Positions 1 through 64,000 of a stretch of DNA of 64,000 nt are shown one piece after another (position 1 is the first letter of the stretch; each line of letters starts with the position of its first letter). The stretch comes from Aurantimonas coralicida (GTDB taxonomy: Bacteria > Pseudomonadota > Alphaproteobacteria > Rhizobiales > Rhizobiaceae). The translations under genes and the position numbers were made by a program. The DNA lies in contig DRFF01000190.1 of the NCBI GenBank assembly GCA_011050685.1, positions 1-64,000 of the forward strand, written 5' to 3'. The notes below the pieces were generated by a model. That model did no database searches and was not told where the DNA came from. It saw nothing but the letters and a program-made list of their open reading frames with translations.

Positions 1-1
1 G

Positions 2-91
2 AACCGCTACATGCAGACCGAGCCTATGGCCGAACTCATGGCCACAGGCAGCAAGCCAGAAACCATACGGATTTCCACCGCAGTCGCCTGA
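2..91 (+). CDS. C-terminal fragment of an unidentified protein
   Basis: An open frame enters from the left edge and stops with TGA at 89-91, giving 29 residues that end in TIRISTAVA. The residue mix looks protein-like, but too little is present to name a family. It converges with dppF, whose stop is about 120 bases away. The 92-212 gap holds only a short inverted repeat (ACAGGT/ACCTGT at 186-203) with no T-run. It could be a chance open frame. Confidence 0.35.
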   Translation, partial: NRYMQTEPMAELMATGSKPETIRISTAVA

Positions 92-212
92 AACGGAGCC
101 GCTTCAGTTACACCCCAATTTCCACCACGTTGACGGACGCGACCTTTCATACACCTGTCAACCGCCCACGATACTGTCGGACGTCACAGGTCCGATCACC
201 TGTCGGCAACGG

Positions 213-1193
213 TCAGGCTGGCGGCAATCGGCCTTCCTCCACCGCGAAGCAGGCAACCTTGGTCGGACCGTGTTCGATAAGGATAGGCAGCTCCGAGCGG
301 CAACGGTCGTTGGCATAGGGACAGCGGGGGTGGAAGGCACAACCCGGCGGCGGATCGAAGGGTGACGGCAATTCGCCGGTCAGCCGGATACGCTGGGTCT
401 TCTTGCCTGGATCGGTCGCCGGCGTCGCCGACAGGAGCGCCCGCGTATAGGGGTGCAGCGGGTTCGCATAGAGCGCGTCGACTGACGCGATTTCGACCGG
501 ACGACCGAGATACATCACCATCACCCGATCCGCGACATGCCTGACCACCGACAGATCATGGCTGATGAAAATATAGGTGAGATTCAACCGCTCCTGGAGA
601 TCGGCCAGGAGATTGAGGATCTGCGCCTGAATTGAGACGTCGAGGGCCGACACCGGCTCATCGAGGACCAGAATCTTCGGCTCCAGGATGATGGCGCGGG
701 CGATCGCGACGCGCTGGCGCTGACCGCCCGAGAACATATGCGGATACCGATCATAGTGCTCAGGGCGCAGACCCACCTCGGCCAGCGCCGTCTTGGCTTT
801 CTTGCGGCGCTCGGCGCGCGAAAGCCTGGTGTTGATCTTCAGCGGCTCCTCAATGATCGTTCCGACCTTCTGGCGCGGGTTGAGCGCGCCATACGGGTTC
901 TGGAAGACGATCTGGACGGTCGAGCGGAGCTTCTTGATGTCGCCGGGATGATCGCCGGAAACGCGCACGCCGTCGACGTCGAGTTCGCCCTCCGAGGGCG
1001 TTTCGATCATCGTCAACATGCGGGCGAGGGTCGACTTGCCGCAGCCGGATTCTCCCACGATCGCCAGCGTTTCACCTTGCTCCACGACGAAGCTGGCGTC
1101 CTTCACGGCCTTGAGGTCGAGCGGCTTCTGGAACAGGCCGCGGCGCACCTCGTAGACCTGACTGACATTCCTGGCGGTGACGATCGCGTTCAT
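213..1193 (-). CDS. dppF: Dipeptide/oligopeptide ABC transporter ATP-binding protein, DppF type
   Basis: This is the second of two paired ATPases that power a DppABC-type importer at the inner membrane. The 326-residue product starts MNAIVTARN and shows Walker A GESGCGKST, signature SGGQRQR, Walker B ILVLDEP and the switch His in FISHD. The oligopeptide-transporter C-terminal extension, with the cysteine pattern GCAFHPRCP, is present. The ATG at 1193 was chosen because it overlaps the dppD stop at 1190-1192. The same frame stays open upstream, but that stretch lies inside dppD. It is the last gene of the dpp operon. Confidence 0.93.
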   Translation of the reverse strand: MNAIVTARNVSQVYEVRRGLFQKPLDLKAVKDASFVVEQGETLAIVGESGCGKSTLARMLTMIETPSEGELDVDGVRVSGDHPGDIKKLRSTVQIVFQNPYGALNPRQKVGTIIEEPLKINTRLSRAERRKKAKTALAEVGLRPEHYDRYPHMFSGGQRQRVAIARAIILEPKILVLDEPVSALDVSIQAQILNLLADLQERLNLTYIFISHDLSVVRHVADRVMVMYLGRPVEIASVDALYANPLHPYTRALLSATPATDPGKKTQRIRLTGELPSPFDPPPGCAFHPRCPYANDRCRSELPILIEHGPTKVACFAVEEGRLPPA

Positions 1194-2161
1194 CGGGCGT
1201 CTCCCGCGTTGAGGGGATAGTGGCAGAGCGCTTCCCCCAGAGCCGGTGGCTGGCGCGGCGGCACCACCGTGCGGCAGGTGTCGTCGGCCTTTGGGCAGCG
1301 CGGATTGAACAGACACCCGTTCGGCCGATCCCCCTGCCCCGGAACGACGCCGGGAATGGTCGGCAGGCGCGCGCCGGTCGCGCGTTCGGGAATCGCGGCG
1401 AGCAGCGCCGCCGTATAGGGATGGTGCGGGGTATCGAACAGCGTCGCGACCGGCTGGCGCTCGACCTGCTGGCCGGCATATTGCACCACGACCCGCTCGG
1501 CGGTCTCGGCAATGACGCCCATGTCATGGGTGATCAGGATCATCGCCATGCCGTGCTGCTTCTGAAGGTCCACCAGCAGATCGAGGATCTGCGCCTGGAT
1601 AGTCACGTCCAGCGCCGTGGTCGGCTCGTCGGCGATCAGAAGTTTCGGGCTGCAGGCCGTCGCCATGGCGATCATCACCCGCTGGCTCATGCCGCCGGAG
1701 AGCTGATGCGGGTAGGCCGTCAGCCGGCGCTCCGGCTCGGGCATGCCGACCTGCTGAAGGAGCTCGACCGCACGGGTCTGGCGCGCCTTGCGGTCGAGAT
1801 CGGTGTGTGCCTTGAGGGCCTCGCGGATCTGGAAACCCACCGTGAAGCACGGATTGAGGCTGGCCACCGGCTCCTGAAAGATCATGGCGATGTCGCCGCC
1901 GACGATCTTGCGCCGCTCGCGATCCGACATGGCGCGCATGTCGCGCCCCTCGAATGTCATTTCGTCGGCGGTGACCGTGGCCGACGGCGGCAGCAGACCC
2001 ATCAGCCCGAGCATGGCGACGGATTTTCCCGAGCCGGACTCGCCGACGATGCCGAGGACTTCGCCCGGCTCGACCGAAATGTCGACGCCGTCGACCGCCT
2101 TGAACGGACCGGAGGCCGTATCGAAGACGACGGAAAGATTGCGGAGCGAGAGAAGGGGCAT
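1190..2161 (-). CDS. dppD: Dipeptide/oligopeptide ABC transporter ATP-binding protein, DppD type
   Basis: This is the first ATPase of the importer, 323 residues from the [13 protein letters not shown] start. It has Walker A GESGSGKS, signature SGGMSQR, Walker B LLIADEP, the switch motif LITHDMG and the C-terminal HPY-type region with [10 protein letters not shown]. Its last codons overlap the dppF start, and it begins 11 bases after the dppC stop, so the genes look co-transcribed and translationally coupled. An open extension upstream of 2161 reads through dppC out of frame and is not credible as coding. Confidence 0.93.
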
Positions 2162-2172
2162 AGGTCGGGGTA

Positions 2173-3114
2173 TCAGCTCCGCTTCATCTTCGGGTCGAGT
2201 GCGTCGCGCAGGCCGTCGCCCACCAGGTTGATGGCGAGCACGGTGACGAGGATCGCCAGCCCTGGAAAGGTGACGACCCACCAGGCGCGCAGGATAAACT
2301 CGCGCGCCTCGGCCAGCATCGTGCCCCATTCGGGCGTCGGCGGCTGGGCGCCCATACCGAGAAAGCCGAGCGCGGCAGCATCGAGGATGGCGTTGGAAAA
2401 GGACAGCGTCGCCTGGACGATCAACGGGCCCAGACAATTCGGCAAGATGGTCACCACCATCAGCCGCAACGGGCTCGCGCCGACGACACGCGCGGCGGTG
2501 ACGTATTCGCGCTGCTTTTCCGCCATCACCGATGCCCGCGTCAGCCGAACGAAATGCGGCTGCAGGACCAGGGCGATGGCGATCATTGCGTTGGTGAGGC
2601 CCGGCCCGAGCACGGCGACGAGGACGAGCGCCAACAACAGCGAGGGAAATGCGAGGATGATGTCCATCACCCGCATGATGACGGTATCGAGCCAGCCGCC
2701 GGCATAGCCGGCGATCAGACCGACAGAGATGCCTGCCGACACGGCGATGACGACCACGACGACACCGATGAACAGCGAATAGCGCGCACCGAAGATCAGC
2801 CGGGAAAGAATGTCGCGACCGACGGCGTCGGTGCCGAGAAAATAACTCAGCCTTCCTCCCTCCTGCCAGAAGGGCGGCAGCAGCAGCGCCTCACGATTCT
2901 GAAGGACCGCCGAATGGGGCGCCACGAGTGGCGCGGCGAGCGCGATGAGAACGATGACGGCAAACACTGCGAGACCGACGACGGCGCCTTTGTTCGCTGA
3001 GAAATAGAACCAGAACTCGGCCAGCATCTGCCGGCGAACGCTCTTTACAGGCTCTCTGTCCGGGACGTCGCTGCCGATGCCCTCAGCTGCTTCCTGGGCT
3101 TCGATGTGGCTCAT
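2173..3114 (-). CDS. dppC: Dipeptide ABC transporter permease, DppC type
   Basis: This is an inner-membrane permease of 313 residues. A cytoplasmic N-terminal stretch of about 35 residues is followed by a first transmembrane helix (VVGLAVFAVIVLIALAAPLV), the OppC N-terminal region, and further helices. The permease coupling motif is recognisable around EYVTAARVVGASPLRL. Length and layout are typical of DppC/OppC. It lies between dppB (10-base gap) and dppD. Substrate is inferred from the family only: di- or short peptides, although relatives import other solutes. Confidence 0.92.
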   Translation of the reverse strand: MSHIEAQEAAEGIGSDVPDREPVKSVRRQMLAEFWFYFSANKGAVVGLAVFAVIVLIALAAPLVAPHSAVLQNREALLLPPFWQEGGRLSYFLGTDAVGRDILSRLIFGARYSLFIGVVVVVIAVSAGISVGLIAGYAGGWLDTVIMRVMDIILAFPSLLLALVLVAVLGPGLTNAMIAIALVLQPHFVRLTRASVMAEKQREYVTAARVVGASPLRLMVVTILPNCLGPLIVQATLSFSNAILDAAALGFLGMGAQPPTPEWGTMLAEAREFILRAWWVVTFPGLAILVTVLAINLVGDGLRDALDPKMKRS

Positions 3115-3124
3115 CTTCGGCCTC

Positions 3125-4147
3125 CTACCGTACCCGGACTCGGGGGTTGATCACGCCATAGGTGAGGTCCACCCCCAGATTGACGACCATGATGACCACG
3201 GCAATCAGCAGGAGACCGCCCTGCACCACCGGATAGTCCCGACGAAAGACGCTATCGACCATCCATTTGCCAATACCGGGCCAGGAAAAGATCGTTTCGG
3301 TCAGAATGGCGCCGGCCATCAGGACGCCGACCTGCAGACCGATCGTCGTCACCACAGGGATGAGCGCGTTGCGAAGGGCATGGACGCCGACCACCCTCAG
3401 TCGCGAAAGGCCTTTGGCGCGAGCGGTTCGCACATAGTCTTCGCCAAGCACTTCCAGCATGGCCGACCGGGTCTGCCGGGCGATTACGGCGAGCGGAATC
3501 GTTGCCAGGACGATCGACGGCAGGACAAGGTGAGACAGCGCCGAGGTGAACGCGCCTTTCTGGCCCGACAGCAACGAATCGATCAGCATGAAGCCGGTTT
3601 CCGCCGGGAAGTAGTACAAAAGCGAAATGCGGCCGGACACCGGTGTCCACTGCAGGACGCCCGAAAACAGGATAATGAGAAGCAGGCCCCACCAGAAAAT
3701 CGGCATCGAATAGCCGACCAGCGCCGCGCCCATCGCGGCCTGATCGAACCATGAGCCCCGCTTGACCGCGGCGATCACGCCGGCCGGGACCCCCAGCAAC
3801 ACGGCGATGACGATGGCGCAGAAGGCTAGTTCGAGCGTCGCCGGGAACAGAGTGAAGAACTCGCCTGCGACGCCGCGCTTGGTGACGATCGACGTGCCGA
3901 AATCGCCCTGGAACAACCCCAGGAGATAGTCGAAATACTGCACCACCAACGGCCGGTCGTAACCGAGCTCGTGCATGATGGCGGCATGCCGCTCCGGCGC
4001 CATCACACGCTCGCCCGACATCAGTGCAACGGGGTCGCCCGGCAGCAGCCGAATGAAGGCAAAGGCGATGATGGAGACGCCGATAAAGGTGGGGATCAGC
4101 ACCAGGACGCGAGAGAGAAGAAAACGCAGCATAACGATGTGTCGCAT
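3125..4147 (-). CDS. dppB: Dipeptide ABC transporter permease, DppB type
   Basis: This is the partner permease to DppC, 340 residues with about six membrane helices beginning at LLSRVLVLIPTFIGVSIIAF. The coupling loop EDYVRTARAKGLSRLRVV is the expected EAA-type motif of the family. The ATG at 4147 has a weak GGAAAA in front of it. An internal ATG at 4132 (MLRFLLSRV) matches the usual DppB N-terminus but has no visible ribosome site, so either start is possible. It is separated from dppA by 112 bases that hold a strong hairpin. Confidence 0.92.
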   Translation of the reverse strand: MRHIVMLRFLLSRVLVLIPTFIGVSIIAFAFIRLLPGDPVALMSGERVMAPERHAAIMHELGYDRPLVVQYFDYLLGLFQGDFGTSIVTKRGVAGEFFTLFPATLELAFCAIVIAVLLGVPAGVIAAVKRGSWFDQAAMGAALVGYSMPIFWWGLLLIILFSGVLQWTPVSGRISLLYYFPAETGFMLIDSLLSGQKGAFTSALSHLVLPSIVLATIPLAVIARQTRSAMLEVLGEDYVRTARAKGLSRLRVVGVHALRNALIPVVTTIGLQVGVLMAGAILTETIFSWPGIGKWMVDSVFRRDYPVVQGGLLLIAVVIMVVNLGVDLTYGVINPRVRVR

Positions 4148-4210
4148 GTTTTCCGGCCGCCGGGTAGCGGATTCCGGAGGCTGGTGATCTGGCGGGAGCT
4201 ACCAAAACGC

Positions 4211-4240
4211 AACGCGGGGCGGCCATGGCCGCCCCGCGTT
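4211..4240 (-). promoter_or_regulatory. Perfect 30-bp palindrome between dppA and dppB
   Basis: Both 15-base arms are exact complements around a central CATG. No T-run follows on the minus strand. In the transcript it would fold into a very GC-rich hairpin after the dppA stop. Intercistronic hairpins at this place in binding-protein operons commonly protect the upstream message or attenuate readthrough, so the binding protein is made in excess. That role is inferred here. Confidence 0.7.
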
Positions 4241-4259
4241 GGACGAGCCGGAAAAACGA

Positions 4260-5855
4260 CTACTCGGCGATGTCGACGCCGTCGAAGCGGTGATATCCGA
4301 GAGGATCCTGAACGAAGTCCTTCACCGATTTGCGCATCGGCATGAAGACCTTCGAATGGTCGATCGTCAGCCAAGGCGCCTCCTGCTTGAAGACCACCTG
4401 CGCCTGTTCGTACAGCTTGGCGCGCTCGGCCTGGTCGGCGACTTCCTTGGCCTTGGTCACAAGATCGTCGAACTCCTTGTTGCACCATTGCGCGCGATTG
4501 TTTCCGCCCACCGCATCACACCCCAGCAGCGTGTCGAGAAAATTATCCGGATCGCCGTTGTCGCCGGTCCAGCCCAGCATCGCGGCGCCATCGCGGTCCT
4601 TCGCCTTGGACTTTTCGAGATACTCCCCCCACTCGTAGGAGACGATCTCGGCCGAGACGCCGACCTTCTGAAGGTCAGCCTGCATCAGCTCCGCCGCGCG
4701 GCGAGCGTTCAGCATGTAAGGTCGGCTGACCGGCATCGCCCAAAGCTTCATGGAGAGATTCTCGACCCCCGCATCCAGGAGCATCTTCTTCGACGCTTCG
4801 GGGTCGTATTTGTCGTCCTCGACCGCGTCGTTATAGGACCACATCGTCGGGGGGATCGGATTCTTGGCAACCGTGGCGGCGCCTTGGAATACGGCGTCGA
4901 CGATCGCCTGCTTGTTGATCGCCATATTCAGAGCCTTGCGGACCTCGACCTTGTCGAAGGGCGCTTGCGTGGTGTTGTAGGCAAGGTAGGCGACGTTCAG
5001 GCCTTCCTGCTCCAGAACGTTGAGATCGGCGTTACCCTGCATTGAAACAACATCGGCCGCGTTGGGATACGGCATGATCTGGCATTCGTTCGCCATGAGC
5101 TTCTGCGCGCGCACGGAGGCGTCCGTGGTGATGGCGAAGATCAGGTCGTCGATCGGCTGCTTGCCGGCCCAGTAATCGGCATGCGCCTTGTAGCGGATGA
5201 CAGCGTCGGGCTGGTAGGCGACGAAGGCGAAGGGGCCGGTGCCGTAAGGTTGCTGGTTCAGCATCTCCATCTGGCCGTCAGCTTCGAGCTTGTCGGCATA
5301 CTCCTTCGACATGATCGAAGCGAAATCCATCGCCAGATCTGCCAGGAACGGGGCTTCGGGGCGGTTGAGGGTGAACTTAACAGTCAGATCGTCGACCTTT
5401 TCGACCGACTTGATCAGCTCGGGAAAGCCCATGCCGGCGGAATATTCCCAGCTCGTTCCTGCCACGTAGGCATTCCAGGGATTGTCGGATTTCAGCTGGC
5501 GCTCGAAGGAAAAGACGACGTCGTCGGCATTGAGGCTGCGCGTCGGGGTGAAGAACTCCGTGGTCTGGAACTTCACGTCGGGGCGTAGCTTGAAGGTGTA
5601 TTCAAGTCCGTCGTCCGACACCTCCCAGGACTCGGCAAGCCCCGGCTCTGTCTCGGTCGAGCCATGCTTGAATTCGACGAGACGGTTATAGACGGTTCGC
5701 GACGCGGCATCGAAGGTCGTACCGGACGTATAGAGCGCCGGGTCGAATCCCTCGGGCGATCCTTCCGAACAGTAGACGAGCGTCTTGGCCGATGCGGCGG
5801 AGCCGAGGGCGAGCGTCAAAGCGGTCGCCGCAACGAGCCGGGTGAACAGTTTCAT
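4260..5855 (-). CDS. dppA: Periplasmic dipeptide-binding protein, DppA type
   Basis: This is the solute-binding component of the importer, 531 residues. It has a clear signal peptide (MKLFTRLVAATALTLALG, cleavage near ASA-KT). The SBP family 5 pattern follows, with the EPGLAESWEVSDDGLEYTF and LNADDVVFSFER regions and a central YGTGPF motif. The ATG at 5855 has AGGGAG nine bases upstream. The ATG at 5864 lies directly against that site and is too close. It is the first gene of the dpp operon and diverges from the HugZ-like gene, so 5856-6061 should hold both promoters. A heme or other ligand cannot be excluded for this family. Confidence 0.93.
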   Translation of the reverse strand: MKLFTRLVAATALTLALGSAASAKTLVYCSEGSPEGFDPALYTSGTTFDAASRTVYNRLVEFKHGSTETEPGLAESWEVSDDGLEYTFKLRPDVKFQTTEFFTPTRSLNADDVVFSFERQLKSDNPWNAYVAGTSWEYSAGMGFPELIKSVEKVDDLTVKFTLNRPEAPFLADLAMDFASIMSKEYADKLEADGQMEMLNQQPYGTGPFAFVAYQPDAVIRYKAHADYWAGKQPIDDLIFAITTDASVRAQKLMANECQIMPYPNAADVVSMQGNADLNVLEQEGLNVAYLAYNTTQAPFDKVEVRKALNMAINKQAIVDAVFQGAATVAKNPIPPTMWSYNDAVEDDKYDPEASKKMLLDAGVENLSMKLWAMPVSRPYMLNARRAAELMQADLQKVGVSAEIVSYEWGEYLEKSKAKDRDGAAMLGWTGDNGDPDNFLDTLLGCDAVGGNNRAQWCNKEFDDLVTKAKEVADQAERAKLYEQAQVVFKQEAPWLTIDHSKVFMPMRKSVKDFVQDPLGYHRFDGVDIAE

Positions 5856-6061
5856 GGATGGCATCTCCCTGATCACGAGGCGGGCCAAACCCGCCGGAAG
5901 TCGATATCGGACAGGTTTTGCCGGCGTCATGCAAGCGCATTTTTTGACCAAGCATTCAAAAAACCACCCCCTGCGCTTCGACCCCCGACGATGCGTATCG
6001 CGTCGATTTGGCCAGGATTTGCCGCTGCGCGGCATGAACAATCTGGTTTATTATTCGTGAG

Positions 6062-6844
6062 ATGAGAAAGAAAACAGATCGCCCCAGGGTTTCGGCTGAC
6101 CGCTCCGCCGGCCGCGCCTCGCCCTTGCAACCCGTCGACGCGGACGCGACACGGCTCGCCCGGACACTGCTGCGCTCGGCTCGCCACGGCGCCCTTGCGG
6201 TGCTGCGCCCCGGCGACGGCCATCCGGCGGCCAGCCGAGTCCTCGTGGCAACCGACTTCCTCGGCCGACCGCTCCTGCTGATGTCCGACCTCACCCTGCA
6301 TGCCAGGGCCCTTGCGGTCGATTGCCGCTGCTCGCTGCTGGTCGGGGCGGCGGGCAAAGGCGATCCCCTCACCCATCCCCGCTTGACGGTGTTCGGGACG
6401 GCAAGCGCCATTGCGGCGGACGATCCGGAGCGGCCGGCGCTGCGGGAGCGGTTCCTCGCGCGGCATCCGAAATCCGCGCTCTACGCGGATTTTAGCAATT
6501 TCCATTTCGTCCAGCTGGAATCGGCGTCCGCTTCGCTGAATGGCGGCTTTGGGCGCGCCTTTGAACTCACGCCTGCCGAGTTCATCGACGGCCCTGCGGA
6601 GGAACTCCAAGCCACAGCCATCCGGGCGCGCGACCACATCAATGCGGACCATGGCGATGCGATCGACCGCATCGCCCTCGATGCCGGCCATGAGGGACAT
6701 GGATGGCGCATCGCGACTCTCGATCGCCTCGGCTTCGAAATTCTGCGGGGAGATGCACTGTGTCGGGTGGAGTTTCCCGCCGATGCCGTGGCAGCCGGCG
6801 GGTTCCGGAGCGCATTCGTCGATCTGGCGGCCGGCCAGGCGTGA
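6062..6844 (+). CDS. HugZ-like pyridoxamine 5'-phosphate oxidase fold protein with DUF2470 domain
   Basis: The 260-residue product has a split-barrel PNPOx-like N-terminal domain (about 25-165) with RTLLRSARHGALAVL and the conserved SDLTLHARAL segment. It ends in a DUF2470 domain (about 175-255) with ARDHINADHGDAIDRIA, where the histidines are typical. Relatives include HugZ heme-utilisation proteins and FMN-binding oxidoreductases. Whether this one binds heme or flavin cannot be told from the sequence. It is monocistronic, divergent from dppA, and no clear iron-responsive operator was seen in the 206-base divergent region. Confidence 0.82.
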   Translation: MRKKTDRPRVSADRSAGRASPLQPVDADATRLARTLLRSARHGALAVLRPGDGHPAASRVLVATDFLGRPLLLMSDLTLHARALAVDCRCSLLVGAAGKGDPLTHPRLTVFGTASAIAADDPERPALRERFLARHPKSALYADFSNFHFVQLESASASLNGGFGRAFELTPAEFIDGPAEELQATAIRARDHINADHGDAIDRIALDAGHEGHGWRIATLDRLGFEILRGDALCRVEFPADAVAAGGFRSAFVDLAAGQA

Positions 6845-6912
6845 CGAATCTGAAAAATGAAACCGCGTGAACCTATGCCCCGACGAACGCGTCGCTCCCC
6901 CGGTTTTGCGGC

Positions 6913-7236
6913 CTAAACCTTGAAGCCCTCCGGGCAAGCCGCGCGGAACCGGCGATTGCTCTGCCCGCTCAGATAGATGCACTGGCCCGGATTATTGGCA
7001 GCAAGGCCGAGCACGCGATCGTCGGAGGTGACGACGGTCTCCGGAATTCGCCCGACCCGGAACGGCGCAACCTCGGCCCCTGAGAGACCGAAAACCGCGC
7101 CAAAAACGGGGGGCAAGGCGCCGCCAGTGCAACCGGATAGCACCATTGCGCCGACCAGCGCCGCAAGGAGGCAGCCGTTCTTTTGATGCCAGCGGGGCGT
7201 CTGCGAACGTTTTTCGGTCAACCTCAGCTTCTCCAT
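6913..7236 (-). CDS. Small predicted lipoprotein with C-terminal paired-cysteine motif
   Basis: The 107-residue product starts MEKLRLTEK. It carries a hydrophobic stretch LLAALVGAMVLSGC that ends in a lipobox cysteine, so it is probably an outer-membrane or periplasmic lipoprotein. The C-terminus has CIYLSG...RFRAACPEGF, which resembles the tail of the neighbouring glycine-zipper lipoprotein at 7438 (YCRYSDGNIYRCPAGY). I do not recognise a named family. An ATG at 7290 would add 18 residues before the signal region and is less likely. Convergent with the HugZ-like gene. Confidence 0.6.
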   Translation of the reverse strand: MEKLRLTEKRSQTPRWHQKNGCLLAALVGAMVLSGCTGGALPPVFGAVFGLSGAEVAPFRVGRIPETVVTSDDRVLGLAANNPGQCIYLSGQSNRRFRAACPEGFKV

Positions 7237-7375
7237 CCCATCATCCTGCGCCGACCGAATGCGCATGTCATCGAGAAACCGCCCGTACACGGACCATCTT
7301 CACTGCCTCGCCGACGGTTCAGCCCGACATTGGACGCGATCGGTCCGTGCCGAGGCCTTTCTCCCGGATTTGGCC

Positions 7376-7410
7376 ACAAAAAAGCTGCCGAGACGACCCC
7401 GGCAGCTCTC
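7376..7410 (-). terminator. Rho-independent terminator after the glycine-zipper lipoprotein gene
   Basis: On the minus strand an 8-bp stem (AGCTGCCG/CGGCAGCT arms at 7383-7390 and 7400-7407) is followed at once by a run of six T. It lies about 30 bases past the stop of the gene ending at 7438. Confidence 0.85.
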
Positions 7411-7437
7411 TTACGATCAAATCGCCGTCGTGCCCGG

Positions 7438-7722
7438 TCAGTAACCGGCTGGGCAACGATAGATGTTACCGTCGGAATAACGGCAATAGCCCGGACGCTC
7501 CTTGGAGCGGCCGATGACGTTGCCGACCACCGCGCCGGTGCCCGCGCCGATGGCGCCGCCGATCAGCGCGCCCTTCGCATCGCCCGTTACGCCGGCTCCG
7601 ATCGCCGCGCCGCCAAGACCGCCAAGCGCCGCGCCTCCGGCTGTATAGCGGTCTTCCGTCGTGCAACCGGCGACCAAGATGGTAACCGCTGCGATGGCGG
7701 CAATCGAATATTTCTTGAACAT
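7438..7722 (-). CDS. Glycine-zipper lipoprotein (17-kDa surface antigen-like)
   Basis: The 94-residue product starts MFKKYSIAAIAAVTILVAGC, with a lipobox at Cys20. A glycine-zipper segment follows (GGAALGGLGGAAIGAG and GALIGGAIGAGTGAVVG), of the type found in Rick_17kDa_Anti and related envelope proteins. The tail has two cysteines in YCRYSDGNIYRCPAGY. GAGAGG six bases before the ATG at 7722 fixes the start. An exact EcfG-type promoter lies 37 bases upstream and a terminator follows, so it is a single-gene stress-inducible unit. Its precise function is unknown. Confidence 0.82.
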   Translation of the reverse strand: MFKKYSIAAIAAVTILVAGCTTEDRYTAGGAALGGLGGAAIGAGVTGDAKGALIGGAIGAGTGAVVGNVIGRSKERPGYCRYSDGNIYRCPAGY

Positions 7723-7758
7723 GTTCAACCTCTCACTGGACCCGTCGTCCCCACTCAC

Positions 7759-7783
7759 AACGATAACGCATCAATTTCGTTCC
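7759..7783 (-). promoter_or_regulatory. EcfG (general stress sigma) promoter for the glycine-zipper lipoprotein gene
   Basis: The minus strand reads GGAAC, 16 bases, CGTT. This is the exact -35/-10 consensus known for alphaproteobacterial EcfG sigma factors. The -10 element ends at 7759, which places a start of transcription about 30 bases before the ATG at 7722. Confidence 0.8.
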
Positions 7784-7866
7784 GTCACCATATTGATGAC
7801 TGACAAGATCCAGATTGGCACGGGTATCAAACGCCGGACAGCCCGCCCAAACTTCTTCTGCCGCTT

Positions 7867-8157
7867 TTAACGGGACGCCACCATCTGCGGTTCCGCGTCA
7901 AACGTGATCAGCAACTCGCCGGTCCGGCTGACGGCCCAGTCGATCGAAGCCGATTGCTCGAAGACGTCCGCGTCGACGGCCTTGCAGGCGCCGAGAACCC
8001 TGCTCTCCGTGGAGCCACTCAGGCGCATCTCCAGCGCCAAATCGCGCCGGCATTCCTCAACCGACTCATATGCCGGAACAGGAACGGGAATTTCTCTGCA
8101 GACCGAAGCATCGCCCGAGCATCCGACAAGTAACATAAAAGCCGCAACATGTTCCAT
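7867..8157 (-). CDS. Small predicted lipoprotein, stress-promoter driven
   Basis: The 96-residue product has a very short hydrophobic leader, MEHVAAFMLLVGC, with a lipobox-like Cys13. A compact domain follows with three further cysteines (VCREIP, EECRRD, GACKAVD), compatible with disulfides outside the cytoplasm. AAGGAG eight bases before the ATG at 8157 fixes the start. An exact EcfG-type promoter sits 23 bases upstream, which leaves a leader of only about 16 bases. I do not recognise a family. Confidence 0.7.
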   Translation of the reverse strand: MEHVAAFMLLVGCSGDASVCREIPVPVPAYESVEECRRDLALEMRLSGSTESRVLGACKAVDADVFEQSASIDWAVSRTGELLITFDAEPQMVASR

Positions 8158-8180
8158 CGAAACGTCTCCTTTGGCTAAAC

Positions 8181-8205
8181 AACGGCCAATTCGTGAAGTC
8201 GTTCC
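8181..8205 (-). promoter_or_regulatory. EcfG (general stress sigma) promoter for the small lipoprotein gene
   Basis: The minus strand reads GGAAC, 16 bases, CGTT, an exact EcfG consensus. The distance from the -10 element to the ATG at 8157 fits a start of transcription just upstream of the ribosome-binding site. Confidence 0.82.
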
Positions 8206-8303
8206 AAATTCCGCCCGGGCACTTGAAAAAAAACGTCTCGGAAAAAGGCGATTCGGCGAAAAGCCCGGTGTTCCAGTCGGCTCAGCGAACCGGGATCGGC
8301 GAC

Positions 8304-9290
8304 TCAGGCCTTTACGGCAGAGGAGCGCGAGTTGACCTCGTACTGGTCCTGAGGAATTGTCAGCGTGTAGCGCAAGCCGTCGGAAAAATATTCAAGCGAG
8401 GCTGCCCCCCCGACCGCGTTCGGCACGATCCGCTCCAACGTCGACGTACCAAAGCGAGCATCACGCTCCGGGCGAACGCGCGGACCGTTTCGTTCTTGCC
8501 AATCCAGGACGAGGGTTTCCTCATCCTCACGGTCTTCAAGCCGCGCGCCGATGGCGACGGTCCCGCCGGGAACAGACAATGATCCATAGGAGGCGGCGTT
8601 GACCGCCAGTTCGTGCAGGGCGAGCCCCACATGCAACGACGCCGTCGGCGAGAGATAGACGTCGGGTGACTCGACCGCGATCTGATCCATGCCATCAGGC
8701 GCGTAGCGCTCGACCTGCATCGTGACGAGGCTCATCAAGTCCGCGCCACGCCAATCGGCATCGGTGACGATATCCTGCGAGTAGGCGAGCGATTGGATCC
8801 GCCCTCTGAAACGAACGAGAAACTCCGGAACGGTCACCGAGTGACGCGCCGTTTGACTCGCCAGACTCTGGATGATCGCCAAAAGGTTCTTGGAGCGGTG
8901 CGACAACTCACGCAGCAGGGTCTTCAGCGTCTCTTCGCGGCGCTTTTGTTCCGTGATCTCCACCGAGGTTCCGATCACGCCGCAGACGTCGCCGTCCTCG
9001 TCATGGTCCACATCGATGCGAACGTCATACCATCGTAAAGAGGCGCCGGACGCGATGGCGAGCTCGAAGCGCGCGGGCCGCTGCGTGCGGATCACCTCCC
9101 GCTTCATCACAACCGATCGCTCGGCGCCCTGCGGCGCCAAAAGATCAGCATCGACCATACCCGCTTGCGCTCCGGCGAGCCAGGATCGGCCGGCATTGCA
9201 GATCCCGACATACCGCAGGTCGCGGTCCTGCGAGAACACGGACATGTCCGTGGTCCCAAGGGCCCGCAATATTTTGTTCGACGCCATCAT
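8304..9290 (-). CDS. HWE-family sensor histidine kinase with PAS-like domain, probable PhyR-pathway kinase
   Basis: The 328-residue cytoplasmic kinase has no membrane helix. Residues about 10-115 look like a PAS sensor ending in the usual GTSVEITEQKRREE linker. The phosphoacceptor box is ELSHRSKNLLAI (His131). The ATPase core has LHELAVNAASYG (His226, Asn231) and WQE at 264-266, the three hallmarks of the HWE family. It is followed on the same strand upstream by phyR, so it is a strong candidate for a kinase that phosphorylates PhyR. The ATG at 9290 (MMASNK) has only a weak GAG upstream. The frame is also open to 9308. The signal sensed is unknown. Confidence 0.85.
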   Translation of the reverse strand: MMASNKILRALGTTDMSVFSQDRDLRYVGICNAGRSWLAGAQAGMVDADLLAPQGAERSVVMKREVIRTQRPARFELAIASGASLRWYDVRIDVDHDEDGDVCGVIGTSVEITEQKRREETLKTLLRELSHRSKNLLAIIQSLASQTARHSVTVPEFLVRFRGRIQSLAYSQDIVTDADWRGADLMSLVTMQVERYAPDGMDQIAVESPDVYLSPTASLHVGLALHELAVNAASYGSLSVPGGTVAIGARLEDREDEETLVLDWQERNGPRVRPERDARFGTSTLERIVPNAVGGAASLEYFSDGLRYTLTIPQDQYEVNSRSSAVKA

Positions 9291-9619
9291 AGGATGCTCG
9301 GCCAACACGATTGCCCCGACCTCGACCTCGACGCGACCTTATAGCCGCAAACATTCCGCCGAGAGAGGGGCACCTCACCTTCAAATCGTTCCACACGGGC
9401 AGCAGACCGCGAGCCCATGTTCGATGCAGTCCGGACCGCGACAATCAGGCCACCCGCATCCGCTGCATCACCTGAACGCGGGCCGGTGATGCTCCTTCCC
9501 TTCCGATTCTCGCCGACCCGCTCAGCTTGCACGACAACACATCGGTCGACCCCAAAGGATTCCGATGATGCACGGCGACCATTGCCGACTAGCTGGCGAG
9601 TGGACATGGCGACAGCCGC
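9291..9619. other. 329-base gap between phyR and the HWE kinase gene
   Basis: I see no convincing gene here. A plus-strand open frame in the second half has biased composition and no ribosome site. At 9475-9499 the minus strand has GGAAG, 16 bases, CGTT, one mismatch from the EcfG consensus. It could drive the kinase gene with a leader of about 180 bases, but this is weak. Confidence 0.4.
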
Positions 9620-10414
9620 TTACGCCGCCGCCTGACTATCGGTTTCGAAGAACAGTGCCTGGCTGATCAACGCCTTCACCATGTCGGGGTTGAACGGCTT
9701 GGTCACCAGGAAGGTGGGCTCTGGCCGCTCGCCGGTCAAAAGCCGCTCCGGGAACGCGGTAATAAAGATGACCGGAACCGAAACCTTCGCGAGAATATCG
9801 TTGACCGCATCGATTCCCGAACTGCCGTCGGCAAGCTGAATATCGGCCAGCACCATCCCGGGCCGCTGCCGCTCGAACAGCGCAATCGCCTCCTTTTGCG
9901 TCCGGGCAATACCGGTCACGGTGTGCCCGAGGCTTTCCACCATCTGCTCGATATCCATCGCGATCAGCGGTTCATCCTCGATGATCATGATATCGGTCGA
10001 CACCTGCCGCCCAATGTCGGAACTGGCCTGGTCGATCAAGTCCGAGAACTTCGCCTCGTCGGCGCCGAGAATGTAGCCGGCCTCCTCGGTCGTGAACCCC
10101 TCGACCGCGACGAGGAGAAACGCCTGCCTCGGCAACGGCGAGATGGCGCGCAGATTGCGAGAGGCCTTCTCTTCCCAAGCGGAGGTCGGCGCATCGTCGC
10201 GAATGTTCACCTCGACGGACTGCCACATCGAGGAAAACAGCTTGTAGAGCGAAATTCGCGGCGCTTGGTCGTCGGGAAACAGGCTCGGATCGGCAATCAA
10301 AGCTTCCAGAACAGCCGCGACATAAGCATCACCGCTCGATTGAGAGCCGCTAAGTGCTCGTGAATAGCGCCTAAGATACGGAATATGCGGCGCTATGCGG
10401 GATGACATCGACAT
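9620..10414 (-). CDS. phyR: PhyR, anti-anti-sigma response regulator of the general stress response
   Basis: The 264-residue product has a sigma-factor-like N-terminal domain (about 8-135) fused to a receiver domain (about 140-258). The receiver has the acidic pair E146/D147, phosphoacceptor Asp191 in MVLADIQLADG, Thr219 and Lys239. The diagnostic segment FITAFPERLLTG marks the PhyR type. Phosphorylated PhyR binds NepR and frees the sigma factor EcfG. The ATG at 10414 is preceded by GAGGGGAG five bases away. It is divergent from nepR-ecfG, and an exact EcfG promoter upstream indicates positive feedback. Confidence 0.95.
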   Translation of the reverse strand: MSMSSRIAPHIPYLRRYSRALSGSQSSGDAYVAAVLEALIADPSLFPDDQAPRISLYKLFSSMWQSVEVNIRDDAPTSAWEEKASRNLRAISPLPRQAFLLVAVEGFTTEEAGYILGADEAKFSDLIDQASSDIGRQVSTDIMIIEDEPLIAMDIEQMVESLGHTVTGIARTQKEAIALFERQRPGMVLADIQLADGSSGIDAVNDILAKVSVPVIFITAFPERLLTGERPEPTFLVTKPFNPDMVKALISQALFFETDSQAAA

Positions 10415-10459
10415 GAAAACTCCCCTCGTGTCGACCGAAACAAAGTCGGTGGGCGTGAA

Positions 10460-10484
10460 AACGCGGAATATGCAGAAAAGTTCC
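10460..10484 (-). promoter_or_regulatory. EcfG promoter for phyR
   Basis: The minus strand reads GGAAC, 16 bases, CGTT, matching the EcfG consensus exactly. The -10 element ends 46 bases before the phyR ATG. This is the autoregulatory arrangement known for phyR in other alphaproteobacteria. Confidence 0.85.
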
Positions 10485-10616
10485 ACGCATTGGAACTTTA
10501 TGCGCTTCCAACGATTAGGCACATGGGAACTGGGTTGGAAAAGTGAAACCTCATCGTCAAATATTGTGGGCAGCAGCGCCTTAATATCTTGATGGGCGGG
10601 GGATCGAAGCTAGTTT

Positions 10617-10635
10617 CTCGGCAACGATTGCCGAG
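10617..10635. repeat. Inverted repeat in the phyR-nepR intergenic region
   Basis: Perfect 8-base arms CTCGGCAA and TTGCCGAG flank CGA. No T-run follows on either strand, so it is not an intrinsic terminator. It lies about 130-150 bases upstream of nepR and could be a regulator site or RNA structure. The rest of the 352-base region 10415-10766 holds the phyR promoter. I found no exact EcfG promoter facing nepR. Confidence 0.5.
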
Positions 10636-10766
10636 GGGGTGTCAGTGCGAATGCGAGTTTTGCAAATGAGAGATACGCGACAGACCGTCAGCGCGCGGCT
10701 ACCAACAAGGCTGCTTAACACAACGCTCCGAGACGGATGATGGGTGATCGCGAGACGAAGGAAGAT

Positions 10767-10958
10767 ATGGTGCATACGGCACATGTGAACAAATCTGCGG
10801 GTAAGGGTACCGATCCCGGCGTGCATTCGGCGATCGGCAAGCGTCTGAAGGCGTATTATGATGACGTGGCGAGCGAGCCTGTCCCGGATCGCTTCCTGTC
10901 GCTGCTGGACGCGCTCGACGAGGCGGAATCCGCCTCCAAGACATCAGGCCGCAAGTAG
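10767..10958 (+). CDS. nepR: NepR, anti-sigma factor of EcfG
   Basis: The small soluble protein, 63 residues from the ATG at 10767, has the NepR core IGKRLKAYYDDVASEPVPDRFLSLLDALDEAE. The segment LKAYYDDVASEPVPDRF is the conserved helix and loop that sequesters EcfG and is captured by phosphorylated PhyR. AAGGA four bases before 10767 supports this start. Tandem ATG codons at 10737 and 10740 would add about ten residues and cannot be excluded. It lies six bases ahead of ecfG, so the two are co-transcribed. Confidence 0.88.
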   Translation: MVHTAHVNKSAGKGTDPGVHSAIGKRLKAYYDDVASEPVPDRFLSLLDALDEAESASKTSGRK

Positions 10959-10964
10959 GTTTTG

Positions 10965-11516
10965 ATGAGCGATCAGATGGACTTTCGCAGGGAATTGATT
11001 GCTATTATTCCCAATTTGAGAGCGTTCGCCGCCTCGCTGTCCGGTTCGTTCGATCGGGCCGACGACTTGGTGCAGGAGACGCTCGTCAAGGCTTGGGACA
11101 AACAGCATACCTTCCAGCCCGGGACCAACCTCAAGGCTTGGCTCTTCACGATCTTGCGCAACGAATTCTACACGCAAATGCGCAGAAAGGGACGTGAGGT
11201 GCAGGATGTCGACGGGATGCATGCCATGCAGCTCGCCGGTCACCCGGAGCAGCAGGGACATGTCGATCTGCAGGATTTCCGCAAGGCGCTGGACATGCTG
11301 CCCGACGATCAGCGCGAAGCGCTGATCCTGATCGGCGCATCCGGCTTCTCCTACGAGGAAGCAGCAGACATCTGCCATTGCGCCGTCGGAACGATCAAAA
11401 GCCGCGTGTCGCGCGCCCGTACCAGAATCAGTGAAATCCTCGGCATCGAGGGGGACGGCGAATACGGTCCTGACTCGATTTCCTCGCAGATCATCGGAGT
11501 TGCTCCGGCCGCCTGA
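10965..11516 (+). CDS. ecfG: EcfG, ECF sigma factor of the general stress response
   Basis: The 183-residue sigma factor has region 2 at about 12-78 (FDRADDLVQETLVKAWDKQHTF, then LKAWLFTILRNEFYTQMRR) and region 4 at about 107-160. Region 4 has LPDDQREALILIGASGFSYEEAA and an HTH ending CAVGTIKSRVSRAR. This is the EcfG/ECF15 pattern paired with NepR. The ATG at 10965 follows TAGGT closely and a TTG three bases earlier is also open. It is expected to read the GGAAC-N16-CGTT promoters listed nearby. A tail of about 22 residues after region 4 is slightly longer than usual. Confidence 0.94.
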   Translation: MSDQMDFRRELIAIIPNLRAFAASLSGSFDRADDLVQETLVKAWDKQHTFQPGTNLKAWLFTILRNEFYTQMRRKGREVQDVDGMHAMQLAGHPEQQGHVDLQDFRKALDMLPDDQREALILIGASGFSYEEAADICHCAVGTIKSRVSRARTRISEILGIEGDGEYGPDSISSQIIGVAPAA

Positions 11517-11556
11517 CAACCGTCGTTCCCAGGCGTGCAAAAGCTGCGCGTCGCAT

Positions 11557-11581
11557 GGAACAACGCGCGGGCTAAATGGTT
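11557..11581 (+). promoter_or_regulatory. Possible EcfG promoter for the DUF883 gene
   Basis: GGAAC, 16 bases, GGTT, one mismatch from CGTT in the -10 element. It lies 85 bases before the ATG at 11666 and after the ecfG stop. Plausible in context but not exact. Confidence 0.45.
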
Positions 11582-11665
11582 TCAGGTAAGAAGATCGCCC
11601 TCGGGACCGAGCGCCCCATCCACAGTTCCAGGCCCCATTGTCAATTCGCACAGAACGAGGTTCTC

Positions 11666-12025
11666 ATGGCTTCCGACACTTCCCCGAACACGAGCTCAAC
11701 TTCAGCTCAGACGGCGGGCCCCACCCCCGCGAAGGGCGACAATGCCGACCTGGAAGCACAGGTTGCCAAGCTGCGCGAGGACGTTGCGGGAGTGGCGGAT
11801 GCGCTGAAGTCTCTGGCGACGGGCCGAGCAGATGATGCGAAGCGACAGGCTTTTGCCTTGAGGGACGATGTGCGCGAACGCGGCGAGCAATATCTGCGTC
11901 AGGCGCAGGACGCCGCCTCCGATCTCGAGGAGCAACTCAGCGAAAAGGTTCGCTCCGAGCCGATCAAGAGTGTGCTTATCGCCGCGGCTGTTGGCTACCT
12001 CTACGCCCGTCTCTTCCGCCGCTGA
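11666..12025 (+). CDS. DUF883/ElaB-YqjD family membrane-anchored protein
   Basis: The 119-residue product has a low-complexity Ser/Thr/Ala N-terminus and a long charged helix (about 28-95, LEAQVAKLREDVAGVADALKSLA and RQAQDAASDLEEQLSEKV). It ends in a short C-terminal membrane segment with SVLIAAAVGYLYARLFRR. This is the layout of ElaB/YqjD, stress-induced inner-membrane proteins that can associate with ribosomes. GAGG five bases before the ATG at 11666 sets the start. It is followed two bases later by the YqjE-like gene, a pairing also seen in enterobacteria. Confidence 0.8.
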   Translation: MASDTSPNTSSTSAQTAGPTPAKGDNADLEAQVAKLREDVAGVADALKSLATGRADDAKRQAFALRDDVRERGEQYLRQAQDAASDLEEQLSEKVRSEPIKSVLIAAAVGYLYARLFRR

Positions 12026-12027
12026 CG

Positions 12028-12480
12028 ATGATCCTGCAACTGATCATCAAGCTGATAACCGGCGAAGCCGGGATTTATATGGCGCGGCTGAAGCGGCTGG
12101 CCGTGCTCTACGCCATCATGGGACTCTTCGCGATCGCGATGCTGGCCTCACTGATCAGTGCCCTGTCCATCTTCCTGGCCAATCGGTACGGGGCGTTGGA
12201 GACGGCGCTGGGATTCGCGGGCGTTTCGTTCCTGTTGCTCATCGCGACGGGGGTCGCCGTGGTGATCGCGCGCAGACCGCCCCGCAAACGCGCCGACGAC
12301 CGCCTGCAACGCGATATCGCTGCGATCGCGGGCGTCACCGCCCTGTCGAGTGCGCCACAGGTTTTCGGCTTGGTGAAAAAGCGCAAAGGCCTCTTGCTTG
12401 TGCCGGTCGCGGCGGCGGGCGCCTGGGGCATCTGGCGGGCGATCTCCTCCTACAGAACCCGCGGAGACCGATGGTACTGA
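12028..12480 (+). CDS. YqjE/phage-holin-like inner membrane protein
   Basis: The 150-residue product has two strong membrane helices (about 24-52 and 60-82), then a basic cytoplasmic segment RRPPRKRADDRLQRD. A third hydrophobic stretch, LLLVPVAAAGAWGIW, lies near 124-138. The start at 12028 comes two bases after the DUF883 stop, so the genes are coupled. Relatives are annotated as holin-superfamily or YqjE proteins, probably stress-related envelope proteins rather than true phage holins. No phage genes are nearby. Confidence 0.7.
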   Translation: MILQLIIKLITGEAGIYMARLKRLAVLYAIMGLFAIAMLASLISALSIFLANRYGALETALGFAGVSFLLLIATGVAVVIARRPPRKRADDRLQRDIAAIAGVTALSSAPQVFGLVKKRKGLLLVPVAAAGAWGIWRAISSYRTRGDRWY

Positions 12481-12544
12481 CGGCGTAGCGCTCAGCCGAC
12501 CCGATACGCAGCGGGACGGCCGGGCGTTTTCAAGGAGTATCACG

Positions 12545-12589
12545 ATGACGATTCCACAGATCGAATCCAAAAAGGTTTCCCTTGTCTGA
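12545..12589 (+). CDS. 14-codon leader-like micro-ORF
   Basis: A strong AAGGAG lies eight bases before an ATG that opens a 14-residue frame, MTIPQIESKKVSLV. Its TGA (12587-12589) lies inside the start of the next gene, whose TTG begins at 12582. The arrangement looks like a translated leader coupled to the downstream gene. It has no known relatives that I can name and could also be a remnant start. Confidence 0.4.
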   Translation: MTIPQIESKKVSLV

Positions 12590-12809
12590 TATCGAACCCG
12601 ACAACGCCAGGCAGGGGAAAAAGGGTACGCCCGTACTCCTTGTTCTCATTGCCGGATTGGTTCTCGCCGTCATCGCCTTCCTGGGCCTTGGCGCCTATGG
12701 CTGGTTCCTGCCGGATTCCGACCTCTCCACCGACCGACCCGCGATCGCGGTTCCGGCCGTCGGCTCCGAGCCCCCGGAAACAGTCGTCGCGCCCGAGAAT
12801 TCAGGCTAG
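12582..12809 (+). CDS. Small single-helix membrane protein of unknown function
   Basis: The frame opens with TTG (AAGG six bases upstream) and encodes 75 residues. A basic N-terminus (RQGKKGT) is followed by one membrane helix, VLLVLIAGLVLAVIAFLGLGAY, and a Pro/Val/Glu-rich outer tail. Positive charges before the helix suggest the C-terminus lies in the periplasm. It overlaps the micro-ORF by eight bases. I do not recognise a family. Location inside the stress island is the only clue to function. Confidence 0.5.
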   Translation: MSDIEPDNARQGKKGTPVLLVLIAGLVLAVIAFLGLGAYGWFLPDSDLSTDRPAIAVPAVGSEPPETVVAPENSG

Positions 12810-12885
12810 TATCGTCTTTGCGAAATCGGCCATGCCCCGACTTCTGGCATCGGGGCGTTCAGACAGAGCCCTAGGGAGATTGCAG

Positions 12886-13254
12886 ATGTCCGATCCTCAT
12901 AACCACACCGAGACCGATATCCTCGCCGTTGACGAAGAAATCGGCGACGATGCCGATCAACCTGGCATCAGTCAGCCGGTCACTCAGGCCGAGATCGAAG
13001 ACATTCTCAACAGTTCCGGAATGACGATCGAAGAGCGTCAGGGGCGCCTCGAGGAACTGGCCCGCCAGGTCGGAACGCGGGACGTCATCGACCAGGGCGG
13101 CGAATTCGACCCGCTTCAGCAACAGATCAGCGAAGCGCTGAACATGCTCGCCCAAGGTGGCCATACTTACGGCACGCTGGAGGCCGCGGGCCTCGATCCC
13201 GAGGCACGCTCCGATGCGCGCTCCCCCGACGATCTCCCGGACGACGACAACTGA
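12886..13254 (+). CDS. Small acidic hypothetical protein
   Basis: The 122-residue product starts MSDPHNHTETDIL, is strongly acidic and has no signal or membrane segment. Its middle part, EIEDILNSSGMTIEERQGRLEELARQVG, looks helical, and the C-terminus is Asp-rich. AGGGAG seven bases before the ATG at 12886 fixes the start. The same frame is open further upstream but overlaps the previous gene. Upstream, at about 12832-12863, a GCCCCGA/TCGGGGC hairpin without a T-run separates it from the membrane protein gene. Function unknown. Confidence 0.6.
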   Translation: MSDPHNHTETDILAVDEEIGDDADQPGISQPVTQAEIEDILNSSGMTIEERQGRLEELARQVGTRDVIDQGGEFDPLQQQISEALNMLAQGGHTYGTLEAAGLDPEARSDARSPDDLPDDDN

Positions 13255-13302
13255 GCCACCGGACGCCGTAGTCTATATCGACGGGCGAGCCGGAGCCGGG
13301 CC

Positions 13303-14214
13303 TCAAAGATAGGTGGCCTCCGCCGGCACCAAGACCTTGAGGGCGCGTGGGTGGATCTCCACGATGCTTTCCGCGTCCAACGTGCAGAGTTCGCCATCCA
13401 GAACGGCCCGCTTCTTTCGATTCTTGCCCCGATAGTGAATGCGCACCCGTTGCGCCGTCTGGGACAGGAGGTCTGGATTCTGCCGCCAGGCGCCGGTCAA
13501 GATATCGAACGTCAATTTGGTCACCGCGCCCACCTTACGTTCCGTGCAGATGTAGACGCCCAATTCGCCTCCCCGCGGATCATCGGCATACGGGATATGC
13601 CCAACTCCGTAGAGATTGTTCGACACCGCGACGGCAGGCGACTTGATACGCTTGAGGACGCCGTCGATCTCAAGCTCGAGTTCGATCGCAGGAACCCGCC
13701 GTAGCGCCAGGAAGACTGCGCGTGCCGTCGCGACGATTTTACCGAGCCGGGAGCCATACTGGATCTTGGCGCGCATCCGGACCATCCGGGCATGCAACCC
13801 GACGGCAAACTGATGCACGAATATCCGGTCATTGACGCTGCCGATGTCAACATTCACCACCACGCCCCCTGCCAGCGCGGCTACGGCCGCGGGCAAATCG
13901 AGCGGAATTTGGAGTGTCCGGGCAAACAGGTTCATCGTGCCGGCCGGCAAAATGCCGAGCGCGATGCCGCCGTGGGCTAGCGCGGCCGCCGCCGCCGATA
14001 CCGTCCCGTCTCCCCCCCCCACCAAAAGCACGTCGAGATCGTCACGCCGAGCGGCGGTCTTGATCGCGGCAACGATCGCGTCACCCGCGCAACTCTCCAC
14101 GGTCAATTCATGCCCGTGGATCGCAAACTCGTCACGCATGAGCGCCGTGAGTTCGTCGTGGTCCGTCGTTTTCAACGTTCCGCCGTCTCGATTGAGGAGG
14201 GCGAGAATCTTCAT
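13303..14214 (-). CDS. Diacylglycerol kinase-family lipid kinase
   Basis: The 303-residue product has the DAGK catalytic domain. It shows N8 R D G G at the N-terminus, VLLVGGGDGTVSAAA (GGGDGT, about 64-69) and GILPAGTMNLFARTL. The C-terminal YegS/LCB5-like part contains IVATARAVFLALRR and ends with the DGE element VLDGELCTLDAES. Such enzymes phosphorylate diacylglycerol or related lipids at the membrane, though the true substrate of bacterial members is often unknown. It is convergent with the acidic protein gene and divergent from the DUF1328 gene. Confidence 0.87.
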   Translation of the reverse strand: MKILALLNRDGGTLKTTDHDELTALMRDEFAIHGHELTVESCAGDAIVAAIKTAARRDDLDVLLVGGGDGTVSAAAAALAHGGIALGILPAGTMNLFARTLQIPLDLPAAVAALAGGVVVNVDIGSVNDRIFVHQFAVGLHARMVRMRAKIQYGSRLGKIVATARAVFLALRRVPAIELELEIDGVLKRIKSPAVAVSNNLYGVGHIPYADDPRGGELGVYICTERKVGAVTKLTFDILTGAWRQNPDLLSQTAQRVRIHYRGKNRKKRAVLDGELCTLDAESIVEIHPRALKVLVPAEATYL

Positions 14215-14386
14215 GGGATCGTATCCGGCGTTTGAAGTGACCCGCGGGGTCTGCGGCCACCCGCGCTAAATTAGGCGGCGAATTCATAAGCAAATGGGGC
14301 GAGTGAAAAGAAATGCCCCCGGATTCGCCCCGGATAGGCCCGGAAGTTCTCCACCCCGACAACGATGGGAAAAACAGTTGTTAAGC

Positions 14387-14411
14387 GGAACCATTACGCG
14401 GGTGGTCCGTT
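14387..14411 (+). promoter_or_regulatory. EcfG promoter for the DUF1328 gene
   Basis: GGAAC, 16 bases, CGTT, an exact match to the EcfG consensus. The predicted start of transcription lies about 50 bases before the ATG at 14468. Confidence 0.8.
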
Positions 14412-14467
14412 TCATCGCCATCGTCGAACCCGGCCGCTACTAGCGTGCCCAGATGTGGGAGCATCTC

Positions 14468-14632
14468 ATGATCGAATGGATCGTCATATTGCTGATCGTC
14501 GCGGCGGTCGCCAGCCTGTTGGGATTTCGCGGCGTCGCCGGAGCATCGGCCGGCATCGCCAAGATTCTCATCTTCATCGTCCTCATCGGCCTGTTGTTGA
14601 TGCTGCTCTTCGGAGTTCTGGTGTTCGCATGA
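14468..14632 (+). CDS. DUF1328 (YtjA-type) small membrane protein
   Basis: The 54-residue protein MIEWIVILLIVAAVASLLGF has two membrane helices around the conserved loop GFRGVAGASAGIAKIL, the signature of the DUF1328/YtjA family. GGAG six bases before the ATG supports the start. Family members are small inner-membrane proteins often induced by stress. The exact EcfG promoter upstream fits that. Its biochemical role is unknown. Confidence 0.85.
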   Translation: MIEWIVILLIVAAVASLLGFRGVAGASAGIAKILIFIVLIGLLLMLLFGVLVFA

Positions 14633-14742
14633 CGCAAACCGCTGCGGGGCAGAGCCTTCGTGGCGCGCCTCATCACGAAGTTCGTGAATAAAACGTGACC
14701 AAATGGGAACCGATCGCTTTCCCGCAAATTAACCCACTGAAT

Positions 14743-14782
14743 GCCACGCGGCACCTGCTTTCCACAACACACACCGCGTGGC
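14743..14782 (+). repeat. Inverted repeat upstream of the PRC-barrel protein gene
   Basis: Perfect 9-base arms GCCACGCGG (14743-14751) and CCGCGTGGC (14774-14782) enclose 22 bases. The second arm ends 38 bases before the ATG at 14821. If transcribed, it would form a stable stem in the 5' untranslated region. If not, it could be an operator. No exact EcfG promoter was found in 14633-14820. Confidence 0.5.
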
Positions 14783-14820
14783 TAAGTCTATCGGTAACAA
14801 TAGACCAAGGAGGTCTTATC

Positions 14821-16548
14821 ATGATCCGCAAACTTCTCGCTACCACCGCACTTGCCACTGTGATCGCCACAGGCGCCTATGCGCAGGATGCCGCGACCCC
14901 GGAGCAGACCAAGGTTCCCGAGGCAGCTGCCACCGCCGACACGTCCGCTACGACGGCCGCGCCTGCCGCTGACGCAAGCGCACAGACCGAACAGACCGCC
15001 AGCGCAGGCGGATATCTGCAGAACCTGTCGGCGGACCAGTACCTCGCGTCCGAGCTCAGCGGTGCCTCGATCTATGCCAGCGAAGCAGAGGATGCCGAGA
15101 CCGTCGGTGAGATCCAGAACTTCCTCGTCGGAAACGATGGTTCCGTCGTCGCAGCGATCGTCGATGCGAATGTCGGCGACCAGTCCAAGACTGTCGCCGT
15201 TCCCTTCGACCAGATCACCTGGACCATGGATAAGGACAATGAGCCGCGCGCGGTTCTCAACCTGAGCGCCGATCAGCTCGCCCAAGCCCCAGCGTTTACC
15301 AAGCCGGACGAGCAGCAGGCGGCGGCTTCGACCGAAGGTGCCGTTGTGGCGCCTGCTGGCGAGGCATCCACTGAGACGGCCGCAGCGACCGGCGACGCGT
15401 CCAAGGCTGAAACCCAGACCGAGGCCAAGATCGCGGCGGAGACCACTCAGCCCGATGCCAACGCCGCAGCGACCCAGACGGCATCGTCGTCGACAAGTGG
15501 TGAATTCCTGACGAGCGTTGGTGCCGATCAGTATCTCTCGGAAAACATCATCGGCGCCGAGGTCTATTCGGGCCCGGGTGAGGACGCTGAGGAAATCGGC
15601 GAAATCAACAACCTCGTCCTGGCATCGTCGGGCAAGATCGAGGCCGGTATCATCGGTGTCGGCGGGTTCCTCGGAATCGGCGAGAAGGACGTCGCGGTGC
15701 CGTTCGATCAGTTCCAGATGGCCAGGGAAGCCGACGACAAAGACGACGTCCGCGTGGCGCTCGCCGCGTCGAAGGAGCAGTTGGAGAAGGCACCGTCTTT
15801 CGAAGACCAGCGTCCGGAGCAGATGGCCGCCACGGAAACCGGCGCAGTTGATGCGACGGCGAAAACCGAGCAGACGGCAAACGTCGAGGCCTCCACCGAG
15901 AAGTCGGCGGAGTACACCGAGAAGCTTGCCGCCGATGCCAAGGCGAACACCAACGAGGCTGCCGACAAGGCCGCGCTGGAGACCAAGCAGGCAGCAGCGG
16001 ACGTCGAGACCAAGACGGACAATGCAGCTCTGGAGACCCAGCAGGCCGCCGACGCGGCAGCCGCAGGCGCTGCGGGCGTTGTCGCTGGCACGGCCGACGC
16101 GACGACCACCGCTTCGACCGGTGGCACCGACCAGCAGCAGCAGATGACTCCGGTCACCGACATGTCGCTGCTCACCGCCGACAATCTGATGGGCACGACG
16201 GTCTACGGCCCGAACGAAGACAAGGTCGGCGAAATCGGCGACATCGCGCTCAGCGAAGACGGCAAGGTCGACGCGATCATCGTCGACGTCGGCGGCTTCC
16301 TCGGCATCGGTGAGAAGGAAGTTGCGGTCGCCATGGACAACCTGCAGTTCATGCAGGACGCCAATGGTTCGCTCTACCTCTACACGCAGTTCTCCGAGGA
16401 TCAGCTGAAGAGCCAGCCGGAGTACAACGCCGACACCTACGCCGCGAGCCGCGACACCATGCGCCTCCGGAGCGGCGAAGTGCCGGCCCAGTCGAGCAAC
16501 ACCGCTCCGGTCCCGGCTGAGGAGCAGCCGACGACGAAGACCAACTGA
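14821..16548 (+). CDS. Exported protein with three PRC-barrel-like domains
   Basis: The 575-residue product begins with a signal peptide (MIRKLLATTALATVIATGAYA). It then has three PRC-barrel-like units, at about 60-160, 225-340 and 445-545. Each has a G-x-x-V/I-Y strand, a V/I-G-E-I turn and VAVPFDQ or VAVAMDN. The second and third share GGFLGIGEK. Long Ala/Thr/Glu/Lys-rich linkers, including helical AADKAALETKQAAADVETK, separate them. A perfect AAGGAGGT lies before the ATG at 14821. The frame is also open upstream but without a ribosome site. Probably periplasmic; ligand unknown. Confidence 0.85.
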   Translation: MIRKLLATTALATVIATGAYAQDAATPEQTKVPEAAATADTSATTAAPAADASAQTEQTASAGGYLQNLSADQYLASELSGASIYASEAEDAETVGEIQNFLVGNDGSVVAAIVDANVGDQSKTVAVPFDQITWTMDKDNEPRAVLNLSADQLAQAPAFTKPDEQQAAASTEGAVVAPAGEASTETAAATGDASKAETQTEAKIAAETTQPDANAAATQTASSSTSGEFLTSVGADQYLSENIIGAEVYSGPGEDAEEIGEINNLVLASSGKIEAGIIGVGGFLGIGEKDVAVPFDQFQMAREADDKDDVRVALAASKEQLEKAPSFEDQRPEQMAATETGAVDATAKTEQTANVEASTEKSAEYTEKLAADAKANTNEAADKAALETKQAAADVETKTDNAALETQQAADAAAAGAAGVVAGTADATTTASTGGTDQQQQMTPVTDMSLLTADNLMGTTVYGPNEDKVGEIGDIALSEDGKVDAIIVDVGGFLGIGEKEVAVAMDNLQFMQDANGSLYLYTQFSEDQLKSQPEYNADTYAASRDTMRLRSGEVPAQSSNTAPVPAEEQPTTKTN

Positions 16549-16578
16549 TCGTCAACGGAACAACCAACAAGCGGAAAG

Positions 16579-16606
16579 GGGCTCGCCGAAAGGCGGGCCC
16601 TTTTTT
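16579..16606 (+). terminator. Rho-independent terminator after the PRC-barrel gene
   Basis: A 9-bp stem (GGGCTCGCC and GGCGGGCCC, one G-T pair) closed by GAAA is followed by six T. It begins about 30 bases after the stop at 16548. Confidence 0.9.
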
Positions 16607-16771
16607 CGTTGCCGGTCCCGCCGGTCGTTCGCCCGATGCCGCGCTTGTGAAGCGGAAACGGCTCGAATTACACTTCGTAACCCATCCTTGCGGGTGTCGT
16701 CGTCCAAACTCCGCTATAATCGCATCCAGGGTCCGACGATCGCGCCGCCCTTCTAGATGACACGGTAGCCA

Positions 16772-18136
16772 ATGGCATTCCTGAAACAGCTGATCGTAAC
16801 GCTCGTGGTGCTGCTGGGGGCGGGGGCAGCCTATTTGAAGGTCGATCCGGCGGCGGGCCGGTGGATCCTGGAATCCGACATCGCCCTCCCCCCGGCGATC
16901 CGATCCGCCATCGTCTGGCTCGCGCCAGAGGCTGCAAATCCCGCGATGGAAGCAAGCGCCGAGCGTCCAGGCGGAGGGCGCGCAGGCGCCGGCCGCGGCA
17001 ACAATGCAACTCCCGTGGTCGCCGGCGCGGTTACGACCGGGGTGACCCGCACACGGATGCGGGCGATCGGCACCGGCGATGCCGCGCGTTCGATCGTGGT
17101 CTATCCGGACAATACCACCGGCATCGTGGCGGAGATCGGCATCGGTTCCGGCGAGAAGGTCGAGGAAGGCGACATTCTCGTGCGTCTTGAGAAGGCGAGC
17201 GAGGAAATTGCGGTGGAGCGTGCCAGAATCGCCCTCGATGCCGCGGAAGACAAGGTTACTCGCTTCGAACGGCTGCGGAAATCGAACACCCTCAGCGCGG
17301 TCGAGGTCGATACCATCATCCGCGAGCGCGAGACCGCTAGGCTGGATCTGCGAACCGCCGAAATCGCACTGGGCAAACGCGACATTCGCGCTCCGATTGG
17401 AGGCCGCGTCGGCATCGTCTCGGTCGACAAGGGAGATCTCGTCGGCAGTCAGACGGTCATTGCCACCGTCGACGGCCGCGAGCAATTGAAGGTCATCTTC
17501 TATACGCCGGAAAGCTTCGTGAAGGAACTGACAGTCGGCGCGCCGGTGCAGGCTGTCTCGACCGCCCGTCCGGACAAGACCTATCAAGGCCACATCAGCG
17601 CGATCGACAGCCGTCTGGATGAAAGCAGCCGCACCTTGCGCACCGAAGCGATGATCGACAATGCCGACGACGCGCTGCGTCCGGGCATGTCGTTCACCGT
17701 GACCTTGTCGCTGGAGGGCGAAACCTTCCTCTCCCTTGATCCGATTGCTGTGGTTTGGGAGCGCACCGGACCGATCGTTTGGAAAATCGTCGATGGCAAA
17801 GCGCACAAAGCGGCGGTTCAGATCGTCGAGCGCAACAGCGACAGGGTTCTGGTCACATCCGACGCTCTCAAGACGGGCGATCTCGTCGTGATCGAAGGGC
17901 TGCAGTCTGTCCGCTCGGACGGTGCCGTAACGATCCAGACGACCGACGGGCCGAAGCCAAGCGGAGCGCCGGCCTCGCCCCGGTCGGCGCCACCGACTCC
18001 ATCGGCCGACAATGCGCCAGCGACGACCGGACGCCGGAGTTTCCTCGCGCCTGAGGCCGTCGGGAGCGCCGCGGCAGCCGCCTTGCCGGTGGCCCCCACT
18101 CTTCCCGCGACCAGCGCCGAGGACCCGGCCCGATGA
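16772..18136 (+). CDS. RND efflux periplasmic adaptor (membrane fusion protein)
   Basis: The 454-residue product has an N-terminal membrane anchor, FLKQLIVTLVVLLGAGAAYL, and no lipobox. The core is HlyD/AcrA-like. A lipoyl half-motif GIVAEIGIGSGEKVEEGDILVRLE leads into a helical hairpin (about 145-200), and the second half-motif is IRAPIGGRVGIVSVDKGDLV. Beta-barrel and membrane-proximal parts follow. The tail after about 395 is Pro/Ala-rich and probably unstructured. It overlaps the RND pump gene by four bases (ATGA), so the two form an operon. No outer-membrane channel gene is adjacent. Confidence 0.9.
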   Translation: MAFLKQLIVTLVVLLGAGAAYLKVDPAAGRWILESDIALPPAIRSAIVWLAPEAANPAMEASAERPGGGRAGAGRGNNATPVVAGAVTTGVTRTRMRAIGTGDAARSIVVYPDNTTGIVAEIGIGSGEKVEEGDILVRLEKASEEIAVERARIALDAAEDKVTRFERLRKSNTLSAVEVDTIIRERETARLDLRTAEIALGKRDIRAPIGGRVGIVSVDKGDLVGSQTVIATVDGREQLKVIFYTPESFVKELTVGAPVQAVSTARPDKTYQGHISAIDSRLDESSRTLRTEAMIDNADDALRPGMSFTVTLSLEGETFLSLDPIAVVWERTGPIVWKIVDGKAHKAAVQIVERNSDRVLVTSDALKTGDLVVIEGLQSVRSDGAVTIQTTDGPKPSGAPASPRSAPPTPSADNAPATTGRRSFLAPEAVGSAAAAALPVAPTLPATSAEDPAR

Positions 18137-21100
18137 GCCTTCCGTCCAAGCCCGACGGTTTGACCGCGCTCGCCGGCCTCTTCGTTCGCCGGCCGGTTCT
18201 GACCATCGTGCTCAACCTTTTGATCGTCGTCGCCGGACTCGCGGCTTTCAATGCGGTCGAAGTGCGCGAACTGCCCAATGTCGACCGCCCGGTGATCAGC
18301 GTCAGCATCGACTTCGACGGTGCCTCGCCGGAAACGGTCGACCGGCAGATCACCAGCGAAATCGAGAGCGCCGTCGCCCGCGTGTCCGGTATCGCCTCGA
18401 TCTCCTCGCGCTCGCGCTTCGGCGACAGCCGGGTGACCATCGAATTTACCGAATCGACCGATCTCAACGTCGCGGCCAGTGACGTGCGCGACGCGGTCGG
18501 CCGTGTCGCGAACGCCCTGCCGGATGGCGCCGGCGAACCGCGGATCGTCAAGGCCGACGCCGATGCCGAGGCGATCATGCGACTTGCGGTGACGGCTCCC
18601 GCCATGGCCATCGAGGATCTGTCGACACTGGTCGAGGACCGCATCGCCGATCAACTGGCGGCCGTCGAGGGCGTTGCCGATTTGCAGATCTACGGCGAGC
18701 GCGAGAAGCTGATCTATGTCGACATCGATCCCGACAGATTGGCGACAAGGGGGCTGACGCTCGGCGACGTCGCCGACGCGCTGCGAAATGCCGCGCTTGA
18801 CGTGCCGGCCGGATCGTTGGCCTCCCCGACCCAGAATCTCATCGTGCGCGCCGACGCCAACGTGACATCGCCGGAGGCGTTCGAGGCCATCTTCCTCGAC
18901 GCCCGCACGCGGCTCGCCGACGTCGCCAGCGTACGTTTCGGGCCGGACGACGCAGCCTCCCAGCTCCGGGTGAGCGGCCAGGCCGGCGTCGGGCTCGGTG
19001 TCGTGCGCCAGGCCGGATCGAGCACGCTCGATATCTCCTCCGGAATCCACGCCGAAGTCGCCAATCTCAATCGCACGCTTCCCGATGGCGTCACGGTTCG
19101 CGTGACCAGCGACGACGCGACCTTCATCAACGGGGCGATCCACGAGGTGGCTGTCGCGCTGGGGTTGGCCGTAGCCATCGTCGTCTTGGTGATTTTCCTG
19201 TTTCTCCTAAATGTCCGCGCGACCATCATTCCGGCGGTGACGATCCCGATCGCCTTGATCGGCGTGATCGCCTTCATCCATCTCGTCGGCTTTTCGATCA
19301 ACATCCTGACGCTTCTGGCGCTGGTATTGGCGACGGGCATGGTCGTCGACGACGCGATCATCGTCCTGGAGAACATCGTGCGGCGCCGCGACATGGGTGC
19401 CCGGCCCCACGCCGCGGCGGTCATCGGCACCCGCGAGGTGTTCTTCGCCGTGATCTCGACGACGGCGACGCTGGCCGCCGTTTTCGTGCCGATCTCGTTC
19501 CTGCCGGGGACGGCCGGCGGCCTGTTTCGCGAGTTCGGCTTCGTCCTCGCCATCGCGGTGGTCATTTCGTCCTTCATCGCCTTGACGCTCTGCCCAATGC
19601 TCGCGGCGCATTTCCTCAAGGCCCGCGAGGACGAGCGGAGACCGGGTTGGTTCCAGCGGACAATGCGTTGGCTCGGCACACGTCTCGCCGGACTCTACGC
19701 CGTCACCCTGCGCGCCTGCCTCGCGCTTCCTCTCCTCGTCGTCGTCGTCGCCGGCCTGTTCTCCTTCGCGGCCTACCTCACCTTTCTCCAGATGCCCCAG
19801 GAACTGACGCCGAGCGAGGATCGCGCCCTTGTCCTGATGAGCGTCAGCGCGCCGCAAGGAGCCAGCCTCGACTACACCAATTCCCAGCTGCGCCGGATCG
19901 AGGACATCGTTCTTCCCTATGTGGAAGCCGGCGAAGCCCGGAATGTCTTCGCCATCTCGGGACGCGGCTCAGCGAACTCCGCATTCCTGGTCGTCACCTT
20001 GGCCGACTGGGCGGAACGCGAACGCTCGCAGCAGGCGATCGTCGCCGAGATCAATGGCAAGCTGCGCCAGGTGGCGGGCGTGCGCGCCTTTGCGATCCAG
20101 CCGAATTCGCTCGGCATCCGCGGCGGCGGCCGCGGCCTGCAATTCGCCATCGCCGGACAGAATTACGAAGAGCTGGCAACGAGCGCCGACAGGCTGAAGG
20201 AGGCCATGCAGGCCGACGGTCGCTGGGGCAGCATACGGCTCTCCGAAGACGCTACCCAGCCGCAGCTCTCGGTGCTGATCGACCGAGCCCGAGCCTCCGA
20301 TCTCGGCATCGACATCGACGGCCTCGCCACGGCCATGCAGGCGCTCCTCGACGGCCGCGAAATCGGCCGGACCTACATCGAGGACAAACAGGTGTCGATC
20401 AAGCTGATTTCGACCAGCCAACCGGTCAACGACCCGGGCGATCTCGCCAACATCTTCCTGAAGGCTCAGGATGGCCGCATCGTGCCGATGTCGACGGTGG
20501 CCAGCATCGAGGAAAAGCCGATCGCGCCGGCGCTCACCCGCGAGGCTCGCTCACGCGCGGTCTCGCTCGCCGCACAATTGCCGGACGGCATGGCGATCCA
20601 GGACGGCTGGGTCTCGCTGCAGGCTTTCGCCGCCGATATTCTGCCGGCCGACCAGCGGCTGATTCCGCTGGCCGAAGCCGCGGCGCTCGGAGAGGCCAAC
20701 AGCGGGCTTGCGATGGTGTTCGGCTTTGCCATCGTCATTATCCTCCTGGTCCTCGCCGCCCAGTTCGAGAGCTTCGTTTCGGCCTTCATCATCCTCGCGA
20801 CGGTGCCGCTCGGTGTCGCCTGCGCGATCTTCGCGCTGAATTTCTTCGGGACCAGCCTTAATCTTTACAGCCAGATCGGCCTCGTCCTCTTGGTCGGCAT
20901 CATGGCCAAGAACGGCATCCTCATCGTCGAATTCGCCAATCAGTTACGAGAGGAAGGGATGGGATTGCGTGAGGCGGCGGAGCAGGCCGCGTTGATCCGG
21001 CTGCGTCCGGTGATCATGACCATGATCGCCACCGTTGTCGGCGGCGTGCCGCTGCTGCTGGCCTCCGGTGCTGGCGCCGAGGCGCGCGCGGCGCTCGGAA

Positions 21101-21264
21101 CGGTGATCGTCGGAGGCCTCGGCCTCGCAACCTTCTCGACGCTCTACGTCACGCCCGTCGCCTATCTGATCCTCGGCCGCTTCTCGACGCCGAACGCCGA
21201 GAAAGCGGCGCGTCTGCAACGCGATATCGCGGCAGCGGAGGCTCGCGGAGCGCCGGCGGAGTGA
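18133..21264 (+). CDS. RND family multidrug efflux transporter (AcrB type)
   Basis: The 1043-residue inner-membrane proton antiporter has the normal length and two-fold repeat of AcrB-type pumps. The first helix lies near 20-38. The proton-relay pair DD is in LATGMVVDDAIIVLENIV (near 410), and the second-half motif is GLVLLVGIMAKNGILIVEFAN. The periplasmic porter region has the expected NVDRPVISVSIDFDGASPETVDRQI start. It exports drugs or other amphipathic compounds with the adaptor encoded just upstream and an unlinked TolC-like channel. The substrate cannot be read from the sequence. Confidence 0.93.
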   Translation: MSLPSKPDGLTALAGLFVRRPVLTIVLNLLIVVAGLAAFNAVEVRELPNVDRPVISVSIDFDGASPETVDRQITSEIESAVARVSGIASISSRSRFGDSRVTIEFTESTDLNVAASDVRDAVGRVANALPDGAGEPRIVKADADAEAIMRLAVTAPAMAIEDLSTLVEDRIADQLAAVEGVADLQIYGEREKLIYVDIDPDRLATRGLTLGDVADALRNAALDVPAGSLASPTQNLIVRADANVTSPEAFEAIFLDARTRLADVASVRFGPDDAASQLRVSGQAGVGLGVVRQAGSSTLDISSGIHAEVANLNRTLPDGVTVRVTSDDATFINGAIHEVAVALGLAVAIVVLVIFLFLLNVRATIIPAVTIPIALIGVIAFIHLVGFSINILTLLALVLATGMVVDDAIIVLENIVRRRDMGARPHAAAVIGTREVFFAVISTTATLAAVFVPISFLPGTAGGLFREFGFVLAIAVVISSFIALTLCPMLAAHFLKAREDERRPGWFQRTMRWLGTRLAGLYAVTLRACLALPLLVVVVAGLFSFAAYLTFLQMPQELTPSEDRALVLMSVSAPQGASLDYTNSQLRRIEDIVLPYVEAGEARNVFAISGRGSANSAFLVVTLADWAERERSQQAIVAEINGKLRQVAGVRAFAIQPNSLGIRGGGRGLQFAIAGQNYEELATSADRLKEAMQADGRWGSIRLSEDATQPQLSVLIDRARASDLGIDIDGLATAMQALLDGREIGRTYIEDKQVSIKLISTSQPVNDPGDLANIFLKAQDGRIVPMSTVASIEEKPIAPALTREARSRAVSLAAQLPDGMAIQDGWVSLQAFAADILPADQRLIPLAEAAALGEANSGLAMVFGFAIVIILLVLAAQFESFVSAFIILATVPLGVACAIFALNFFGTSLNLYSQIGLVLLVGIMAKNGILIVEFANQLREEGMGLREAAEQAALIRLRPVIMTMIATVVGGVPLLLASGAGAEARAALGTVIVGGLGLATFSTLYVTPVAYLILGRFSTPNAEKAARLQRDIAAAEARGAPAE

Positions 21265-21332
21265 GGAAGGAACGGGCGACCACCCGCAACGAAGCTCACT
21301 TGGAGCGTTGACCTTGATGGTGGAGGATCAAA

Positions 21333-23363
21333 TCACGTCCGGGCGACCGCGGCCGCGAATTTCGGGTCAGCAGAGGTTTTAAACGACGCGGCTTCGACAG
21401 CTCCGGGCTTGCCGATGAGATAGCCTTGGGCGGCATCGCAACCCAAGGATTCCAGCAAGCGTAGTTGTTCGACCGTTTCGACGCCCTCTCCCAATGTCGC
21501 GATCCCGATATCCCGGCCGAGTTGCGTCACCGCCCGAAGAACCGCCATGGAATTTTTGTCCGTCGCCGCGGTCGCCACGAAACTTCGATCGATCTTGATC
21601 CGGTCGAGCGGCAAGTCACGCAGATGCGCGAGCGACGAAAAGCCGGTACCGAAGTCGTCCATCGCCACCGTGATACCCAGTGCCCGAAACGCCTCCAACG
21701 TCTGGGCGACACGCGCGCCCTGAGCGACGATCGCCGTTTCCGTCAGCTCGATCTCCAGACGATGAGCGGGCACGCCGCTGGTAGCCAGAGCCTGCGTGAC
21801 ATGCGAGAACAGCAGTGGCGAACGAAACTGCACTGGGGAAACGTTGATCGCGACATACTTGTCGTTGTCCCATTTCGCAGCCTCCCGGCAGGCTTCCGCG
21901 AGCACCCAACCGCCGATCGCCACAATACATCCGATCTCCTCCGCCAGTGGGATGAAATCAGCGGGCGGCACAAGACCGCGTGTGGGATGATGCCATCGAA
22001 TCAGCGCTTCGTACCCAATCGTCTGCCCGCTCGCGAGAGCGCGGATCGGCTGATAGACCAGACGGAACTCCTGGTTTTCCAATGCGGATTTCAGATCGGT
22101 TTCAAGTTGATGGCGAGCCGCGACTTTCTCGAGCATGCCCTCCTCGTAGAAAAACACACGGTCGCGGCCCGTACGCTTGGCCTCGTTAAGCGCGATGTCG
22201 GCCTGTTGCATGAGGCCTTCAGCGGTTACGGCCAGCTCGGCGCGACAAATGCCGATATTGCAACCCGTGACAATGACATGGCCTAAAATCTCGAACGGAT
22301 CACTGATCGCCAGAAGGATCTCGTAGGCGATGCCGACGGCATCCTCGTCAGTGCCTGAAAGGATGATTGCCAGTTCGTCCGCCCCTATGCGGGCGACAAA
22401 ACCGTCGGCACCAACGATCTGCTTGAGGCGAGCGGCCACCTCTACAAGAAGGATATCGCCAATAGCATGGCCATACGTATCGTTTACGGCCTTGAACTGA
22501 GCGAGGTCGACGAGCAGATACCCGAAATGCTCACCCGACAGGAAGCCAGCGTCGATCCGCTCCCGCAGCGCCCGACGATTGGCCAATCCCGTCAGCGGAT
22601 CGTGAGATGCCATCCGTTGCAACTGCTCATTCGACACCGCGCGCGTGCGATCGTCGATGAGATAGCTGGATATGCCCGTGCCGAGAATGATCATGGCACC
22701 GATCAGAATCGACAATGCCATGGCAGCGAAGACACCGCTGTCCACGCCGGCGCCGGCTCCCGCTATCGGTGAGACTTGGAATGCAGCCATGCCGGTAAAG
22801 TGGAGGAGGACGATCGCGGCCCCCAGCAATGCCGTCGTGATGTGCCGCTTCACGCCGCATGCCCAGCGGTGCGAGGCAGCGATAGACGCTATGGACAGGC
22901 CGACCGCCAGCGCGATCGAAACCGCGACATAGGCCTGATTCCACGACACCAGGCCTTCAACGCGATACGCCAGCATGCCGACATAGTGCATCGCGGCGAT
23001 GGCGAGGCCGATGACACCGCCGCCGATAATCGTTCCCGACCGATTTTTCCATTTCGCGCAAATTGCAAAGCCGATTCCGGAGCCGACGACGGCGATCAGG
23101 ATGGATACCAGCGTGAGCACGGGATCGAAGGATACCTGCGCGGAAGGACGATAACCCAGCATGGCGATGAAATGGGTTGCCCAAATCGCTGAACCGGCAC
23201 TGACGGCCGTGAGGAAGTTCCACCCATGCCGGCGCAGGCCCTCATTCTGCAGGGCGCGCCGAAACAAGCTGATCGTCACCGCGGCGCCGACGACGCACAT
23301 CAATGCCGCAAGCAGCACAAACGGAATATTGTGGTCGCTGATCAGATGGAAAACGATGCGCAT
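21333..23363 (-). CDS. MHYT-GGDEF-EAL membrane protein, probable c-di-GMP phosphodiesterase
   Basis: The 676-residue product has an N-terminal seven-helix MHYT sensor (repeats WATHFIAMLGY, AAMHYVGMLAY and LLHFTGMAAF). A GGDEF domain (about 255-415) and an EAL domain (about 430-665) follow. The cyclase signature is degenerate, IGADELAII instead of GGDEF, so synthesis of c-di-GMP is doubtful. The EAL domain has YEALIRWHHP, ELTETAI, DDFGTGFSSL and KIDRSF, as in active phosphodiesterases. The ATG at 23363 is used; a GTG just before it is also open. Monocistronic. Confidence 0.9.
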   Translation of the reverse strand: MRIVFHLISDHNIPFVLLAALMCVVGAAVTISLFRRALQNEGLRRHGWNFLTAVSAGSAIWATHFIAMLGYRPSAQVSFDPVLTLVSILIAVVGSGIGFAICAKWKNRSGTIIGGGVIGLAIAAMHYVGMLAYRVEGLVSWNQAYVAVSIALAVGLSIASIAASHRWACGVKRHITTALLGAAIVLLHFTGMAAFQVSPIAGAGAGVDSGVFAAMALSILIGAMIILGTGISSYLIDDRTRAVSNEQLQRMASHDPLTGLANRRALRERIDAGFLSGEHFGYLLVDLAQFKAVNDTYGHAIGDILLVEVAARLKQIVGADGFVARIGADELAIILSGTDEDAVGIAYEILLAISDPFEILGHVIVTGCNIGICRAELAVTAEGLMQQADIALNEAKRTGRDRVFFYEEGMLEKVAARHQLETDLKSALENQEFRLVYQPIRALASGQTIGYEALIRWHHPTRGLVPPADFIPLAEEIGCIVAIGGWVLAEACREAAKWDNDKYVAINVSPVQFRSPLLFSHVTQALATSGVPAHRLEIELTETAIVAQGARVAQTLEAFRALGITVAMDDFGTGFSSLAHLRDLPLDRIKIDRSFVATAATDKNSMAVLRAVTQLGRDIGIATLGEGVETVEQLRLLESLGCDAAQGYLIGKPGAVEAASFKTSADPKFAAAVART

Positions 23364-23516
23364 CACGGTGCCGATCTTGTTGAACCTTCCGGCATAACCT
23401 CCGAAAATTAAAGAACTGTCCTCTTACTATGAGGAATTTTCTCGGCGTGACGGCGCGAAATTCAATGAGCGCGATCGTCTCGGATGCTGGATGATATTCA
23501 GGTCAGGTCTGGCCGT

Positions 23517-24089
23517 TCAGCCGCACCATTTGTTGCCGCTGTTCGGCCATCGCTGCGCCAGACCTTCTGCCATCAGCACCTCGCCCGCATCGCGGCCGTT
23601 GGCGAGGGTCACTGACACCAGCCGCCGGCCGTAGCGATCCAGTCCACCGCCCTGCAAGGAATATCCGCCGGACATCAGCGATTGGAGCCGCCGCGTCGCC
23701 CGATCGCCCATGCTTTTTTCGGCCGCACAGCCGGGCTTCGAGACCTCCGGCGCGTCGATGCTCGTCATCCGCCATTTCGTGCCAGCCTCCCAGCCCGTGT
23801 CGCCATCGACGACACAGGTCACGCGGACCGAACCAGAGCAAAGCGGAATATGATGTGCGGCAGAGCGCGGCCCGGTCGATTGCGACTGTGTGGGAAGCAA
23901 GCGGTCGAGATGGTCGAGCCATCCCTGCTCCCTGGCAACACCGACACCCACCATGACCGCGAAAACCGTGGCAACCGATACGGCATCCCGGATCATGCGA
24001 TACGGCAACCACGTACGCCGTTTCCGCCGGAACCGGTTGGGCTGGCGAGCGAAACGTTTGCGCGGCGATGACGAGGTCCAGGAACTCAT
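23517..24089 (-). CDS. Thermonuclease-family (SNase-like) membrane-anchored protein
   Basis: The 190-residue product has a very basic N-terminus and one membrane anchor or uncleaved signal (SVATVFAVMVGVGVA, about 37-51). The SNase fold follows, with VTCVVDGDTGW, IDAPEVSKPGC and DRYGRRLVSV; these contain the usual acidic and arginine catalytic positions. It ends WPNSGNKWCG, with a conserved cysteine. It is probably a periplasmic nuclease or nuclease-like protein. Standalone gene, 153 bases from the MHYT gene start and divergent from the ABC-F gene. Confidence 0.82.
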   Translation of the reverse strand: MSSWTSSSPRKRFARQPNRFRRKRRTWLPYRMIRDAVSVATVFAVMVGVGVAREQGWLDHLDRLLPTQSQSTGPRSAAHHIPLCSGSVRVTCVVDGDTGWEAGTKWRMTSIDAPEVSKPGCAAEKSMGDRATRRLQSLMSGGYSLQGGGLDRYGRRLVSVTLANGRDAGEVLMAEGLAQRWPNSGNKWCG

Positions 24090-24257
24090 CCCTTGAGACT
24101 AGCCCTCGCCCGTAAACGAAAATTTACCGTGATCGTGAATCTTTCAAACAACTTATACTGAAGTGTTGCATCAGTCTTGGAACGCCGTGCCAAGGGGAGC
24201 AGCGATCCCGGCCGCGCCGCTCTTCCCCCTTCCCGCCATCCCGGCTAGAACGCCGCC

Positions 24258-26081
24258 ATGGCACCCCCTCCCCTTTTGCGCCTCGACGGCGTTCGCCTCA
24301 CCTTCGGCGGCACGCCGCTTCTGACCGGCGTCGAACTCAACGTCCTGCCCGGCGAGCGCATCGCGCTGGTCGGGCGCAACGGCTCCGGCAAATCGACGCT
24401 GTTGAAGATCGCCGCCGGGCAGGTCGAGCCGGATTCCGGCGAGGTCTTCCTGAAGCCCGGCACGACCCTGCGCTATCTGCCGCAGGAGCCCGACTTCGGC
24501 GACTTCACGACCGTCGGCGCCTATGTCACCTCGGGTCTCGGCCCGGCCGACGACCCGCACCGGGTCACGCGGTGCCTCGACGCGCTGGGGCTGACCGAGG
24601 AGATGAAGCCGGAGAACCTGTCGGGCGGCGAGGCCCGCCGCGCTGCGCTCGCCCGAACGCTGGCGCCCGAACCTGACATCGTCCTCCTCGACGAGCCGAC
24701 CAACCATCTCGACCTGCCGACCATCGAATGGCTGGAGGACGAGGTGCGGCAGATGAAGAGCGCCGTCGTCGTGATCAGCCACGACCGACGGTTCCTGGAA
24801 CGGGTCACCCGGGCCACCGTCTGGATCGACCGCGGCGCTGCCAAACGCCTGGACGAGGGCTTTTCCGGCTTCGAGGCGTGGCGCGACAAGGTGCTGGAAG
24901 AGGAAGAACGCGACCTGCAGAAGCTCGATCGCAAGATCGTGCGCGAGGAGCACTGGCTGCGCTACGGCGTCACCGCGCGGCGCACCCGCAACATGCGCCG
25001 GCTCGGCGCCCTTCACGATCTGCGCCAGCAGCGCCGCGACACGCGTCGCGCCGTCGGTCAGGTGTCGATGGAGGCCAGCGCCACCCGCGAGAGCGGAAAG
25101 CTCGTCATCGAGGCAGTCGGAATCTCGAAGGCCTATGACGAGCGTACGCTGATCGACGATTTCTCTACCCGAATCGCCAGAGGCGACCGGGTCGGTTTCG
25201 TCGGTCCGAACGGTATCGGCAAAACCACCTTGTTGAAGATGCTGATCGGCGAGCTCAAACCCGATTCCGGCAAGGTTAAGCTCGGCACCAATCTCGATCT
25301 CGCCTTCCTCGATCAGAAGCGCGCGGCGCTCGACGACAATCTGTCGGTCCAGAATGCGATCACCGACGGGCGCGGCGACCAGGTGATGGTCAATGGCGAG
25401 CCCCGCCACGTCGTCGGCTATCTTCGCGACTTTCTGTTCACCCCCGAGCAGATCCGCACGCCCACAGGCAAGCTCTCCGGCGGCGAACGGGCTCGGCTGC
25501 TCTTGGCTAAGACGCTGGCGACGCCGGCCAACTTTTTGGTCCTCGACGAGCCGACAAACGATCTCGATATGGAGACACTAGACCTTTTGGAGGAGTTGAT
25601 CGCCAACTATCCCGGCACCGTCCTTCTCGTCTCCCACGACCGCGATTTTCTCGATCGCACGGTGACCAGCGTGATTTCGCCGGACGGCGACGGCCGTTGG
25701 CTGGAATATGCCGGCGGCTATACGGACATGCTCGCCCAAAAGCGCGAGGCCCGAAAGACCGAAGCCACCGGCGGCACCGCGGCGGCCAAACCCCTGCGCC
25801 GTTCAGGTGGCTCGGGTGCCCAGCAGAGCGCGACGAGGTCCGGCCCCAAGCTCTCCTTCAAGCAGAAATTCGCGCTCGAAAACCTGCCGAAGGAAATCGC
25901 CAGACTGGAAGCGGCGATCACCAAGGCCGAGACCGAAATGGCCGACCCGGCGCTCTTCGCCAAGAACGCCAAGCGCTTTGCCGAACTCGCGAGCGCGGTC
26001 GACACGAACCGGGCCGCGCTGTCGAAGGCCGAGGACGATTGGCTGCAACTGGAAATGCAGCGGGTTGAGATCGAGGGGTGA
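24258..26081 (+). CDS. uup: ABC-F family ATPase, Uup-like
   Basis: This is a soluble duplicated ATPase of 607 residues. The first site has GRNGSGKST (39-47), LSGGEARRAAL and DIVLLDEPTNHLDLPT. The second has GPNGIGKTT, LSGGERARLLL and LVLDEPTNDLDMET. A linker of about 60 residues between them (VLEEEERDLQKLDRKIVREEHWLRYG start) and a C-terminal coiled coil (KEIARLEAAITKAETEM) are typical of Uup. Members act on ribosomes or DNA repair intermediates. No membrane partner genes are present, as expected. Standalone gene. Confidence 0.9.
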   Translation: MAPPPLLRLDGVRLTFGGTPLLTGVELNVLPGERIALVGRNGSGKSTLLKIAAGQVEPDSGEVFLKPGTTLRYLPQEPDFGDFTTVGAYVTSGLGPADDPHRVTRCLDALGLTEEMKPENLSGGEARRAALARTLAPEPDIVLLDEPTNHLDLPTIEWLEDEVRQMKSAVVVISHDRRFLERVTRATVWIDRGAAKRLDEGFSGFEAWRDKVLEEEERDLQKLDRKIVREEHWLRYGVTARRTRNMRRLGALHDLRQQRRDTRRAVGQVSMEASATRESGKLVIEAVGISKAYDERTLIDDFSTRIARGDRVGFVGPNGIGKTTLLKMLIGELKPDSGKVKLGTNLDLAFLDQKRAALDDNLSVQNAITDGRGDQVMVNGEPRHVVGYLRDFLFTPEQIRTPTGKLSGGERARLLLAKTLATPANFLVLDEPTNDLDMETLDLLEELIANYPGTVLLVSHDRDFLDRTVTSVISPDGDGRWLEYAGGYTDMLAQKREARKTEATGGTAAAKPLRRSGGSGAQQSATRSGPKLSFKQKFALENLPKEIARLEAAITKAETEMADPALFAKNAKRFAELASAVDTNRAALSKAEDDWLQLEMQRVEIEG

Positions 26082-26269
26082 AGCCGTTTCCAGATCTGCG
26101 CCTGGCACTGATCGTCTCGCAATCGACATACGCACGATCGCATCCGGACGCAGGGATGGCCGCGGGATAGCTTTCACGCTCTTCTTAATCGAGACTGCGT
26201 ATGATCGGGTGCATCCTTCATCTCACGACGCCGGTAAGCGGTCGCAGACGAAGTGAAACGGAGAGGCTA

Positions 26270-27517
26270 ATGATCGAAGCCGCAAAGAGACCGGCAGAAA
26301 AGTCTGGAGCCCTGGCGATTGCAGTGGGTCAGACGCGGGCGGAGCAGATGGCGCATCGGGCCAGATCACTTCCGGCGCTGCTCGTCATGCTTGCCTTCGC
26401 CCTCGTCACCCTACTGCCCCTGCGCGCCTTCGCCTTCGAAACCACCGCCCCGACGGCCCTCCTCGTCGATTTTTCCACCGACCGGGTGCTCTACGAGAAA
26501 AACGTCGACGAGAGGATCGCGCCGGCGAGCCTCGCCAAACTGATGACGCTGGCCGTGATCTTCGACGCATTGCGCCAAGGCACCGTGGAGCGCAACGACC
26601 GCTTCACCGTCTCGGAAAAAGCATGGCGGGAGGGCGGCGCGGAATCCGGTGGCTCGACGATGTTCTTGCCGCTCAAATCCGAGGTCAGCCTCGACGACCT
26701 GATCAAAGGCATCATCATCCAGTCGGGCAACGATGCCACGATCGTCGCGGCGGAAGGCATTGCGGGCTCGGTCGAAGCCTTCGCCAAGACGATGAACGCT
26801 GAAGCCAGACGGATCGGCCTGACGAACTCCCACTTCACCAATCCGCACGGCCTGCCCGACCCGGAGCAATATGTGACGGCGCGCGATCTGGTGCTTCTGG
26901 CCGCCTATCTGATCCGCGAGTTTCCAGACGAATATCCGCTCTTCGCCGAGGAGAGCTTTACCTTCAACGGGATCAAGCAGCAGAATCGCAACCCCTTGCT
27001 GCGTGTCGGCGCCGACGGGCTCAAGACAGGCCACACGGCCAGGGCCGGCTTTGGTCTTGTCGCTTCGGCCGAACGCGATGGCCGGCGCGTCATGCTGGCG
27101 ATGAGCGGAATGCAATCGGCCGACGAGCGCGCGAGCGAGACGCGGCGGTTAATGGAATACGGATTGCAGGATTTCGAGGAGGTGGTGCTGATCAAGGCGG
27201 GCGAGCCAGTCGGAGAAATGCCGGTCAGCGACGGCGTGGTCGACACGGTGTCCCTCGTCGCCGATTCCGAACTCCGCTTGCTGGTGCCACGGGGCAGTCT
27301 CGCCGACATGACGCGGACGATCATCGACAATGGTCCGGTCGTGGCGCCGGTCGCGGAAGGCCAGCGGCTCGGCTGGATCCGGTTCTCGCGCGGCGACGAA
27401 ACCGTGCGAGACGTGCCGCTGCACGCCGCCAAACCGGTCGCGCGGATGAGCTTCTTGCGGCGGATCGGCGAGACGATCGCCGGCCATTTGACATGGCGCA
27501 GTGCGAAAGAGCCTTGA
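26270..27517 (+). CDS. D-alanyl-D-alanine carboxypeptidase (peptidase S11, DacC-like)
   Basis: The 415-residue product trims peptidoglycan stem peptides in the periplasm. After a long N-terminal part with a signal anchor (ALLVMLAFALVTLLPLRAFA) come the three active-site motifs: SLAK (Ser87, Lys90), SGN (152-154) and KTG (252-254). A C-terminal PBP5-type beta domain follows, ending in an amphipathic region, MSFLRRIGETIAGHL, that likely touches the membrane. GGAG six bases before the ATG at 26270 supports that start. An ATG at 26348 would place the signal nearer the N-terminus. Confidence 0.92.
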   Translation: MIEAAKRPAEKSGALAIAVGQTRAEQMAHRARSLPALLVMLAFALVTLLPLRAFAFETTAPTALLVDFSTDRVLYEKNVDERIAPASLAKLMTLAVIFDALRQGTVERNDRFTVSEKAWREGGAESGGSTMFLPLKSEVSLDDLIKGIIIQSGNDATIVAAEGIAGSVEAFAKTMNAEARRIGLTNSHFTNPHGLPDPEQYVTARDLVLLAAYLIREFPDEYPLFAEESFTFNGIKQQNRNPLLRVGADGLKTGHTARAGFGLVASAERDGRRVMLAMSGMQSADERASETRRLMEYGLQDFEEVVLIKAGEPVGEMPVSDGVVDTVSLVADSELRLLVPRGSLADMTRTIIDNGPVVAPVAEGQRLGWIRFSRGDETVRDVPLHAAKPVARMSFLRRIGETIAGHLTWRSAKEP

Positions 27518-27745
27518 CGCGCCGCACATTAAAGCCGATATGCGTTGGCATCACGCCGTGATCGCGCAGCGCCTGCTTGTTTCCCGAAGCCTCCCAGGTT
27601 TTGAGATTTTTGCCAGCGCCAATCGAATCGGCCCACGGCTTCGGTCGAGGGTTTCGCATTTCGACACGGCCCGTCGATCCGTCCGCATGCGCGAAGACGA
27701 TCGACTTTTTCGCGGACGCATCGTCCGCATCCCGTAAGGCATCCA

Positions 27746-29083
27746 TTGACCCATACCGATTTCAAGGCGTTCGGCCTCGCCGACACGCTTCTCGACGCGC
27801 TTGCGCGTCTCGACATCACGCAACCCACACCGATCCAGTCGCAGGCGATCCCCGCCGTGATGCAGGGTCGCGACGTCCTCGGCGTCGCTCAGACCGGCAC
27901 CGGCAAGACCGCGGCGTTTTCGCTGCCAGTCATCCATGCGCTTCTGGAAAAGGGCGGTCGCCCTGCTCCGAAGACGCCGAAGATGCTCATCCTGACGCCG
28001 ACCCGTGAGCTCGCCTCGCAGATCGCCGGCAACGTCAAGGCCTACACGGCCGGCACCAAGCTGACGCACCACGTCATCTTCGGTGGCGTATCGATCCGTC
28101 CGCAGATCGAGGCCATGCGCCGCGGCGTCGACATCGTCATCGCGACGCCAGGCCGTTTGCTCGACCTCGTTAACCAGCGCGCCATCATCCTGGGCGAGGT
28201 CCGTCACGTCGTTCTCGACGAGGCCGACCGGATGCTCGACATGGGCTTCGTGCGCGACGTCATGAAGATCGTCGGCCAATTGCCGAAGGAGCGCCAGTCG
28301 CTGTTGTTCTCGGCGACCATGCCGCGCTCGATCGAGGATCTCGCGGCCAAGATCCTGACCAAGCCGGTCCGGGTCGAGGTGACGCCCGAAGTCATTACCG
28401 TCGAAAAGATCGATCAGAGCGTCTATCTCGTGCCGCAGAAGGCCAAGAAGCTCTGGCTGATCGAAAAGCTCGCCCAGCCCGAATTCGCCAAGGTGGTGAT
28501 CTTCACCCGTACCAAGCACGGCGCCAACCGGCTGTCCGCCGATCTGGAAAAGGCCGGCATCGAGTCCGGCGCCATCCACGGCAACAAGAGCCAGGCGGCA
28601 CGGCAGAAGGCGCTCGCCGCCTTCCAGTCCGGCAATATCAACGTGCTGGTCGCCACGGACATCGTCGCCCGCGGCATCCATGTGGACGACATCAGCCACG
28701 TGGTGAATTTCGACCTGCCGGAAGAGCCGGAGAGCTACGTCCATCGCATCGGCCGCACCGCGCGGGCCGGCAAATCCGGCATCGCCGTGGCGCTGGTCGA
28801 TCCGTCCGAACGCTCGAAGCTGCGCCAGATCGAAAAGCTCACGGGCCTGACATTCGATTTGCAGAAGACCGATTACGCGGCCCATGTCGATCTGAACGCT
28901 CCCGAGGAGAAGCGCCCGCCTCGCGGCGCCAAGCCCCAGGGCCGACGCCCCGGCGGTGGTGGCCAACGCTTCGGCGAGGGTCGCGGCGCGCGTCCGGCGG
29001 CCGGCAACAAGGCCAAGCCCAGTGGCGGCAACCGGCGCCGGCGGTCCGGCGGCGGGCAGACCCGTTCGGCCACGGTCGGCTGA
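27746..29083 (+). CDS. rhlE: DEAD-box RNA helicase, RhlE type
   Basis: The 445-residue ATP-dependent RNA helicase has Q motif FGLADTLLDAL...TPIQSQAI, motif I AQTGTGKT (48-55), PTRELA, DEAD (158-161), SAT (189-191) and HRIGRTARAG. The C-terminus is an Arg/Gly-rich basic tail, as in RhlE, that helps bind RNA. The start is TTG at 27746 with AAGG six bases upstream; no in-frame ATG fits the N-terminus better. A terminator follows at 29119. The 228-base gap before it holds no convincing gene. Confidence 0.92.
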   Translation: MTHTDFKAFGLADTLLDALARLDITQPTPIQSQAIPAVMQGRDVLGVAQTGTGKTAAFSLPVIHALLEKGGRPAPKTPKMLILTPTRELASQIAGNVKAYTAGTKLTHHVIFGGVSIRPQIEAMRRGVDIVIATPGRLLDLVNQRAIILGEVRHVVLDEADRMLDMGFVRDVMKIVGQLPKERQSLLFSATMPRSIEDLAAKILTKPVRVEVTPEVITVEKIDQSVYLVPQKAKKLWLIEKLAQPEFAKVVIFTRTKHGANRLSADLEKAGIESGAIHGNKSQAARQKALAAFQSGNINVLVATDIVARGIHVDDISHVVNFDLPEEPESYVHRIGRTARAGKSGIAVALVDPSERSKLRQIEKLTGLTFDLQKTDYAAHVDLNAPEEKRPPRGAKPQGRRPGGGGQRFGEGRGARPAAGNKAKPSGGNRRRRSGGGQTRSATVG

Positions 29084-29118
29084 GGCAGCGGCGCGCTTCT
29101 TTTGGTACAAATGCGAAG

Positions 29119-29144
29119 GGGCGGCCGCGAGGTCGCCCTTTTTT
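29119..29144 (+). terminator. Rho-independent terminator after rhlE
   Basis: GGGCGGCC, loop GCGA, GGTCGCCC (one G-T pair) followed by six T, 36 bases after the rhlE stop. Confidence 0.88.
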
Positions 29145-29233
29145 CGTCGTCAGCGACATCCATCGGCGAACCGTGAGTTGCGGAGCCAAAGCGCCGTCGC
29201 CATATGCCGGGCTGTTGCAACAAGGAGCCCCTG

Positions 29234-29545
29234 ATGGCCGAAACGATCAAGGTCGACATTCCCCACAAGCTGAGCCGCGAGGCGGCCCGCACGCGGATCG
29301 AGGAGAGTTTCGGCAAGCTGCGTCAAGACATGCTCGGCGGCATGGTCAAGTTCGAAGATGTCTGGACGGGCGAACATCTCGACTTCCGGGCACGGGTGAT
29401 GGGCCAGTCGGTGACCGGACGCCTCGACGTTCTCGACGATGCGGTTCACGTCGAGGTGGATCTGCCGGTGTTCCTCGCAGCGATCGCCGAGAAGCTCAAA
29501 GGTCGCCTCCGCAAGGAGGGTCAGGTGCTGCTGGAGAAAAAGTAG
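29234..29545 (+). CDS. Polyhydroxyalkanoic acid system (PHA granule-region) family protein
   Basis: The 103-residue product starts MAETIKVDIPHKLSREAA. The pattern IPHKLSREAARTRIEESFGKL...FEDVWTGEHLDFRARVMGQSVTGRL matches the short PHA-system family found in many Proteobacteria, thought to fold as a small alpha-beta barrel. AAGGAG six bases before the ATG at 29234 sets the start. No PHA synthase or depolymerase is adjacent, so a storage role is not supported by context. Confidence 0.8.
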   Translation: MAETIKVDIPHKLSREAARTRIEESFGKLRQDMLGGMVKFEDVWTGEHLDFRARVMGQSVTGRLDVLDDAVHVEVDLPVFLAAIAEKLKGRLRKEGQVLLEKK

Positions 29546-29592
29546 CCGAAGGGATCAACCGACAGCAGGCTGGACGCTGCGAGGTATACCCC

Positions 29593-30123
29593 TCAGTTGC
29601 GAACGCCGGTCAAGGTCGCGTTCTGGGCCCGCACGGTCCCGCCGTTCTCTCCCGGCTCGATCGCGAGAATCTCACCGAGCCCAGGAACCAATGACCCGAC
29701 CCTCACGCGCCAGAGCTCTCCGGGCGAGGCCAGATGCGCTTCCGAACCGAAAACCATGACGATCTGGAAATCCTGCGGCGTCAGCGCGACAGCCCGAACC
29801 AGCTTGGGCACCGGTATTGCCCCCTCGACCAAGTCACCTGGCTTGTCCGTCGACCCGGTGATCATCTGGTCGAGCAGCGGGCGGGTGAAATAACTGGGGT
29901 CCAGCGCGGATATGATGGTGACGGCTGAGAAGAAGCTAATCGATAGAATTCCCAGCCCTACCAAGCCCAGATTCACGATCCGGTCGGAGCGCGGGGGGGG
30001 CGGATACAAGTCGGCCGGTGGCCACGCTTTGACGGTCAGTTGATGGGGAATGGATGTGGACAAGAGAACCTCGAACCCTCGATATTCGACGAAAGCCGGT
30101 CGAAGGCTTCCACCAGGGAACAT
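29593..30123 (-). CDS. Hypothetical single-pass membrane protein
   Basis: The frame encodes up to 176 residues with one membrane helix, NLGLVGLGILSISFFSAVTII. A Pro-rich segment (PPADLYPPPP) precedes it, and a C-terminal periplasmic domain follows with VRVGSLVPGLGEILAIEPGENGG. A TTG at 30063 with GAGG five bases upstream may be the true start (156 residues), since the ATG at 30123 lacks a ribosome site. I do not recognise a family. It is convergent with the PHA-type gene and lies 600 bases beyond the flagellar cluster. Confidence 0.55.
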   Translation of the reverse strand: MFPGGSLRPAFVEYRGFEVLLSTSIPHQLTVKAWPPADLYPPPPRSDRIVNLGLVGLGILSISFFSAVTIISALDPSYFTRPLLDQMITGSTDKPGDLVEGAIPVPKLVRAVALTPQDFQIVMVFGSEAHLASPGELWRVRVGSLVPGLGEILAIEPGENGGTVRAQNATLTGVRN

Positions 30124-30282
30124 CGCATTCGCAGGTTAAGGTTTTCTACAGCTTGAATGGGGAGCCAGCGAAGTTTGGATGTTTTAGCGCCGTGATAACG
30201 TCGATCTTGGACAAATCCCACGAAGGACAGAGCCACCCGACCCGCCAGGCGTTGAGGATTTGTTCGCCATCGCCGCGATAGG

Positions 30283-30633
30283 ATGCGTGCTATGACGATG
30301 CATTCGACCCCACCGCGCTCCGATAGCCGCATGGTGCCCCGTCGGCGCACCCGTATCCAGCCGGTCAAGATCGTGTCTCTGGATCGGACATTCCTGGAGG
30401 ACGGCACGGCGATCGACCGTTCCTCGAAGGGCGCGCGTATCGGACGATATGCCGCCCGCCGCTTGCCAAGCCAGATCGCGCTCTATGACGAGGTGGATTG
30501 TACGTTTCAGCCGGCCACCCTGGTGTGGACCCGCGGACTCCAGATCGGCTTGCGTTTTACCGGTCCCGTTGTCGCCGCGAACCGGGCGGAAATCCTGCGC
30601 CTGACCGGCCGTTACTACGCGATCACCGAGTAG
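30283..30633 (+). CDS. PilZ-like domain protein, putative c-di-GMP receptor
   Basis: The 116-residue product has a basic RRRTR segment and, about 30 residues later, DRSSKGARIGRY. Together these match the RxxxR and (D/N)xSxxG motifs that bind c-di-GMP in PilZ domains. A beta-rich region, LYDEVDCTFQPATLVW...GLQIGLRFTG, follows, as expected. A second ATG at 30292 is possible. It sits just outside the distal end of the flagellar cluster on the opposite strand and could link c-di-GMP to motility, which is an inference. Confidence 0.68.
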   Translation: MRAMTMHSTPPRSDSRMVPRRRTRIQPVKIVSLDRTFLEDGTAIDRSSKGARIGRYAARRLPSQIALYDEVDCTFQPATLVWTRGLQIGLRFTGPVVAANRAEILRLTGRYYAITE

Positions 30634-30724
30634 CGCGAAATGAGGTAAACGGGGAACCGGCTTTCCGCTCGCATTCCGCGCTTACTGACCATTATCCAGG
30701 CGCTGGGCGGCGCGGCGGGTGACT

Positions 30725-31195
30725 CTACTGGGTCTCAGGCCGTCCGTTGCGGATGTCTTTCTTGGCGATGTAGTCGAACTGCTCCACCAGAAGTTCGTGC
30801 ACGAGCACCTGCCCGTAGCGGGCATTGACCGCGTCGCGGATCGAAGTGGTCAATGAGGTCAGATCGAAGCGCTGCGGCTCCTCGAAGTTGAAGCCCTCCG
30901 TCGAATACAGCCGTCGAAATGCTTCGTCGAGGATGAACGGGTCGGGCGGAACCTGAAGCTTTTGGGCCACCTTGCCGTCGATGGTGAAGACGAATTGCGC
31001 GAGAATATAGCCCTGGATCGCATTGTCCGCGATCATCGGAATGGTGATATTGCCGGTCTTGCGGTAGTCGAGCCCTTCGAAATAGGTCGACTCGGTGCCT
31101 TCGGTGGCGGCATCAGCGTTCATCGAGGCCATGACATAGCTGGATCCGAGGGCGACAACGCAGACCCAGAGACCGACAGCCACCAGTTTGATCAC
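30725..31195 (-). CDS. FliL-like single-pass protein at the end of the flagellar cluster
   Basis: The 156-residue product has an N-terminal membrane helix (IKLVAVGLWVCVVALGSSYV) and a periplasmic domain. The line SIRDAVNARYGQVLVHELLVEQFDYIAKKDIRN resembles the end of FliL, where residues before a basic tail contact the stator. Overall similarity to the FliL at 52809 is low. The start at 31195 overlaps the FlgN-like stop by four bases, so it is the last gene of the flagellar operon. A stator-associated role is inferred from topology and place only. Confidence 0.6.
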   Translation of the reverse strand: MIKLVAVGLWVCVVALGSSYVMASMNADAATEGTESTYFEGLDYRKTGNITIPMIADNAIQGYILAQFVFTIDGKVAQKLQVPPDPFILDEAFRRLYSTEGFNFEEPQRFDLTSLTTSIRDAVNARYGQVLVHELLVEQFDYIAKKDIRNGRPETQ

Positions 31196-31545
31196 GACCG
31201 AATGGCCTTGCGCCCGATCTGCAAGCTATAGGTGCCGTCGGATTCGGCGTCGGTAATCGAATGGGCGATCAGCGCCGAAATCTCGTGACTGGCGCGGACA
31301 TGCAGTTCAAGCGCGCGGCGGTTCTGCTCGATAACTTTGGCAAGGCCCGTCAAACGCTCTCGCGCGTCCGGGTCTTCCTGCAAGGCCTCGGCTCGGCGCG
31401 CCAGACGGCTGAGCTCGAGCAGGCTCTGGTTCTTGCGGGCGGTGATCTCCATGAGATCGAGCGCCTTGCCGGCGCTGAGCGCGTCGGTCTCGGTGGCAAG
31501 GGCGGTTTCGAGCCGATCAACGGCCTTTGCGAGCATGGTATCCAA
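31192..31545 (-). CDS. FlgN-like flagellar export chaperone
   Basis: The 117-residue, nearly all-helical protein has an end segment NRRALELHVRASHEISALIAHSI...DGTYSL, like the FlgN C-terminal helix that binds the hook-junction proteins FlgK and FlgL. No other FlgN candidate is present although flgK and flgL are. It lies 10 bases after flgJ and overlaps the next gene. Assignment rests on fold-like pattern and context, so the symbol is left blank. Confidence 0.6.
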   Translation of the reverse strand: MDTMLAKAVDRLETALATETDALSAGKALDLMEITARKNQSLLELSRLARRAEALQEDPDARERLTGLAKVIEQNRRALELHVRASHEISALIAHSITDAESDGTYSLQIGRKAIRS

Positions 31546-31555
31546 GTCGACGTTC

Positions 31556-32080
31556 CTATTCTGCGCTGTCTTTGCGGATGGCCCCGGCCCGCGCGATGTC
31601 GTTTTGTCGAAGCATGCGGTTCAGGCTGTCGCTGGCGGCCTCGCGGCCATCGATCGCGCCGAAGCCACCACCGGGCTTGTTGGCGATCGAAGCGGCGATA
31701 CCGATGCCGCCGCCCTTGGCGAGTTCGTTGCCGATCTCCTCGGCCATCATCGAACGCCAGATCGCGCCGGCGGTGCCGGATCCGAAATAGCTGGAGGCTT
31801 CGGATGGCAACATCGATTCGACGAAGCTGCGCAGGACGAAGCCCTCGAACTGCTCGAGAGGCGGCACAGCCCGCGCTTCATGGGCGACAAGCGGGATGAT
31901 CGGTGCCGGCGGCGATTCCGACGTGACATCGGGGGCCGCCGCGTCGAGAATCGTCGCGAAATCGGTCGAGACCGCATCCTTGACCATACGAGAATCAGTA
32001 ACGCGCGGCGCGATCTGCGTCGGCTCGGTCTTCGCGGCGGATAGGATGGGGGAAACGGTCATCAGCGACAGTCGGTTCAT
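31556..32080 (-). CDS. flgJ: FlgJ-type rod assembly protein (CheL/rod-binding domain only)
   Basis: The 174-residue product has the rod-binding domain at about 80-150, FEGFVLRSFVESMLPSEASSYFGSGTAGAIWRSMMAEEIGNELA. Unlike enterobacterial FlgJ it lacks the muramidase domain; the short form is usual in alphaproteobacteria, where a separate enzyme clears peptidoglycan. The ATG at 32080 gives MNRLSLMTVSP, with a second ATG at 32062. It lies 35 bases after fliJ. Confidence 0.82.
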   Translation of the reverse strand: MNRLSLMTVSPILSAAKTEPTQIAPRVTDSRMVKDAVSTDFATILDAAAPDVTSESPPAPIIPLVAHEARAVPPLEQFEGFVLRSFVESMLPSEASSYFGSGTAGAIWRSMMAEEIGNELAKGGGIGIAASIANKPGGGFGAIDGREAASDSLNRMLRQNDIARAGAIRKDSAE

Positions 32081-32115
32081 GGATCGGCAGGTTCGCCTCT
32101 TGTATCGCGCCGGCC

Positions 32116-32523
32116 TTATTCGAAGCTTGTCCGCTTCCGGGCCAGAAATCCGTCGACGCCGACTTCCAGGTCTTTCGCCTCGTCCTCGACGACCGTCGAT
32201 CGACGCGTTTCGTCGCGCAATTTCTCGACCCCCTTCTCGGACCGGCGGGTCGACTGGATTTTCTTCTCGGTCTCGGTCTGGCGCTCGAGATTGACCCGGC
32301 GGGCCGCCTCGTTGCGCCGCAGATTGCGGACCTTGGCCTCGATGAACAGGCCGTGCAGCTCCGACGTCGTGCCGAGACTGCCGAGCAGCTCGGAGTCGGA
32401 TCGGTCGATCTCGTTGCGTTCCTTGCGAAGATGTCCAAGGCGCCATTCCTCGAGCAGACGCTTCTGGCCCTGCACCTTCATCAGCCGCTCCAAGCGATGG
32501 AGTTTGGATCGGTTTTCGCTCAT
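32116..32523 (-). CDS. fliJ: FliJ-like flagellar export protein
   Basis: The 135-residue, highly charged coiled-coil protein starts [29 protein letters not shown]. The length, heptad-like pattern and place in the export gene block point to FliJ, the central stalk protein of the FliI ATPase ring. Its ATG overlaps the fliR stop (ATGA), so translation is coupled. Sequence conservation of FliJ is low, so the call rests partly on context. Confidence 0.75.
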   Translation of the reverse strand: MSENRSKLHRLERLMKVQGQKRLLEEWRLGHLRKERNEIDRSDSELLGSLGTTSELHGLFIEAKVRNLRRNEAARRVNLERQTETEKKIQSTRRSEKGVEKLRDETRRSTVVEDEAKDLEVGVDGFLARKRTSFE

Positions 32524-33275
32524 CCGGTCAGTACCCACTGCTCGAAGTCCTGCATGAACAGAACCAGGAAATCGCTGATCACATAGCCGAACAGAACCAA
32601 CCCGCCGGCGAGCACGAACGGCAGCGAGATGAAGTAGATCGGGATCGTCGGCGTCAGCTTGTTGGCCAGCCCGATCGCAAAATTGACGATGACGCCATAC
32701 AGGACGAATGGACTCGAAATCCGAAGAGTCAAGAGGAAGGCCTCGGAGAGATTGTCAGTGATATTGACGAGGGAGCCGCGCACGGAAAAACCCGCGGCGG
32801 CGGGCATCGCGCTGTAGGAGGCGACGAGAGCCCTGGCGATTTCGGCATGCAGGTTCAGGACGAAGATCAGCGTGGTGGCAGTCAGCGTCACCAGCGAAGC
32901 CACGGCCGGAGCCGGGCTTTGGTCATCGATCGGCACGCCCATCGACTGGCCCATGCCAATGGAATTGGCGATGACATATCCGCCAAATTGCAGCGCGATC
33001 ATGAAGCTGCGTCCCAGTAGTCCGATGAACAAGCCGTTGAGGATTTCGGTCACCATCAGCGACAGCCGGGCATTGTCTCCCGACCCAGCCACAAGCGGCT
33101 GCAGAACCGGCAGCAAGGCCGGGGACAGCGCCAGCGATATCGCGAAGGCCAGGAACAGCCGGACCTGCAACGGAACGCGGGAGGACGAAAAACCTGGCAT
33201 GAGCAGCAGGCAGGTGCCGATCCGACAGAAGATCAGAAACAGCGAGAAGACGATGTCAGAGAGTTCCGCCGTCAC
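32520..33275 (-). CDS. fliR: Flagellar export gate protein FliR
   Basis: The 251-residue membrane protein has six predicted helices and the FliR patterns [33 protein letters not shown] and [21 protein letters not shown]. It forms the export gate with FliP and FliQ. The start overlaps the flhA stop by four bases and the end overlaps fliJ, giving the tight order flhA-fliR-fliJ. Confidence 0.94.
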
Positions 33276-35359
33276 GAGATCGAACCGATGGCCCGGATGT
33301 CGACGCCGCGGGCGATCTCGAGATGGGAGAGGACCGGCAGATTGACGAAAATCCGCTCGATCATCATGCGGACATAGGGCCGCGCGTCGGGGGCGGAGAC
33401 AAGCACGAAGATCTCGCCCTGATCCATCTTCTCGCGAATGACCTTGGTGGCTTCCGTGGCAAACTGCTCGACAAGGCGCGGGTCGATATCGAACTCCGTG
33501 ACCTCGCCTTTCGCGTCACGCTTCAACGCCTGATGGAAGGCAAGATCCCACTGATTGCCGAGACGAAGGACACCGAGCTTGCCTTCGTGCAGAAGGTCGC
33601 CACAGATCTGCTGCGCCATACGCATGCGGACATGCTCGACGATCTGCTCGGAACGGCGCACATGCGGCGCGATCTCGGCGATCGCTTCCAAGATGAGACT
33701 GAGGTTTCGGATCGACACCCGCTCCGCCAGCAGCAGCTTCATGACGGCCTGCAGGCCGGAATACGACATGTGAGTGGGTATGATCTCCTCAATCAAACGC
33801 TTGTATTCGGGCTCCAGACGGTCCAGCAGGGAGCGCATGTCCTTATAGGACAGAAGCTGGGCGAGGTTGTTGCGGATCGTCTCCGACAGATGCGTCAACA
33901 TGATCGACAGCGTGTCGATCGGCTCGAAGCCCTGGCGCCGAACTTCGGCGGAAAAACTCTCCGGGATCCAGGCTGCGCGCATGCCGAATGCCGGCTCCTT
34001 GGTCAGATCGTGGGGCACGTCCGGCACCGAAGCGTCGCCGAGGACCACCATATGTTCGCCGAGGCGCAATTGCTGCGATGCGACCGTCGTTCCGTGAACC
34101 TTGATCTCGTAGGATTTCGCTTCGATGGCAAGATCGTCGGATAGTTTGATTTCCGGCACGACGAAGCCATAACGCCCGGCAAACCGCCGGCGCATCTTCT
34201 GGACGCGATGGGCGAGTTCGTCCCGCTGCAGCATAAGATGCGCCGACGTCTGCTTGCCGAGCACGAGCTCGATCTCGACGATCTTCAGCGATTCCTTCAC
34301 CGAGGTGCGTTCCGCCTCCCGGGCCACTTCCTGCTCTTGGTTGCGGTCGGCGTCCGCCTTGCGGACCACCTCCCTGCGGCGTTTCGGGACGAGATAGGCG
34401 ACCGAAGCGAGCAGCCCGGCGAGGATGATGAATGGCAGGAATGGCAGACCCGGCATGAAGCCGAGCAAGGCCATCAACATCGCCGATACAGCGAGCGCCC
34501 GGGGATAGAAGCCGAGCTGGCCGATGACGGCGGTCTGGGCCGCGCCGCGCGTCCCGCCCTTGGACACCAGAAGGCCGGCGGCGAGCGAAACGATCAGCGC
34601 GGGAATCTGCGAAACCAGCCCGTCGCCGACCGACAGTTTGGTGAAGACTTCGGCGGCGCTGGCCGCGTCCATATCGTGCCGGCTGATGCCGATGACGATA
34701 CCGCCGAAAATATTGACGGCGGTGATGATGAGGCCGGCGATGGCATCACCGCGCACGAATTTCGACGCGCCGTCCATGGAGCCGAAGAAGGCGCTCTCCT
34801 CCTCGAGCTCCTTGCGGCGCCAATGCGCCTGCTTGTCGTCGATCAGGCCCGACGACAGATCCGCATCGATCGCCATCTGCTTGCCGGGGATCGCGTCGAG
34901 GGTAAAGCGCGCACCGACCTCGGCGATACGCGATGCACCCTTGGTGATGACGAGGAAATTGACAGTGATCAGAATGAGGAAGACGACGATACCGATAAAG
35001 AAATCGCCGCCCATCACGAATTGCGAAAATCCGCCGATCACATGGCCGGCCGCGTTCACGCCCTCGTGGCCCTGAGACAGAATGACGCGCGTGGTCGCGA
35101 TGTTGAGCGACAGGCGCAGCATGGTGGCAAGCAGCAGAACGGTCGGGAAAGCAGAGAATTCGAGGGGTTTATGAATCCACAGCGACACCATCAGGATCAG
35201 CACCGACAGGGCGATCGACAGCGCCAGGCCCAGATCGATGAGGAAAGCCGGAATCGGGACGAAGAGGACTGCGAGGACGAAAACGACCGCGATTGCGAAA
35301 CCGATATCGCGACCGCCCTTGGTTTCGGCGGATACGGGGTCCAGCGTGTCGACGGCCAT
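33272..35359 (-). CDS. flhA: Flagellar export protein FlhA
   Basis: The 695-residue product has eight membrane helices in the first half and a large cytoplasmic domain that docks export chaperones. Family marks include [52 protein letters not shown] and [17 protein letters not shown]. The C-terminal part has [21 protein letters not shown]. Length is standard. A gap of about 150 bases (35360-35510) before it holds no gene. Confidence 0.97.
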
Positions 35360-35510
35360 GATGCTACTCTCTACGGCAAGCGTTCAGCCGGGAGATGCGT
35401 GGCGATCGTCATGACCGCCTTACACCGTTCCCCGGCTTTCCGTTCGTCGCAGACGAAGATTGCTCAAGGCTGGCGTCGGCTATCGGGCGCGAGCCAAGCC
35501 GGCGAATTGA

Positions 35511-35780
35511 TCAGTTGAAGCCGTTTTCGATACGGGAGTAGGATTCCTGCGTGAATGCGTAGACCTGCGCTCCGGTGAAGGACGCCGTCAGCGCGATCAC
35601 GACGAAGATCGCCAGGATCTTGGGAACGAAGGTGAGCGTCACTTCCTGGATCTGGGTCAGCGCCTGGAACAAGGCGATCACCACGCCGACGCCCATGGCG
35701 GCGGCCACCGCCGGGCCAGAGGCGGTAACGATAGTCCAGACGGCGGATTGGACGATGTCGAGAGCGTCAGCTTGGTTCAT
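35511..35780 (-). CDS. fliQ: Flagellar export gate protein FliQ
   Basis: This is an 89-residue protein with two membrane helices and the FliQ patterns MNQADALDIVQSAVWTIVTASGPAVAAAMGVGVVIALFQALTQIQE (helix 1, loop, helix 2). The start MNQADAL at 35780 is correct for the family length; the open extension upstream lies inside flgD. It lies five bases after the flgD stop. Confidence 0.93.
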   Translation of the reverse strand: MNQADALDIVQSAVWTIVTASGPAVAAAMGVGVVIALFQALTQIQEVTLTFVPKILAIFVVIALTASFTGAQVYAFTQESYSRIENGFN

Positions 35781-35785
35781 TTGGT

Positions 35786-36190
35786 CTACTCCACCGTCAG
35801 GCCGGGAGCGAGAGGCAATGTCCGGCCATCTTCGAGCAGGGCCTCGACGCCGCCCTCGACGACGCGCACAGCGGCAACCGTGCCCGAGATCGTCTCGTCG
35901 GCCGACGTCGCGGTCCGTCCGATCAGCGAATTCGCCTGCGTCAGCGCCGACACCATCATTAGCGAATCCAGCTTCTTGTTGGTCTTGATCGACTGCTCGA
36001 CACCGGCGAAACTCGCGAACTGCGCGATGTATTCGGTCGAATCCGTGGGATTGAGCGGGTCCTGGTTCGACATCTCGGCAACCAGCAGCTTCAGGAACGC
36101 GTCGTAATCCATGCCGTTCTTGCTGGACGCGGCGGTAAGGCTCGCGCTGGCGGATGCAGGTGGGGTCGAGGTGACGGCGCCAATACTCAT
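35786..36190 (-). CDS. flgD: Flagellar hook capping protein FlgD
   Basis: The 134-residue product has the conserved FlgD N-terminal line FLKLLVAEMSNQDPLNPTDSTEYIAQFASFAGVEQ, which caps the growing hook. The C-terminal part ends after SLIGRTATSADETISGTVAAVRVVEGG, so it lacks the large Ig and tudor-like region of enteric FlgD; this short form is common in rhizobia. The ATG at 36190 overlaps the flbT stop. A TTG just before it is the alternative. Confidence 0.92.
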   Translation of the reverse strand: MSIGAVTSTPPASASASLTAASSKNGMDYDAFLKLLVAEMSNQDPLNPTDSTEYIAQFASFAGVEQSIKTNKKLDSLMMVSALTQANSLIGRTATSADETISGTVAAVRVVEGGVEALLEDGRTLPLAPGLTVE

Positions 36191-36642
36191 CAAAAGCCTC
36201 CGGCGGCAAGCCGCAGTTCGGGTGTCTTGGTACGGGCTGGCCCAGGCGATGCCGTTATCCGCAGGATATCGTCCTCGATCGGGATAAGCGTGCGCAGGCG
36301 TTTCAACGCCTCGAACGCCCGTTCCCGTTCGATCAGACCCTCAATATCGGCGAGGCCATCGACGATGTCGCTGTTTTGATAGGTTCCGAGCATGCTCTCC
36401 AGGGTCTTGCCGAACAGTTGGCGCGCGGCGGCGGCGCTGTTCGGATCCATCAGCATCATCTGGACGATAAAATAGAGCTGGCGCAGCGGTGTCGTGGCCT
36501 GTTCGGCCTGCATTACATGGCTCTCGAGCAGAAAGGTGACGTCGTTGAGAAATTCCAGCGTGGTTTTGCGGTCAACCTTCAGAACGGCGCCGTTGACAAA
36601 GATACGTTCGCCAGCTCGCAGCGTGATGCGCAGCGTTGCCAT
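36190..36642 (-). CDS. flbT: FlbT, post-transcriptional regulator of flagellin
   Basis: The 150-residue product starts MATLRITLRAGERIFVNGAVLKVDRKT. It has the FlbT motif RQLYFIVQMMLMDPNSA, which aligns with the conserved core. In Caulobacter FlbT binds the flagellin mRNA leader and limits translation when assembly is incomplete, with FlaF acting the opposite way. It lies two bases after flaF. The two flagellin genes in this window have leaders on which it could act. Confidence 0.93.
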   Translation of the reverse strand: MATLRITLRAGERIFVNGAVLKVDRKTTLEFLNDVTFLLESHVMQAEQATTPLRQLYFIVQMMLMDPNSAAAARQLFGKTLESMLGTYQNSDIVDGLADIEGLIERERAFEALKRLRTLIPIEDDILRITASPGPARTKTPELRLAAGGF

Positions 36643-36644
36643 CC

Positions 36645-36992
36645 TCAGTTCAACCCGTTGCGGATCAGCGTCGTGATCTCGATGATGCCCTTAAAATTCT
36701 GGGACTTCCCGATCCGGATGTCTTCGGCTTCGCGCATGATCCACAAACCGACCGAAATCAGTTCGGCGCGGAGTTCGTCCGGCAGGCCGTTCTCGGCGCT
36801 CGCGAGATCCTCGACGAGGATCGCCCACAGGCTTCGGGTGGTGTAGATCGCCTCGATGGCATCGCGCGAACGCGGGCCGTTGGCCTCGGCGGTCTTGAGC
36901 AGCGCGATCGAATGATCGAGTGCCTGGCGCTCACGATCGCGGGCATCGACTTCGACGTCCTGAGCCACTTCCGCGTAAGAGAACTGATACAT
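36645..36992 (-). CDS. flaF: FlaF, flagellin biosynthesis regulator
   Basis: The 115-residue product starts MYQFSYAEVAQDVEVDARDRERQALDHSIALL, which is the FlaF N-terminal pattern, and contains TTRSLWAILVEDLASAENGLPDELRAELISVGLW. It works with FlbT to balance flagellin synthesis and secretion. AAGGGG six bases before the ATG at 36992 fixes the start. An ATG at 37025 would add 11 residues without support. Confidence 0.93.
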   Translation of the reverse strand: MYQFSYAEVAQDVEVDARDRERQALDHSIALLKTAEANGPRSRDAIEAIYTTRSLWAILVEDLASAENGLPDELRAELISVGLWIMREAEDIRIGKSQNFKGIIEITTLIRNGLN

Positions 36993-37109
36993 TCCAACCC
37001 CTTGTTGCCCACCCGGATGACGCATTCGCGCCGAGCCGGGTCTTGCGATCTGTCTTTTCTTGCGAGCGGCGAGCCGGAACCCCTATCCCGCCGAATGTTC
37101 TTGTTGCAT

Positions 37110-37129
37110 CCCGGATCATCAGATCCGGG
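37110..37129 (-). promoter_or_regulatory. Hairpin between flgL and flaF
   Basis: Perfect 8-base arms CCCGGATC and GATCCGGG enclose ATCA. It lies just after the flgL stop on the minus strand. No T-run follows, so it may be a processing or attenuation structure rather than a full terminator. Confidence 0.5.
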
Positions 37130-37144
37130 CGCCCGCCTCCGTCC

Positions 37145-38230
37145 CTACAGGTAGTTCAAGATGCTGAGGCGCGAGATCCGCGCGGTCAGCGCATAGGAAG
37201 ACTCCAGCAAGTTCATTAAATTGGTTACCCGCGTCGAAGCTTCGTATGGGTCAACCTCCTCAATCGAAGTGATCGACATGTTCAGAACGGTGCTGCGGCC
37301 TTTCAGCGACTGGTCGGCTCGATCCAGGCGAGCTTGGCTGGCGCCGATCTCGCTTTGCATCGTCTTCAACTGTGACAATCCCAGACTCAGACTTTCGACC
37401 GCCCGGCTTGTGACAAGCTGACGTGCCTCCTCGTTCATTCCGAGAGCGCCAAGGTCGCCCAGCATCACGTAAGCTTTGGTAATGTTACGGAACGCGGCGG
37501 CATCGGCCGCGTAGCTGACATTGATCTGGCTTTCGCCATTGATGACGTTGTAGACGGGCGTGCCATCCGCGTTCGACCAATTGCCCCATCCCAGACCGGC
37601 GGTTGGAGCAAGCGCGAACAGATCCTCGAACTCGGTGTCGATGAAATCGCCCAGATCCGCGGCGCTGATCGTTTCCACCGCCGGATCAGTCTGATTGAAT
37701 CCGAACTTCGCCAGGAACGCGTCGGCCGTCGCCTGCTTTGCGGTCGAATTGTCCTCGTAGGTACGAGTGTCGCCGCCCCCGACCGCCTGAAAGGCAATGG
37801 GCGGCTTCTCCGTGGCCGCCCCCGAGAACAGGAAGCGCGATCCGGTCGAACTGTTCAACGCGGCCATCAACTGCTGGAGACCGGCGGCCGCTTGTTGAAC
37901 CGTGGCTGAAACGCCCGGCGTACTGGTTCCGTTGCCGATCAACGAACTCATGAACGCGTCTGCGGTCGCGGCCATTGACGTCATGGCAGACTGCATGACG
38001 TCGAAACGTTGACTGATCAGGCCATTGGCCTCGCGCAAACGGTTCGTGCTCTGAAATTCGGCGCGCAGCGAGATCGCCTGGCTGGTCCGAACCCCGAGCG
38101 CCAGCCCGACATCGGCGAAGCGCCCCGTCGTGACCTCCTTCTGTGCGATCTGGAGGTCGGCCTGAATTCTGGACACAGACGAGCGAGGGGCCGTGGAAAG
38201 CGAATAGCTGGATACGAGAAAATTCGACAT
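37145..38230 (-). CDS. flgL: Hook-filament junction protein FlgL
   Basis: The 361-residue, flagellin-like protein has a helical N-terminus, MSNFLVSSYSLSTAPRSSVSRIQADLQIAQKEVTTGRFADVGLALG. Its C-terminus, NLMNLLESSYALTARISRLSILNYL, is the FlgL coiled-coil end. It joins filament and hook together with FlgK. It lies 11 bases after flgK, so the two are co-transcribed. Its chaperone is probably the FlgN-like protein at 31192. Confidence 0.92.
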   Translation of the reverse strand: MSNFLVSSYSLSTAPRSSVSRIQADLQIAQKEVTTGRFADVGLALGVRTSQAISLRAEFQSTNRLREANGLISQRFDVMQSAMTSMAATADAFMSSLIGNGTSTPGVSATVQQAAAGLQQLMAALNSSTGSRFLFSGAATEKPPIAFQAVGGGDTRTYEDNSTAKQATADAFLAKFGFNQTDPAVETISAADLGDFIDTEFEDLFALAPTAGLGWGNWSNADGTPVYNVINGESQINVSYAADAAAFRNITKAYVMLGDLGALGMNEEARQLVTSRAVESLSLGLSQLKTMQSEIGASQARLDRADQSLKGRSTVLNMSITSIEEVDPYEASTRVTNLMNLLESSYALTARISRLSILNYL

Positions 38231-38241
38231 CGTGTCTCCGA

Positions 38242-39741
38242 TCAGGCAATCGCAAGGAGGGCATCGATCATCTGACCGACTGTGGAGATCAGCTTGCTCG
38301 ATGCCTGGTAGGACCGTTCGAGATCGAGAAGTCGGGTCATTTCCTCATCGAGGTTGACCCCGGTCCGGTTCGACAGGGTCTCCCGGGTCTGGGCGAGAAG
38401 CACCTTGCCGTAATCGACATCCGCAGTCGCTTCGGCACGGCGGCTCTCGAGCCATCCCATGGAGGCGGCGGCGTAGTCGCCTAGCGTTCCGGTACCACCA
38501 GCTCCGAGCGTGATGTCGAAGCTTCGCGTCGTTGAAAACTGGGCGACGAGGTCGTTTATCCGGGAGGTGAACCCGCCCGCGCCCTTCGAGTTGTAGACGA
38601 ACCGCGCTTCGTCGGGTTGGTCCGCGTGGGAAATTCCGCCGTCCCTGAGACGCATCGGGTCACCGCCGACGGTATTGTCCACTCCGGCAGCGACCTTGAT
38701 CAGTCCGGCAAGGCCAACGGTCGCCGCGGACGAGCCCGGCACGGTGGTCATGCCCGTGGCGGTGAACAGCCCGGCATAACGATTTGTGTCCGGCACGGCC
38801 GGGGGCGGAGCGGGATTTTGCTCGGTCTCGGCAAAGCTGTCGACGAGTGCGAATGCCAGCGCGTCGAGCTGTCCCTGGAACGTGATGGCGGTCTCGTCGC
38901 GCAGCTGCAACAGACCGAAGACGCTGCCGCCCTTGATCGGCATGGGCGCTAAGGGACCGAAGACGCTGACCCCGTCGATCTTGAACGCGCCACCGCTGAC
39001 GGTCGCGCTATAGGCGGGGGATGGCGTGAAATCGATCGGGCGCCCCGTCGTTTCGAACAAGGTGATGCCGGAGTCGGTCGTCAGGACAAGGTCGTTCCCA
39101 GCCCGCATCTGCACGTTGAGACCGACATATCCCGACAATTCGGAAACGATCTGGTCCCTTCGATCCACGAAATCGGTGATGTCGGCATTGGTAGCCGTGC
39201 CGACCGTCACCCGCTTGTTGACCGTTTCGAGCTCGGCAAGAAGCTTGGTCATGGCGGCCGCAGCTTGGGCAAGCTGCGTATCGGCATCCTTCCGCATGTT
39301 CTGGACCGCCGAACTTGCGCGGTTGAGGCTGCTGGCCATGTCCTTGGCGGCGGAGATCGCGGCCTCGGCGGAGGGTGGACTTTCCGGCGTGACGGCAAGT
39401 TGCGACAAGGCGTTCTGAAGCCCGACGAGCGATGCCGCCGGAGAATCGAACGCGTCGACATCCCCGATCACGTCCCGGATTCGGTCGAGCGCGTTCGCGG
39501 TCACTTCGACGGCGCCGACCGTCGAATTCGAGGTGACCAACGAACGGAAAAGCGCCTGATCGCGGGATTGGGCGACCGAAAGGATCTGAACACCGCCCTG
39601 CCGGCCGGTGCCTAGAGTGGCGTATTTCCGCGTTGCCGATGGATTGTCGGCATTGGTAATGTTGCGTGAGACGAGCGCCGACTGCGCCGAGAGGCTTCCC
39701 AGCGAGGAGCGCGCGTTCGAGAATGCGGTAAGAAGCGACAT
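38242..39741 (-). CDS. flgK: Hook-filament junction protein FlgK
   Basis: The 499-residue product starts MSLLTAFSNARSSLGSLSAQSALVSRNITNADNPSATRKY, the axial-protein N-terminal pattern with the NxxNADNPxxTR element. It ends LDLERSYQASSKLISTVGQMIDALLAIA, the matching C-terminal helix. The middle domain is variable, as usual. It lies between flgE (40-base gap) and flgL and forms the first junction zone on the hook. Confidence 0.94.
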   Translation of the reverse strand: MSLLTAFSNARSSLGSLSAQSALVSRNITNADNPSATRKYATLGTGRQGGVQILSVAQSRDQALFRSLVTSNSTVGAVEVTANALDRIRDVIGDVDAFDSPAASLVGLQNALSQLAVTPESPPSAEAAISAAKDMASSLNRASSAVQNMRKDADTQLAQAAAAMTKLLAELETVNKRVTVGTATNADITDFVDRRDQIVSELSGYVGLNVQMRAGNDLVLTTDSGITLFETTGRPIDFTPSPAYSATVSGGAFKIDGVSVFGPLAPMPIKGGSVFGLLQLRDETAITFQGQLDALAFALVDSFAETEQNPAPPPAVPDTNRYAGLFTATGMTTVPGSSAATVGLAGLIKVAAGVDNTVGGDPMRLRDGGISHADQPDEARFVYNSKGAGGFTSRINDLVAQFSTTRSFDITLGAGGTGTLGDYAAASMGWLESRRAEATADVDYGKVLLAQTRETLSNRTGVNLDEEMTRLLDLERSYQASSKLISTVGQMIDALLAIA

Positions 39742-39781
39742 GACGTGGAAAAGTCCTTGGGGGACGCCGGCCGGGTGTGGC

Positions 39782-41041
39782 TCAGCGCTTCAGATTGACG
39801 AGTACGTCGAGGATTTCCGAACCCGTCTGGAACACCTTCGAATTGGCGCTGTAACTTCGCTGGGCTTCGATCATATCCGTGAGTTCGGTAGCCAGATCGA
39901 CGTTGGACTGCTCGATCGCCCCGGACAAAAGGCCGCCAAAGCCGTTGCCGCCAGGAGTTCCGATTTCGGCAGCTCCCGAATTCGACGTGGCGCTGTAGAC
40001 ATTGCCGGAAGCTGCCGCGAGTTGATCCGGACTCTGGAACCGCGCGAGGTTCAATTGGTAGAGTGGGATGACGCTGCCGGTGGACAGAACCCCGCTGATC
40101 TGTCCTTCGTCGGTAAACGCGAACTCGCTGATGACGCCGGGTGGGTTGCCGTTTGCATTCAGCTTTGCGCTAAAGTCAGTGGCATACTCGGTAATCTCAC
40201 CGAAATTGACCGCGACGACGGCCCCGTCCGACAGGGTCATGGTACCAGCTGCGGGGGCCGTGACGGGAAGACCGTTTGTCCTATCGAACACGATATCCTG
40301 GGTCATCTTCGTCAAGGGCGTCCCGGCATAGGGAAAACCGCCACCGGTCGACTGGGCGCGATCGTAGATCGTGACTTCCCACGTGCTGTCGGTCGACGGG
40401 TCGCCCGCGGTCTTGGTGAAATACGCGTCGAGCGTTCTCTCCCGGCCGACATTATCGTAAACGACGAGCGACAGCTTCTTGCTGAAGACGCTGTCGGCGG
40501 CATTGTCAGCAGGTGTGTTGACAATGCCGACGGCGGTTGCCGAAGCGGGGAACTGCAAAGAAAGGTCGGCCGCCGTCGTTGCCGAGGGCGCCATCAGCTT
40601 GCCGACCGGCAGCACGACCGGTTCGGTCTGGCCACTCGCCAGCGACGTTCCGGTCAGCCGAAAGCCCGCTGAATTCACGAGGTAAGTTTTGTTGGATTCG
40701 GCCTCGGTGCGCTGGACGAAAGAACCGGCGCGGGTATAAAAATCACGACCGGCCGCGTCTTGAACGACGAAGAAACCATCTCCCTGGATCGCCAGATCGC
40801 TAGCCGACGAACTCGCCGAGACGGCGCCCTGCTGGCTGATCAACTGACGAATCTGGGTTTTAACAGCGCCCGAGTTGTATTCGTTGCCGCTGTTCGCAAC
40901 CAACAGCGAAGAAAACTCCGTGGAGCCGCGCTTATAGCCGTCGGTGCTGGCGTTGGCGATGTTTTCGGAGACGACCGACAGGCGGTTAGCCTGCGCGTTC
41001 ATCCCCGAGACGCTCGTTCTGAAGACGCCGTTTATGCTCAT
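39782..41041 (-). CDS. flgE: Flagellar hook protein FlgE
   Basis: The 419-residue product has N-terminal [28 protein letters not shown], the axial-protein signature, and C-terminal LTDMIEAQRSYSANSKVFQTGSEILDVLVNL. The length fits the hook subunit and rules out FlgF or FlgG. It begins downstream of ftcR and is followed by flgK and flgL, the standard hook-junction order. FtcR probably activates it, as in related bacteria. Confidence 0.95.
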   Translation of the reverse strand: MSINGVFRTSVSGMNAQANRLSVVSENIANASTDGYKRGSTEFSSLLVANSGNEYNSGAVKTQIRQLISQQGAVSASSSASDLAIQGDGFFVVQDAAGRDFYTRAGSFVQRTEAESNKTYLVNSAGFRLTGTSLASGQTEPVVLPVGKLMAPSATTAADLSLQFPASATAVGIVNTPADNAADSVFSKKLSLVVYDNVGRERTLDAYFTKTAGDPSTDSTWEVTIYDRAQSTGGGFPYAGTPLTKMTQDIVFDRTNGLPVTAPAAGTMTLSDGAVVAVNFGEITEYATDFSAKLNANGNPPGVISEFAFTDEGQISGVLSTGSVIPLYQLNLARFQSPDQLAAASGNVYSATSNSGAAEIGTPGGNGFGGLLSGAIEQSNVDLATELTDMIEAQRSYSANSKVFQTGSEILDVLVNLKR

Positions 41042-41135
41042 CGTCCGTTACTCCATGTCCATGACTTGGCGGCCATGAATAGGGAGCGAAGCTTGCGTCG
41101 ACCTGATTGTGAAACTTCCGTTTAAATAACATTCC

Positions 41136-41172
41136 AAAAAGAAAAAGCTCTGCCAAATATATTGGCAGAGCC
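41136..41172 (-). terminator. Rho-independent terminator after ftcR
   Basis: Perfect 10-base arms GCTCTGCCAA and TTGGCAGAGC enclose five bases, followed on the minus strand by TTTTTCTTTTT. It separates ftcR from flgE, so flgE needs its own promoter in 41042-41135. Confidence 0.93.
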
Positions 41173-41206
41173 TTTGTCCGTTAATACTTTTGAAACCAAT
41201 TCGACC

Positions 41207-41878
41207 TTACTCAACCCCAATCCCGTAGCCGAGATAGCGCTTCGACGAGACGGGGTCATAACCAAGGCGCATTTTCAGCTTCTTGCGAAGCTTGGAAATA
41301 TGGCTCTCGATGACGTTCTCCTCGACGTTCTCGTCAAAGATGCCGTAGATCGCGCTGAACAATTGCTGCTTGGAGACGCGACGGCCGCGGTTGGAGACCA
41401 GATATTCCAGGATGCGGCGCTCGCGCCGCGGCAGCGCCATGGGTTTACCGGCGACATCGGCGTCTCGCCCATCCTGGTAGACAGCGATTTCTCCGACCAC
41501 CGTGCCCGTATCCTCGGCGCTTTCGCGGCGACGAATGGCGCCTACCCGGGCCAGAATTTCCCGCACGTGAACCGGCTTGGCGACAACGTCGTCGACCCCG
41601 GCCGCGAACAGATCGAGCGTACCGTCCAAATTGCGGCTTTCGGACAGCGCGATCATCGGCGCATTGGAACGAGAGCGGATCAGACGCGGGCAGAATTTGC
41701 GCTCGTCGAAATCTCCGAGAAGGAAGGCTTCGACGCCAGAAATATCCGATTCAGGCGCCGTCTCCACCCACTCGCGGAATTCATCCGCATGGAAACCGGC
41801 CGCCGAAACGCCCTCGCGTCCAAACAAGGACTGGTAGCCACTCGTAACAAGCTCACGATTGTCGACTACAACGATCAT
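41207..41878 (-). CDS. ftcR: FtcR/Rem, OmpR-type master regulator of lateral flagellar genes
   Basis: The 223-residue product has an N-terminal receiver-like domain (about 1-115) and an OmpR-type winged helix (about 125-220) with [29 protein letters not shown]. The receiver is atypical. It begins [10 protein letters not shown], the site expected to hold the phosphoacceptor reads AFLLGDFDE, and only the switch Lys in VVAKPV is clear. This matches Brucella FtcR and Sinorhizobium Rem, which act without a known kinase. GGAGGG just before the ATG at 41878 fixes the start. It is the only regulator gene inside the flagellar cluster. Confidence 0.92.
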
Positions 41879-41953
41879 ATTTCCCTCCGGCCTCGACGTT
41901 ATGTCTATGAACAAAGACCTAACCTGACCCGAGTCTTGCGCCTATCCTGAAAT

Positions 41954-41972
41954 TTAGTAGTCCGTTAACCAT
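41954..41972. promoter_or_regulatory. CtrA-like box upstream of ftcR
   Basis: TTAG, 7 bases, TTAACCAT, one mismatch from the TTAA-N7-TTAA CtrA consensus and containing the TTAACCAT half-site. It lies 76-94 bases upstream of the ftcR ATG. The 303-base gap 41879-42181 holds no gene and is AT-rich by local standards, as expected for a promoter region. Confidence 0.5.
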
Positions 41973-42181
41973 CCTGCCCGATTTTCGGCTAAGTATCGAA
42001 TCCGACTCAGGAATTTTTTTCGTAAACAAAACCTTAATGGTCGCCATTCGCGAAAAAAGCCTGCGATATCGAATACTTGGCCGACCACCTATCGCCGCCG
42101 ATCGGAGAAATTGCCGATATATCCTCCCCGGCCGACCGATTTCCTCATGCGCGGATCGAGCCGAGGGGCCGATCTTTCGGA

Positions 42182-43732
42182 CTAGAGGTAAGTCGAGGGG
42201 TCGAGATTGCGCCGAGCGATCGGGGATGCAGCCGGCGTCGACGCCGGTGACCCTGACTCCCGTCCGCCTTCTCGTCCTTCGCGCGAGGACTGACGATGTT
42301 CGAACCGTTCGTTTTCCGCGGATCCGTCGCCGGGGCGACCGTCACTGCCGGTTCCAGCATTGGCGGATGGCGATGCCGACGGCGAGCGCTGGGTCGCAGG
42401 ATCACGAACCGCGATGCTGATCGCCGCCTCGTCGACCGTAAAGCCCGCCTTGGAAAGCAGTGTCTTCAGGCCCTCGGCGTCATCTTTCAAGCGAAGTGCC
42501 GTCTCGGCCTTGCTCGCAACTAGATGAATCGCCAATTGCCCGTTCACTAACCGCATGGTGACGTCGAGCTTGCCGAGTTGCTCCGGCTGCAGCTGAATCT
42601 GGATGGTCTTCAGCGCGGCACCGCCAGCTCGCAGATGCAGTCGCCCGTCATCGCCGGCGGTCCCCGGAGCCGGCCGAAGATCGGCCAAGGCGCTGGTGAC
42701 GGCGGACGCGACCTGACGAGACGGCCGTCCGCCTGCCGCCGGATCATTGAAGACCGCCGTATCGGCGTTCGAATTGTCGACACCCCAGGCCCCGGTAGCG
42801 GTAGCGGTCGCCATCCCGCCATCCGGTGGGCCCTTGCCGCCTTTTCCAGGGACCCTAGTGTTTCTGTCGGCCGATCCCGCCTCGGAAACACCGCGCAACC
42901 GTGTCGCCTCGCCATCTTCCTGGCCGTCCGCATCGCCGGACGCCTCGGCTCCGTCGGTGCGATTCATCTCGACTGGCGCATCGGTGGACGCCAGAAGACG
43001 TCCGAAACCGGACGCCCTGAGGGCCGGGCCGACCGAGCGCACCTGACCGTCGAGCGCGACAGTATCCGCCGGTTGAAAATCGGTGCGCATGGAGACGAGG
43101 TCAACCCGAGCAGGATTCGGACGACCATCTACGCTGCCACCAAGCAGCCTGACCGCCACTTCGGCCTGATGGGGGACCGCGACGGTTTTCGACATCAGGT
43201 TCGACCGATCGAGAGCCGTTGTCGGCGCGCCGTCCGGTTTCGGCAGTGCGCGGGCGGCCCGGTCGAAGTCCGTGGCCGGAATGCCGTCCGGTTTCGCCAA
43301 GGCGCGGGCGGCTCGGTCGGGGGCCGTTGCCGGAACGCCGTCCGGTTTCGCCAAGGCGTGGGCCCGGCCGCTGTCGGAGCGGGTCCCCAGAAGTGTGAGC
43401 GGCGAGACGTCTTCACTCTTTTGCTGGTCGGAGGGGGGCGTTTCAAGGCTGGTGCCGGCCCGTTTCGTCTGATCGAACTCGCCCAGAAGTTTGGCGAGGG
43501 CCGTTTCAACTTCCGTCTCGCTGGGATCACCGTGCCCATTCGCGTCGACATGCGGATCCTGACCATCCTTGCTCACGATATCCCGTGGGTCGCGGCCTCC
43601 CGTTTTCCCCGCGGCGTCCACCGCCGACTGAAAACTTTCACCGGAACCGGCCTGGCTTCCCGCTCCCCTGCCGGCGGGTCGTTGTGCATTGAGCGACTGT
43701 GATTCGGTATGGGCGGGTATGGGGGCGGTCAT
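42182..43732 (-). CDS. fliK: FliK-type hook-length control protein (MotD)
   Basis: The 516-residue product is rich in Pro, Ala, Gly and Asp with little order in the first 350 residues. A Flg_hook domain follows at about 380-450 with LKTIQIQLQPEQLGKLDVTMRLVNGQLAIHLVASKAETALRLKDDAEGLKTLL. That domain switches export from hook to filament subunits. In rhizobia this gene was first called motD. Residues 126-177 form a three-copy tandem repeat. The start overlaps the motC stop (ATGA). Confidence 0.9.
   Translation of the reverse strand: MTAPIPAHTESQSLNAQRPAGRGAGSQAGSGESFQSAVDAAGKTGGRDPRDIVSKDGQDPHVDANGHGDPSETEVETALAKLLGEFDQTKRAGTSLETPPSDQQKSEDVSPLTLLGTRSDSGRAHALAKPDGVPATAPDRAARALAKPDGIPATDFDRAARALPKPDGAPTTALDRSNLMSKTVAVPHQAEVAVRLLGGSVDGRPNPARVDLVSMRTDFQPADTVALDGQVRSVGPALRASGFGRLLASTDAPVEMNRTDGAEASGDADGQEDGEATRLRGVSEAGSADRNTRVPGKGGKGPPDGGMATATATGAWGVDNSNADTAVFNDPAAGGRPSRQVASAVTSALADLRPAPGTAGDDGRLHLRAGGAALKTIQIQLQPEQLGKLDVTMRLVNGQLAIHLVASKAETALRLKDDAEGLKTLLSKAGFTVDEAAISIAVRDPATQRSPSASPSANAGTGSDGRPGDGSAENERFEHRQSSREGREGGRESGSPASTPAASPIARRNLDPSTYL
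43202..43357 (-). repeat. Three-copy 54-base tandem repeat inside fliK
   Basis: The repeat encodes 18-residue units ALAKPDGVPATAPDRAAR, ALAKPDGIPATDFDRAAR and a partial ALPKPDGAPTTALDRS. The first two copies are nearly identical in DNA. The copies keep frame, so variation in their number would change the length of the FliK ruler region by 18 residues. Confidence 0.85.
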
Positions 43733-45051
43733 GGTGCAGCCTTTTTCAAATCGTCGCGAACAGCGTCGAGGATTGCCGCGCCCCGCGCGAGAATCGGCGA
43801 CAGCGTCGCGGCCTCCTGCGGAGCCTCAGCGCCGACGATGCCGGCAACCATGGGTTTGCGCATTTCGCTCAGCACATCCATAGCGGCGTTGCGAAGTTTG
43901 CGGTCGGCCGGGTGCAGCGCGTCCGGATCGATGGCCTCGAGCGTTGCCTTCACCTCGGCGAAGTCGCGTTCCGTCAATGTCGACGCGACCTCGTAGAGCA
44001 GCGCCCGCTGGCGCTCGCTCTCCCCGGCTTCGTCATAGGTCAGCGCCTTCGCCGCTGCCTTGTTCGCCAGCGTCAAATTTCCGGCCACCAGGGCCCGCCG
44101 TCCGACAGCCAGATAGATACCGAGTTGTTCCAAGCGCGGAATCGTCGCTGTCGCGTCGGCAATCGTCGCGATGACCGCATCCTCCGTTCCCGCCGGTCGG
44201 GCGGCATAGACAGCGGCGAAGCGAGCGCGAAAATTACCCGCGTAAGCGGAGGCGGAAAAGCGATCGAAATACTGCCGAGCGTAGCGGTTCGCGGCTACCT
44301 GGTCCCCGGTCTGCTCGGCGAGCAAAACGCCCATACGGAGCGCCGCCTCCTCCAGCAAGGTTCCTGGCGCGACCAACATGACCTGGGAAAGACGCCGCAG
44401 CGCTTCTGCCGGTTTGTCCGCCTGCTGCAATTGGGCAACGGCCAGATTGACCTGTGCCGCAAGGCCACTCTCCACGTGGGTCAAATCAACTACGGATAGT
44501 TTTTTCTCGGCATCCGCGCTGCGGTTCTCCACATAGGCCAGCGCCCCTTCAAGCAACGGGCGATCTTCTGGCGCAAGGGTCAACCGTGCCAAGATTCCCC
44601 GCAGCACGGACGGCGGCCCACCGCTGAGGACGAACAGCGCCGCGGCACGCCGATTGCGCGGATCCTCCCAGGTTTCCGGTTTCAGTCCGAGGAAGGTCGG
44701 ACCGTAACGCCTCAACAGCAACGACTGCACGCGGATAGCAGGCCCGTTGCCACGCGCCACTTGATCTTGGAGGAACTGAAGCGAACGGACGATCTCGTAT
44801 GGCATCGGGGCGCGTTCGCGCGGCCATTTCGATGGCTCCGGATCGGCGGGTTCCTCGTCCTGAGCCGCAACCGCGATTTCCGCCGACTTAGCCGCTTCGC
44901 CCGCTGCACGGACCCGCGTGGCGGCCGCTTCAGCATCCGGCTGGACCACCGCGGTCGGCGGCGCCGTCGGCTCGGCGACAGCGGCCGATGCCGCAGCGAT
45001 CAAGACCGCCGCAACCGTCCTTCCAAGACATCGAGCAAACCGCCAGTTCAC
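43729..45051 (-). CDS. motC: MotC, periplasmic motor-associated protein
   Basis: The 440-residue product starts with GTG (VNWRFARCLGR), which overlaps the motB stop in a GTGA. A signal peptide (TVAAVLIAAASAAVA) is followed by a helical, repeat-like body with YEIVRSLQFLQDQVARGN and YGPTFLGLKPETWEDPRNRRAAALFVLSGG, the MotC pattern. In Sinorhizobium, MotC with MotE controls stator function from the periplasm. The open frame continues upstream of the GTG through motB and is not coding there. Confidence 0.9.
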   Translation of the reverse strand: MNWRFARCLGRTVAAVLIAAASAAVAEPTAPPTAVVQPDAEAAATRVRAAGEAAKSAEIAVAAQDEEPADPEPSKWPRERAPMPYEIVRSLQFLQDQVARGNGPAIRVQSLLLRRYGPTFLGLKPETWEDPRNRRAAALFVLSGGPPSVLRGILARLTLAPEDRPLLEGALAYVENRSADAEKKLSVVDLTHVESGLAAQVNLAVAQLQQADKPAEALRRLSQVMLVAPGTLLEEAALRMGVLLAEQTGDQVAANRYARQYFDRFSASAYAGNFRARFAAVYAARPAGTEDAVIATIADATATIPRLEQLGIYLAVGRRALVAGNLTLANKAAAKALTYDEAGESERQRALLYEVASTLTERDFAEVKATLEAIDPDALHPADRKLRNAAMDVLSEMRKPMVAGIVGAEAPQEAATLSPILARGAAILDAVRDDLKKAAP

Positions 45052-46253
45052 GCGACCGGCTCGATCAGCAGGATCTCGATCCGCCGATTGCCGGCAGCTT
45101 CCGGATCGTCGGGATATTTCGGATCGCGGTCCGCCACACCTTCGATCGATTTGATACGGGTTTCGTCGAAACCGCCGCGGGTCAGCATGTAATAGGCCAT
45201 ATGGGCCCGCGCGGTGGATAGGCGCCAATTATCGTATTCGGCGCTGTGGAACGGACGCGCGTCGGTGTGACCGCGAATGACGACGTCGCCGTCGCGCCGG
45301 GCAAGGACCGCTGCGATCTTCTCCATCATCGCCACGGCCTCCGGCGTCGGCTTGGCCGATCCGATCTGAAACATGCCGGTTGCGAGATCGTCGGCGAGGG
45401 AGACCGTCACGCCGCCCTCCCCGGCAGTTACTTCGATATTGGGCGGCAAAGCCTGCCCCGATTTGGCCAGTTCCGCCTCGATCTCCGACCTGATCGCAGT
45501 CGCGTGCTCGGACGCCGCATCGGCGCCGTCTGTCGGATCGGCCGGCTCGCCGGGAGTGACCTGTTCGTCCGATGCCGCATCGGCCACGTCCTCCACAGGA
45601 GCGATGTCCTGTACGGTCTGATCGCCCGGCGCCGAATTTTCTGGCGGCAGAACCGCAGTCTGGAATTCGGCCGGAGGCTGCGCTTCGGTCTGCCCGCCGC
45701 TTTCCACCGTGTTGGGCGTGAGCTGCCATGACGCGGGGTCGAACGGATCGCGATAGGCATCGCCGCCATTGAGCCCGGGCAGACCCGATCCATCAGGCTT
45801 GCCTTGGAGTTTGCCGGAATTGCTGGAGACGCTCTCCGCGGCAATCTCGGCCAAAACCGCGTAAGGATCGCGGAACAACGCCTGCTCTTCGCCGCCGGTT
45901 TGATCGCCCGCCAGCGGCATGCCGTTGGGGTCGCCATTGGTCTCGGCGCGGCTTTGCCCCTGGTCGTTGGCGTCCCGCGAGGCGCCGTCGTCCTTGCTCT
46001 CGACACCCCGGCTCGCCGGCGAGGCATCATTCAGCTTGATCGGGTTGAAATACTGCGCGACCTGCTTGCGTGTCGCGTCGTCCGAGGCGTTGGTCAGCCA
46101 CATAACCAGGAAGAACGCCATCATCGCCGTCATGAAGTCGGCGAAGGCGATTTTCCAGACGCCACCGTGATGCGCCTCCTCGGTGTGGGCCCGGCGACGG
46201 ACGATAATGATTTCCTGGCGCTCGAGATGCCCCGCCTCGGACTGTTCGCTCAC
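45048..46253 (-). CDS. motB: Flagellar stator protein MotB
   Basis: The 401-residue product starts with GTG at 46253, overlapping the previous stop (GTGA). One membrane helix, FADFMTAMMAFFLVMWLTNAS, carries the proton-binding Asp39. A long acidic linker of about 200 residues is followed by an OmpA-like peptidoglycan-binding domain, VVIRGHTDARPFHSAEYDNWRLSTARA. The extended linker is typical of rhizobial MotB. MotA is encoded far away at 63112, as usual in this order. Confidence 0.94.
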   Translation of the reverse strand: MSEQSEAGHLERQEIIIVRRRAHTEEAHHGGVWKIAFADFMTAMMAFFLVMWLTNASDDATRKQVAQYFNPIKLNDASPASRGVESKDDGASRDANDQGQSRAETNGDPNGMPLAGDQTGGEEQALFRDPYAVLAEIAAESVSSNSGKLQGKPDGSGLPGLNGGDAYRDPFDPASWQLTPNTVESGGQTEAQPPAEFQTAVLPPENSAPGDQTVQDIAPVEDVADAASDEQVTPGEPADPTDGADAASEHATAIRSEIEAELAKSGQALPPNIEVTAGEGGVTVSLADDLATGMFQIGSAKPTPEAVAMMEKIAAVLARRDGDVVIRGHTDARPFHSAEYDNWRLSTARAHMAYYMLTRGGFDETRIKSIEGVADRDPKYPDDPEAAGNRRIEILLIEPVA

Positions 46254-47089
46254 GCGAGGGCCTCTTCCAGTGCCGCGCGCCAGCCGTGCAGACGTGACTC
46301 GATGACGGTCTGGTCGCACTCGATGCGAACGTCGACCAGGGTCTCGTCGCTCTGCCACGTCACGAAGTCGCGGCCGGTGCCCAAGGCTTCGTCAAGGGCA
46401 GTAAGGAGATCGGCGGGACCGGTCGCGCGAACCGACAACGCCTTGCCATCGCCGATCAGCATGCGGGTAGCGTCGGCAAGTTCCAGAACGCTTTGCCGCC
46501 GGCGGGTATTGACGGCGATTGGTCTCAATACGGAGGCTAAGGTGGTCCGCACGACCATCTCGATCCGGTCGAGCCGACCTGAAAGTAGTGTCGCAAGCCG
46601 CTCGCCTTCGGCCGTCGCCCACTCGGCGCGCGCCGCCTCGATCGCAGCGGATTGGGCCGTTTCGGCCAACTCGCGTTCCTCGGCCCGGGCGGCCTCTATC
46701 GCTGCATCCATTTCCGCCTGCAACGCGAGGCGCCCGTCATCGGGCTCTTCGGCGCCGTCGACGTCCGCGTCCAAGCCCGGCAAGGCGTCGGTTCCGTCGC
46801 CGAAGTCGAGCGACTCCGGCATGTCCGTCGCCGGCCAATGCGCCTCGCCCGTCAGGTCGGGCATCCCTGCTTCAGGCAGGACCAGCTCGTCGACCTCATC
46901 GACCTCGAGGATTTCCGGAATAGGTGATGAAATGACTGGGACGGCAGTCCCCGTCTCGACATCGCGGCTGGCAACCAGGATCGGATGCTCAAAGGTCGGT
47001 TTGCTTGAGCGATTCACGGGCGCCAGACTCTCGAATGGCATTCCGTCGTCCGCGTCGAATTCCGGGAGGTAGTGCGCGAGAGGGAGCAT
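46250..47089 (-). CDS. FliH-like flagellar export regulator
   Basis: The 279-residue product has an acidic disordered N-terminal half and an Ala/Glu-rich helix (about 120-165, LQAEMDAAIEAARAEERELAETAQ). The C-terminal domain contains VVRTTLASVLRPIAVNTRRR...ADATRMLIGDGKALSVRATGPADLLTALDEALG, like the FliH/V-ATPase E-subunit fold that holds the export ATPase. It lies three bases after fliF and overlaps motB. The assignment rests on architecture and place. Confidence 0.68.
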   Translation of the reverse strand: MLPLAHYLPEFDADDGMPFESLAPVNRSSKPTFEHPILVASRDVETGTAVPVISSPIPEILEVDEVDELVLPEAGMPDLTGEAHWPATDMPESLDFGDGTDALPGLDADVDGAEEPDDGRLALQAEMDAAIEAARAEERELAETAQSAAIEAARAEWATAEGERLATLLSGRLDRIEMVVRTTLASVLRPIAVNTRRRQSVLELADATRMLIGDGKALSVRATGPADLLTALDEALGTGRDFVTWQSDETLVDVRIECDQTVIESRLHGWRAALEEALA

Positions 47090-47092
47090 GTA

Positions 47093-48766
47093 TTACGCCG
47101 CCTGTGTTTGGTGTATCCACTGCTTGAGAACTTGCGCCGCGTGCTCCTCGTCGAAATCGACGAGCTTTTCGAGACGCGCCTTTGGCGACGTCGCCTGGTT
47201 GCGGGTCAAATCCTCAAGATAGGCCGGGTCCATCCCGACCATCTGAGCTATATCGTCGGAAGCTGGTGCGGCGCCGACGTCGAAGTTCAGGCTGTTCAAA
47301 AGGTCGGTATTGGGCGAGTCGAAGGGATCGACCTCGTTCTCGTCCTTGGCCGGCGGAATCGCGACGATCGCTCGAATCGCGGGTTTCAAGCCGAACCAGA
47401 TGAGCAGCACGGCGACGGCAAGGATCGTCAGCGCATTGATCAGCGTACCGGACTGGCGCATGAACATCTCGCCGAACCCTGGTGAGGGGATCGGCTCGAG
47501 CGCGCTGCCGGTGTCGAGGAAATCGACGGCGGTCACCTTGAGCTGGTCGCCGCGTTCGCTAGAAAAGCCCGAGGCGGAAGCGACGAGCGACTCGATCTCA
47601 GCGATGCGCGCATCGACCTGATCATCCGTCGCGTTCTCGCCGATCGCTTCCAGGATACGCTGACGGTTGATGACAACAGCGATCGACAGGCGCTCGACCT
47701 CATAGCCGTCGCTGGTCGTGGAGATCGTCTTCTCGTTGATCTCGTAATTCGTGAGCTCCTCGCGCCGGTCCTTTTCGTCCACCGATTTTTCGCCCGTCCC
47801 CGTCGCCGTCTCGCCCGCGGCACGAACGTCCTGCTCGACCCCGACGGGTGCCTGGCTCGTCGAATCCTGGCTCTGCGCCGTCTCACGGATATTGCGCGTC
47901 GAGCGTTCCACTCGGCTCTCGGGATCGAAAATCCGCTCGCTCACCTGCCTGCGGTCGGTGTTGAGGCTTGTCGAGACGCTGCTCTGGAAATTGCCGATGC
48001 CAAGATAAGGCGCCAGCGTGCGCCGGATCGATTCCTCGACGCTCTTGGACACCACGCTCTCGATACCGAGCAGTTTGCCGGGCGCGGCGGAGGCGGCATC
48101 GTCCCCCGATGCGAGCAGCGTGCCATCGGCGTTGAGCACCGTCACCTCGCCAGGCGTCATGCCGGGAATGGCCGATGCGACCAGCGAGCGAATCGCCTGA
48201 GCGGAGCCGAAATCCTGCGAGCTGTCGGTACGGATGACCACACTGGCCGACGGCTTGCGCTGCTCGCGTCGAAACGAACCCTCGTCCGACAGGACAATGT
48301 GGACACGCGCGGCGCGGACATCTCTCAGGGTCTGGATGGTGCGGGCGATCTCCCCCTCCAACGCCCTGACGCGGGTGATTTCCTGCATGAAGGAGGTCAG
48401 GCCGATCGAGCCGAGATTGTCGAAGAGTTCGTAGCCGGCGTTTTCAGAGCGCGGCAATCCCTTCTCGGCCAGCAGCATGCGCGCCGGAGCTGTCTGCGAG
48501 AAAGGCGTCAGAATGGCGTCTCCCTTGGCACTGACGTCGAAGGAGATGCCAGCCTCGGTCAGCGCCGCGCCAATCCGGGTCACATCGGTCCGATCGAGGC
48601 CGGAATACAGCGTCTCCATGTCCGGACGGGACAAATAGTAACTGCCGAGGCCGACGAGCGCGATGACGAGAAATCCGACGAGGCCGAGAGCCGATAGCTT
48701 TCTCGGGCCGAGAGAGGAGAGACTGCTGAAAAGCTGTTGAGCTTGTCCGTTAATGGCGAGCGCCAT
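47093..48766 (-). CDS. fliF: Flagellar MS-ring protein FliF
   Basis: The 557-residue product has membrane helices at about 24-45 and 442-461 with the periplasmic ring-building domains between them. It includes SRPDMETLYSGLDRTDVTRIGAALTEAGI and ARVHIVLSDEGSFRREQRKPSASVV. The cytoplasmic tail DEEHAAQVLKQWIHQ is the FliG-binding end. It is the first gene of fliF-fliH-like-motB-motC-fliK. A CtrA-type box lies 80-94 bases upstream of the ATG. Confidence 0.97.
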   Translation of the reverse strand: MALAINGQAQQLFSSLSSLGPRKLSALGLVGFLVIALVGLGSYYLSRPDMETLYSGLDRTDVTRIGAALTEAGISFDVSAKGDAILTPFSQTAPARMLLAEKGLPRSENAGYELFDNLGSIGLTSFMQEITRVRALEGEIARTIQTLRDVRAARVHIVLSDEGSFRREQRKPSASVVIRTDSSQDFGSAQAIRSLVASAIPGMTPGEVTVLNADGTLLASGDDAASAAPGKLLGIESVVSKSVEESIRRTLAPYLGIGNFQSSVSTSLNTDRRQVSERIFDPESRVERSTRNIRETAQSQDSTSQAPVGVEQDVRAAGETATGTGEKSVDEKDRREELTNYEINEKTISTTSDGYEVERLSIAVVINRQRILEAIGENATDDQVDARIAEIESLVASASGFSSERGDQLKVTAVDFLDTGSALEPIPSPGFGEMFMRQSGTLINALTILAVAVLLIWFGLKPAIRAIVAIPPAKDENEVDPFDSPNTDLLNSLNFDVGAAPASDDIAQMVGMDPAYLEDLTRNQATSPKARLEKLVDFDEEHAAQVLKQWIHQTQAA

Positions 48767-48845
48767 GAATTAACCCTACGATTTTCCGGTGGCACGGTAT
48801 GCGATCGGCCGGACCATGCCGACCGAAGCTTGCGCGAGACCACGG

Positions 48846-48860
48846 TTAACAAAAAGTTAA
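48846..48860. promoter_or_regulatory. CtrA box upstream of fliF
   Basis: TTAA, 7 bases (CAAAAAG), TTAA followed by C: an exact match to the CtrA consensus TTAA-N7-TTAA. It lies 80-94 bases before the fliF ATG. CtrA directly controls fliF in Caulobacter, which supports the call. Confidence 0.72.
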
Positions 48861-48913
48861 CGCCCTTCCCCAAGAATTACGTAAGGGCAGCCGCAGGACT
48901 GTAGGCAAACGAA

Positions 48914-48944
48914 AACGGGCCCGGCCTTGGAGGCCGGACCCGTT
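48914..48944 (-). terminator. Rho-independent terminator after the first-listed flagellin gene
   Basis: 14-base arms AACGGGCCCGGCCT and AGGCCGGACCCGTT (one G-T pair) enclose three bases, followed on the minus strand by TTTTCGTTTG. It lies about 30 bases after the flagellin stop at 48977 and isolates it from fliF. Confidence 0.92.
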
Positions 48945-48976
48945 CAGATGTCGTGCTGTCTATTTCCGGCGGAGGT

Positions 48977-50245
48977 TTACCGGAAGAGCGAGAGCAGCGA
49001 CTGGCTGGAGGAGTTGGCGATCGACAGCGCCTGAACACCGAGCTGCTGCTGCGTCTGCAGCGCCTTGAGACGGGTTGACTCTTCAGTCATGTCCGCATCG
49101 ACAAGAGCGCCGACGCCCTTGGAGATGGTATCCATGAGCTTGGAGACGAAGTTCGTCTGCATCTCGATGCGGTTCTGGACGGCGCCGAGGCTGGATGCCG
49201 CGGTGGTGACCTGCGACAGTGCTTCGTCGACGACCTTGATGTAGGCCTGAACCTGCCCGGACGTCACGCCCGGAGTGGAGATGTCGATAGCGTCCACGCT
49301 GGTCGAGAAGGTGCCAGTGGCGGCAGCAACGGTGTCTGTCGCCGCAAGTCCGAGGGAAGCCACTGTCGGCGGAGTCGTGCCCGAAGCGGTCGCGGCGCTG
49401 ACCGTGAGGCCCTCGAGCGAGTTGAAGCTCACCGCGCCGGCGGCAATCTTCACTTCGACGCCCTGGATGCCGGCGTCCTTCAGTGCCTGCGTGTAGACGG
49501 CCGTCAGGTCGTTGTCGGACTTGACCGTGAAGCTGGCAAGGCCGGCGGCAGTCAGGGTCGCCTGGGTGATCTCCACAGCGCGGCCAGCGGCGCCGTTCTG
49601 CGAGATGCTGAACGAAACCTTGTTGTCGGCGCCGAAGGCGACGGCAGTCGTCTCGACCGTCGAGGTGCCGGTTGCCGCAGTGAACTGATCGATATCGATG
49701 GTCTTGTCGAGAATGCCGGCATCGGCGGAGAAGAGCCGGATGTTGGCGATGTCGACCTTGATCGAACCGACCGAGAGGCTGCCAGCCGCATCACGCGACA
49801 GCGAGGAGACGATCTCCTTCTGCGTGGTCGCAGCCGTATCACTGAGCCAGTTCTGGCCCGAGAAGGACGCTGAATCGGAAATCGTCTTCAGCTGTTCCTG
49901 CAGCGCGGTGATTTCCGACTGCACCTTGGCCTTGTCGACGCCTTCGCCGGTCGCCGTCGTCAGCTTGGCCTTGATCTCGTTGAGCACGTCCTTGGCGGCG
50001 GTCAGGCCGGTATAGGCGGTGTCGACCGTAGCCGCGCCGATGCCGAGCGAATCGGATACCGCCGACATGGCTTGGTTGTCCGAGCGCATGGTGGTGGCAA
50101 TCGACCAGTAAGCGGCGTTGTCCTTCGCCTCACCGACACGGAAGCCGGTCGAGATGCGGGCCTGGGTCTGGTCGAGCGAGGAGTTGATCATCTGAAGGCT
50201 CTGGAGAGCCGTCATGGCGGAAGTGTTGGTGTTGATGCTGGTCAT
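48977..50245 (-). CDS. fla: Flagellin (downstream paralogue)
   Basis: The 422-residue filament protein starts MTSINTNTSAMTALQSLQMINSSLDQTQARISTGFRV and ends LGVQALSIANSSSQSLLSLFR, the two conserved ends that pack in the filament core. The central part (about 150-330) is the surface-exposed, Ala/Thr/Ser-rich domain. It is very close to the second flagellin gene at 50616, including the central part. It has its own terminator and a long leader region, so it is a single-gene unit. Confidence 0.96.
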   Translation of the reverse strand: MTSINTNTSAMTALQSLQMINSSLDQTQARISTGFRVGEAKDNAAYWSIATTMRSDNQAMSAVSDSLGIGAATVDTAYTGLTAAKDVLNEIKAKLTTATGEGVDKAKVQSEITALQEQLKTISDSASFSGQNWLSDTAATTQKEIVSSLSRDAAGSLSVGSIKVDIANIRLFSADAGILDKTIDIDQFTAATGTSTVETTAVAFGADNKVSFSISQNGAAGRAVEITQATLTAAGLASFTVKSDNDLTAVYTQALKDAGIQGVEVKIAAGAVSFNSLEGLTVSAATASGTTPPTVASLGLAATDTVAAATGTFSTSVDAIDISTPGVTSGQVQAYIKVVDEALSQVTTAASSLGAVQNRIEMQTNFVSKLMDTISKGVGALVDADMTEESTRLKALQTQQQLGVQALSIANSSSQSLLSLFR

Positions 50246-50555
50246 AGTAGGGTGTCTTCCCGTTACGCGAATACAAAATTGGGATGAGACAGTCCGGGTT
50301 GGCCGGGATAGCGAGTCGGCATCATGCCTGTGATCTGGTTTTCCCGTCCGACCACTTCGCTATGCCTCCGATATAACGGGCGATTTCCTTCCAGCTCCTT
50401 AAAGCAACACGATCCTTTCTGCTTCTGCCGAAACTCCATCTTCTTATGGTTAACCAATCGGAATGAGGTATAGTTAATGAAAGGTAACATCCACGCTTGT
50501 GGAATCCGACAGATAGCAACCCAGAGCGTCCAAGCGATCGAACCATGCCGCCAAC
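50246..50555 (-). promoter_or_regulatory. Promoter and leader region of the downstream flagellin gene
   Basis: About 310 bases without a gene lie between the terminator of the upstream flagellin and this flagellin ATG. They include an AT-rich stretch and a GGTTAACC palindrome at 50448-50455. I did not find a clear sigma-28 or sigma-54 consensus. A long leader would suit FlbT/FlaF control. Confidence 0.45.
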
Positions 50556-50586
50556 GGAAAAGGCCGCCCCTTGCGGAGCGGCCTTT
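50556..50586 (-). terminator. Rho-independent terminator after the upstream flagellin gene
   Basis: GGCCGCCCC and GGAGCGGCC arms (one G-T pair) enclose four bases and are followed on the minus strand by TTTTCC. It lies about 30 bases after the stop at 50616. Confidence 0.85.
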
Positions 50587-50615
50587 CATGCAGTGACAGA
50601 GCTGTTGGGGGTGGT

Positions 50616-51887
50616 TTAGCCCTGGAACAGCTGCAGAATTGCCTGGGTGGAGGTGTTGGCGATCGACAGCGCCTGAACACCGAGCTGCTGCTGCGTCTGC
50701 AGCGCCTTGAGACGGGTCGACTCCTCGGTCATGTCCGCATCGACAAGAGCGCCGACGCCCTTGGAAATTGTGTCCATAAGCTTGGAGACGAAGTTCGTCT
50801 GCATCTCCACCCGGTTCTGAACGGCGCCGAGGCTGGATGCCGCGGTGGTGACCTGCGACAGCGCCTCGTCGACCACCCGGATATAGGCCTGAACCTGTCC
50901 CGACGTGACGCCAGCTACCGAGATGTCGATGGCATCGACCGCCGTGGAGAAGGTGCCAGTGGCAGCGGCATTTGTATCGACAGCCGCCAGACCAAGATCT
51001 GCCACAGCCGGCGGGGTCGTGCCGGAAGCGGTCGCGGCGCTGACCGTGAAGCTTTCGAGCGAGTTGAAGCTCAAGGCGCCTGCGGTGATCGTCACGTCGA
51101 TGCCCTGGATGCCGGCGTCCTTCAGTGCCTGCTTGTAGACGGCCGCCAGGTCGTTGTCGGACTTGATCGTGAAGCTGGCAAGGCCGGCGGCAGTCAGGGT
51201 CGCCTGGGTGATCTCCACAGCGCGGCCAGCGGCGCCGTTCTGCGAGATGCTGAACGAGATCTTGTTGTCGGCACCGAAGGCAACCGCCGTCGTCTCGACC
51301 GTCGAGGTGCCGGTTGCCGCAGCGAACTGATCGATATCGATGGTCTTGTCGAGAATGCCGGCATTGGCGGCGAAGAGGCGGATACTGACGATGTCGACCT
51401 TGATCGACCCGACGGCGAGCTTGCCACTGGCATCGCGCGACAGCGACGAAACGATTTCCTTCTGCGTGGTCGCGGCCGTGTTGCTGAGCCAATTCTGACC
51501 GGAGAAGGACGCCGAATCGGAAATCGTCTTCAGCTGTTCCTGTAGCGCGGTGATTTCCGACTGCACCTTGGACCTGTCGACGCCATCACTGGTCGCGGTC
51601 GTCAGCTTGGCCTTGATTTCGTTGAGCACGTCTTTAGCGGCGGCAAGGCCGGTATAGGCGGTGTCGACCGTGGCCGCGCCGATGCCGAGCGAGTCGGATA
51701 CCGCCGACATGGCCTGGTTGTCCGAACGCATGCCGGTGGCAATCGACCAGTAGGCCGCGTTGTCCTTCGCCTCCGCGACACGAAGTCCAGTCGAGATCCG
51801 GTTCTGGGTATTGTCCATAGCCATATTCGTCTGCTGCAGCGTCTGCAGAGCCGTCATCGCGGCGACGTTGGTGTTGATACTCGTCAT
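50616..51887 (-). CDS. fla: Flagellin (upstream paralogue)
   Basis: The 423-residue flagellin starts MTSINTNVAAMTALQTLQQTNMAMDNTQNRISTGLRV and ends IANTSTQAILQLFQG. It is nearly identical to its neighbour through most of its length and differs mainly at about residues 8-40 and in the last dozen residues. AAGGG lies before the ATG at 51887. An upstream ATG would add 11 residues and is not supported. It lies between fliP and the other flagellin, with its own terminator. Confidence 0.96.
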   Translation of the reverse strand: MTSINTNVAAMTALQTLQQTNMAMDNTQNRISTGLRVAEAKDNAAYWSIATGMRSDNQAMSAVSDSLGIGAATVDTAYTGLAAAKDVLNEIKAKLTTATSDGVDRSKVQSEITALQEQLKTISDSASFSGQNWLSNTAATTQKEIVSSLSRDASGKLAVGSIKVDIVSIRLFAANAGILDKTIDIDQFAAATGTSTVETTAVAFGADNKISFSISQNGAAGRAVEITQATLTAAGLASFTIKSDNDLAAVYKQALKDAGIQGIDVTITAGALSFNSLESFTVSAATASGTTPPAVADLGLAAVDTNAAATGTFSTAVDAIDISVAGVTSGQVQAYIRVVDEALSQVTTAASSLGAVQNRVEMQTNFVSKLMDTISKGVGALVDADMTEESTRLKALQTQQQLGVQALSIANTSTQAILQLFQG

Positions 51888-51974
51888 TCCATTACCCTTA
51901 ATGGCGCAGTCGCCCTTCATGGGCTTTTTGCTAAATCAAGGTCCGCGTCATCATGTTCGGTACCGTCGAGCGTT

Positions 51975-51995
51975 AACCTAGGTTCTTAACGTTAA
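51975..51995. repeat. Two adjacent 10-bp palindromes upstream of the flagellin gene
   Basis: AACCTAGGTT (51975-51984) and TTAACGTTAA (51986-51995) are both perfect palindromes separated by one base. They lie about 90-110 bases upstream of the flagellin ATG at 51887. The TTAA elements are not spaced as in CtrA boxes. They may be operator half-sites for a flagellar regulator such as FtcR. Confidence 0.45.
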
Positions 51996-52003
51996 CCAAA
52001 TGT

Positions 52004-52042
52004 GAAAAAGCGGCCCGACCGCGTGCGTTCGGGCCCGCCCTG
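52004..52042 (-). terminator. Rho-independent terminator after fliP
   Basis: A 9-bp GC-rich stem with one bulged G and a 10-base loop is followed by TTTTTC on the minus strand, directly after the fliP stop at 52048. It ends the long flgB-to-fliP transcript before the flagellin genes. Confidence 0.75.
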
Positions 52043-52047
52043 CGCAT

Positions 52048-52812
52048 TCAGAAAAACGAGCGGACCAACGATCCGACGAGCATGTTCCAACCGTCGATGA
52101 GGATGAAGAACAGGATCTTGAAGGGCAGCGAGATGATCGTCGGTGGCAGCATCATCATGCCCATCGACATGGTCAGCGTCGCGACGATCATATCGATCAC
52201 CAGGAATGGCAGCACGATGAGAAAGCCGATCTCGAAGCCGCGTCGCAGCTCGGAGATCATGAAGGCCGGAATCAGAACCCGCAATGCGACGTCGCGCTCG
52301 TCGGCGGCCCCCTGCTCGGCCGGCTCGACCCGCGTGCGGCTGGTCGCGTCGGCAATGTCTCCGAATAGCGCCAAATCCGCGGGTCGCACCTGGGTCAGCA
52401 TGAAGTCCTTGAACGGATCCGTGATCCGATAGAACGCGTCCTCCTCGCTGATCGAGTTGTTCAACAACGGCTGCAGACCGTCGTTCCAGGCGCGGTCGAA
52501 GGTCGGTGCCATGACGAAAAAGGTCATGAACAGCGACAGGGATATCAGGATGAGGTTTGCCGGCGTCGTCTGCAGGCCAATTCCGGCGCGAAGGATCGAC
52601 AGCGCGATGACGATACGCGTGAAGGAGGTGACCATCACCAGAAGCCCCGGCGCGACCGACAGAATCGTGACGATGCCGAACAATTGCACGATGCGGCCCG
52701 ACGCGCTCGAATCCCCGGCAGGGATCAGAGCTGCCAGCCCGGATAGATCGGGGGTTTGCGCAAAGGCCGGCGTGGCGAAGAGAATGGCGAGAAGAAAGAG
52801 CAGCGGTCTCAT
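52048..52812 (-). CDS. fliP: Flagellar export gate protein FliP
   Basis: The 254-residue product has a cleavable signal (MRPLLFLLAILFATPAFA) and four later helices. FliP patterns include VMVTSFTRIVIALSILRAGIGLQTTPANLILISLSLFMTFFVMAPTFDRAWNDGLQPL and the ending GWNMLVGSLVRSFF. It is the core of the export gate with FliQ and FliR. Its ATG overlaps the fliL stop, so the two are coupled. FliO is not seen in the window. Confidence 0.95.
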   Translation of the reverse strand: MRPLLFLLAILFATPAFAQTPDLSGLAALIPAGDSSASGRIVQLFGIVTILSVAPGLLVMVTSFTRIVIALSILRAGIGLQTTPANLILISLSLFMTFFVMAPTFDRAWNDGLQPLLNNSISEEDAFYRITDPFKDFMLTQVRPADLALFGDIADATSRTRVEPAEQGAADERDVALRVLIPAFMISELRRGFEIGFLIVLPFLVIDMIVATLTMSMGMMMLPPTIISLPFKILFFILIDGWNMLVGSLVRSFF

Positions 52813-53309
52813 TCGGCGACCATGGTCTGGATGAGATAGTCGATGACCGCCGGTGAGCGCAGGCGGGCCCGTTCGCGCAGGTCTTCGCGCAGATGAAGCA
52901 GTCCGCGCGTACCCTCGATCTGGGCAAGCTGGACCGAACGCAGGAATGCCAGCGTATCCGATTCGATCTCCGCGGCGAGGACATCGGCGTTGACGCTGCC
53001 ATCGTCTTTCAGGACCAGCGAAGCCTCGATGCGAAGCCAGGTGCGCGGGGGCGCGTAGATGTTGGTGAGGATCGGCTTTAGCGGAATCAGACGGAGCGGC
53101 GTCTCGTCATGCTCCGCCGTAGCCAGGTCGCTATCGCCCCTGTCGACCTCGTTCGCCGTTTCGACCGGCGGCGTGGCAGGCTCAGTTTTCTGCTCCGGCG
53201 ATGCCCCGGACTTGCCGAGCATACTGCCGAGGAACGCTCCGCCACCGCCCGCGACGAGAGTCAGAATCACCACCACCACGACGGTCGGAATCAGTCCGTC
53301 ACCCTTCAT
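52809..53309 (-). CDS. fliL: Flagellar basal-body protein FliL
   Basis: The 166-residue product starts MKGDGLIPTVVVVVILTLVAGGGGAFLGSML, with one helix near the N-terminus. An acidic linker is followed by a periplasmic domain, RLIPLKPILTNIYAPPRTWLRIEASLVL...IESDTLAFLRSVQL, the FliL fold that supports the stator. The ATG at 53309 gives the normal length; upstream codons in the same frame are less likely. A second FliL-like gene lies at 30725. Confidence 0.88.
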   Translation of the reverse strand: MKGDGLIPTVVVVVILTLVAGGGGAFLGSMLGKSGASPEQKTEPATPPVETANEVDRGDSDLATAEHDETPLRLIPLKPILTNIYAPPRTWLRIEASLVLKDDGSVNADVLAAEIESDTLAFLRSVQLAQIEGTRGLLHLREDLRERARLRSPAVIDYLIQTMVAE

Positions 53310-53510
53310 GGCGCTGTCTTGTTTTTGCTGGAAGTGCCGATCTCGACCATGCGACGACCCCTCTCCACTCACGCGTCGGCGGCAGCGCCCTCATGGCGAT
53401 GCCTTTGCCGACGACCGAGCGATATCGGGTCTGGCTGTCGCGAGACTTGCGGGGGTACAGCCGCCGGTTGCCCGGGCCGATCCGCGGCTTTGCCGGAAAG
53501 GCGGCAGGTC

Positions 53511-54215
53511 TCAGTAAGGCGCGACGATATCGTAGATCTGCTGGCCCCAACCGGGCTGTTGAACCTCGGTAATGCGGCCGCGGCCGCCATAGGAAATCCG
53601 CGCCTCGGCGATCTTGTCATATGCGATGGTGTTGTTCGCCAGGATGTCGCGGGGCCGGATGATCCCGGCGATCGACAGCACCCTGACCTCGAAATTGACC
53701 CGCATTTCCTGTTGGCCGCTGATGAACAAATTGCCGTTCGGCAGCTTCTGGCCGACCACGGCCGCGACCGACAGATCGATGTCCTCGGACCGCTTGATCC
53801 TGCCCTTGCCGGCCATGTCGGACTTGCCGTTGGCGCCCAATGTCGCCCCAACGGTCGGCAGTGTGTATTGGCCGAAAGTTCCAGCCAGATCGAGCCCGGA
53901 GTCGATGCCGGACTTGCGCGAACGCTCGGAATTGTTGTCGAGCGATGCCTGGTCGCGGATCTGGATTTTCACCGTGACGATATCGCCAACGCCGAGCGCG
54001 CGAGGATCCTGGTAGAAGTCGGCACGCTCGTCGCTCCACAACGAATGCGGTGTGCGCGGTCCGGCGGCCGGGAACGCGGCCGGCTGGGCGACGATCGGCG
54101 GATTCTCATAGAGCCCGGCGCCAACCGGCGACAGGGCCGGCTCGCGAAACGCGTCCTCGCGCGTCGTCGAGCAGCCGGCCAGGGCGGCGAGCGCAATAAC
54201 GGCCAAAGCTCTCAC
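53511..54215 (-). CDS. flgH: Flagellar L-ring protein FlgH
   Basis: The 234-residue outer-membrane lipoprotein has lipobox MRALAVIALAALAGC and the FlgH patterns FYQDPRALGVGDIVTVKIQIRDQASLDNNSERS and NLFISGQQEMRVNFEVRVLSIAGIIRPRDILANNTI. It forms the L ring in the outer membrane around the rod. The start overlaps the motE stop by four bases. A gap of about 200 bases before fliL (53310-53510) holds no gene. Confidence 0.95.
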   Translation of the reverse strand: MRALAVIALAALAGCSTTREDAFREPALSPVGAGLYENPPIVAQPAAFPAAGPRTPHSLWSDERADFYQDPRALGVGDIVTVKIQIRDQASLDNNSERSRKSGIDSGLDLAGTFGQYTLPTVGATLGANGKSDMAGKGRIKRSEDIDLSVAAVVGQKLPNGNLFISGQQEMRVNFEVRVLSIAGIIRPRDILANNTIAYDKIAEARISYGGRGRITEVQQPGWGQQIYDIVAPY

Positions 54216-54808
54216 GATTTGCTCTCCGCGACCTGCTTCTCGTCCATCGAACCACCGGCGGAGGTCTTTTGAACGATCAAGTTGGTGATTTCAGCGGCGG
54301 TGGCTGGCGGCATCGCGCTGAGAATGTCGCTGGCCTGACGTGATTTCAGCCGGGCGATCAACGAGGCAGCGGAATCGCGGTCGATCTGAGCGAGTTGCGC
54401 GGCGGCAGCGTCAGCCTTCATCTTGGCATAGATGTCGACGATGATCGTGGATGCGCCGTCGAGGAAGCGGTTTCGCTCCGCCAGCCATTCCTGATAATCC
54501 TTCCGCTTGGCTTCGAGGGCGTCGATCTGCTTGCCGATCTCGGTTTCGAGTTCGGTCAATTGCTTCTGCTCCAAAGCGTAGCGAGCGTCCTGGGCCTTGT
54601 CAGCGATATTGAGACAGTACTTCTCGACCTCACTGGCGGGCTTTTTGCGTTTGGCGACGTCACCGCTCTCGCCGATGATTCGGACTTCCTGAGGTGGGAT
54701 TTCGGGCGCTCCAGCCGCATGCGCGAAGCCGATCGGCGCCAGAACGGGGGCGAAAACGACGAGCCAGGCAGCGCGCCATCCCGTTCGCGTGAAAGTCTGA
54801 ATCATCAT
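54212..54808 (-). CDS. motE: MotE, periplasmic chaperone-like motility protein
   Basis: The 198-residue product has a signal peptide (WLVVFAPVLAPIGFAHAAG) and a long helical region, YALEQKQLTELETEIGKQIDALEAKRKDYQEWLAERNRFL. A MgtE-N-like C-terminal part, AAQLAQIDRDSAASLIARLKSRQASDILSAMPPATAAEIT, follows. This matches rhizobial MotE, needed for correct folding or stability of MotC. It lies between flgI and flgH with overlaps on both sides. Confidence 0.88.
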   Translation of the reverse strand: MMIQTFTRTGWRAAWLVVFAPVLAPIGFAHAAGAPEIPPQEVRIIGESGDVAKRKKPASEVEKYCLNIADKAQDARYALEQKQLTELETEIGKQIDALEAKRKDYQEWLAERNRFLDGASTIIVDIYAKMKADAAAAQLAQIDRDSAASLIARLKSRQASDILSAMPPATAAEITNLIVQKTSAGGSMDEKQVAESKS

Positions 54809-55986
54809 TGCACCACGAGTTCGGCCTGTAAGGCACCAGCCGTCTTGATCCCCTGCAGGATCGCGATGATCCCCGTCGGTTTCAGCCCCATACCGTTGAG
54901 GCCGCGAACCACGGATTCCAGATCGGCGCCGCCGACGAAGGCGAAGGACCCGCCACTCTGCTGGGCGTCGACGATGGTTTCGGAGGTCACCACGGTCTGC
55001 CCCTTCGAGAAGGGCTCAGGCTGTGAAACAGCCGGCATTTCGCTGACCCGGACGGTCAGATTGCCGTGGGTCAGGGCAACGGTGGAGATTTGCACGTCCC
55101 TGCCGATGACGACCGTGCCGGTCCGCTCATCGATGACGACCCGCGCAATCTGGTCAGGCTCGATCCTGAGGTCACCGATCTCGGCGATGAAACGCGTGCT
55201 CGACACCTTCGCGGGTCGCTTGAGATGGATCGTGCGGAAGTCCTCTTCCTGCGCGACGGCAGCGCCCCAGCGATTGACGGCATAGGCGTTGACGATGTCG
55301 ACGACGCGGATGGCGGTCTTGAAATCCGGATTGAAAAGCTCGATCGCCAATTGGCCGTCGTCGTTGAAAGCACCGGGCACCTCCCGCTCGACAAGCGCGC
55401 CGTTCGCGACCCGGCCAGTGGTTGGTACGCCCTGGGTCAGGCGTTCGCTGTCGCCCTGGGTGGAAAAACCGCTCACCGCAAGCGGGCCTTGCGCGACCGC
55501 GTAGATCTCACCATCAGCGCCATACAGCGGCGTCATCACCAGCGTACCGCCCATCAGCGACGAGGCGTCGCCGAGCGAGGACACGGTGACATCAATGCGC
55601 GAGCCGGTGCCGATAAAGGCCGGCAGTTCTGCGGTCACGGTAACCGCCGCGACATTCTTGCTGCGCGAGGACTGGGACCGGATGTTGACGCCCATCCGAT
55701 CGAGCATCGACTGCATCGACTGCTCGGTGAATGGCGCATTGCGCATGGAATCGCCGGTCCCTTGAAGACCGATCACGAGACCGTAACCGACGAGTTGGTT
55801 GGCCCGCACGCCGCGAATATTGACGATGTCCTTGATGCGGACGGTGCCGGCCGCATCGGCCGGGTTGCCACGGACATGCTGGAGCTTTGCCACAGCCTGA
55901 CCGCCGGCGCCGCTATAGTCGGCGGCCGACGTGCCCTGAAGGCTCGCGGCGATGAGGAGGACCCCGAGGAGCAGCCGAACGATCAT
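54805..55986 (-). CDS. flgI: Flagellar P-ring protein FlgI
   Basis: The 393-residue periplasmic protein has signal peptide MIVRLLLGVLLIAASLQGTSA. FlgI patterns include RIKDIVNIRGVRANQLVGYGLVIGLQGTGDSMRNAPFTEQSM and GLKPTGIIAILQGIKTAGALQAELVVQ at the end. It builds the P ring in the peptidoglycan layer. It overlaps flgA and motE, consistent with one transcript. Confidence 0.96.
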   Translation of the reverse strand: MIVRLLLGVLLIAASLQGTSAADYSGAGGQAVAKLQHVRGNPADAAGTVRIKDIVNIRGVRANQLVGYGLVIGLQGTGDSMRNAPFTEQSMQSMLDRMGVNIRSQSSRSKNVAAVTVTAELPAFIGTGSRIDVTVSSLGDASSLMGGTLVMTPLYGADGEIYAVAQGPLAVSGFSTQGDSERLTQGVPTTGRVANGALVEREVPGAFNDDGQLAIELFNPDFKTAIRVVDIVNAYAVNRWGAAVAQEEDFRTIHLKRPAKVSSTRFIAEIGDLRIEPDQIARVVIDERTGTVVIGRDVQISTVALTHGNLTVRVSEMPAVSQPEPFSKGQTVVTSETIVDAQQSGGSFAFVGGADLESVVRGLNGMGLKPTGIIAILQGIKTAGALQAELVVQ

Positions 55987-56477
55987 CCGTGGATCCGAAC
56001 GCTGCCGTCGGCTTCGACGATACCGGAGACGACGAGACCGCTGTCGGCGTTGCGCACGCGCACGATCTCGCCTTCGGCGGCCGAGCGCAGCGCCGTGCCG
56101 AGGCCGGTGATGATCAGCCCGCCTTCGCGGAAGACCATCGTCACGGCCGCGCCGGCCCGCACCAGGTCCGGGGTTTTGAGATCCGACAGAAGGATCGGCT
56201 TGCCCGGCAGAAGAGTGCGCCGTGCCACCTGCCCCGCCAGCATTTCGTCTTCGATGACGTAGAGCGTGATCTTCTCGTCCTTGACGATATAGGCCTTGTA
56301 GGAAATGCCCCGGTCCACAACGCTTTGACCCGGATAGACGACGGCCGCAGGAACCGGAAGGTCGAGCTCGGCCGCAAATCCCTGGATTGGAACAAGCAGT
56401 GCCGCAAACGCGGCGAGACCCGCGGCCACCAAAAGGCCGGATGACAGGGCTCGAGGGGTGGTTGCCATGAAGCTCAT
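55983..56477 (-). CDS. flgA: P-ring assembly chaperone FlgA
   Basis: The 164-residue product has a signal sequence (LLVAAGLAAFAALLVPIQGFA) and an SAF-like domain with VYPGQSVVDRGI and GKPILLSDLKTPDLVRAGAAVTMVFREGGLIIT. The terminal line GEIVRVRNADSGLVVSGIVEADGSVRI is the FlgA mark. It lacks the extra N-terminal domain seen in enteric FlgA. An ATG at 56468 is an alternative start. It lies between flgG and flgI. Confidence 0.92.
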   Translation of the reverse strand: MSFMATTPRALSSGLLVAAGLAAFAALLVPIQGFAAELDLPVPAAVVYPGQSVVDRGISYKAYIVKDEKITLYVIEDEMLAGQVARRTLLPGKPILLSDLKTPDLVRAGAAVTMVFREGGLIITGLGTALRSAAEGEIVRVRNADSGLVVSGIVEADGSVRIHG

Positions 56478-56480
56478 GGA

Positions 56481-57269
56481 CTAACGGAGTCCCTTGGTGA
56501 CGACGCTTGCCATCTCGTCGGCCGCCGAAATCACCTTCGAATTCATTTCGTAAGCCCGCTGAGCGGAAATGAGCTGCGATATTTCCTTCACGGGATCGAC
56601 GTTGGAATCCTCCAGATAGCCCTGATGAACCACCGCCATGCCCGGATCCCCCGGAACGCCCGCGGTCGGGCCGCCCGAAGCGAGGGTTTCCTTGAACAGG
56701 TTGCCGCCCTGTGCAGCCAATCCCGCGTCATTGGCAAAAGTCGCGATCGTCAACTGGCCTATCTCTTGCGCATCGGCCTGACCGTCCACCTGAGCGAAAA
56801 CCTGTCCGCTCTCGTTGACGGTGATTTCGGTGGCGTTCTGCGGGACCGTGATGGCCGGTTCGACGCGATAGCCGTCGAGCGTGACGAGTTGCCCCTCACC
56901 ATTGGTGTTGAAGGCACCGTCGCGGGTATAGAGAATCTCGCCGCCAGGCCCTTCCAATTGGAACCAGCCGGCCCCGTTCAGGGCGAGATCGAGCTTGTTA
57001 CCAGTCTGATTGAGCGTGCCCTGGAGATTGATGTTGCGGATTGCCGCGAGACGCACGCCGAGGCCCAGTTGGGCGCCTTCCGGCACCACACCCTGCCCGC
57101 CCCGCGCGGGAACACCCTGCATTCGTTCCACCTGGTAGAGCAGATCGGTGAACTCGGCGCGCGCGCGCTTGAATCCGGTCGTGTTGATGTTCGCGATGTT
57201 ATTGGCGATGACCTCAACGTTGGTCTGCTGGGCGTTCATGCCGGTGGCGGCGATTGCAAGGGCTCGCAT
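56481..57269 (-). CDS. flgG: Flagellar distal rod protein FlgG
   Basis: The 262-residue product has N-terminal [46 protein letters not shown], the rod-protein signature. The length and the [28 protein letters not shown] region are those of FlgG. It ends [25 protein letters not shown]. It lies after fliE (gap 95 bases) and is followed by flgA. Confidence 0.96.
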
Positions 57270-57364
57270 CGGGTGGCTCCTTCAGGATGATGGACCGGCA
57301 TTCCAATGTTCCTGGAGCGCCGGAAAAGCAGTATTCGCGAGGCGAATGACAGGGCCGGATCGCC

Positions 57365-57676
57365 TCAGATCGCCATGCGGGACAGTTCGAGATAGGCGCT
57401 GACGGCCTTGTCGCGGATGGAAACAGCCGTCTGGAGCGTCCGTTCGGCGGCCATGACGGATTCGACAACGGACTGCGTCGTCGCATTGCCGTTGATCCCC
57501 TTGATCGACGTTGCCTCGGCGGTCTTGACCGTGTTGACGGCTTCGCTCGCGATCTGCGACAGAACCGTGCCGAAGTCGGCCCCAGCGGCTGCCTGAGCAG
57601 GTCCCGTTGGGGTGAATGTATTGCCGACCGCGCTGGTGCCGATGCTCGGAAAGGTTGCTCCGATGGATGGGATCAT
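57365..57676 (-). CDS. fliE: Flagellar hook-basal body protein FliE
   Basis: The 103-residue product ends [35 protein letters not shown], the FliE C-terminal pattern that links the MS ring to the rod. The N-terminal part is low-complexity. It starts two bases after flgC, which keeps the flgB-flgC-fliE order. Confidence 0.94.
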
Positions 57677-57678
57677 GG

Positions 57679-58095
57679 TCAGCTCCTCAGAAGGTCGATG
57701 GTCATGTTGATGATTTCGCGCGCCTGCTTCACTACCTGGATGTTGGCTTCGTAGGAGCGGTTCGCCTCGCGCATGTCCGCCATTTCGACGAGCATCCGTA
57801 CATTCGGCATTTTCACGTAGCCCTCGGCGTTGGCCGCCGGGTTGCCCGGGTCATGCTCAAGGACGAAGGGGGTTTCGTCAGTCCCGATTCCGCCGACCCG
57901 GACCATTTCGGCACCGGTGACACGATCGAGCTCACCCTGGAAGGTGACCGTCTTGCGCTGATACGGATCGCTGCCGGCTGTCGTCCCCGTGGTCTGGGCA
58001 TTGGCGATGTTCTCGGACACCACCCGCATGCGTGTGGACTGCGCCTGAAGGCCACTAGCGGCGATCCTGAGCGGGGCAAGAAGCGGATCGGACAT
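57679..58095 (-). CDS. flgC: Flagellar proximal rod protein FlgC
   Basis: The 138-residue product starts [39 protein letters not shown] and ends [34 protein letters not shown], both FlgC-specific. Length is normal. It lies five bases after flgB. Confidence 0.96.
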
Positions 58096-58100
58096 CGGAG

Positions 58101-58481
58101 TTATCCCTTCACGGACATGACGAGCAGGCGATGAAACGCCTTCACGACCGACGTATCGAGAGAATACGCCCGAGAAATCTCACCAGCCTTGAGCATCTCC
58201 TGCTCAAGGCTCACGGAATTGCCGGAATGGGTGACATCCCAAGGCGTTTCGGTGACGACATCCTGACTGTCGCTGGTGCCGCCGAGCGAGGCCATATGCA
58301 TGTTGCTGGAGCTTACGAGATCGAGGCGTGTCGAAGCCAGAACATCGCTGAAGGACGCCAGGTCTTTGGCTTTGTAACCAGGCGTATTCGCATTGGCGAC
58401 GTTTTCGGCCACCACCGTCTGGCGCGTGGCCAACCACGAGGTGCGCTGCGAAGCGATTCCAAAAAGATAGACCTGTTCCAT
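58101..58481 (-). CDS. flgB: Flagellar proximal rod protein FlgB
   Basis: The 126-residue product starts [41 protein letters not shown]. It ends with [21 protein letters not shown], fitting FlgB. The ATG at 58481 is chosen over a TTG at 58496. It begins the flgB-flgC-fliE-flgG-flgA-flgI-motE-flgH block. The 210 bases upstream should hold the promoter, though no CtrA box is visible there. Confidence 0.93.
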
Positions 58482-58691
58482 GACATCTCGCGCCAATGCT
58501 CTTGAGACTCATGGTCTAGGAGGAAGCGCTTGTCCGAAGCTTGCCCTGACGGTGATAACCGGTTGAGAAGGAACGGACGCGACGGCGTGGAAAGGCTCAG
58601 GGGGCCAAGGCATCACCGTTGCGGAGGCGCTTGCGTCCGATGAGCGCAAGACATCGTCAGACGCGGCCGCGGCGGCCGACGAGCAGCGATG

Positions 58692-59135
58692 TCACGCGTC
58701 GGGGGGGGAGATGGGCTCTTGCAAATGTGCGCCGCGGATCGCCTGACGCAGTTCCTCGGTGCCGCCGTCAGCCATCTCACCGGCATCGTCGAACGCGATG
58801 TAGGTGATATCCACCGCCGCCGCAGAGGCGCCCAGCTCAAGCTGGAAATGGGCGGTGACGCCGGCATGTTTGAACTCGAGGGCGAGCGAGACAATCGGCA
58901 CGCCGCCCCAGTTCAGACGCACGTCGCCGGAATTGGCAAAGCGCAGCACACCAGGCTTGAGATACAACTCCGCCGAGGAGGTGACGATATCCGCAATGTT
59001 GCCATAGCGTTCGAGACGGAGGAAGGCGATGTAGTCGACCACGTCCACGAGACGAAGTTCGGCGACGACTTCCTTGATGCCATCGGCAAGCGCCCGCTCG
59101 CGAGACAGGGTGTTGTGTTTGCGGATATCGAGCAT
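58692..59135 (-). CDS. Conserved-looking unknown protein in the flagellar cluster
   Basis: The 147-residue product starts MLDIRKHNTLSRERALADGIKEVVAELRLVDVVDYIAFLRLERYGNIADIV. No signal or membrane helix is visible. The second half is beta-rich (LYLKPGVLRFANSGDVRLNWGG, VSLALEFKHAGVTAHFQLEL). It begins two bases after the flhB stop, so it is in the same transcript. I do not recognise a family. Context suggests an accessory role in motor assembly or regulation. Confidence 0.7.
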   Translation of the reverse strand: MLDIRKHNTLSRERALADGIKEVVAELRLVDVVDYIAFLRLERYGNIADIVTSSAELYLKPGVLRFANSGDVRLNWGGVPIVSLALEFKHAGVTAHFQLELGASAAAVDITYIAFDDAGEMADGGTEELRQAIRGAHLQEPISPPDA

Positions 59136-59137
59136 GA

Positions 59138-60226
59138 CTATGCGGTAGCGACTCCGACCTTCGAACCCGTCCGGGAGTGGAGGAAATAGATGAGTTCGGC
59201 AATTGCCTTGAAGAATTGCGGGGGAATCATCTGATCGATTTCGACATGATCATACATAGACCTTGCCAATAGCTTGTCTTCTATCACCGGCACGTCGTTG
59301 GCCTCGGCGATTTCCCGGATCTTCAGGGCGACCAGGTCGGTGCCCTTGGCAACTACCATCGGCGCGCCACCGTCTTCGCGAACATATCGCAGCGCGATCG
59401 CGTAATGGGTGGGGTTGGCGATCACGAGCGTCGCGAAGGGCACGTCGGTCATCATGCGCCGGCGCACCCGGTCGCGGGCGATCTGGCGCTGCCGCCCCTT
59501 GACCATCGGATCGCCCTCGGCCTGTTTGTTTTCGTCCTTGATCTCCTGCTTCGACATCTTGAGGTCGCGCCGCCAGTGGATGCGGCTCATGGCGAGATCG
59601 GCTGCGACGAGCACGATCGTCGCGATCGAGACGCCGGAGAGTAGCTTCATCGCCAGTTCGAGAATCAGTTCGGGCACCAGCACCGGATCTGCGAACATGG
59701 TGCGCATCATCGTCGGGAAACCCGACATGAGGAGCGTGCCGACGACAACGCCTATGGTGAGAAACTTGAACACAGACTTGCCGAACTCCGTCAGCCCACG
59801 CAGACCAAAAATCCGCTTGAACCCAGCCGACAGCGAAATATGCGACGCCTTTGGCCGAATTCGTTCGAAATTGATCTGCGGCGCGTTTTGGAGAACCGAC
59901 GAGACGACGCCTCCGATGACGAAGAAGACGGCCGCGGGCAGAACGAACCGGGCGCCTTCAAGAGCCAGCATATGGAGGACGTGTAGGGCATCGGCACTCG
60001 TATTCAGATCCCATTGCAGGGGGTTTTCGAACGTCGTCTTGAGCACGAGAAGCAAATGGCCCGCACCGTCGCGGATCTGAAACGCGATAAAGGCCATTGC
60101 AGCGAGAAGCGACGCCAGAATCGGCGCCTCGCGCGAAACCGGAAGGTTACCCTTCTCGATAGCATCGTTGATCTTCTTCTCGGTCGGTTCTTCCGTTTTG
60201 GAGGATTTGTCCTCGCTATCCGACAC
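59138..60226 (-). CDS. flhB: Flagellar export switch protein FlhB
   Basis: The 362-residue product has four membrane helices and a cytoplasmic domain with the self-cleaving NPTH motif (271-274) in VIANPTHYAIALRY. The N-terminus has KTEEPTEKKINDAIEKGNLPVSREA, as in all FlhB. It switches export specificity together with FliK. The C-terminal end is short. It lies 102 bases after fliG and two before the unknown gene. Confidence 0.96.
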   Translation of the reverse strand: MSDSEDKSSKTEEPTEKKINDAIEKGNLPVSREAPILASLLAAMAFIAFQIRDGAGHLLLVLKTTFENPLQWDLNTSADALHVLHMLALEGARFVLPAAVFFVIGGVVSSVLQNAPQINFERIRPKASHISLSAGFKRIFGLRGLTEFGKSVFKFLTIGVVVGTLLMSGFPTMMRTMFADPVLVPELILELAMKLLSGVSIATIVLVAADLAMSRIHWRRDLKMSKQEIKDENKQAEGDPMVKGRQRQIARDRVRRRMMTDVPFATLVIANPTHYAIALRYVREDGGAPMVVAKGTDLVALKIREIAEANDVPVIEDKLLARSMYDHVEIDQMIPPQFFKAIAELIYFLHSRTGSKVGVATA

Positions 60227-60328
60227 GGTGGATTATACCCTCGAACCCATTGACGTTCAGTGAAGACTTGGCGGCGCTTCCCCCATGTCGCAGAATTCCT
60301 ACCGTCCCCGCCTGCACCGCGTCGGCTG

Positions 60329-61372
60329 TCATTCCTCGTCCTCGGCATGCAGATTGAGCTTGCCTTCCCCCCATAGAGTAAGTCCAGTGGCCGCGATCTG
60401 CCGACGGGCTTTGTCAACCTCGGCGGGAGGAGGCTCGTCACTCCGAGAAAGTTCGGCCTCTACCATTCGCCGAGAACGCGAACTCATGCACGAGAGAATG
60501 GCCTCTTTGGTTTCTTCGTCGACACCGCCAAGGGCCAGGATGACAACCTCTGTTCCCGTCGCGTCCAGGAGAACCATGCGATCCCGCTTGGACAAGGTAA
60601 CGACGTCTTCGAAGCTGAACAGAAGGTTCCGAAGCTTTTCAGCATCCTTCGGCTGCTTCACGACCAGCATTTCGAGCAAATCATCGGCATGACCCTTGCT
60701 CATTCGGTTGACGATATCGGCAAGAACCGTGTGACTGCTGGCTTGGTCAGGACGATCGGAGGTGGCAAGATAGGAATGACGAAGGTGGTTCTCCAGCAGC
60801 CGTTGTACGGGCCGAGAAAGCGACTTCAGAGACAAAACCCGCCGCATTACCTCATTGCGGAACGCCGGCTCGAATTCTTGGGCGATCATCGCCGCGGTCT
60901 CTGCCCTGATCTTCGACAATAGGACGGCGACAACATGAGGGTGTTCCCTCGCCAGTTTCGGCGCCAGCATCTCGTGCTGCAGATTCGCCACTGCGTCCCA
61001 AACACTACGCGTCTCGCGATCGGGTTCTTTCCCCGAACCGTCGAAGTCGTCGACCGAGAAGATGGACTCGAACTCCTCCGCCGACAGCGCGTTCTGGAGA
61101 AGTTCTGTCATTTGCTCGCCCGGACCATTTAAACCCGGCGATTTCTTGAAGGCCTCTTGGAAGTGATCAACCAATTCGTCGATTTGGTCCGGTGTAATCG
61201 AAGCAAGACCTGCCGCACTTTCCTTTAACAGTTTGATCTCGTCGGTCGTGAAGTGCTTCAAAACCCGGGAGGCCCCGGCGCTGCCCAAGGCAATCAACAC
61301 GATAGCCGCACGAGCGCGGCTACTCGCTGGCAGCTCCGAGTTTTCGTCCTGATAGGCGGCAACCATCGACAT
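60329..61372 (-). CDS. fliG: Flagellar motor switch protein FliG
   Basis: The 347-residue product has three FliG domains. The middle part has EHPHVVAVLLSKIRAETAAMI, the EHPQ-like motif region. The C-terminal torque domain has LFSFEDVVTLSKRDRMVLLDATGTEVVILALGGVDEETKEAILSCMSSRSRRMVEAEL, with the charged residues that meet MotA. It lies six bases after fliN. A somewhat longer N-terminal lead (AYQDENSELPASS) precedes the first domain. Confidence 0.95.
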   Translation of the reverse strand: MSMVAAYQDENSELPASSRARAAIVLIALGSAGASRVLKHFTTDEIKLLKESAAGLASITPDQIDELVDHFQEAFKKSPGLNGPGEQMTELLQNALSAEEFESIFSVDDFDGSGKEPDRETRSVWDAVANLQHEMLAPKLAREHPHVVAVLLSKIRAETAAMIAQEFEPAFRNEVMRRVLSLKSLSRPVQRLLENHLRHSYLATSDRPDQASSHTVLADIVNRMSKGHADDLLEMLVVKQPKDAEKLRNLLFSFEDVVTLSKRDRMVLLDATGTEVVILALGGVDEETKEAILSCMSSRSRRMVEAELSRSDEPPPAEVDKARRQIAATGLTLWGEGKLNLHAEDEE

Positions 61373-61378
61373 CGTGGA

Positions 61379-61741
61379 TCAAGCGGCCCGCGGTTTTTTC
61401 GACGGAAGGCGAGCACCTGGCTTCGCAACTTCGGTCAAGGTCACTCCGAAACGCTGGTCCTCGTTGTCGAGTACGACAATCTCACCGCGAGCCACAACGC
61501 GACCGTTCACGATCACATCAACCGGATCGCCGACTTTCGTATCGAGTTTAACGATTGCGCCACGGCCAAGATTAAGGATGTCGGCGACGGTCATCGTTGT
61601 TGAACCAAGAACGACGTGCATCGTCACCGGTACGTCCATGACAAGATCGAGATCGAGCCGATCATCCTGGCTCGTCGGCCCCACTGCTGAGTCTTCATTC
61701 TCGGTTGCAGTATCGTTGTCTTCAGTCATGGTGCGATCCAT
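61379..61741 (-). CDS. fliN: Flagellar motor switch protein FliN
   Basis: The 120-residue product has an acidic N-terminus of about 30 residues and the SpoA domain VMDVPVTMHVVLGSTTMTVADILNLGRGAIVKLDTKVGDPVDVIVNGRVVARGEIVVLDN, typical of FliN. A second ATG at 61729 is possible. It forms the bottom of the C ring with FliM and FliG, encoded on either side. Confidence 0.95.
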   Translation of the reverse strand: MDRTMTEDNDTATENEDSAVGPTSQDDRLDLDLVMDVPVTMHVVLGSTTMTVADILNLGRGAIVKLDTKVGDPVDVIVNGRVVARGEIVVLDNEDQRFGVTLTEVAKPGARLPSKKPRAA

Positions 61742-61802
61742 CTTACGCTTTGACGGGCCGCTTCATGCGGCGCGAATTCGCCTAGCCCAACCCATCAACG
61801 GG

Positions 61803-62189
61803 TTAGCGGACCAGACTGGCGTGAAGCCTGTGTATCGTCGTTTCAAGACCTTCAGCATCCGAGGCCGCCGAGACTGCACGATCATGACAAGATTCACACC
61901 GGGCCCTGTCATGGTCTGCCCTTGAAATCAGCAATTCGAGGCGGTCGATCGTCTCTTTCGCTTCGACAACTTGCGCCTCCAGCGAGCGCAGTGTCTGGAC
62001 ACCCTCATGTTTCAGCACGACGACGGCATCCGCGGCTCTCGTGATAGCGTGATTGGCTTCTGTCAGCGCGGCGCCGAGGCCGCTTTCCGATGCCCGCAGT
62101 GCTCGGAGCTCCTGATACATGCGGCCGCTTCTAAGTGCGGTGACGACGAGCGCCACCATTAGCACGATGTCAGTCAGAAAGGATGTCAT
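61803..62189 (-). CDS. Unknown membrane-anchored coiled-coil protein between fliM and fliN
   Basis: The 128-residue product has an N-terminal helix (TSFLTDIVLMVALVVTALRSG) and a long coiled coil, LRSLEAQVVEAKETIDRLELLISRADHDRARCESCHDRA. A CESCH motif is visible. Its start overlaps fliM by 20 bases, so it is translated from the motor-switch transcript. Similar small genes occur here in other alphaproteobacteria, but I cannot name the family with confidence. Confidence 0.7.
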   Translation of the reverse strand: MTSFLTDIVLMVALVVTALRSGRMYQELRALRASESGLGAALTEANHAITRAADAVVVLKHEGVQTLRSLEAQVVEAKETIDRLELLISRADHDRARCESCHDRAVSAASDAEGLETTIHRLHASLVR

Positions 62190-63108
62190 CGATAAACTCC
62201 TCGGCAGGGTCCACCCGCTCTTCTATCCGCAGGACGTAGTCTACCCCTGAACGCCCCATCCGGGCGCGCAAGAGGGCCCTACCCTCACATTCCACAGCGA
62301 TTAGGCTGGTGGCGTTGATTTCCAATTCGATCGTTTCTCCCACTTTGAATCCCGCAATCCTTCTCAGCGGAATCTTCTTCTTAGCGAGAACCGCGTCCAG
62401 ACGAAGATCGCTTTGGGCGAAGCTGGCCTTGATGCCTGCGGACCAATTTTCGTCGCGATCGAGTTTGACGATGTCAGGCAGTTCGCGGAGGAAGCGTCGG
62501 TGTGGAGCGAAGAAGCTGCTCGGCAGCCCAAAGGTGATGGTCGTCGTAAGAGTGCCAACGCGCAACTCGAACCGGAACAGGACAAACCGGTCGCCAGGGT
62601 CGCCAAGTTGCTCGGCAAGTTCGGACGGATCGATCAGATTGCTCGCCGAAAGGCGGAATTCGGCAATATCATTGAAGACCGGGTCGGCAGCTTCCGCAAT
62701 CGTCGTTAAGGCCAGTTTGACGACGCCGCGGTCGAGGTCAGTCGGTTTTCGGGGCTGATCATCCGAGGTCGAAGGCTCTGCCGCGAAGAGGGCGGCGATC
62801 AGGGCTTCGACGCCGGAATTGTTGAGAGTGACGTAGCCGGGGTGCCGAAAGCGCGAGGAGCTCAATACCGCATAGAGCGAATTGCTTGCGGTATCGGCCT
62901 CCAAGTCAGGTGCGAAATCTGCTTCGATATCGTGCAAGGTGAAATCGAAAGAAGTACCCGCGAGCGCCGTCATCCGAGCGGTGGCCGCGGTTGCCCATGC
63001 CTCGGCCAAGTGCCTGAGACGCGGCAGTTGTCCCGGTTCGAACTCGGCGGCAGCGCGAAGCCGGTCTCCTACGTCTTCGGCATCGGATAACAAACGGGGC
63101 TCACTCAT
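62170..63108 (-). CDS. fliM: Flagellar motor switch protein FliM (divergent)
   Basis: The 312-residue product has a central CheC-like domain (about 30-200) and a C-terminal SpoA domain with LDAVLAKKKIPLRRIAGFKVGETIELEINATSLIAVECEGRALLRARMGRSGVDYVLRIEE. The N-terminus, MSEPRLLSDAEDVGDRL, lacks the usual LSQDEIDALL sequence that binds CheY-P. Rhizobial FliM proteins are known to be divergent. It begins three bases after the motA stop and overlaps the small unknown gene. Confidence 0.9.
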   Translation of the reverse strand: MSEPRLLSDAEDVGDRLRAAAEFEPGQLPRLRHLAEAWATAATARMTALAGTSFDFTLHDIEADFAPDLEADTASNSLYAVLSSSRFRHPGYVTLNNSGVEALIAALFAAEPSTSDDQPRKPTDLDRGVVKLALTTIAEAADPVFNDIAEFRLSASNLIDPSELAEQLGDPGDRFVLFRFELRVGTLTTTITFGLPSSFFAPHRRFLRELPDIVKLDRDENWSAGIKASFAQSDLRLDAVLAKKKIPLRRIAGFKVGETIELEINATSLIAVECEGRALLRARMGRSGVDYVLRIEERVDPAEEFIDDILSD

Positions 63109-63111
63109 CGA

Positions 63112-63975
63112 TCAGGCCGCCGATCCGCCGCCGATGGTTTCATTTTCGACCTGGTCGATGGTGGGACGGTCATAAGCAGAGATCGTTTTGCGTCCATATT
63201 CGAGTGCTACCTGCGGCATCGCACCATTCATATAGGCGATAAGCGTTGATTTCACGATGGTGAACATCCGACACTTCTTGTCGCGCACCCCTTTTACCTT
63301 GTTGGCGATCGGGCCGACCACACCGTAGGAAAAGAAGATGCCGGCAAAGGTTCCGACTAATGCCGCGCCGATCAGGCCGCCTAGAATTTCGGGGGACTGG
63401 TCCAGAGCGCCCATGGCCTTGATCACGCCCAAGACAGCGGCGACGATCCCGAGCGCGGGTAGTCCGTCCGCCATGTCCTGCAGCGCGTGCTTGGGCTTCA
63501 TCTCATCGTAGGTGATGGTCTGGATTTCCTCCTCCATCAACGATTCGATCTCGTGCGGCCGGGCATTGCCGATGATGATCAGCCGGCAATAGTCGCAAAT
63601 GAAGCTGGTCATGGGATCGTCTTTCAGGACATCCGGATAGGCTTGGAAAATCGTCGATTCCTTCGGATCGTCAATGTGCGCCTCGACCTCGCTGCGCGAT
63701 TTCGAGCGCATCTCGCGCATCAGCTGATGCAAGAGCCCGAGGACGTTCAAATAGTCATTCGGCTTCGGAACCTTGTTCTTGAAAGCCTCCATGACCGCCT
63801 TGCCGGTATCCTTCACGACCTTGGTCGGATTGGCGACGAGGAAGGTCCCGATCGATGAGCCCAGAATGATGACGTATTCGAATGGCTGGACGAGAACCAT
63901 CAATTTCCCGCCCATCGCGACGAAGCCACCGAACAGGGCTCCAAACGTCACGACCAGCCCAAGCAGAATACCCAT
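63112..63975 (-). CDS. motA: Flagellar stator protein MotA
   Basis: The 287-residue product has four helices. Key regions are [23 protein letters not shown], the cytoplasmic torque loop with charged residues around [27 protein letters not shown], and [21 protein letters not shown] plus [16 protein letters not shown] with the conserved prolines. It is the first gene of the visible motA-fliM-fliN-fliG-flhB run. The 25 bases upstream to the window edge are too short to judge a promoter. Confidence 0.96.
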
Positions 63976-64000
63976 GCGGGCCCCCGATTTCTTAATTTTC

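Follow-up and report, generated by a model that had tools for sequence, protein, structure and literature searches.

One question raised by this locus is whether the regulators of the general stress response (GSR) lie among genes that they themselves control and, if so, whether such an arrangement is out of the ordinary. Under stress an HWE kinase phosphorylates PhyR, PhyR~P sequesters NepR, and EcfG is freed; RNA polymerase with EcfG reads promoters of the form GGAAC-N16-CGTT, phyR being one of the targets, and autoregulation of the GSR core is textbook knowledge. The DNA analyzed here, referred to as the window, is a stretch of 64,000 nucleotides from Aurantimonas coralicida (contig DRFF01000190.1). 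Judged from its sequence, the locus is very probably the PhyR-NepR-EcfG core of an Aurantimonas species ringed by conserved nearby targets of EcfG, a well-founded but for the most part unsurprising instance of an established system.

The regulatory core and its neighbors

A Pfam profile search of the predicted proteins bore out the initial annotation in grouping phyR, nepR, ecfG and the HWE kinase gene, which together span 8304-11516 (Table 1). PhyR carries both the sigma-like domain and the receiver, the kinase bears the expected HRXXN-type motif, and the anti-sigma gene adjoins that of its cognate sigma factor, 6 bp separating the end of nepR from ecfG. The label ECF15 is drawn from the literature, the family assignment here being made through the Pfam sigma domains and NF009199. 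The alphaproteobacterial system (ECF15) is matched in all core parts, in the divergent order of phyR and nepR-ecfG, in the adjacent HWE kinase, and in the motif before phyR. It differs in that the nepR-ecfG site has decayed in Aurantimonas, and in that more target genes surround the core than its description mentions. The GC content of the 6-16 kb region (0.588-0.643) lies inside the range of the window (0.569-0.664) and the window possesses no tRNA, and a foreign island was consequently rejected.

Table 1. Features of the locus, numbered from the first base of the window.
Feature	Position	Strand	Evidence
Glycine-zipper lipoprotein gene	7438..7722	-	Lipobox LVAGC; PF13488 E 2.8e-8
EcfG-type promoter (predicted), glycine-zipper gene	7759..7783	-	GGAAC-N16-CGTT, 36 bp before start; exact in 8/8 genus genomes
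Orphan 96-aa protein gene, four invariant cysteines	7867..8157	-	No Pfam or NCBIfam family
Exact N17 motif inside 3′ end of orphan gene	7869..7894	-	Judged chance
EcfG-type promoter (predicted), orphan gene	8181..8205	-	23 bp before start; exact in 5/8 genus genomes, GGAAC-N16-CATT in 3/8
PAS-HWE histidine kinase gene	8304..9308	-	PF07536 E 4.5e-23, PAS_4; SHRSKN phosphoacceptor motif
Near match upstream of kinase gene	9475..9499	-	Judged chance, not conserved
phyR, anti-anti-sigma response regulator	9620..10414	-	PF22029, PF22233, PF00072 (Response_reg); NF006623 389 bits, cut-off 240
EcfG-type promoter (predicted), phyR	10460..10484	-	Exact in 5/8 genus genomes, CATT in 3/8
nepR, anti-sigma factor	10737..10958	+	PF18557 E 3.2e-17, over cut-off
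ecfG, general-stress ECF sigma factor	10965..11516	+	Sigma70_r2/r4_2; NF009199 309 bits, cut-off 219
Degenerate EcfG-type promoter (predicted), DUF883 gene	11557..11581	+	GGTT for CGTT; GGAAC-N16-[AG]GTT in 8/8 genus genomes
ElaB/YqjD (DUF883)-like protein gene	11666..12025	+	PF05957 E 0.0017, under its cut-off; NF007523 31 bits, cut-off 157
Small membrane protein gene, presumably YqjE-like, directly 3′ of DUF883 gene	12028..12480	+	No family match in Pfam and NCBIfam search
Small gene, one hydrophobic stretch	12582..12809	+	Kept across genus
Conserved hypothetical gene	12886..13254	+
DAGK/YegS-type lipid kinase gene	13303..14214	-	PF00781 E 2e-20
EcfG-type promoter (predicted), DUF1328 gene	14387..14411	+	Exact in 8/8 genus genomes, one of them with N17
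DUF1328 small membrane protein gene	14468..14632	+	PF07043 E 2.4e-10; start from codon-score caller
Decayed EcfG-like site before PRC-barrel gene	14706..14730	+	GGAAC-N16-AATT
Gene of a PRC-barrel protein whose start is signal-like	14821..16548	+	PF05239, 3 stretches

The promoters of phyR and nepR-ecfG are reported to be GSR-dependent (PMC8103513). Comparable neighborhoods are found in Rhizobium and Sinorhizobium. The ecfG1-phyR region of R. etli likewise has an EcfG target just beyond the kinase gene and within a conserved region, this being the noncoding RNA ReC64, which adjoins the kinase gene and is EcfG1-driven by 5′ RACE and mutants (PMC3892343); here a protein gene (7867-8157) lies in that place, on the kinase strand. 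Equating the orphan gene with the ReC64 unit was rejected, since the Rhizobium promoters beyond the kinase gene face the opposite way. No ReC64-type three-hairpin RNA was matched in the window or its own genome with a model built from seven Rhizobium loci only, nor did Rfam give a match within 4000-20000 of the window. In S. meliloti, RpoE2 dependence extends to rsiB1, rsiA1 and two hypothetical genes, SMc01508 and SMc01509 (PMC3616915, PMC6180224). On RpoE2 overexpression SMc01509 and SMc01508 rise by 4.5 and 2.6 log2 (PMC6180224), their closeness to rpoE2 being inferred from tag numbers; an RpoH-like promoter is given there for the kinase gene, SMc01507 (PMC3616915). The likeness to the rpoE2 region (SMc01504-SMc01509) lies in its RpoE2-dependent neighbors.

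EcfG-type sites in the window and the genome

Four exact sites, 23-56 bp before phyR, the glycine-zipper gene, the orphan gene and the DUF1328 gene, are present as the initial annotation had claimed, although of the "two lipoprotein genes" it listed only the glycine-zipper one holds, the 96-aa protein being doubtful. Chance matches to a short motif offer the simplest alternative: only nine bases are fixed, and the genome (4.86 Mb) contains 44 exact motifs, fewer than the 84 found when the motif is read backwards. Many of the 44 must therefore be chance, and sequence alone cannot delimit the regulon. The window itself holds six exact motifs where 1.14 are expected, at least six being reached in one of 100 shuffles. 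A genome-wide motif search, named beforehand as a possible refutation, revealed the region to be enriched: five of the 44 matches fall within 6,653 bp, which occurred in none of 20,000 simulations, and four within that span were reached in 21 of 20,000. A matrix trained on genera other than Aurantimonas, ranking on spacer and flanks alone, places the four sites 1, 2, 4 and 7 among the 44; they receive 20-26 bits, whereas the next site reaches 13.3 and the reversed window no more than 12.7. The phyR site has the highest score both in the window and among the exact matches of the genome.

Gene order at the locus is complete in all eight genus genomes, and two of the exact sites are kept exact throughout, the other two in five (Table 1). 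Among genus pairs the -35 element is identical in every case, whereas identity over the final 13 positions of the spacer is 39-52%. Taken with the clustering simulations, the matrix ranks, and the family excess and spacer peak described below, this conservation refutes chance for the four exact sites, and as a general reading chance is scarcely credible.

Chance is likely for three other matches. The N17 motif at 7869 lies in coding sequence, scores -0.5, and has no exact or one-mismatch counterpart at that place in seven relatives; the exact match at 36094 has a chance-level score of -4.6. The near match claimed for the kinase gene (9475) did not survive comparison, having one mismatch in the window only and two or three in the other seven genus genomes; when 2000 random 250-mers were drawn from the window, 116 contained the motif with at most one mismatch. 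The near match before the DUF883 gene fared better, being conserved in every genus genome, with a matrix score (8.8) inside the noise of the reversed window. At the PRC-barrel site, GGAAC is kept in seven of eight genus genomes with one or two mismatches in the -10, and the eighth (L045) has GGAAC-N16-GGTT at 13732 before the gene. Upstream of nepR-ecfG there are two mismatches in three of the eight genomes, including the window, and one in five. No good site is thus present here, and EcfG self-activation through this putative promoter would be conjectural in this species; the initial annotation commented on neither this site nor that of the PRC-barrel gene.

Elsewhere in the genome about 12-18 further predicted sites are placed as promoters, including those of Ku, topoisomerase IB and a second sigma factor, kinds known from other EcfG regulons (PMC6599016, PMC3616915). 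The regulon is therefore still a scattered one, of which the island forms a dense portion; of the "compact functional unit" first suggested, the density stands and the status as a unit is conjectural. A pair test restricted to two genomes, G000 and G001, found orthologous exact sites at nine places outside the window and two inside.

From these sites we surmise that freed EcfG would raise phyR, a positive feedback, together with four units close by, namely those of the glycine-zipper lipoprotein, the four-cysteine orphan protein, the DUF883-YqjE pair and DUF1328. The pair would be driven from its degenerate but conserved site, and the PRC-barrel gene from a weaker one. The products may strengthen the cell envelope or the inner membrane. 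The island would then be the dense center of the scattered regulon, passed down through the family while its members were reshuffled.

The neighborhood across the family and class

The family test covered one locus (best-scoring nepR) from each of 66 genomes, representing 66 genera, out of 67 nepR-bearing genomes among 81 searched; G001 was counted with its genus, the second loci of eight genomes were tallied apart, and three weak nepR matches below cut-off were left out. Within 6 kb of nepR there are 293 exact motifs against 12.0 expected. The outer flanks of these loci, 514 kb in all, contain 23 sites, a density of 0.045 per kb that itself exceeds the genome mean of 0.015; with the flanks as baseline, the 24-fold excess shrinks to about eight-fold. 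Spacers peak at N16 (240) and N17 (62), each other length from N10 to N23 occurring 5-19 times. Within 7 kb, 253 of 303 motifs sit up to 300 bp before a predicted start, 151 of them at 20-59 bp. The promoter-placed targets comprise 76 regulator and 177 other genes, and a recount by looser search gave the same figures.

At least one non-regulator gene is preceded by such a site in 53 of the 66 loci (none in 13). The island is thus not peculiar to this genome, a like neighborhood being present in most related genera examined; the view that regulators are embedded among their own likely targets is upheld by local enrichment far above the genome and by conservation in genus and family, whereas the supposed rarity of the arrangement finds no support. 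In a search of papers outside subscription, EcfG targets local to the locus were met in print only piecemeal, and no paper joining DUF1328 with EcfG was found. A different ECF sigma factor that recognizes a similar motif could instead read the sites, as the targets of S. meliloti RpoE6 overlap those of RpoE2 (PMC6180224); since the sites are concentrated near ecfG in 61 of 66 loci, the other five lacking an exact motif within 6 kb, and precede phyR, a textbook EcfG target, we regard this as highly improbable.

How the targets came to lie beside the regulators they would answer to is a matter of two readings. They may have stood next to the core in the ancestor of the family by happenstance and stayed, proximity itself being idle, and to this we give an even chance. 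It is congruent with the complete gene order within the genus and with the holding of 207 of 238 core-zone targets with placed sites by common genes (at least 20 loci); moreover, the 66 genera are related and their counts are not independent. Less easily accommodated is DUF1328: of 41 copies of the usual type near nepR, 30 follow phyR directly on the opposite strand, at an upstream distance of 1.1-1.5 kb, yet eight genomes, that of the window among them, have a more divergent paralog between +3.5 and +4.4 kb. Rare genes (at most five loci) also carry promoter-placed sites more often in the core zone (16/198) than outside (5/334; p 0.0003), a small set that rests on a home-made gene caller and on counts that ignore phylogeny. 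Finally, a class test covering 20 of the 24 over-cut-off matches outside the family showed that other families, too, have DUF1328 or CsbD-like targets next to the locus.

These three observations would be expected if the locus draws in targets, genes having or gaining EcfG promoters being preferentially placed and kept near ecfG, where closeness helps a low-abundance sigma factor or the set travels together. The second nepR loci of eight genomes are likewise enriched (35 sites versus 1.7 expected), and DUF1328 carries an exact site in 23 of 24 copies examined near nepR (of 51) versus 11 of 26 examined elsewhere (of 43; p 5e-5). However, sites are likewise present at 9 of 17 copies of the divergent DUF1328 that lie far from the locus, so control needs no proximity; a strict tie of this promoter to the island was rejected when two of six distant copies, and 11 of 26 after 20 were added, proved to have one. 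We consider it a serious possibility that the locus draws in targets, though we lean against it. A shade more tentatively, the alphaproteobacterial GSR locus might be a gathering point where EcfG-driven genes time and again settle, replace one another (as the two DUF1328 paralogs do between lineages) and are retained, from about 4 kb upstream to 6 kb downstream of nepR, closeness giving an early or steadier response. If proximity is selected, the case would be relevant to the influence of global regulators on gene order.

Effector candidates and the orphan protein

The comparison yields a short list of candidate GSR effectors, namely DUF1328, DUF883/YqjE, the glycine-zipper lipoprotein, the four-cysteine orphan, and the PRC-barrel and CsbD-like proteins, kept beside the sigma factor by many genera of the family. 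The orphan is probably not a lipoprotein. Foldseek returned nothing at E 0.001 or better (best E 0.39), a second-look structure comparison reached a Z of at most 4.9 over residues 2-65, and a search against the sequences of solved structures gave nothing below E 0.86. Pfam analysis of 31 members of the orphan family produced weak rows only, the best at E 0.012 in one member; nine have faint similarity to an Rz1-like family of lysis proteins, with E no better than 0.045, a match that, if real, would favor lipoprotein status. Family-wide, 42 of 54 matches to the orphan lie within 10 kb of a nepR.

Gene layout and EcfG motifs in the window and its genome

The window derives from a draft genome of 4.86 Mb, and the closest named relatives of its PhyR include those of uncultured Aurantimonas (98%), A. 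marina (95%) and A. aggregata (92%). It contains six exact EcfG motifs (GGAAC-N16/17-CGTT), where 1.14 are expected. Exact matches by themselves are noisy, since the motif occurs 44 times genome-wide and its reversed control 84 times; position relative to genes sorts them. Outside the window there are 38 matches: 12 are promoter-placed only, six are promoter-placed and also lie within another predicted gene, 15 are within genes, and five are neither promoter-placed nor in a gene. A domain scan of seven proteins downstream of out-of-window sites revealed Ku, a bacterial topoisomerase IB, a sigma-70-family factor, PRC-barrel, Pmp3, DUF305, and DUF2188; the sigma factor, judged by eye, looks like RpoH. 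A study of Sphingomonas names Ku and topoisomerase IB among EcfG targets (PMC6599016), and one of S. meliloti names rpoH2 as an RpoE2 target (PMC3616915).

The four island sites (that of phyR, the top-ranked one, and those before the glycine-zipper gene, the orphan gene, and DUF1328) take ranks 1, 2, 4, and 7 among the 44 genome matches when scored on spacer and flanks only, using a matrix from other genera. Once the motif core is counted too, their scores are 20-26, whereas the next site reaches 13.3 and the best one of the reversed window 12.7.

Genes of the island and features at related loci. Ratios are descriptive, since related genera are not independent samples.
Feature	Location	Strand	Family loci with site/with gene
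Glycine-zipper lipoprotein (family: glycine-zipper group)		minus	5/26
Orphan 96-aa protein	window 7867-8157	minus	24/31
PAS-HWE kinase		minus	12/55
phyR		minus	
nepR		plus	
ecfG		plus	
DUF883-like		plus	30/48
YqjE-like		plus	
Two small hypotheticals		plus	
DAGK-type lipid kinase, beyond the hypotheticals		minus	8/26
DUF1328, next		plus	36/37
PRC-barrel	window 14821-16548	plus	23/28
CsbD-like (named by eye)			10/11
Structured RNA	L256:11998-12131		
Structured RNA, comparable places	L173, L161, L172, L176, L182, L168, L197, L148, L169, L178, L179, L274, L280, L282, L285, L287, L288, L292, L298		

Conservation of the sites in the genus and beyond

Seven congeners preserve the full gene order, with the ABC permease at one end and the RND pump at the other. 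The glycine-zipper and DUF1328 sites are exact in 8/8 genus genomes, although by its ratio in the table the former is uncommon in the family. The phyR and orphan-gene sites are exact in 5/8 and carry CATT as the -10 in 3/8, while the PRC site retains GGAAC in 7/8, its position in the eighth being misplaced in the comparison. Near matches had also been proposed before the DUF883 and kinase genes; the first is kept in 8/8 genomes as GGAAC-N16-[AG]GTT, but the second is not retained across the genus. Pairwise comparison of five orthologous site sets, excluding the single N17 site, reveals an identical -35 in every pair and an identical -10 in 87-100%, versus 39-52% identity over the last 13 spacer positions. 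Comparison of downstream translations between G000 and its congener G001 gave nine orthologous site pairs outside the window. The PRC-barrel protein (575 aa) begins with a signal-like segment, and its three PRC-barrel stretches are set in linkers rich in Ala and Thr; it aligns only partially with some congeners.

NepR was found in 67 of the 81 family genomes, which were drawn from 80 genera. With one locus taken from each genus, the 66 loci contain 293 exact sites at most 6 kb from nepR versus 12.0 expected from each genome's own motif rate, and 61 loci possess at least one. The excess spans about -4 to +6 kb and is approximately eight-fold when measured against the outer flanks. The flanks themselves (beyond -5/+7 kb) hold 23 exact sites in 514 kb, or 0.045/kb, roughly triple the genome mean of 0.015 per kb. 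Spacers of N16 (240) and N17 (62) predominate, each other spacer from N10 to N23 being found 5-19 times, and the reversed motif 22 times. A predicted start follows 253 of the 303 sites within 7 kb; 76 of these placed sites precede regulators and 177 other genes, the latter in 53/66 loci. Second nepR loci in eight genomes (L193-L200) contain 35 motifs versus about 1.7 expected; in seven of these genomes the distance between DUF1328 and the second nepR is 1.2-4.9 kb, and in G018 the gene is beside the first.

Twenty loci from other families contain 50 sites versus 3.4 expected. Within 7 kb, 17 placed sites stand before regulators, 20 before other genes (12/20 loci, DUF1328 being among the targets in four of the 12), and 15 are not promoter-placed.

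Switching of the general stress response (GSR) proceeds from the kinase to PhyR, NepR, and finally EcfG. Alongside the genes, conserved sites, and local excess observed here, EcfG would drive local units in the window's organism, and these may serve the envelope. The phyR and nepR-ecfG promoters are described elsewhere as GSR-dependent (PMC8103513).

The orphan protein and DUF1328

The orphan protein family, with 54 matches in 51/81 genomes, is tied to the GSR locus, 42 matches lying within 10 kb of a nepR. The initial annotation regarded it as a lipoprotein, and the LVGC of its strongly conserved N-terminus (MEH.AA..LLVGC) does fit a lipobox; a Pfam/NCBIfam search gave no entry above cut-off, only weak Pfam rows that, if real, would favour that label. 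The label is nevertheless doubtful because the conserved start is modeled, fairly confidently (mean pLDDT 85.6), as a β-strand, unlike a signal peptide, and four cysteines are invariant among 31 sequences. Other small proteins, found by one regular expression at approximately -1.5 to -2.9 kb of nepR in five loci (L135, L149, L153, L160, and L188), have in common an AARLAMG-like stretch and a hydrophobic segment at the C-terminus; for three of the five, an exact EcfG motif lies no more than 200 bp ahead.

DUF1328 is represented by 94 copies in 60/81 genomes, 51 of them within 10 kb of a nepR. The usual type near nepR directly follows phyR in 30 of 41 copies; eight genomes, including the window's, instead carry a more divergent paralog at +3.5 to +4.4 kb. 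Usual-type copies outside the island in the window's wider relatives (L317, L318, L324, L327, L348, L349, and L350) have an exact site in 0/7 cases, and five of these seven genomes have the divergent paralog in the island. In the other two, G027 and G029, that paralog too is located outside the island, without an exact site. Overall, exact sites precede 23 of 24 near-nepR copies examined versus 11 of 26 distant ones, and placed sites accompany 16/198 rare genes in the core zone around nepR versus 5/334 outside. These counts lean towards repeated recruitment to the locus as a possibility.

Structured RNA downstream of EcfG motifs

A model trained on seven Rhizobium loci describes an RNA of approximately 134 nt with three hairpins, C-rich loops, and a terminator-like last hairpin; four base pairs show compensatory changes among the seven sequences. 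An Rfam scan of two Rhizobium loci, and a search of the window's genome with the model, gave no match. Of 22 checked matches outside the training loci, 19 begin 0-7 nt past an EcfG motif with at most one mismatch, a count which leaves out 13 further rows (opposite strand or a second match on a listed locus); the matches in L281, L272, and L291 are not so placed. Judged by position, this is probably ReC64, the EcfG1-driven RNA beside the kinase gene of R. etli (PMC3892343), with a reported length of 88 bp.
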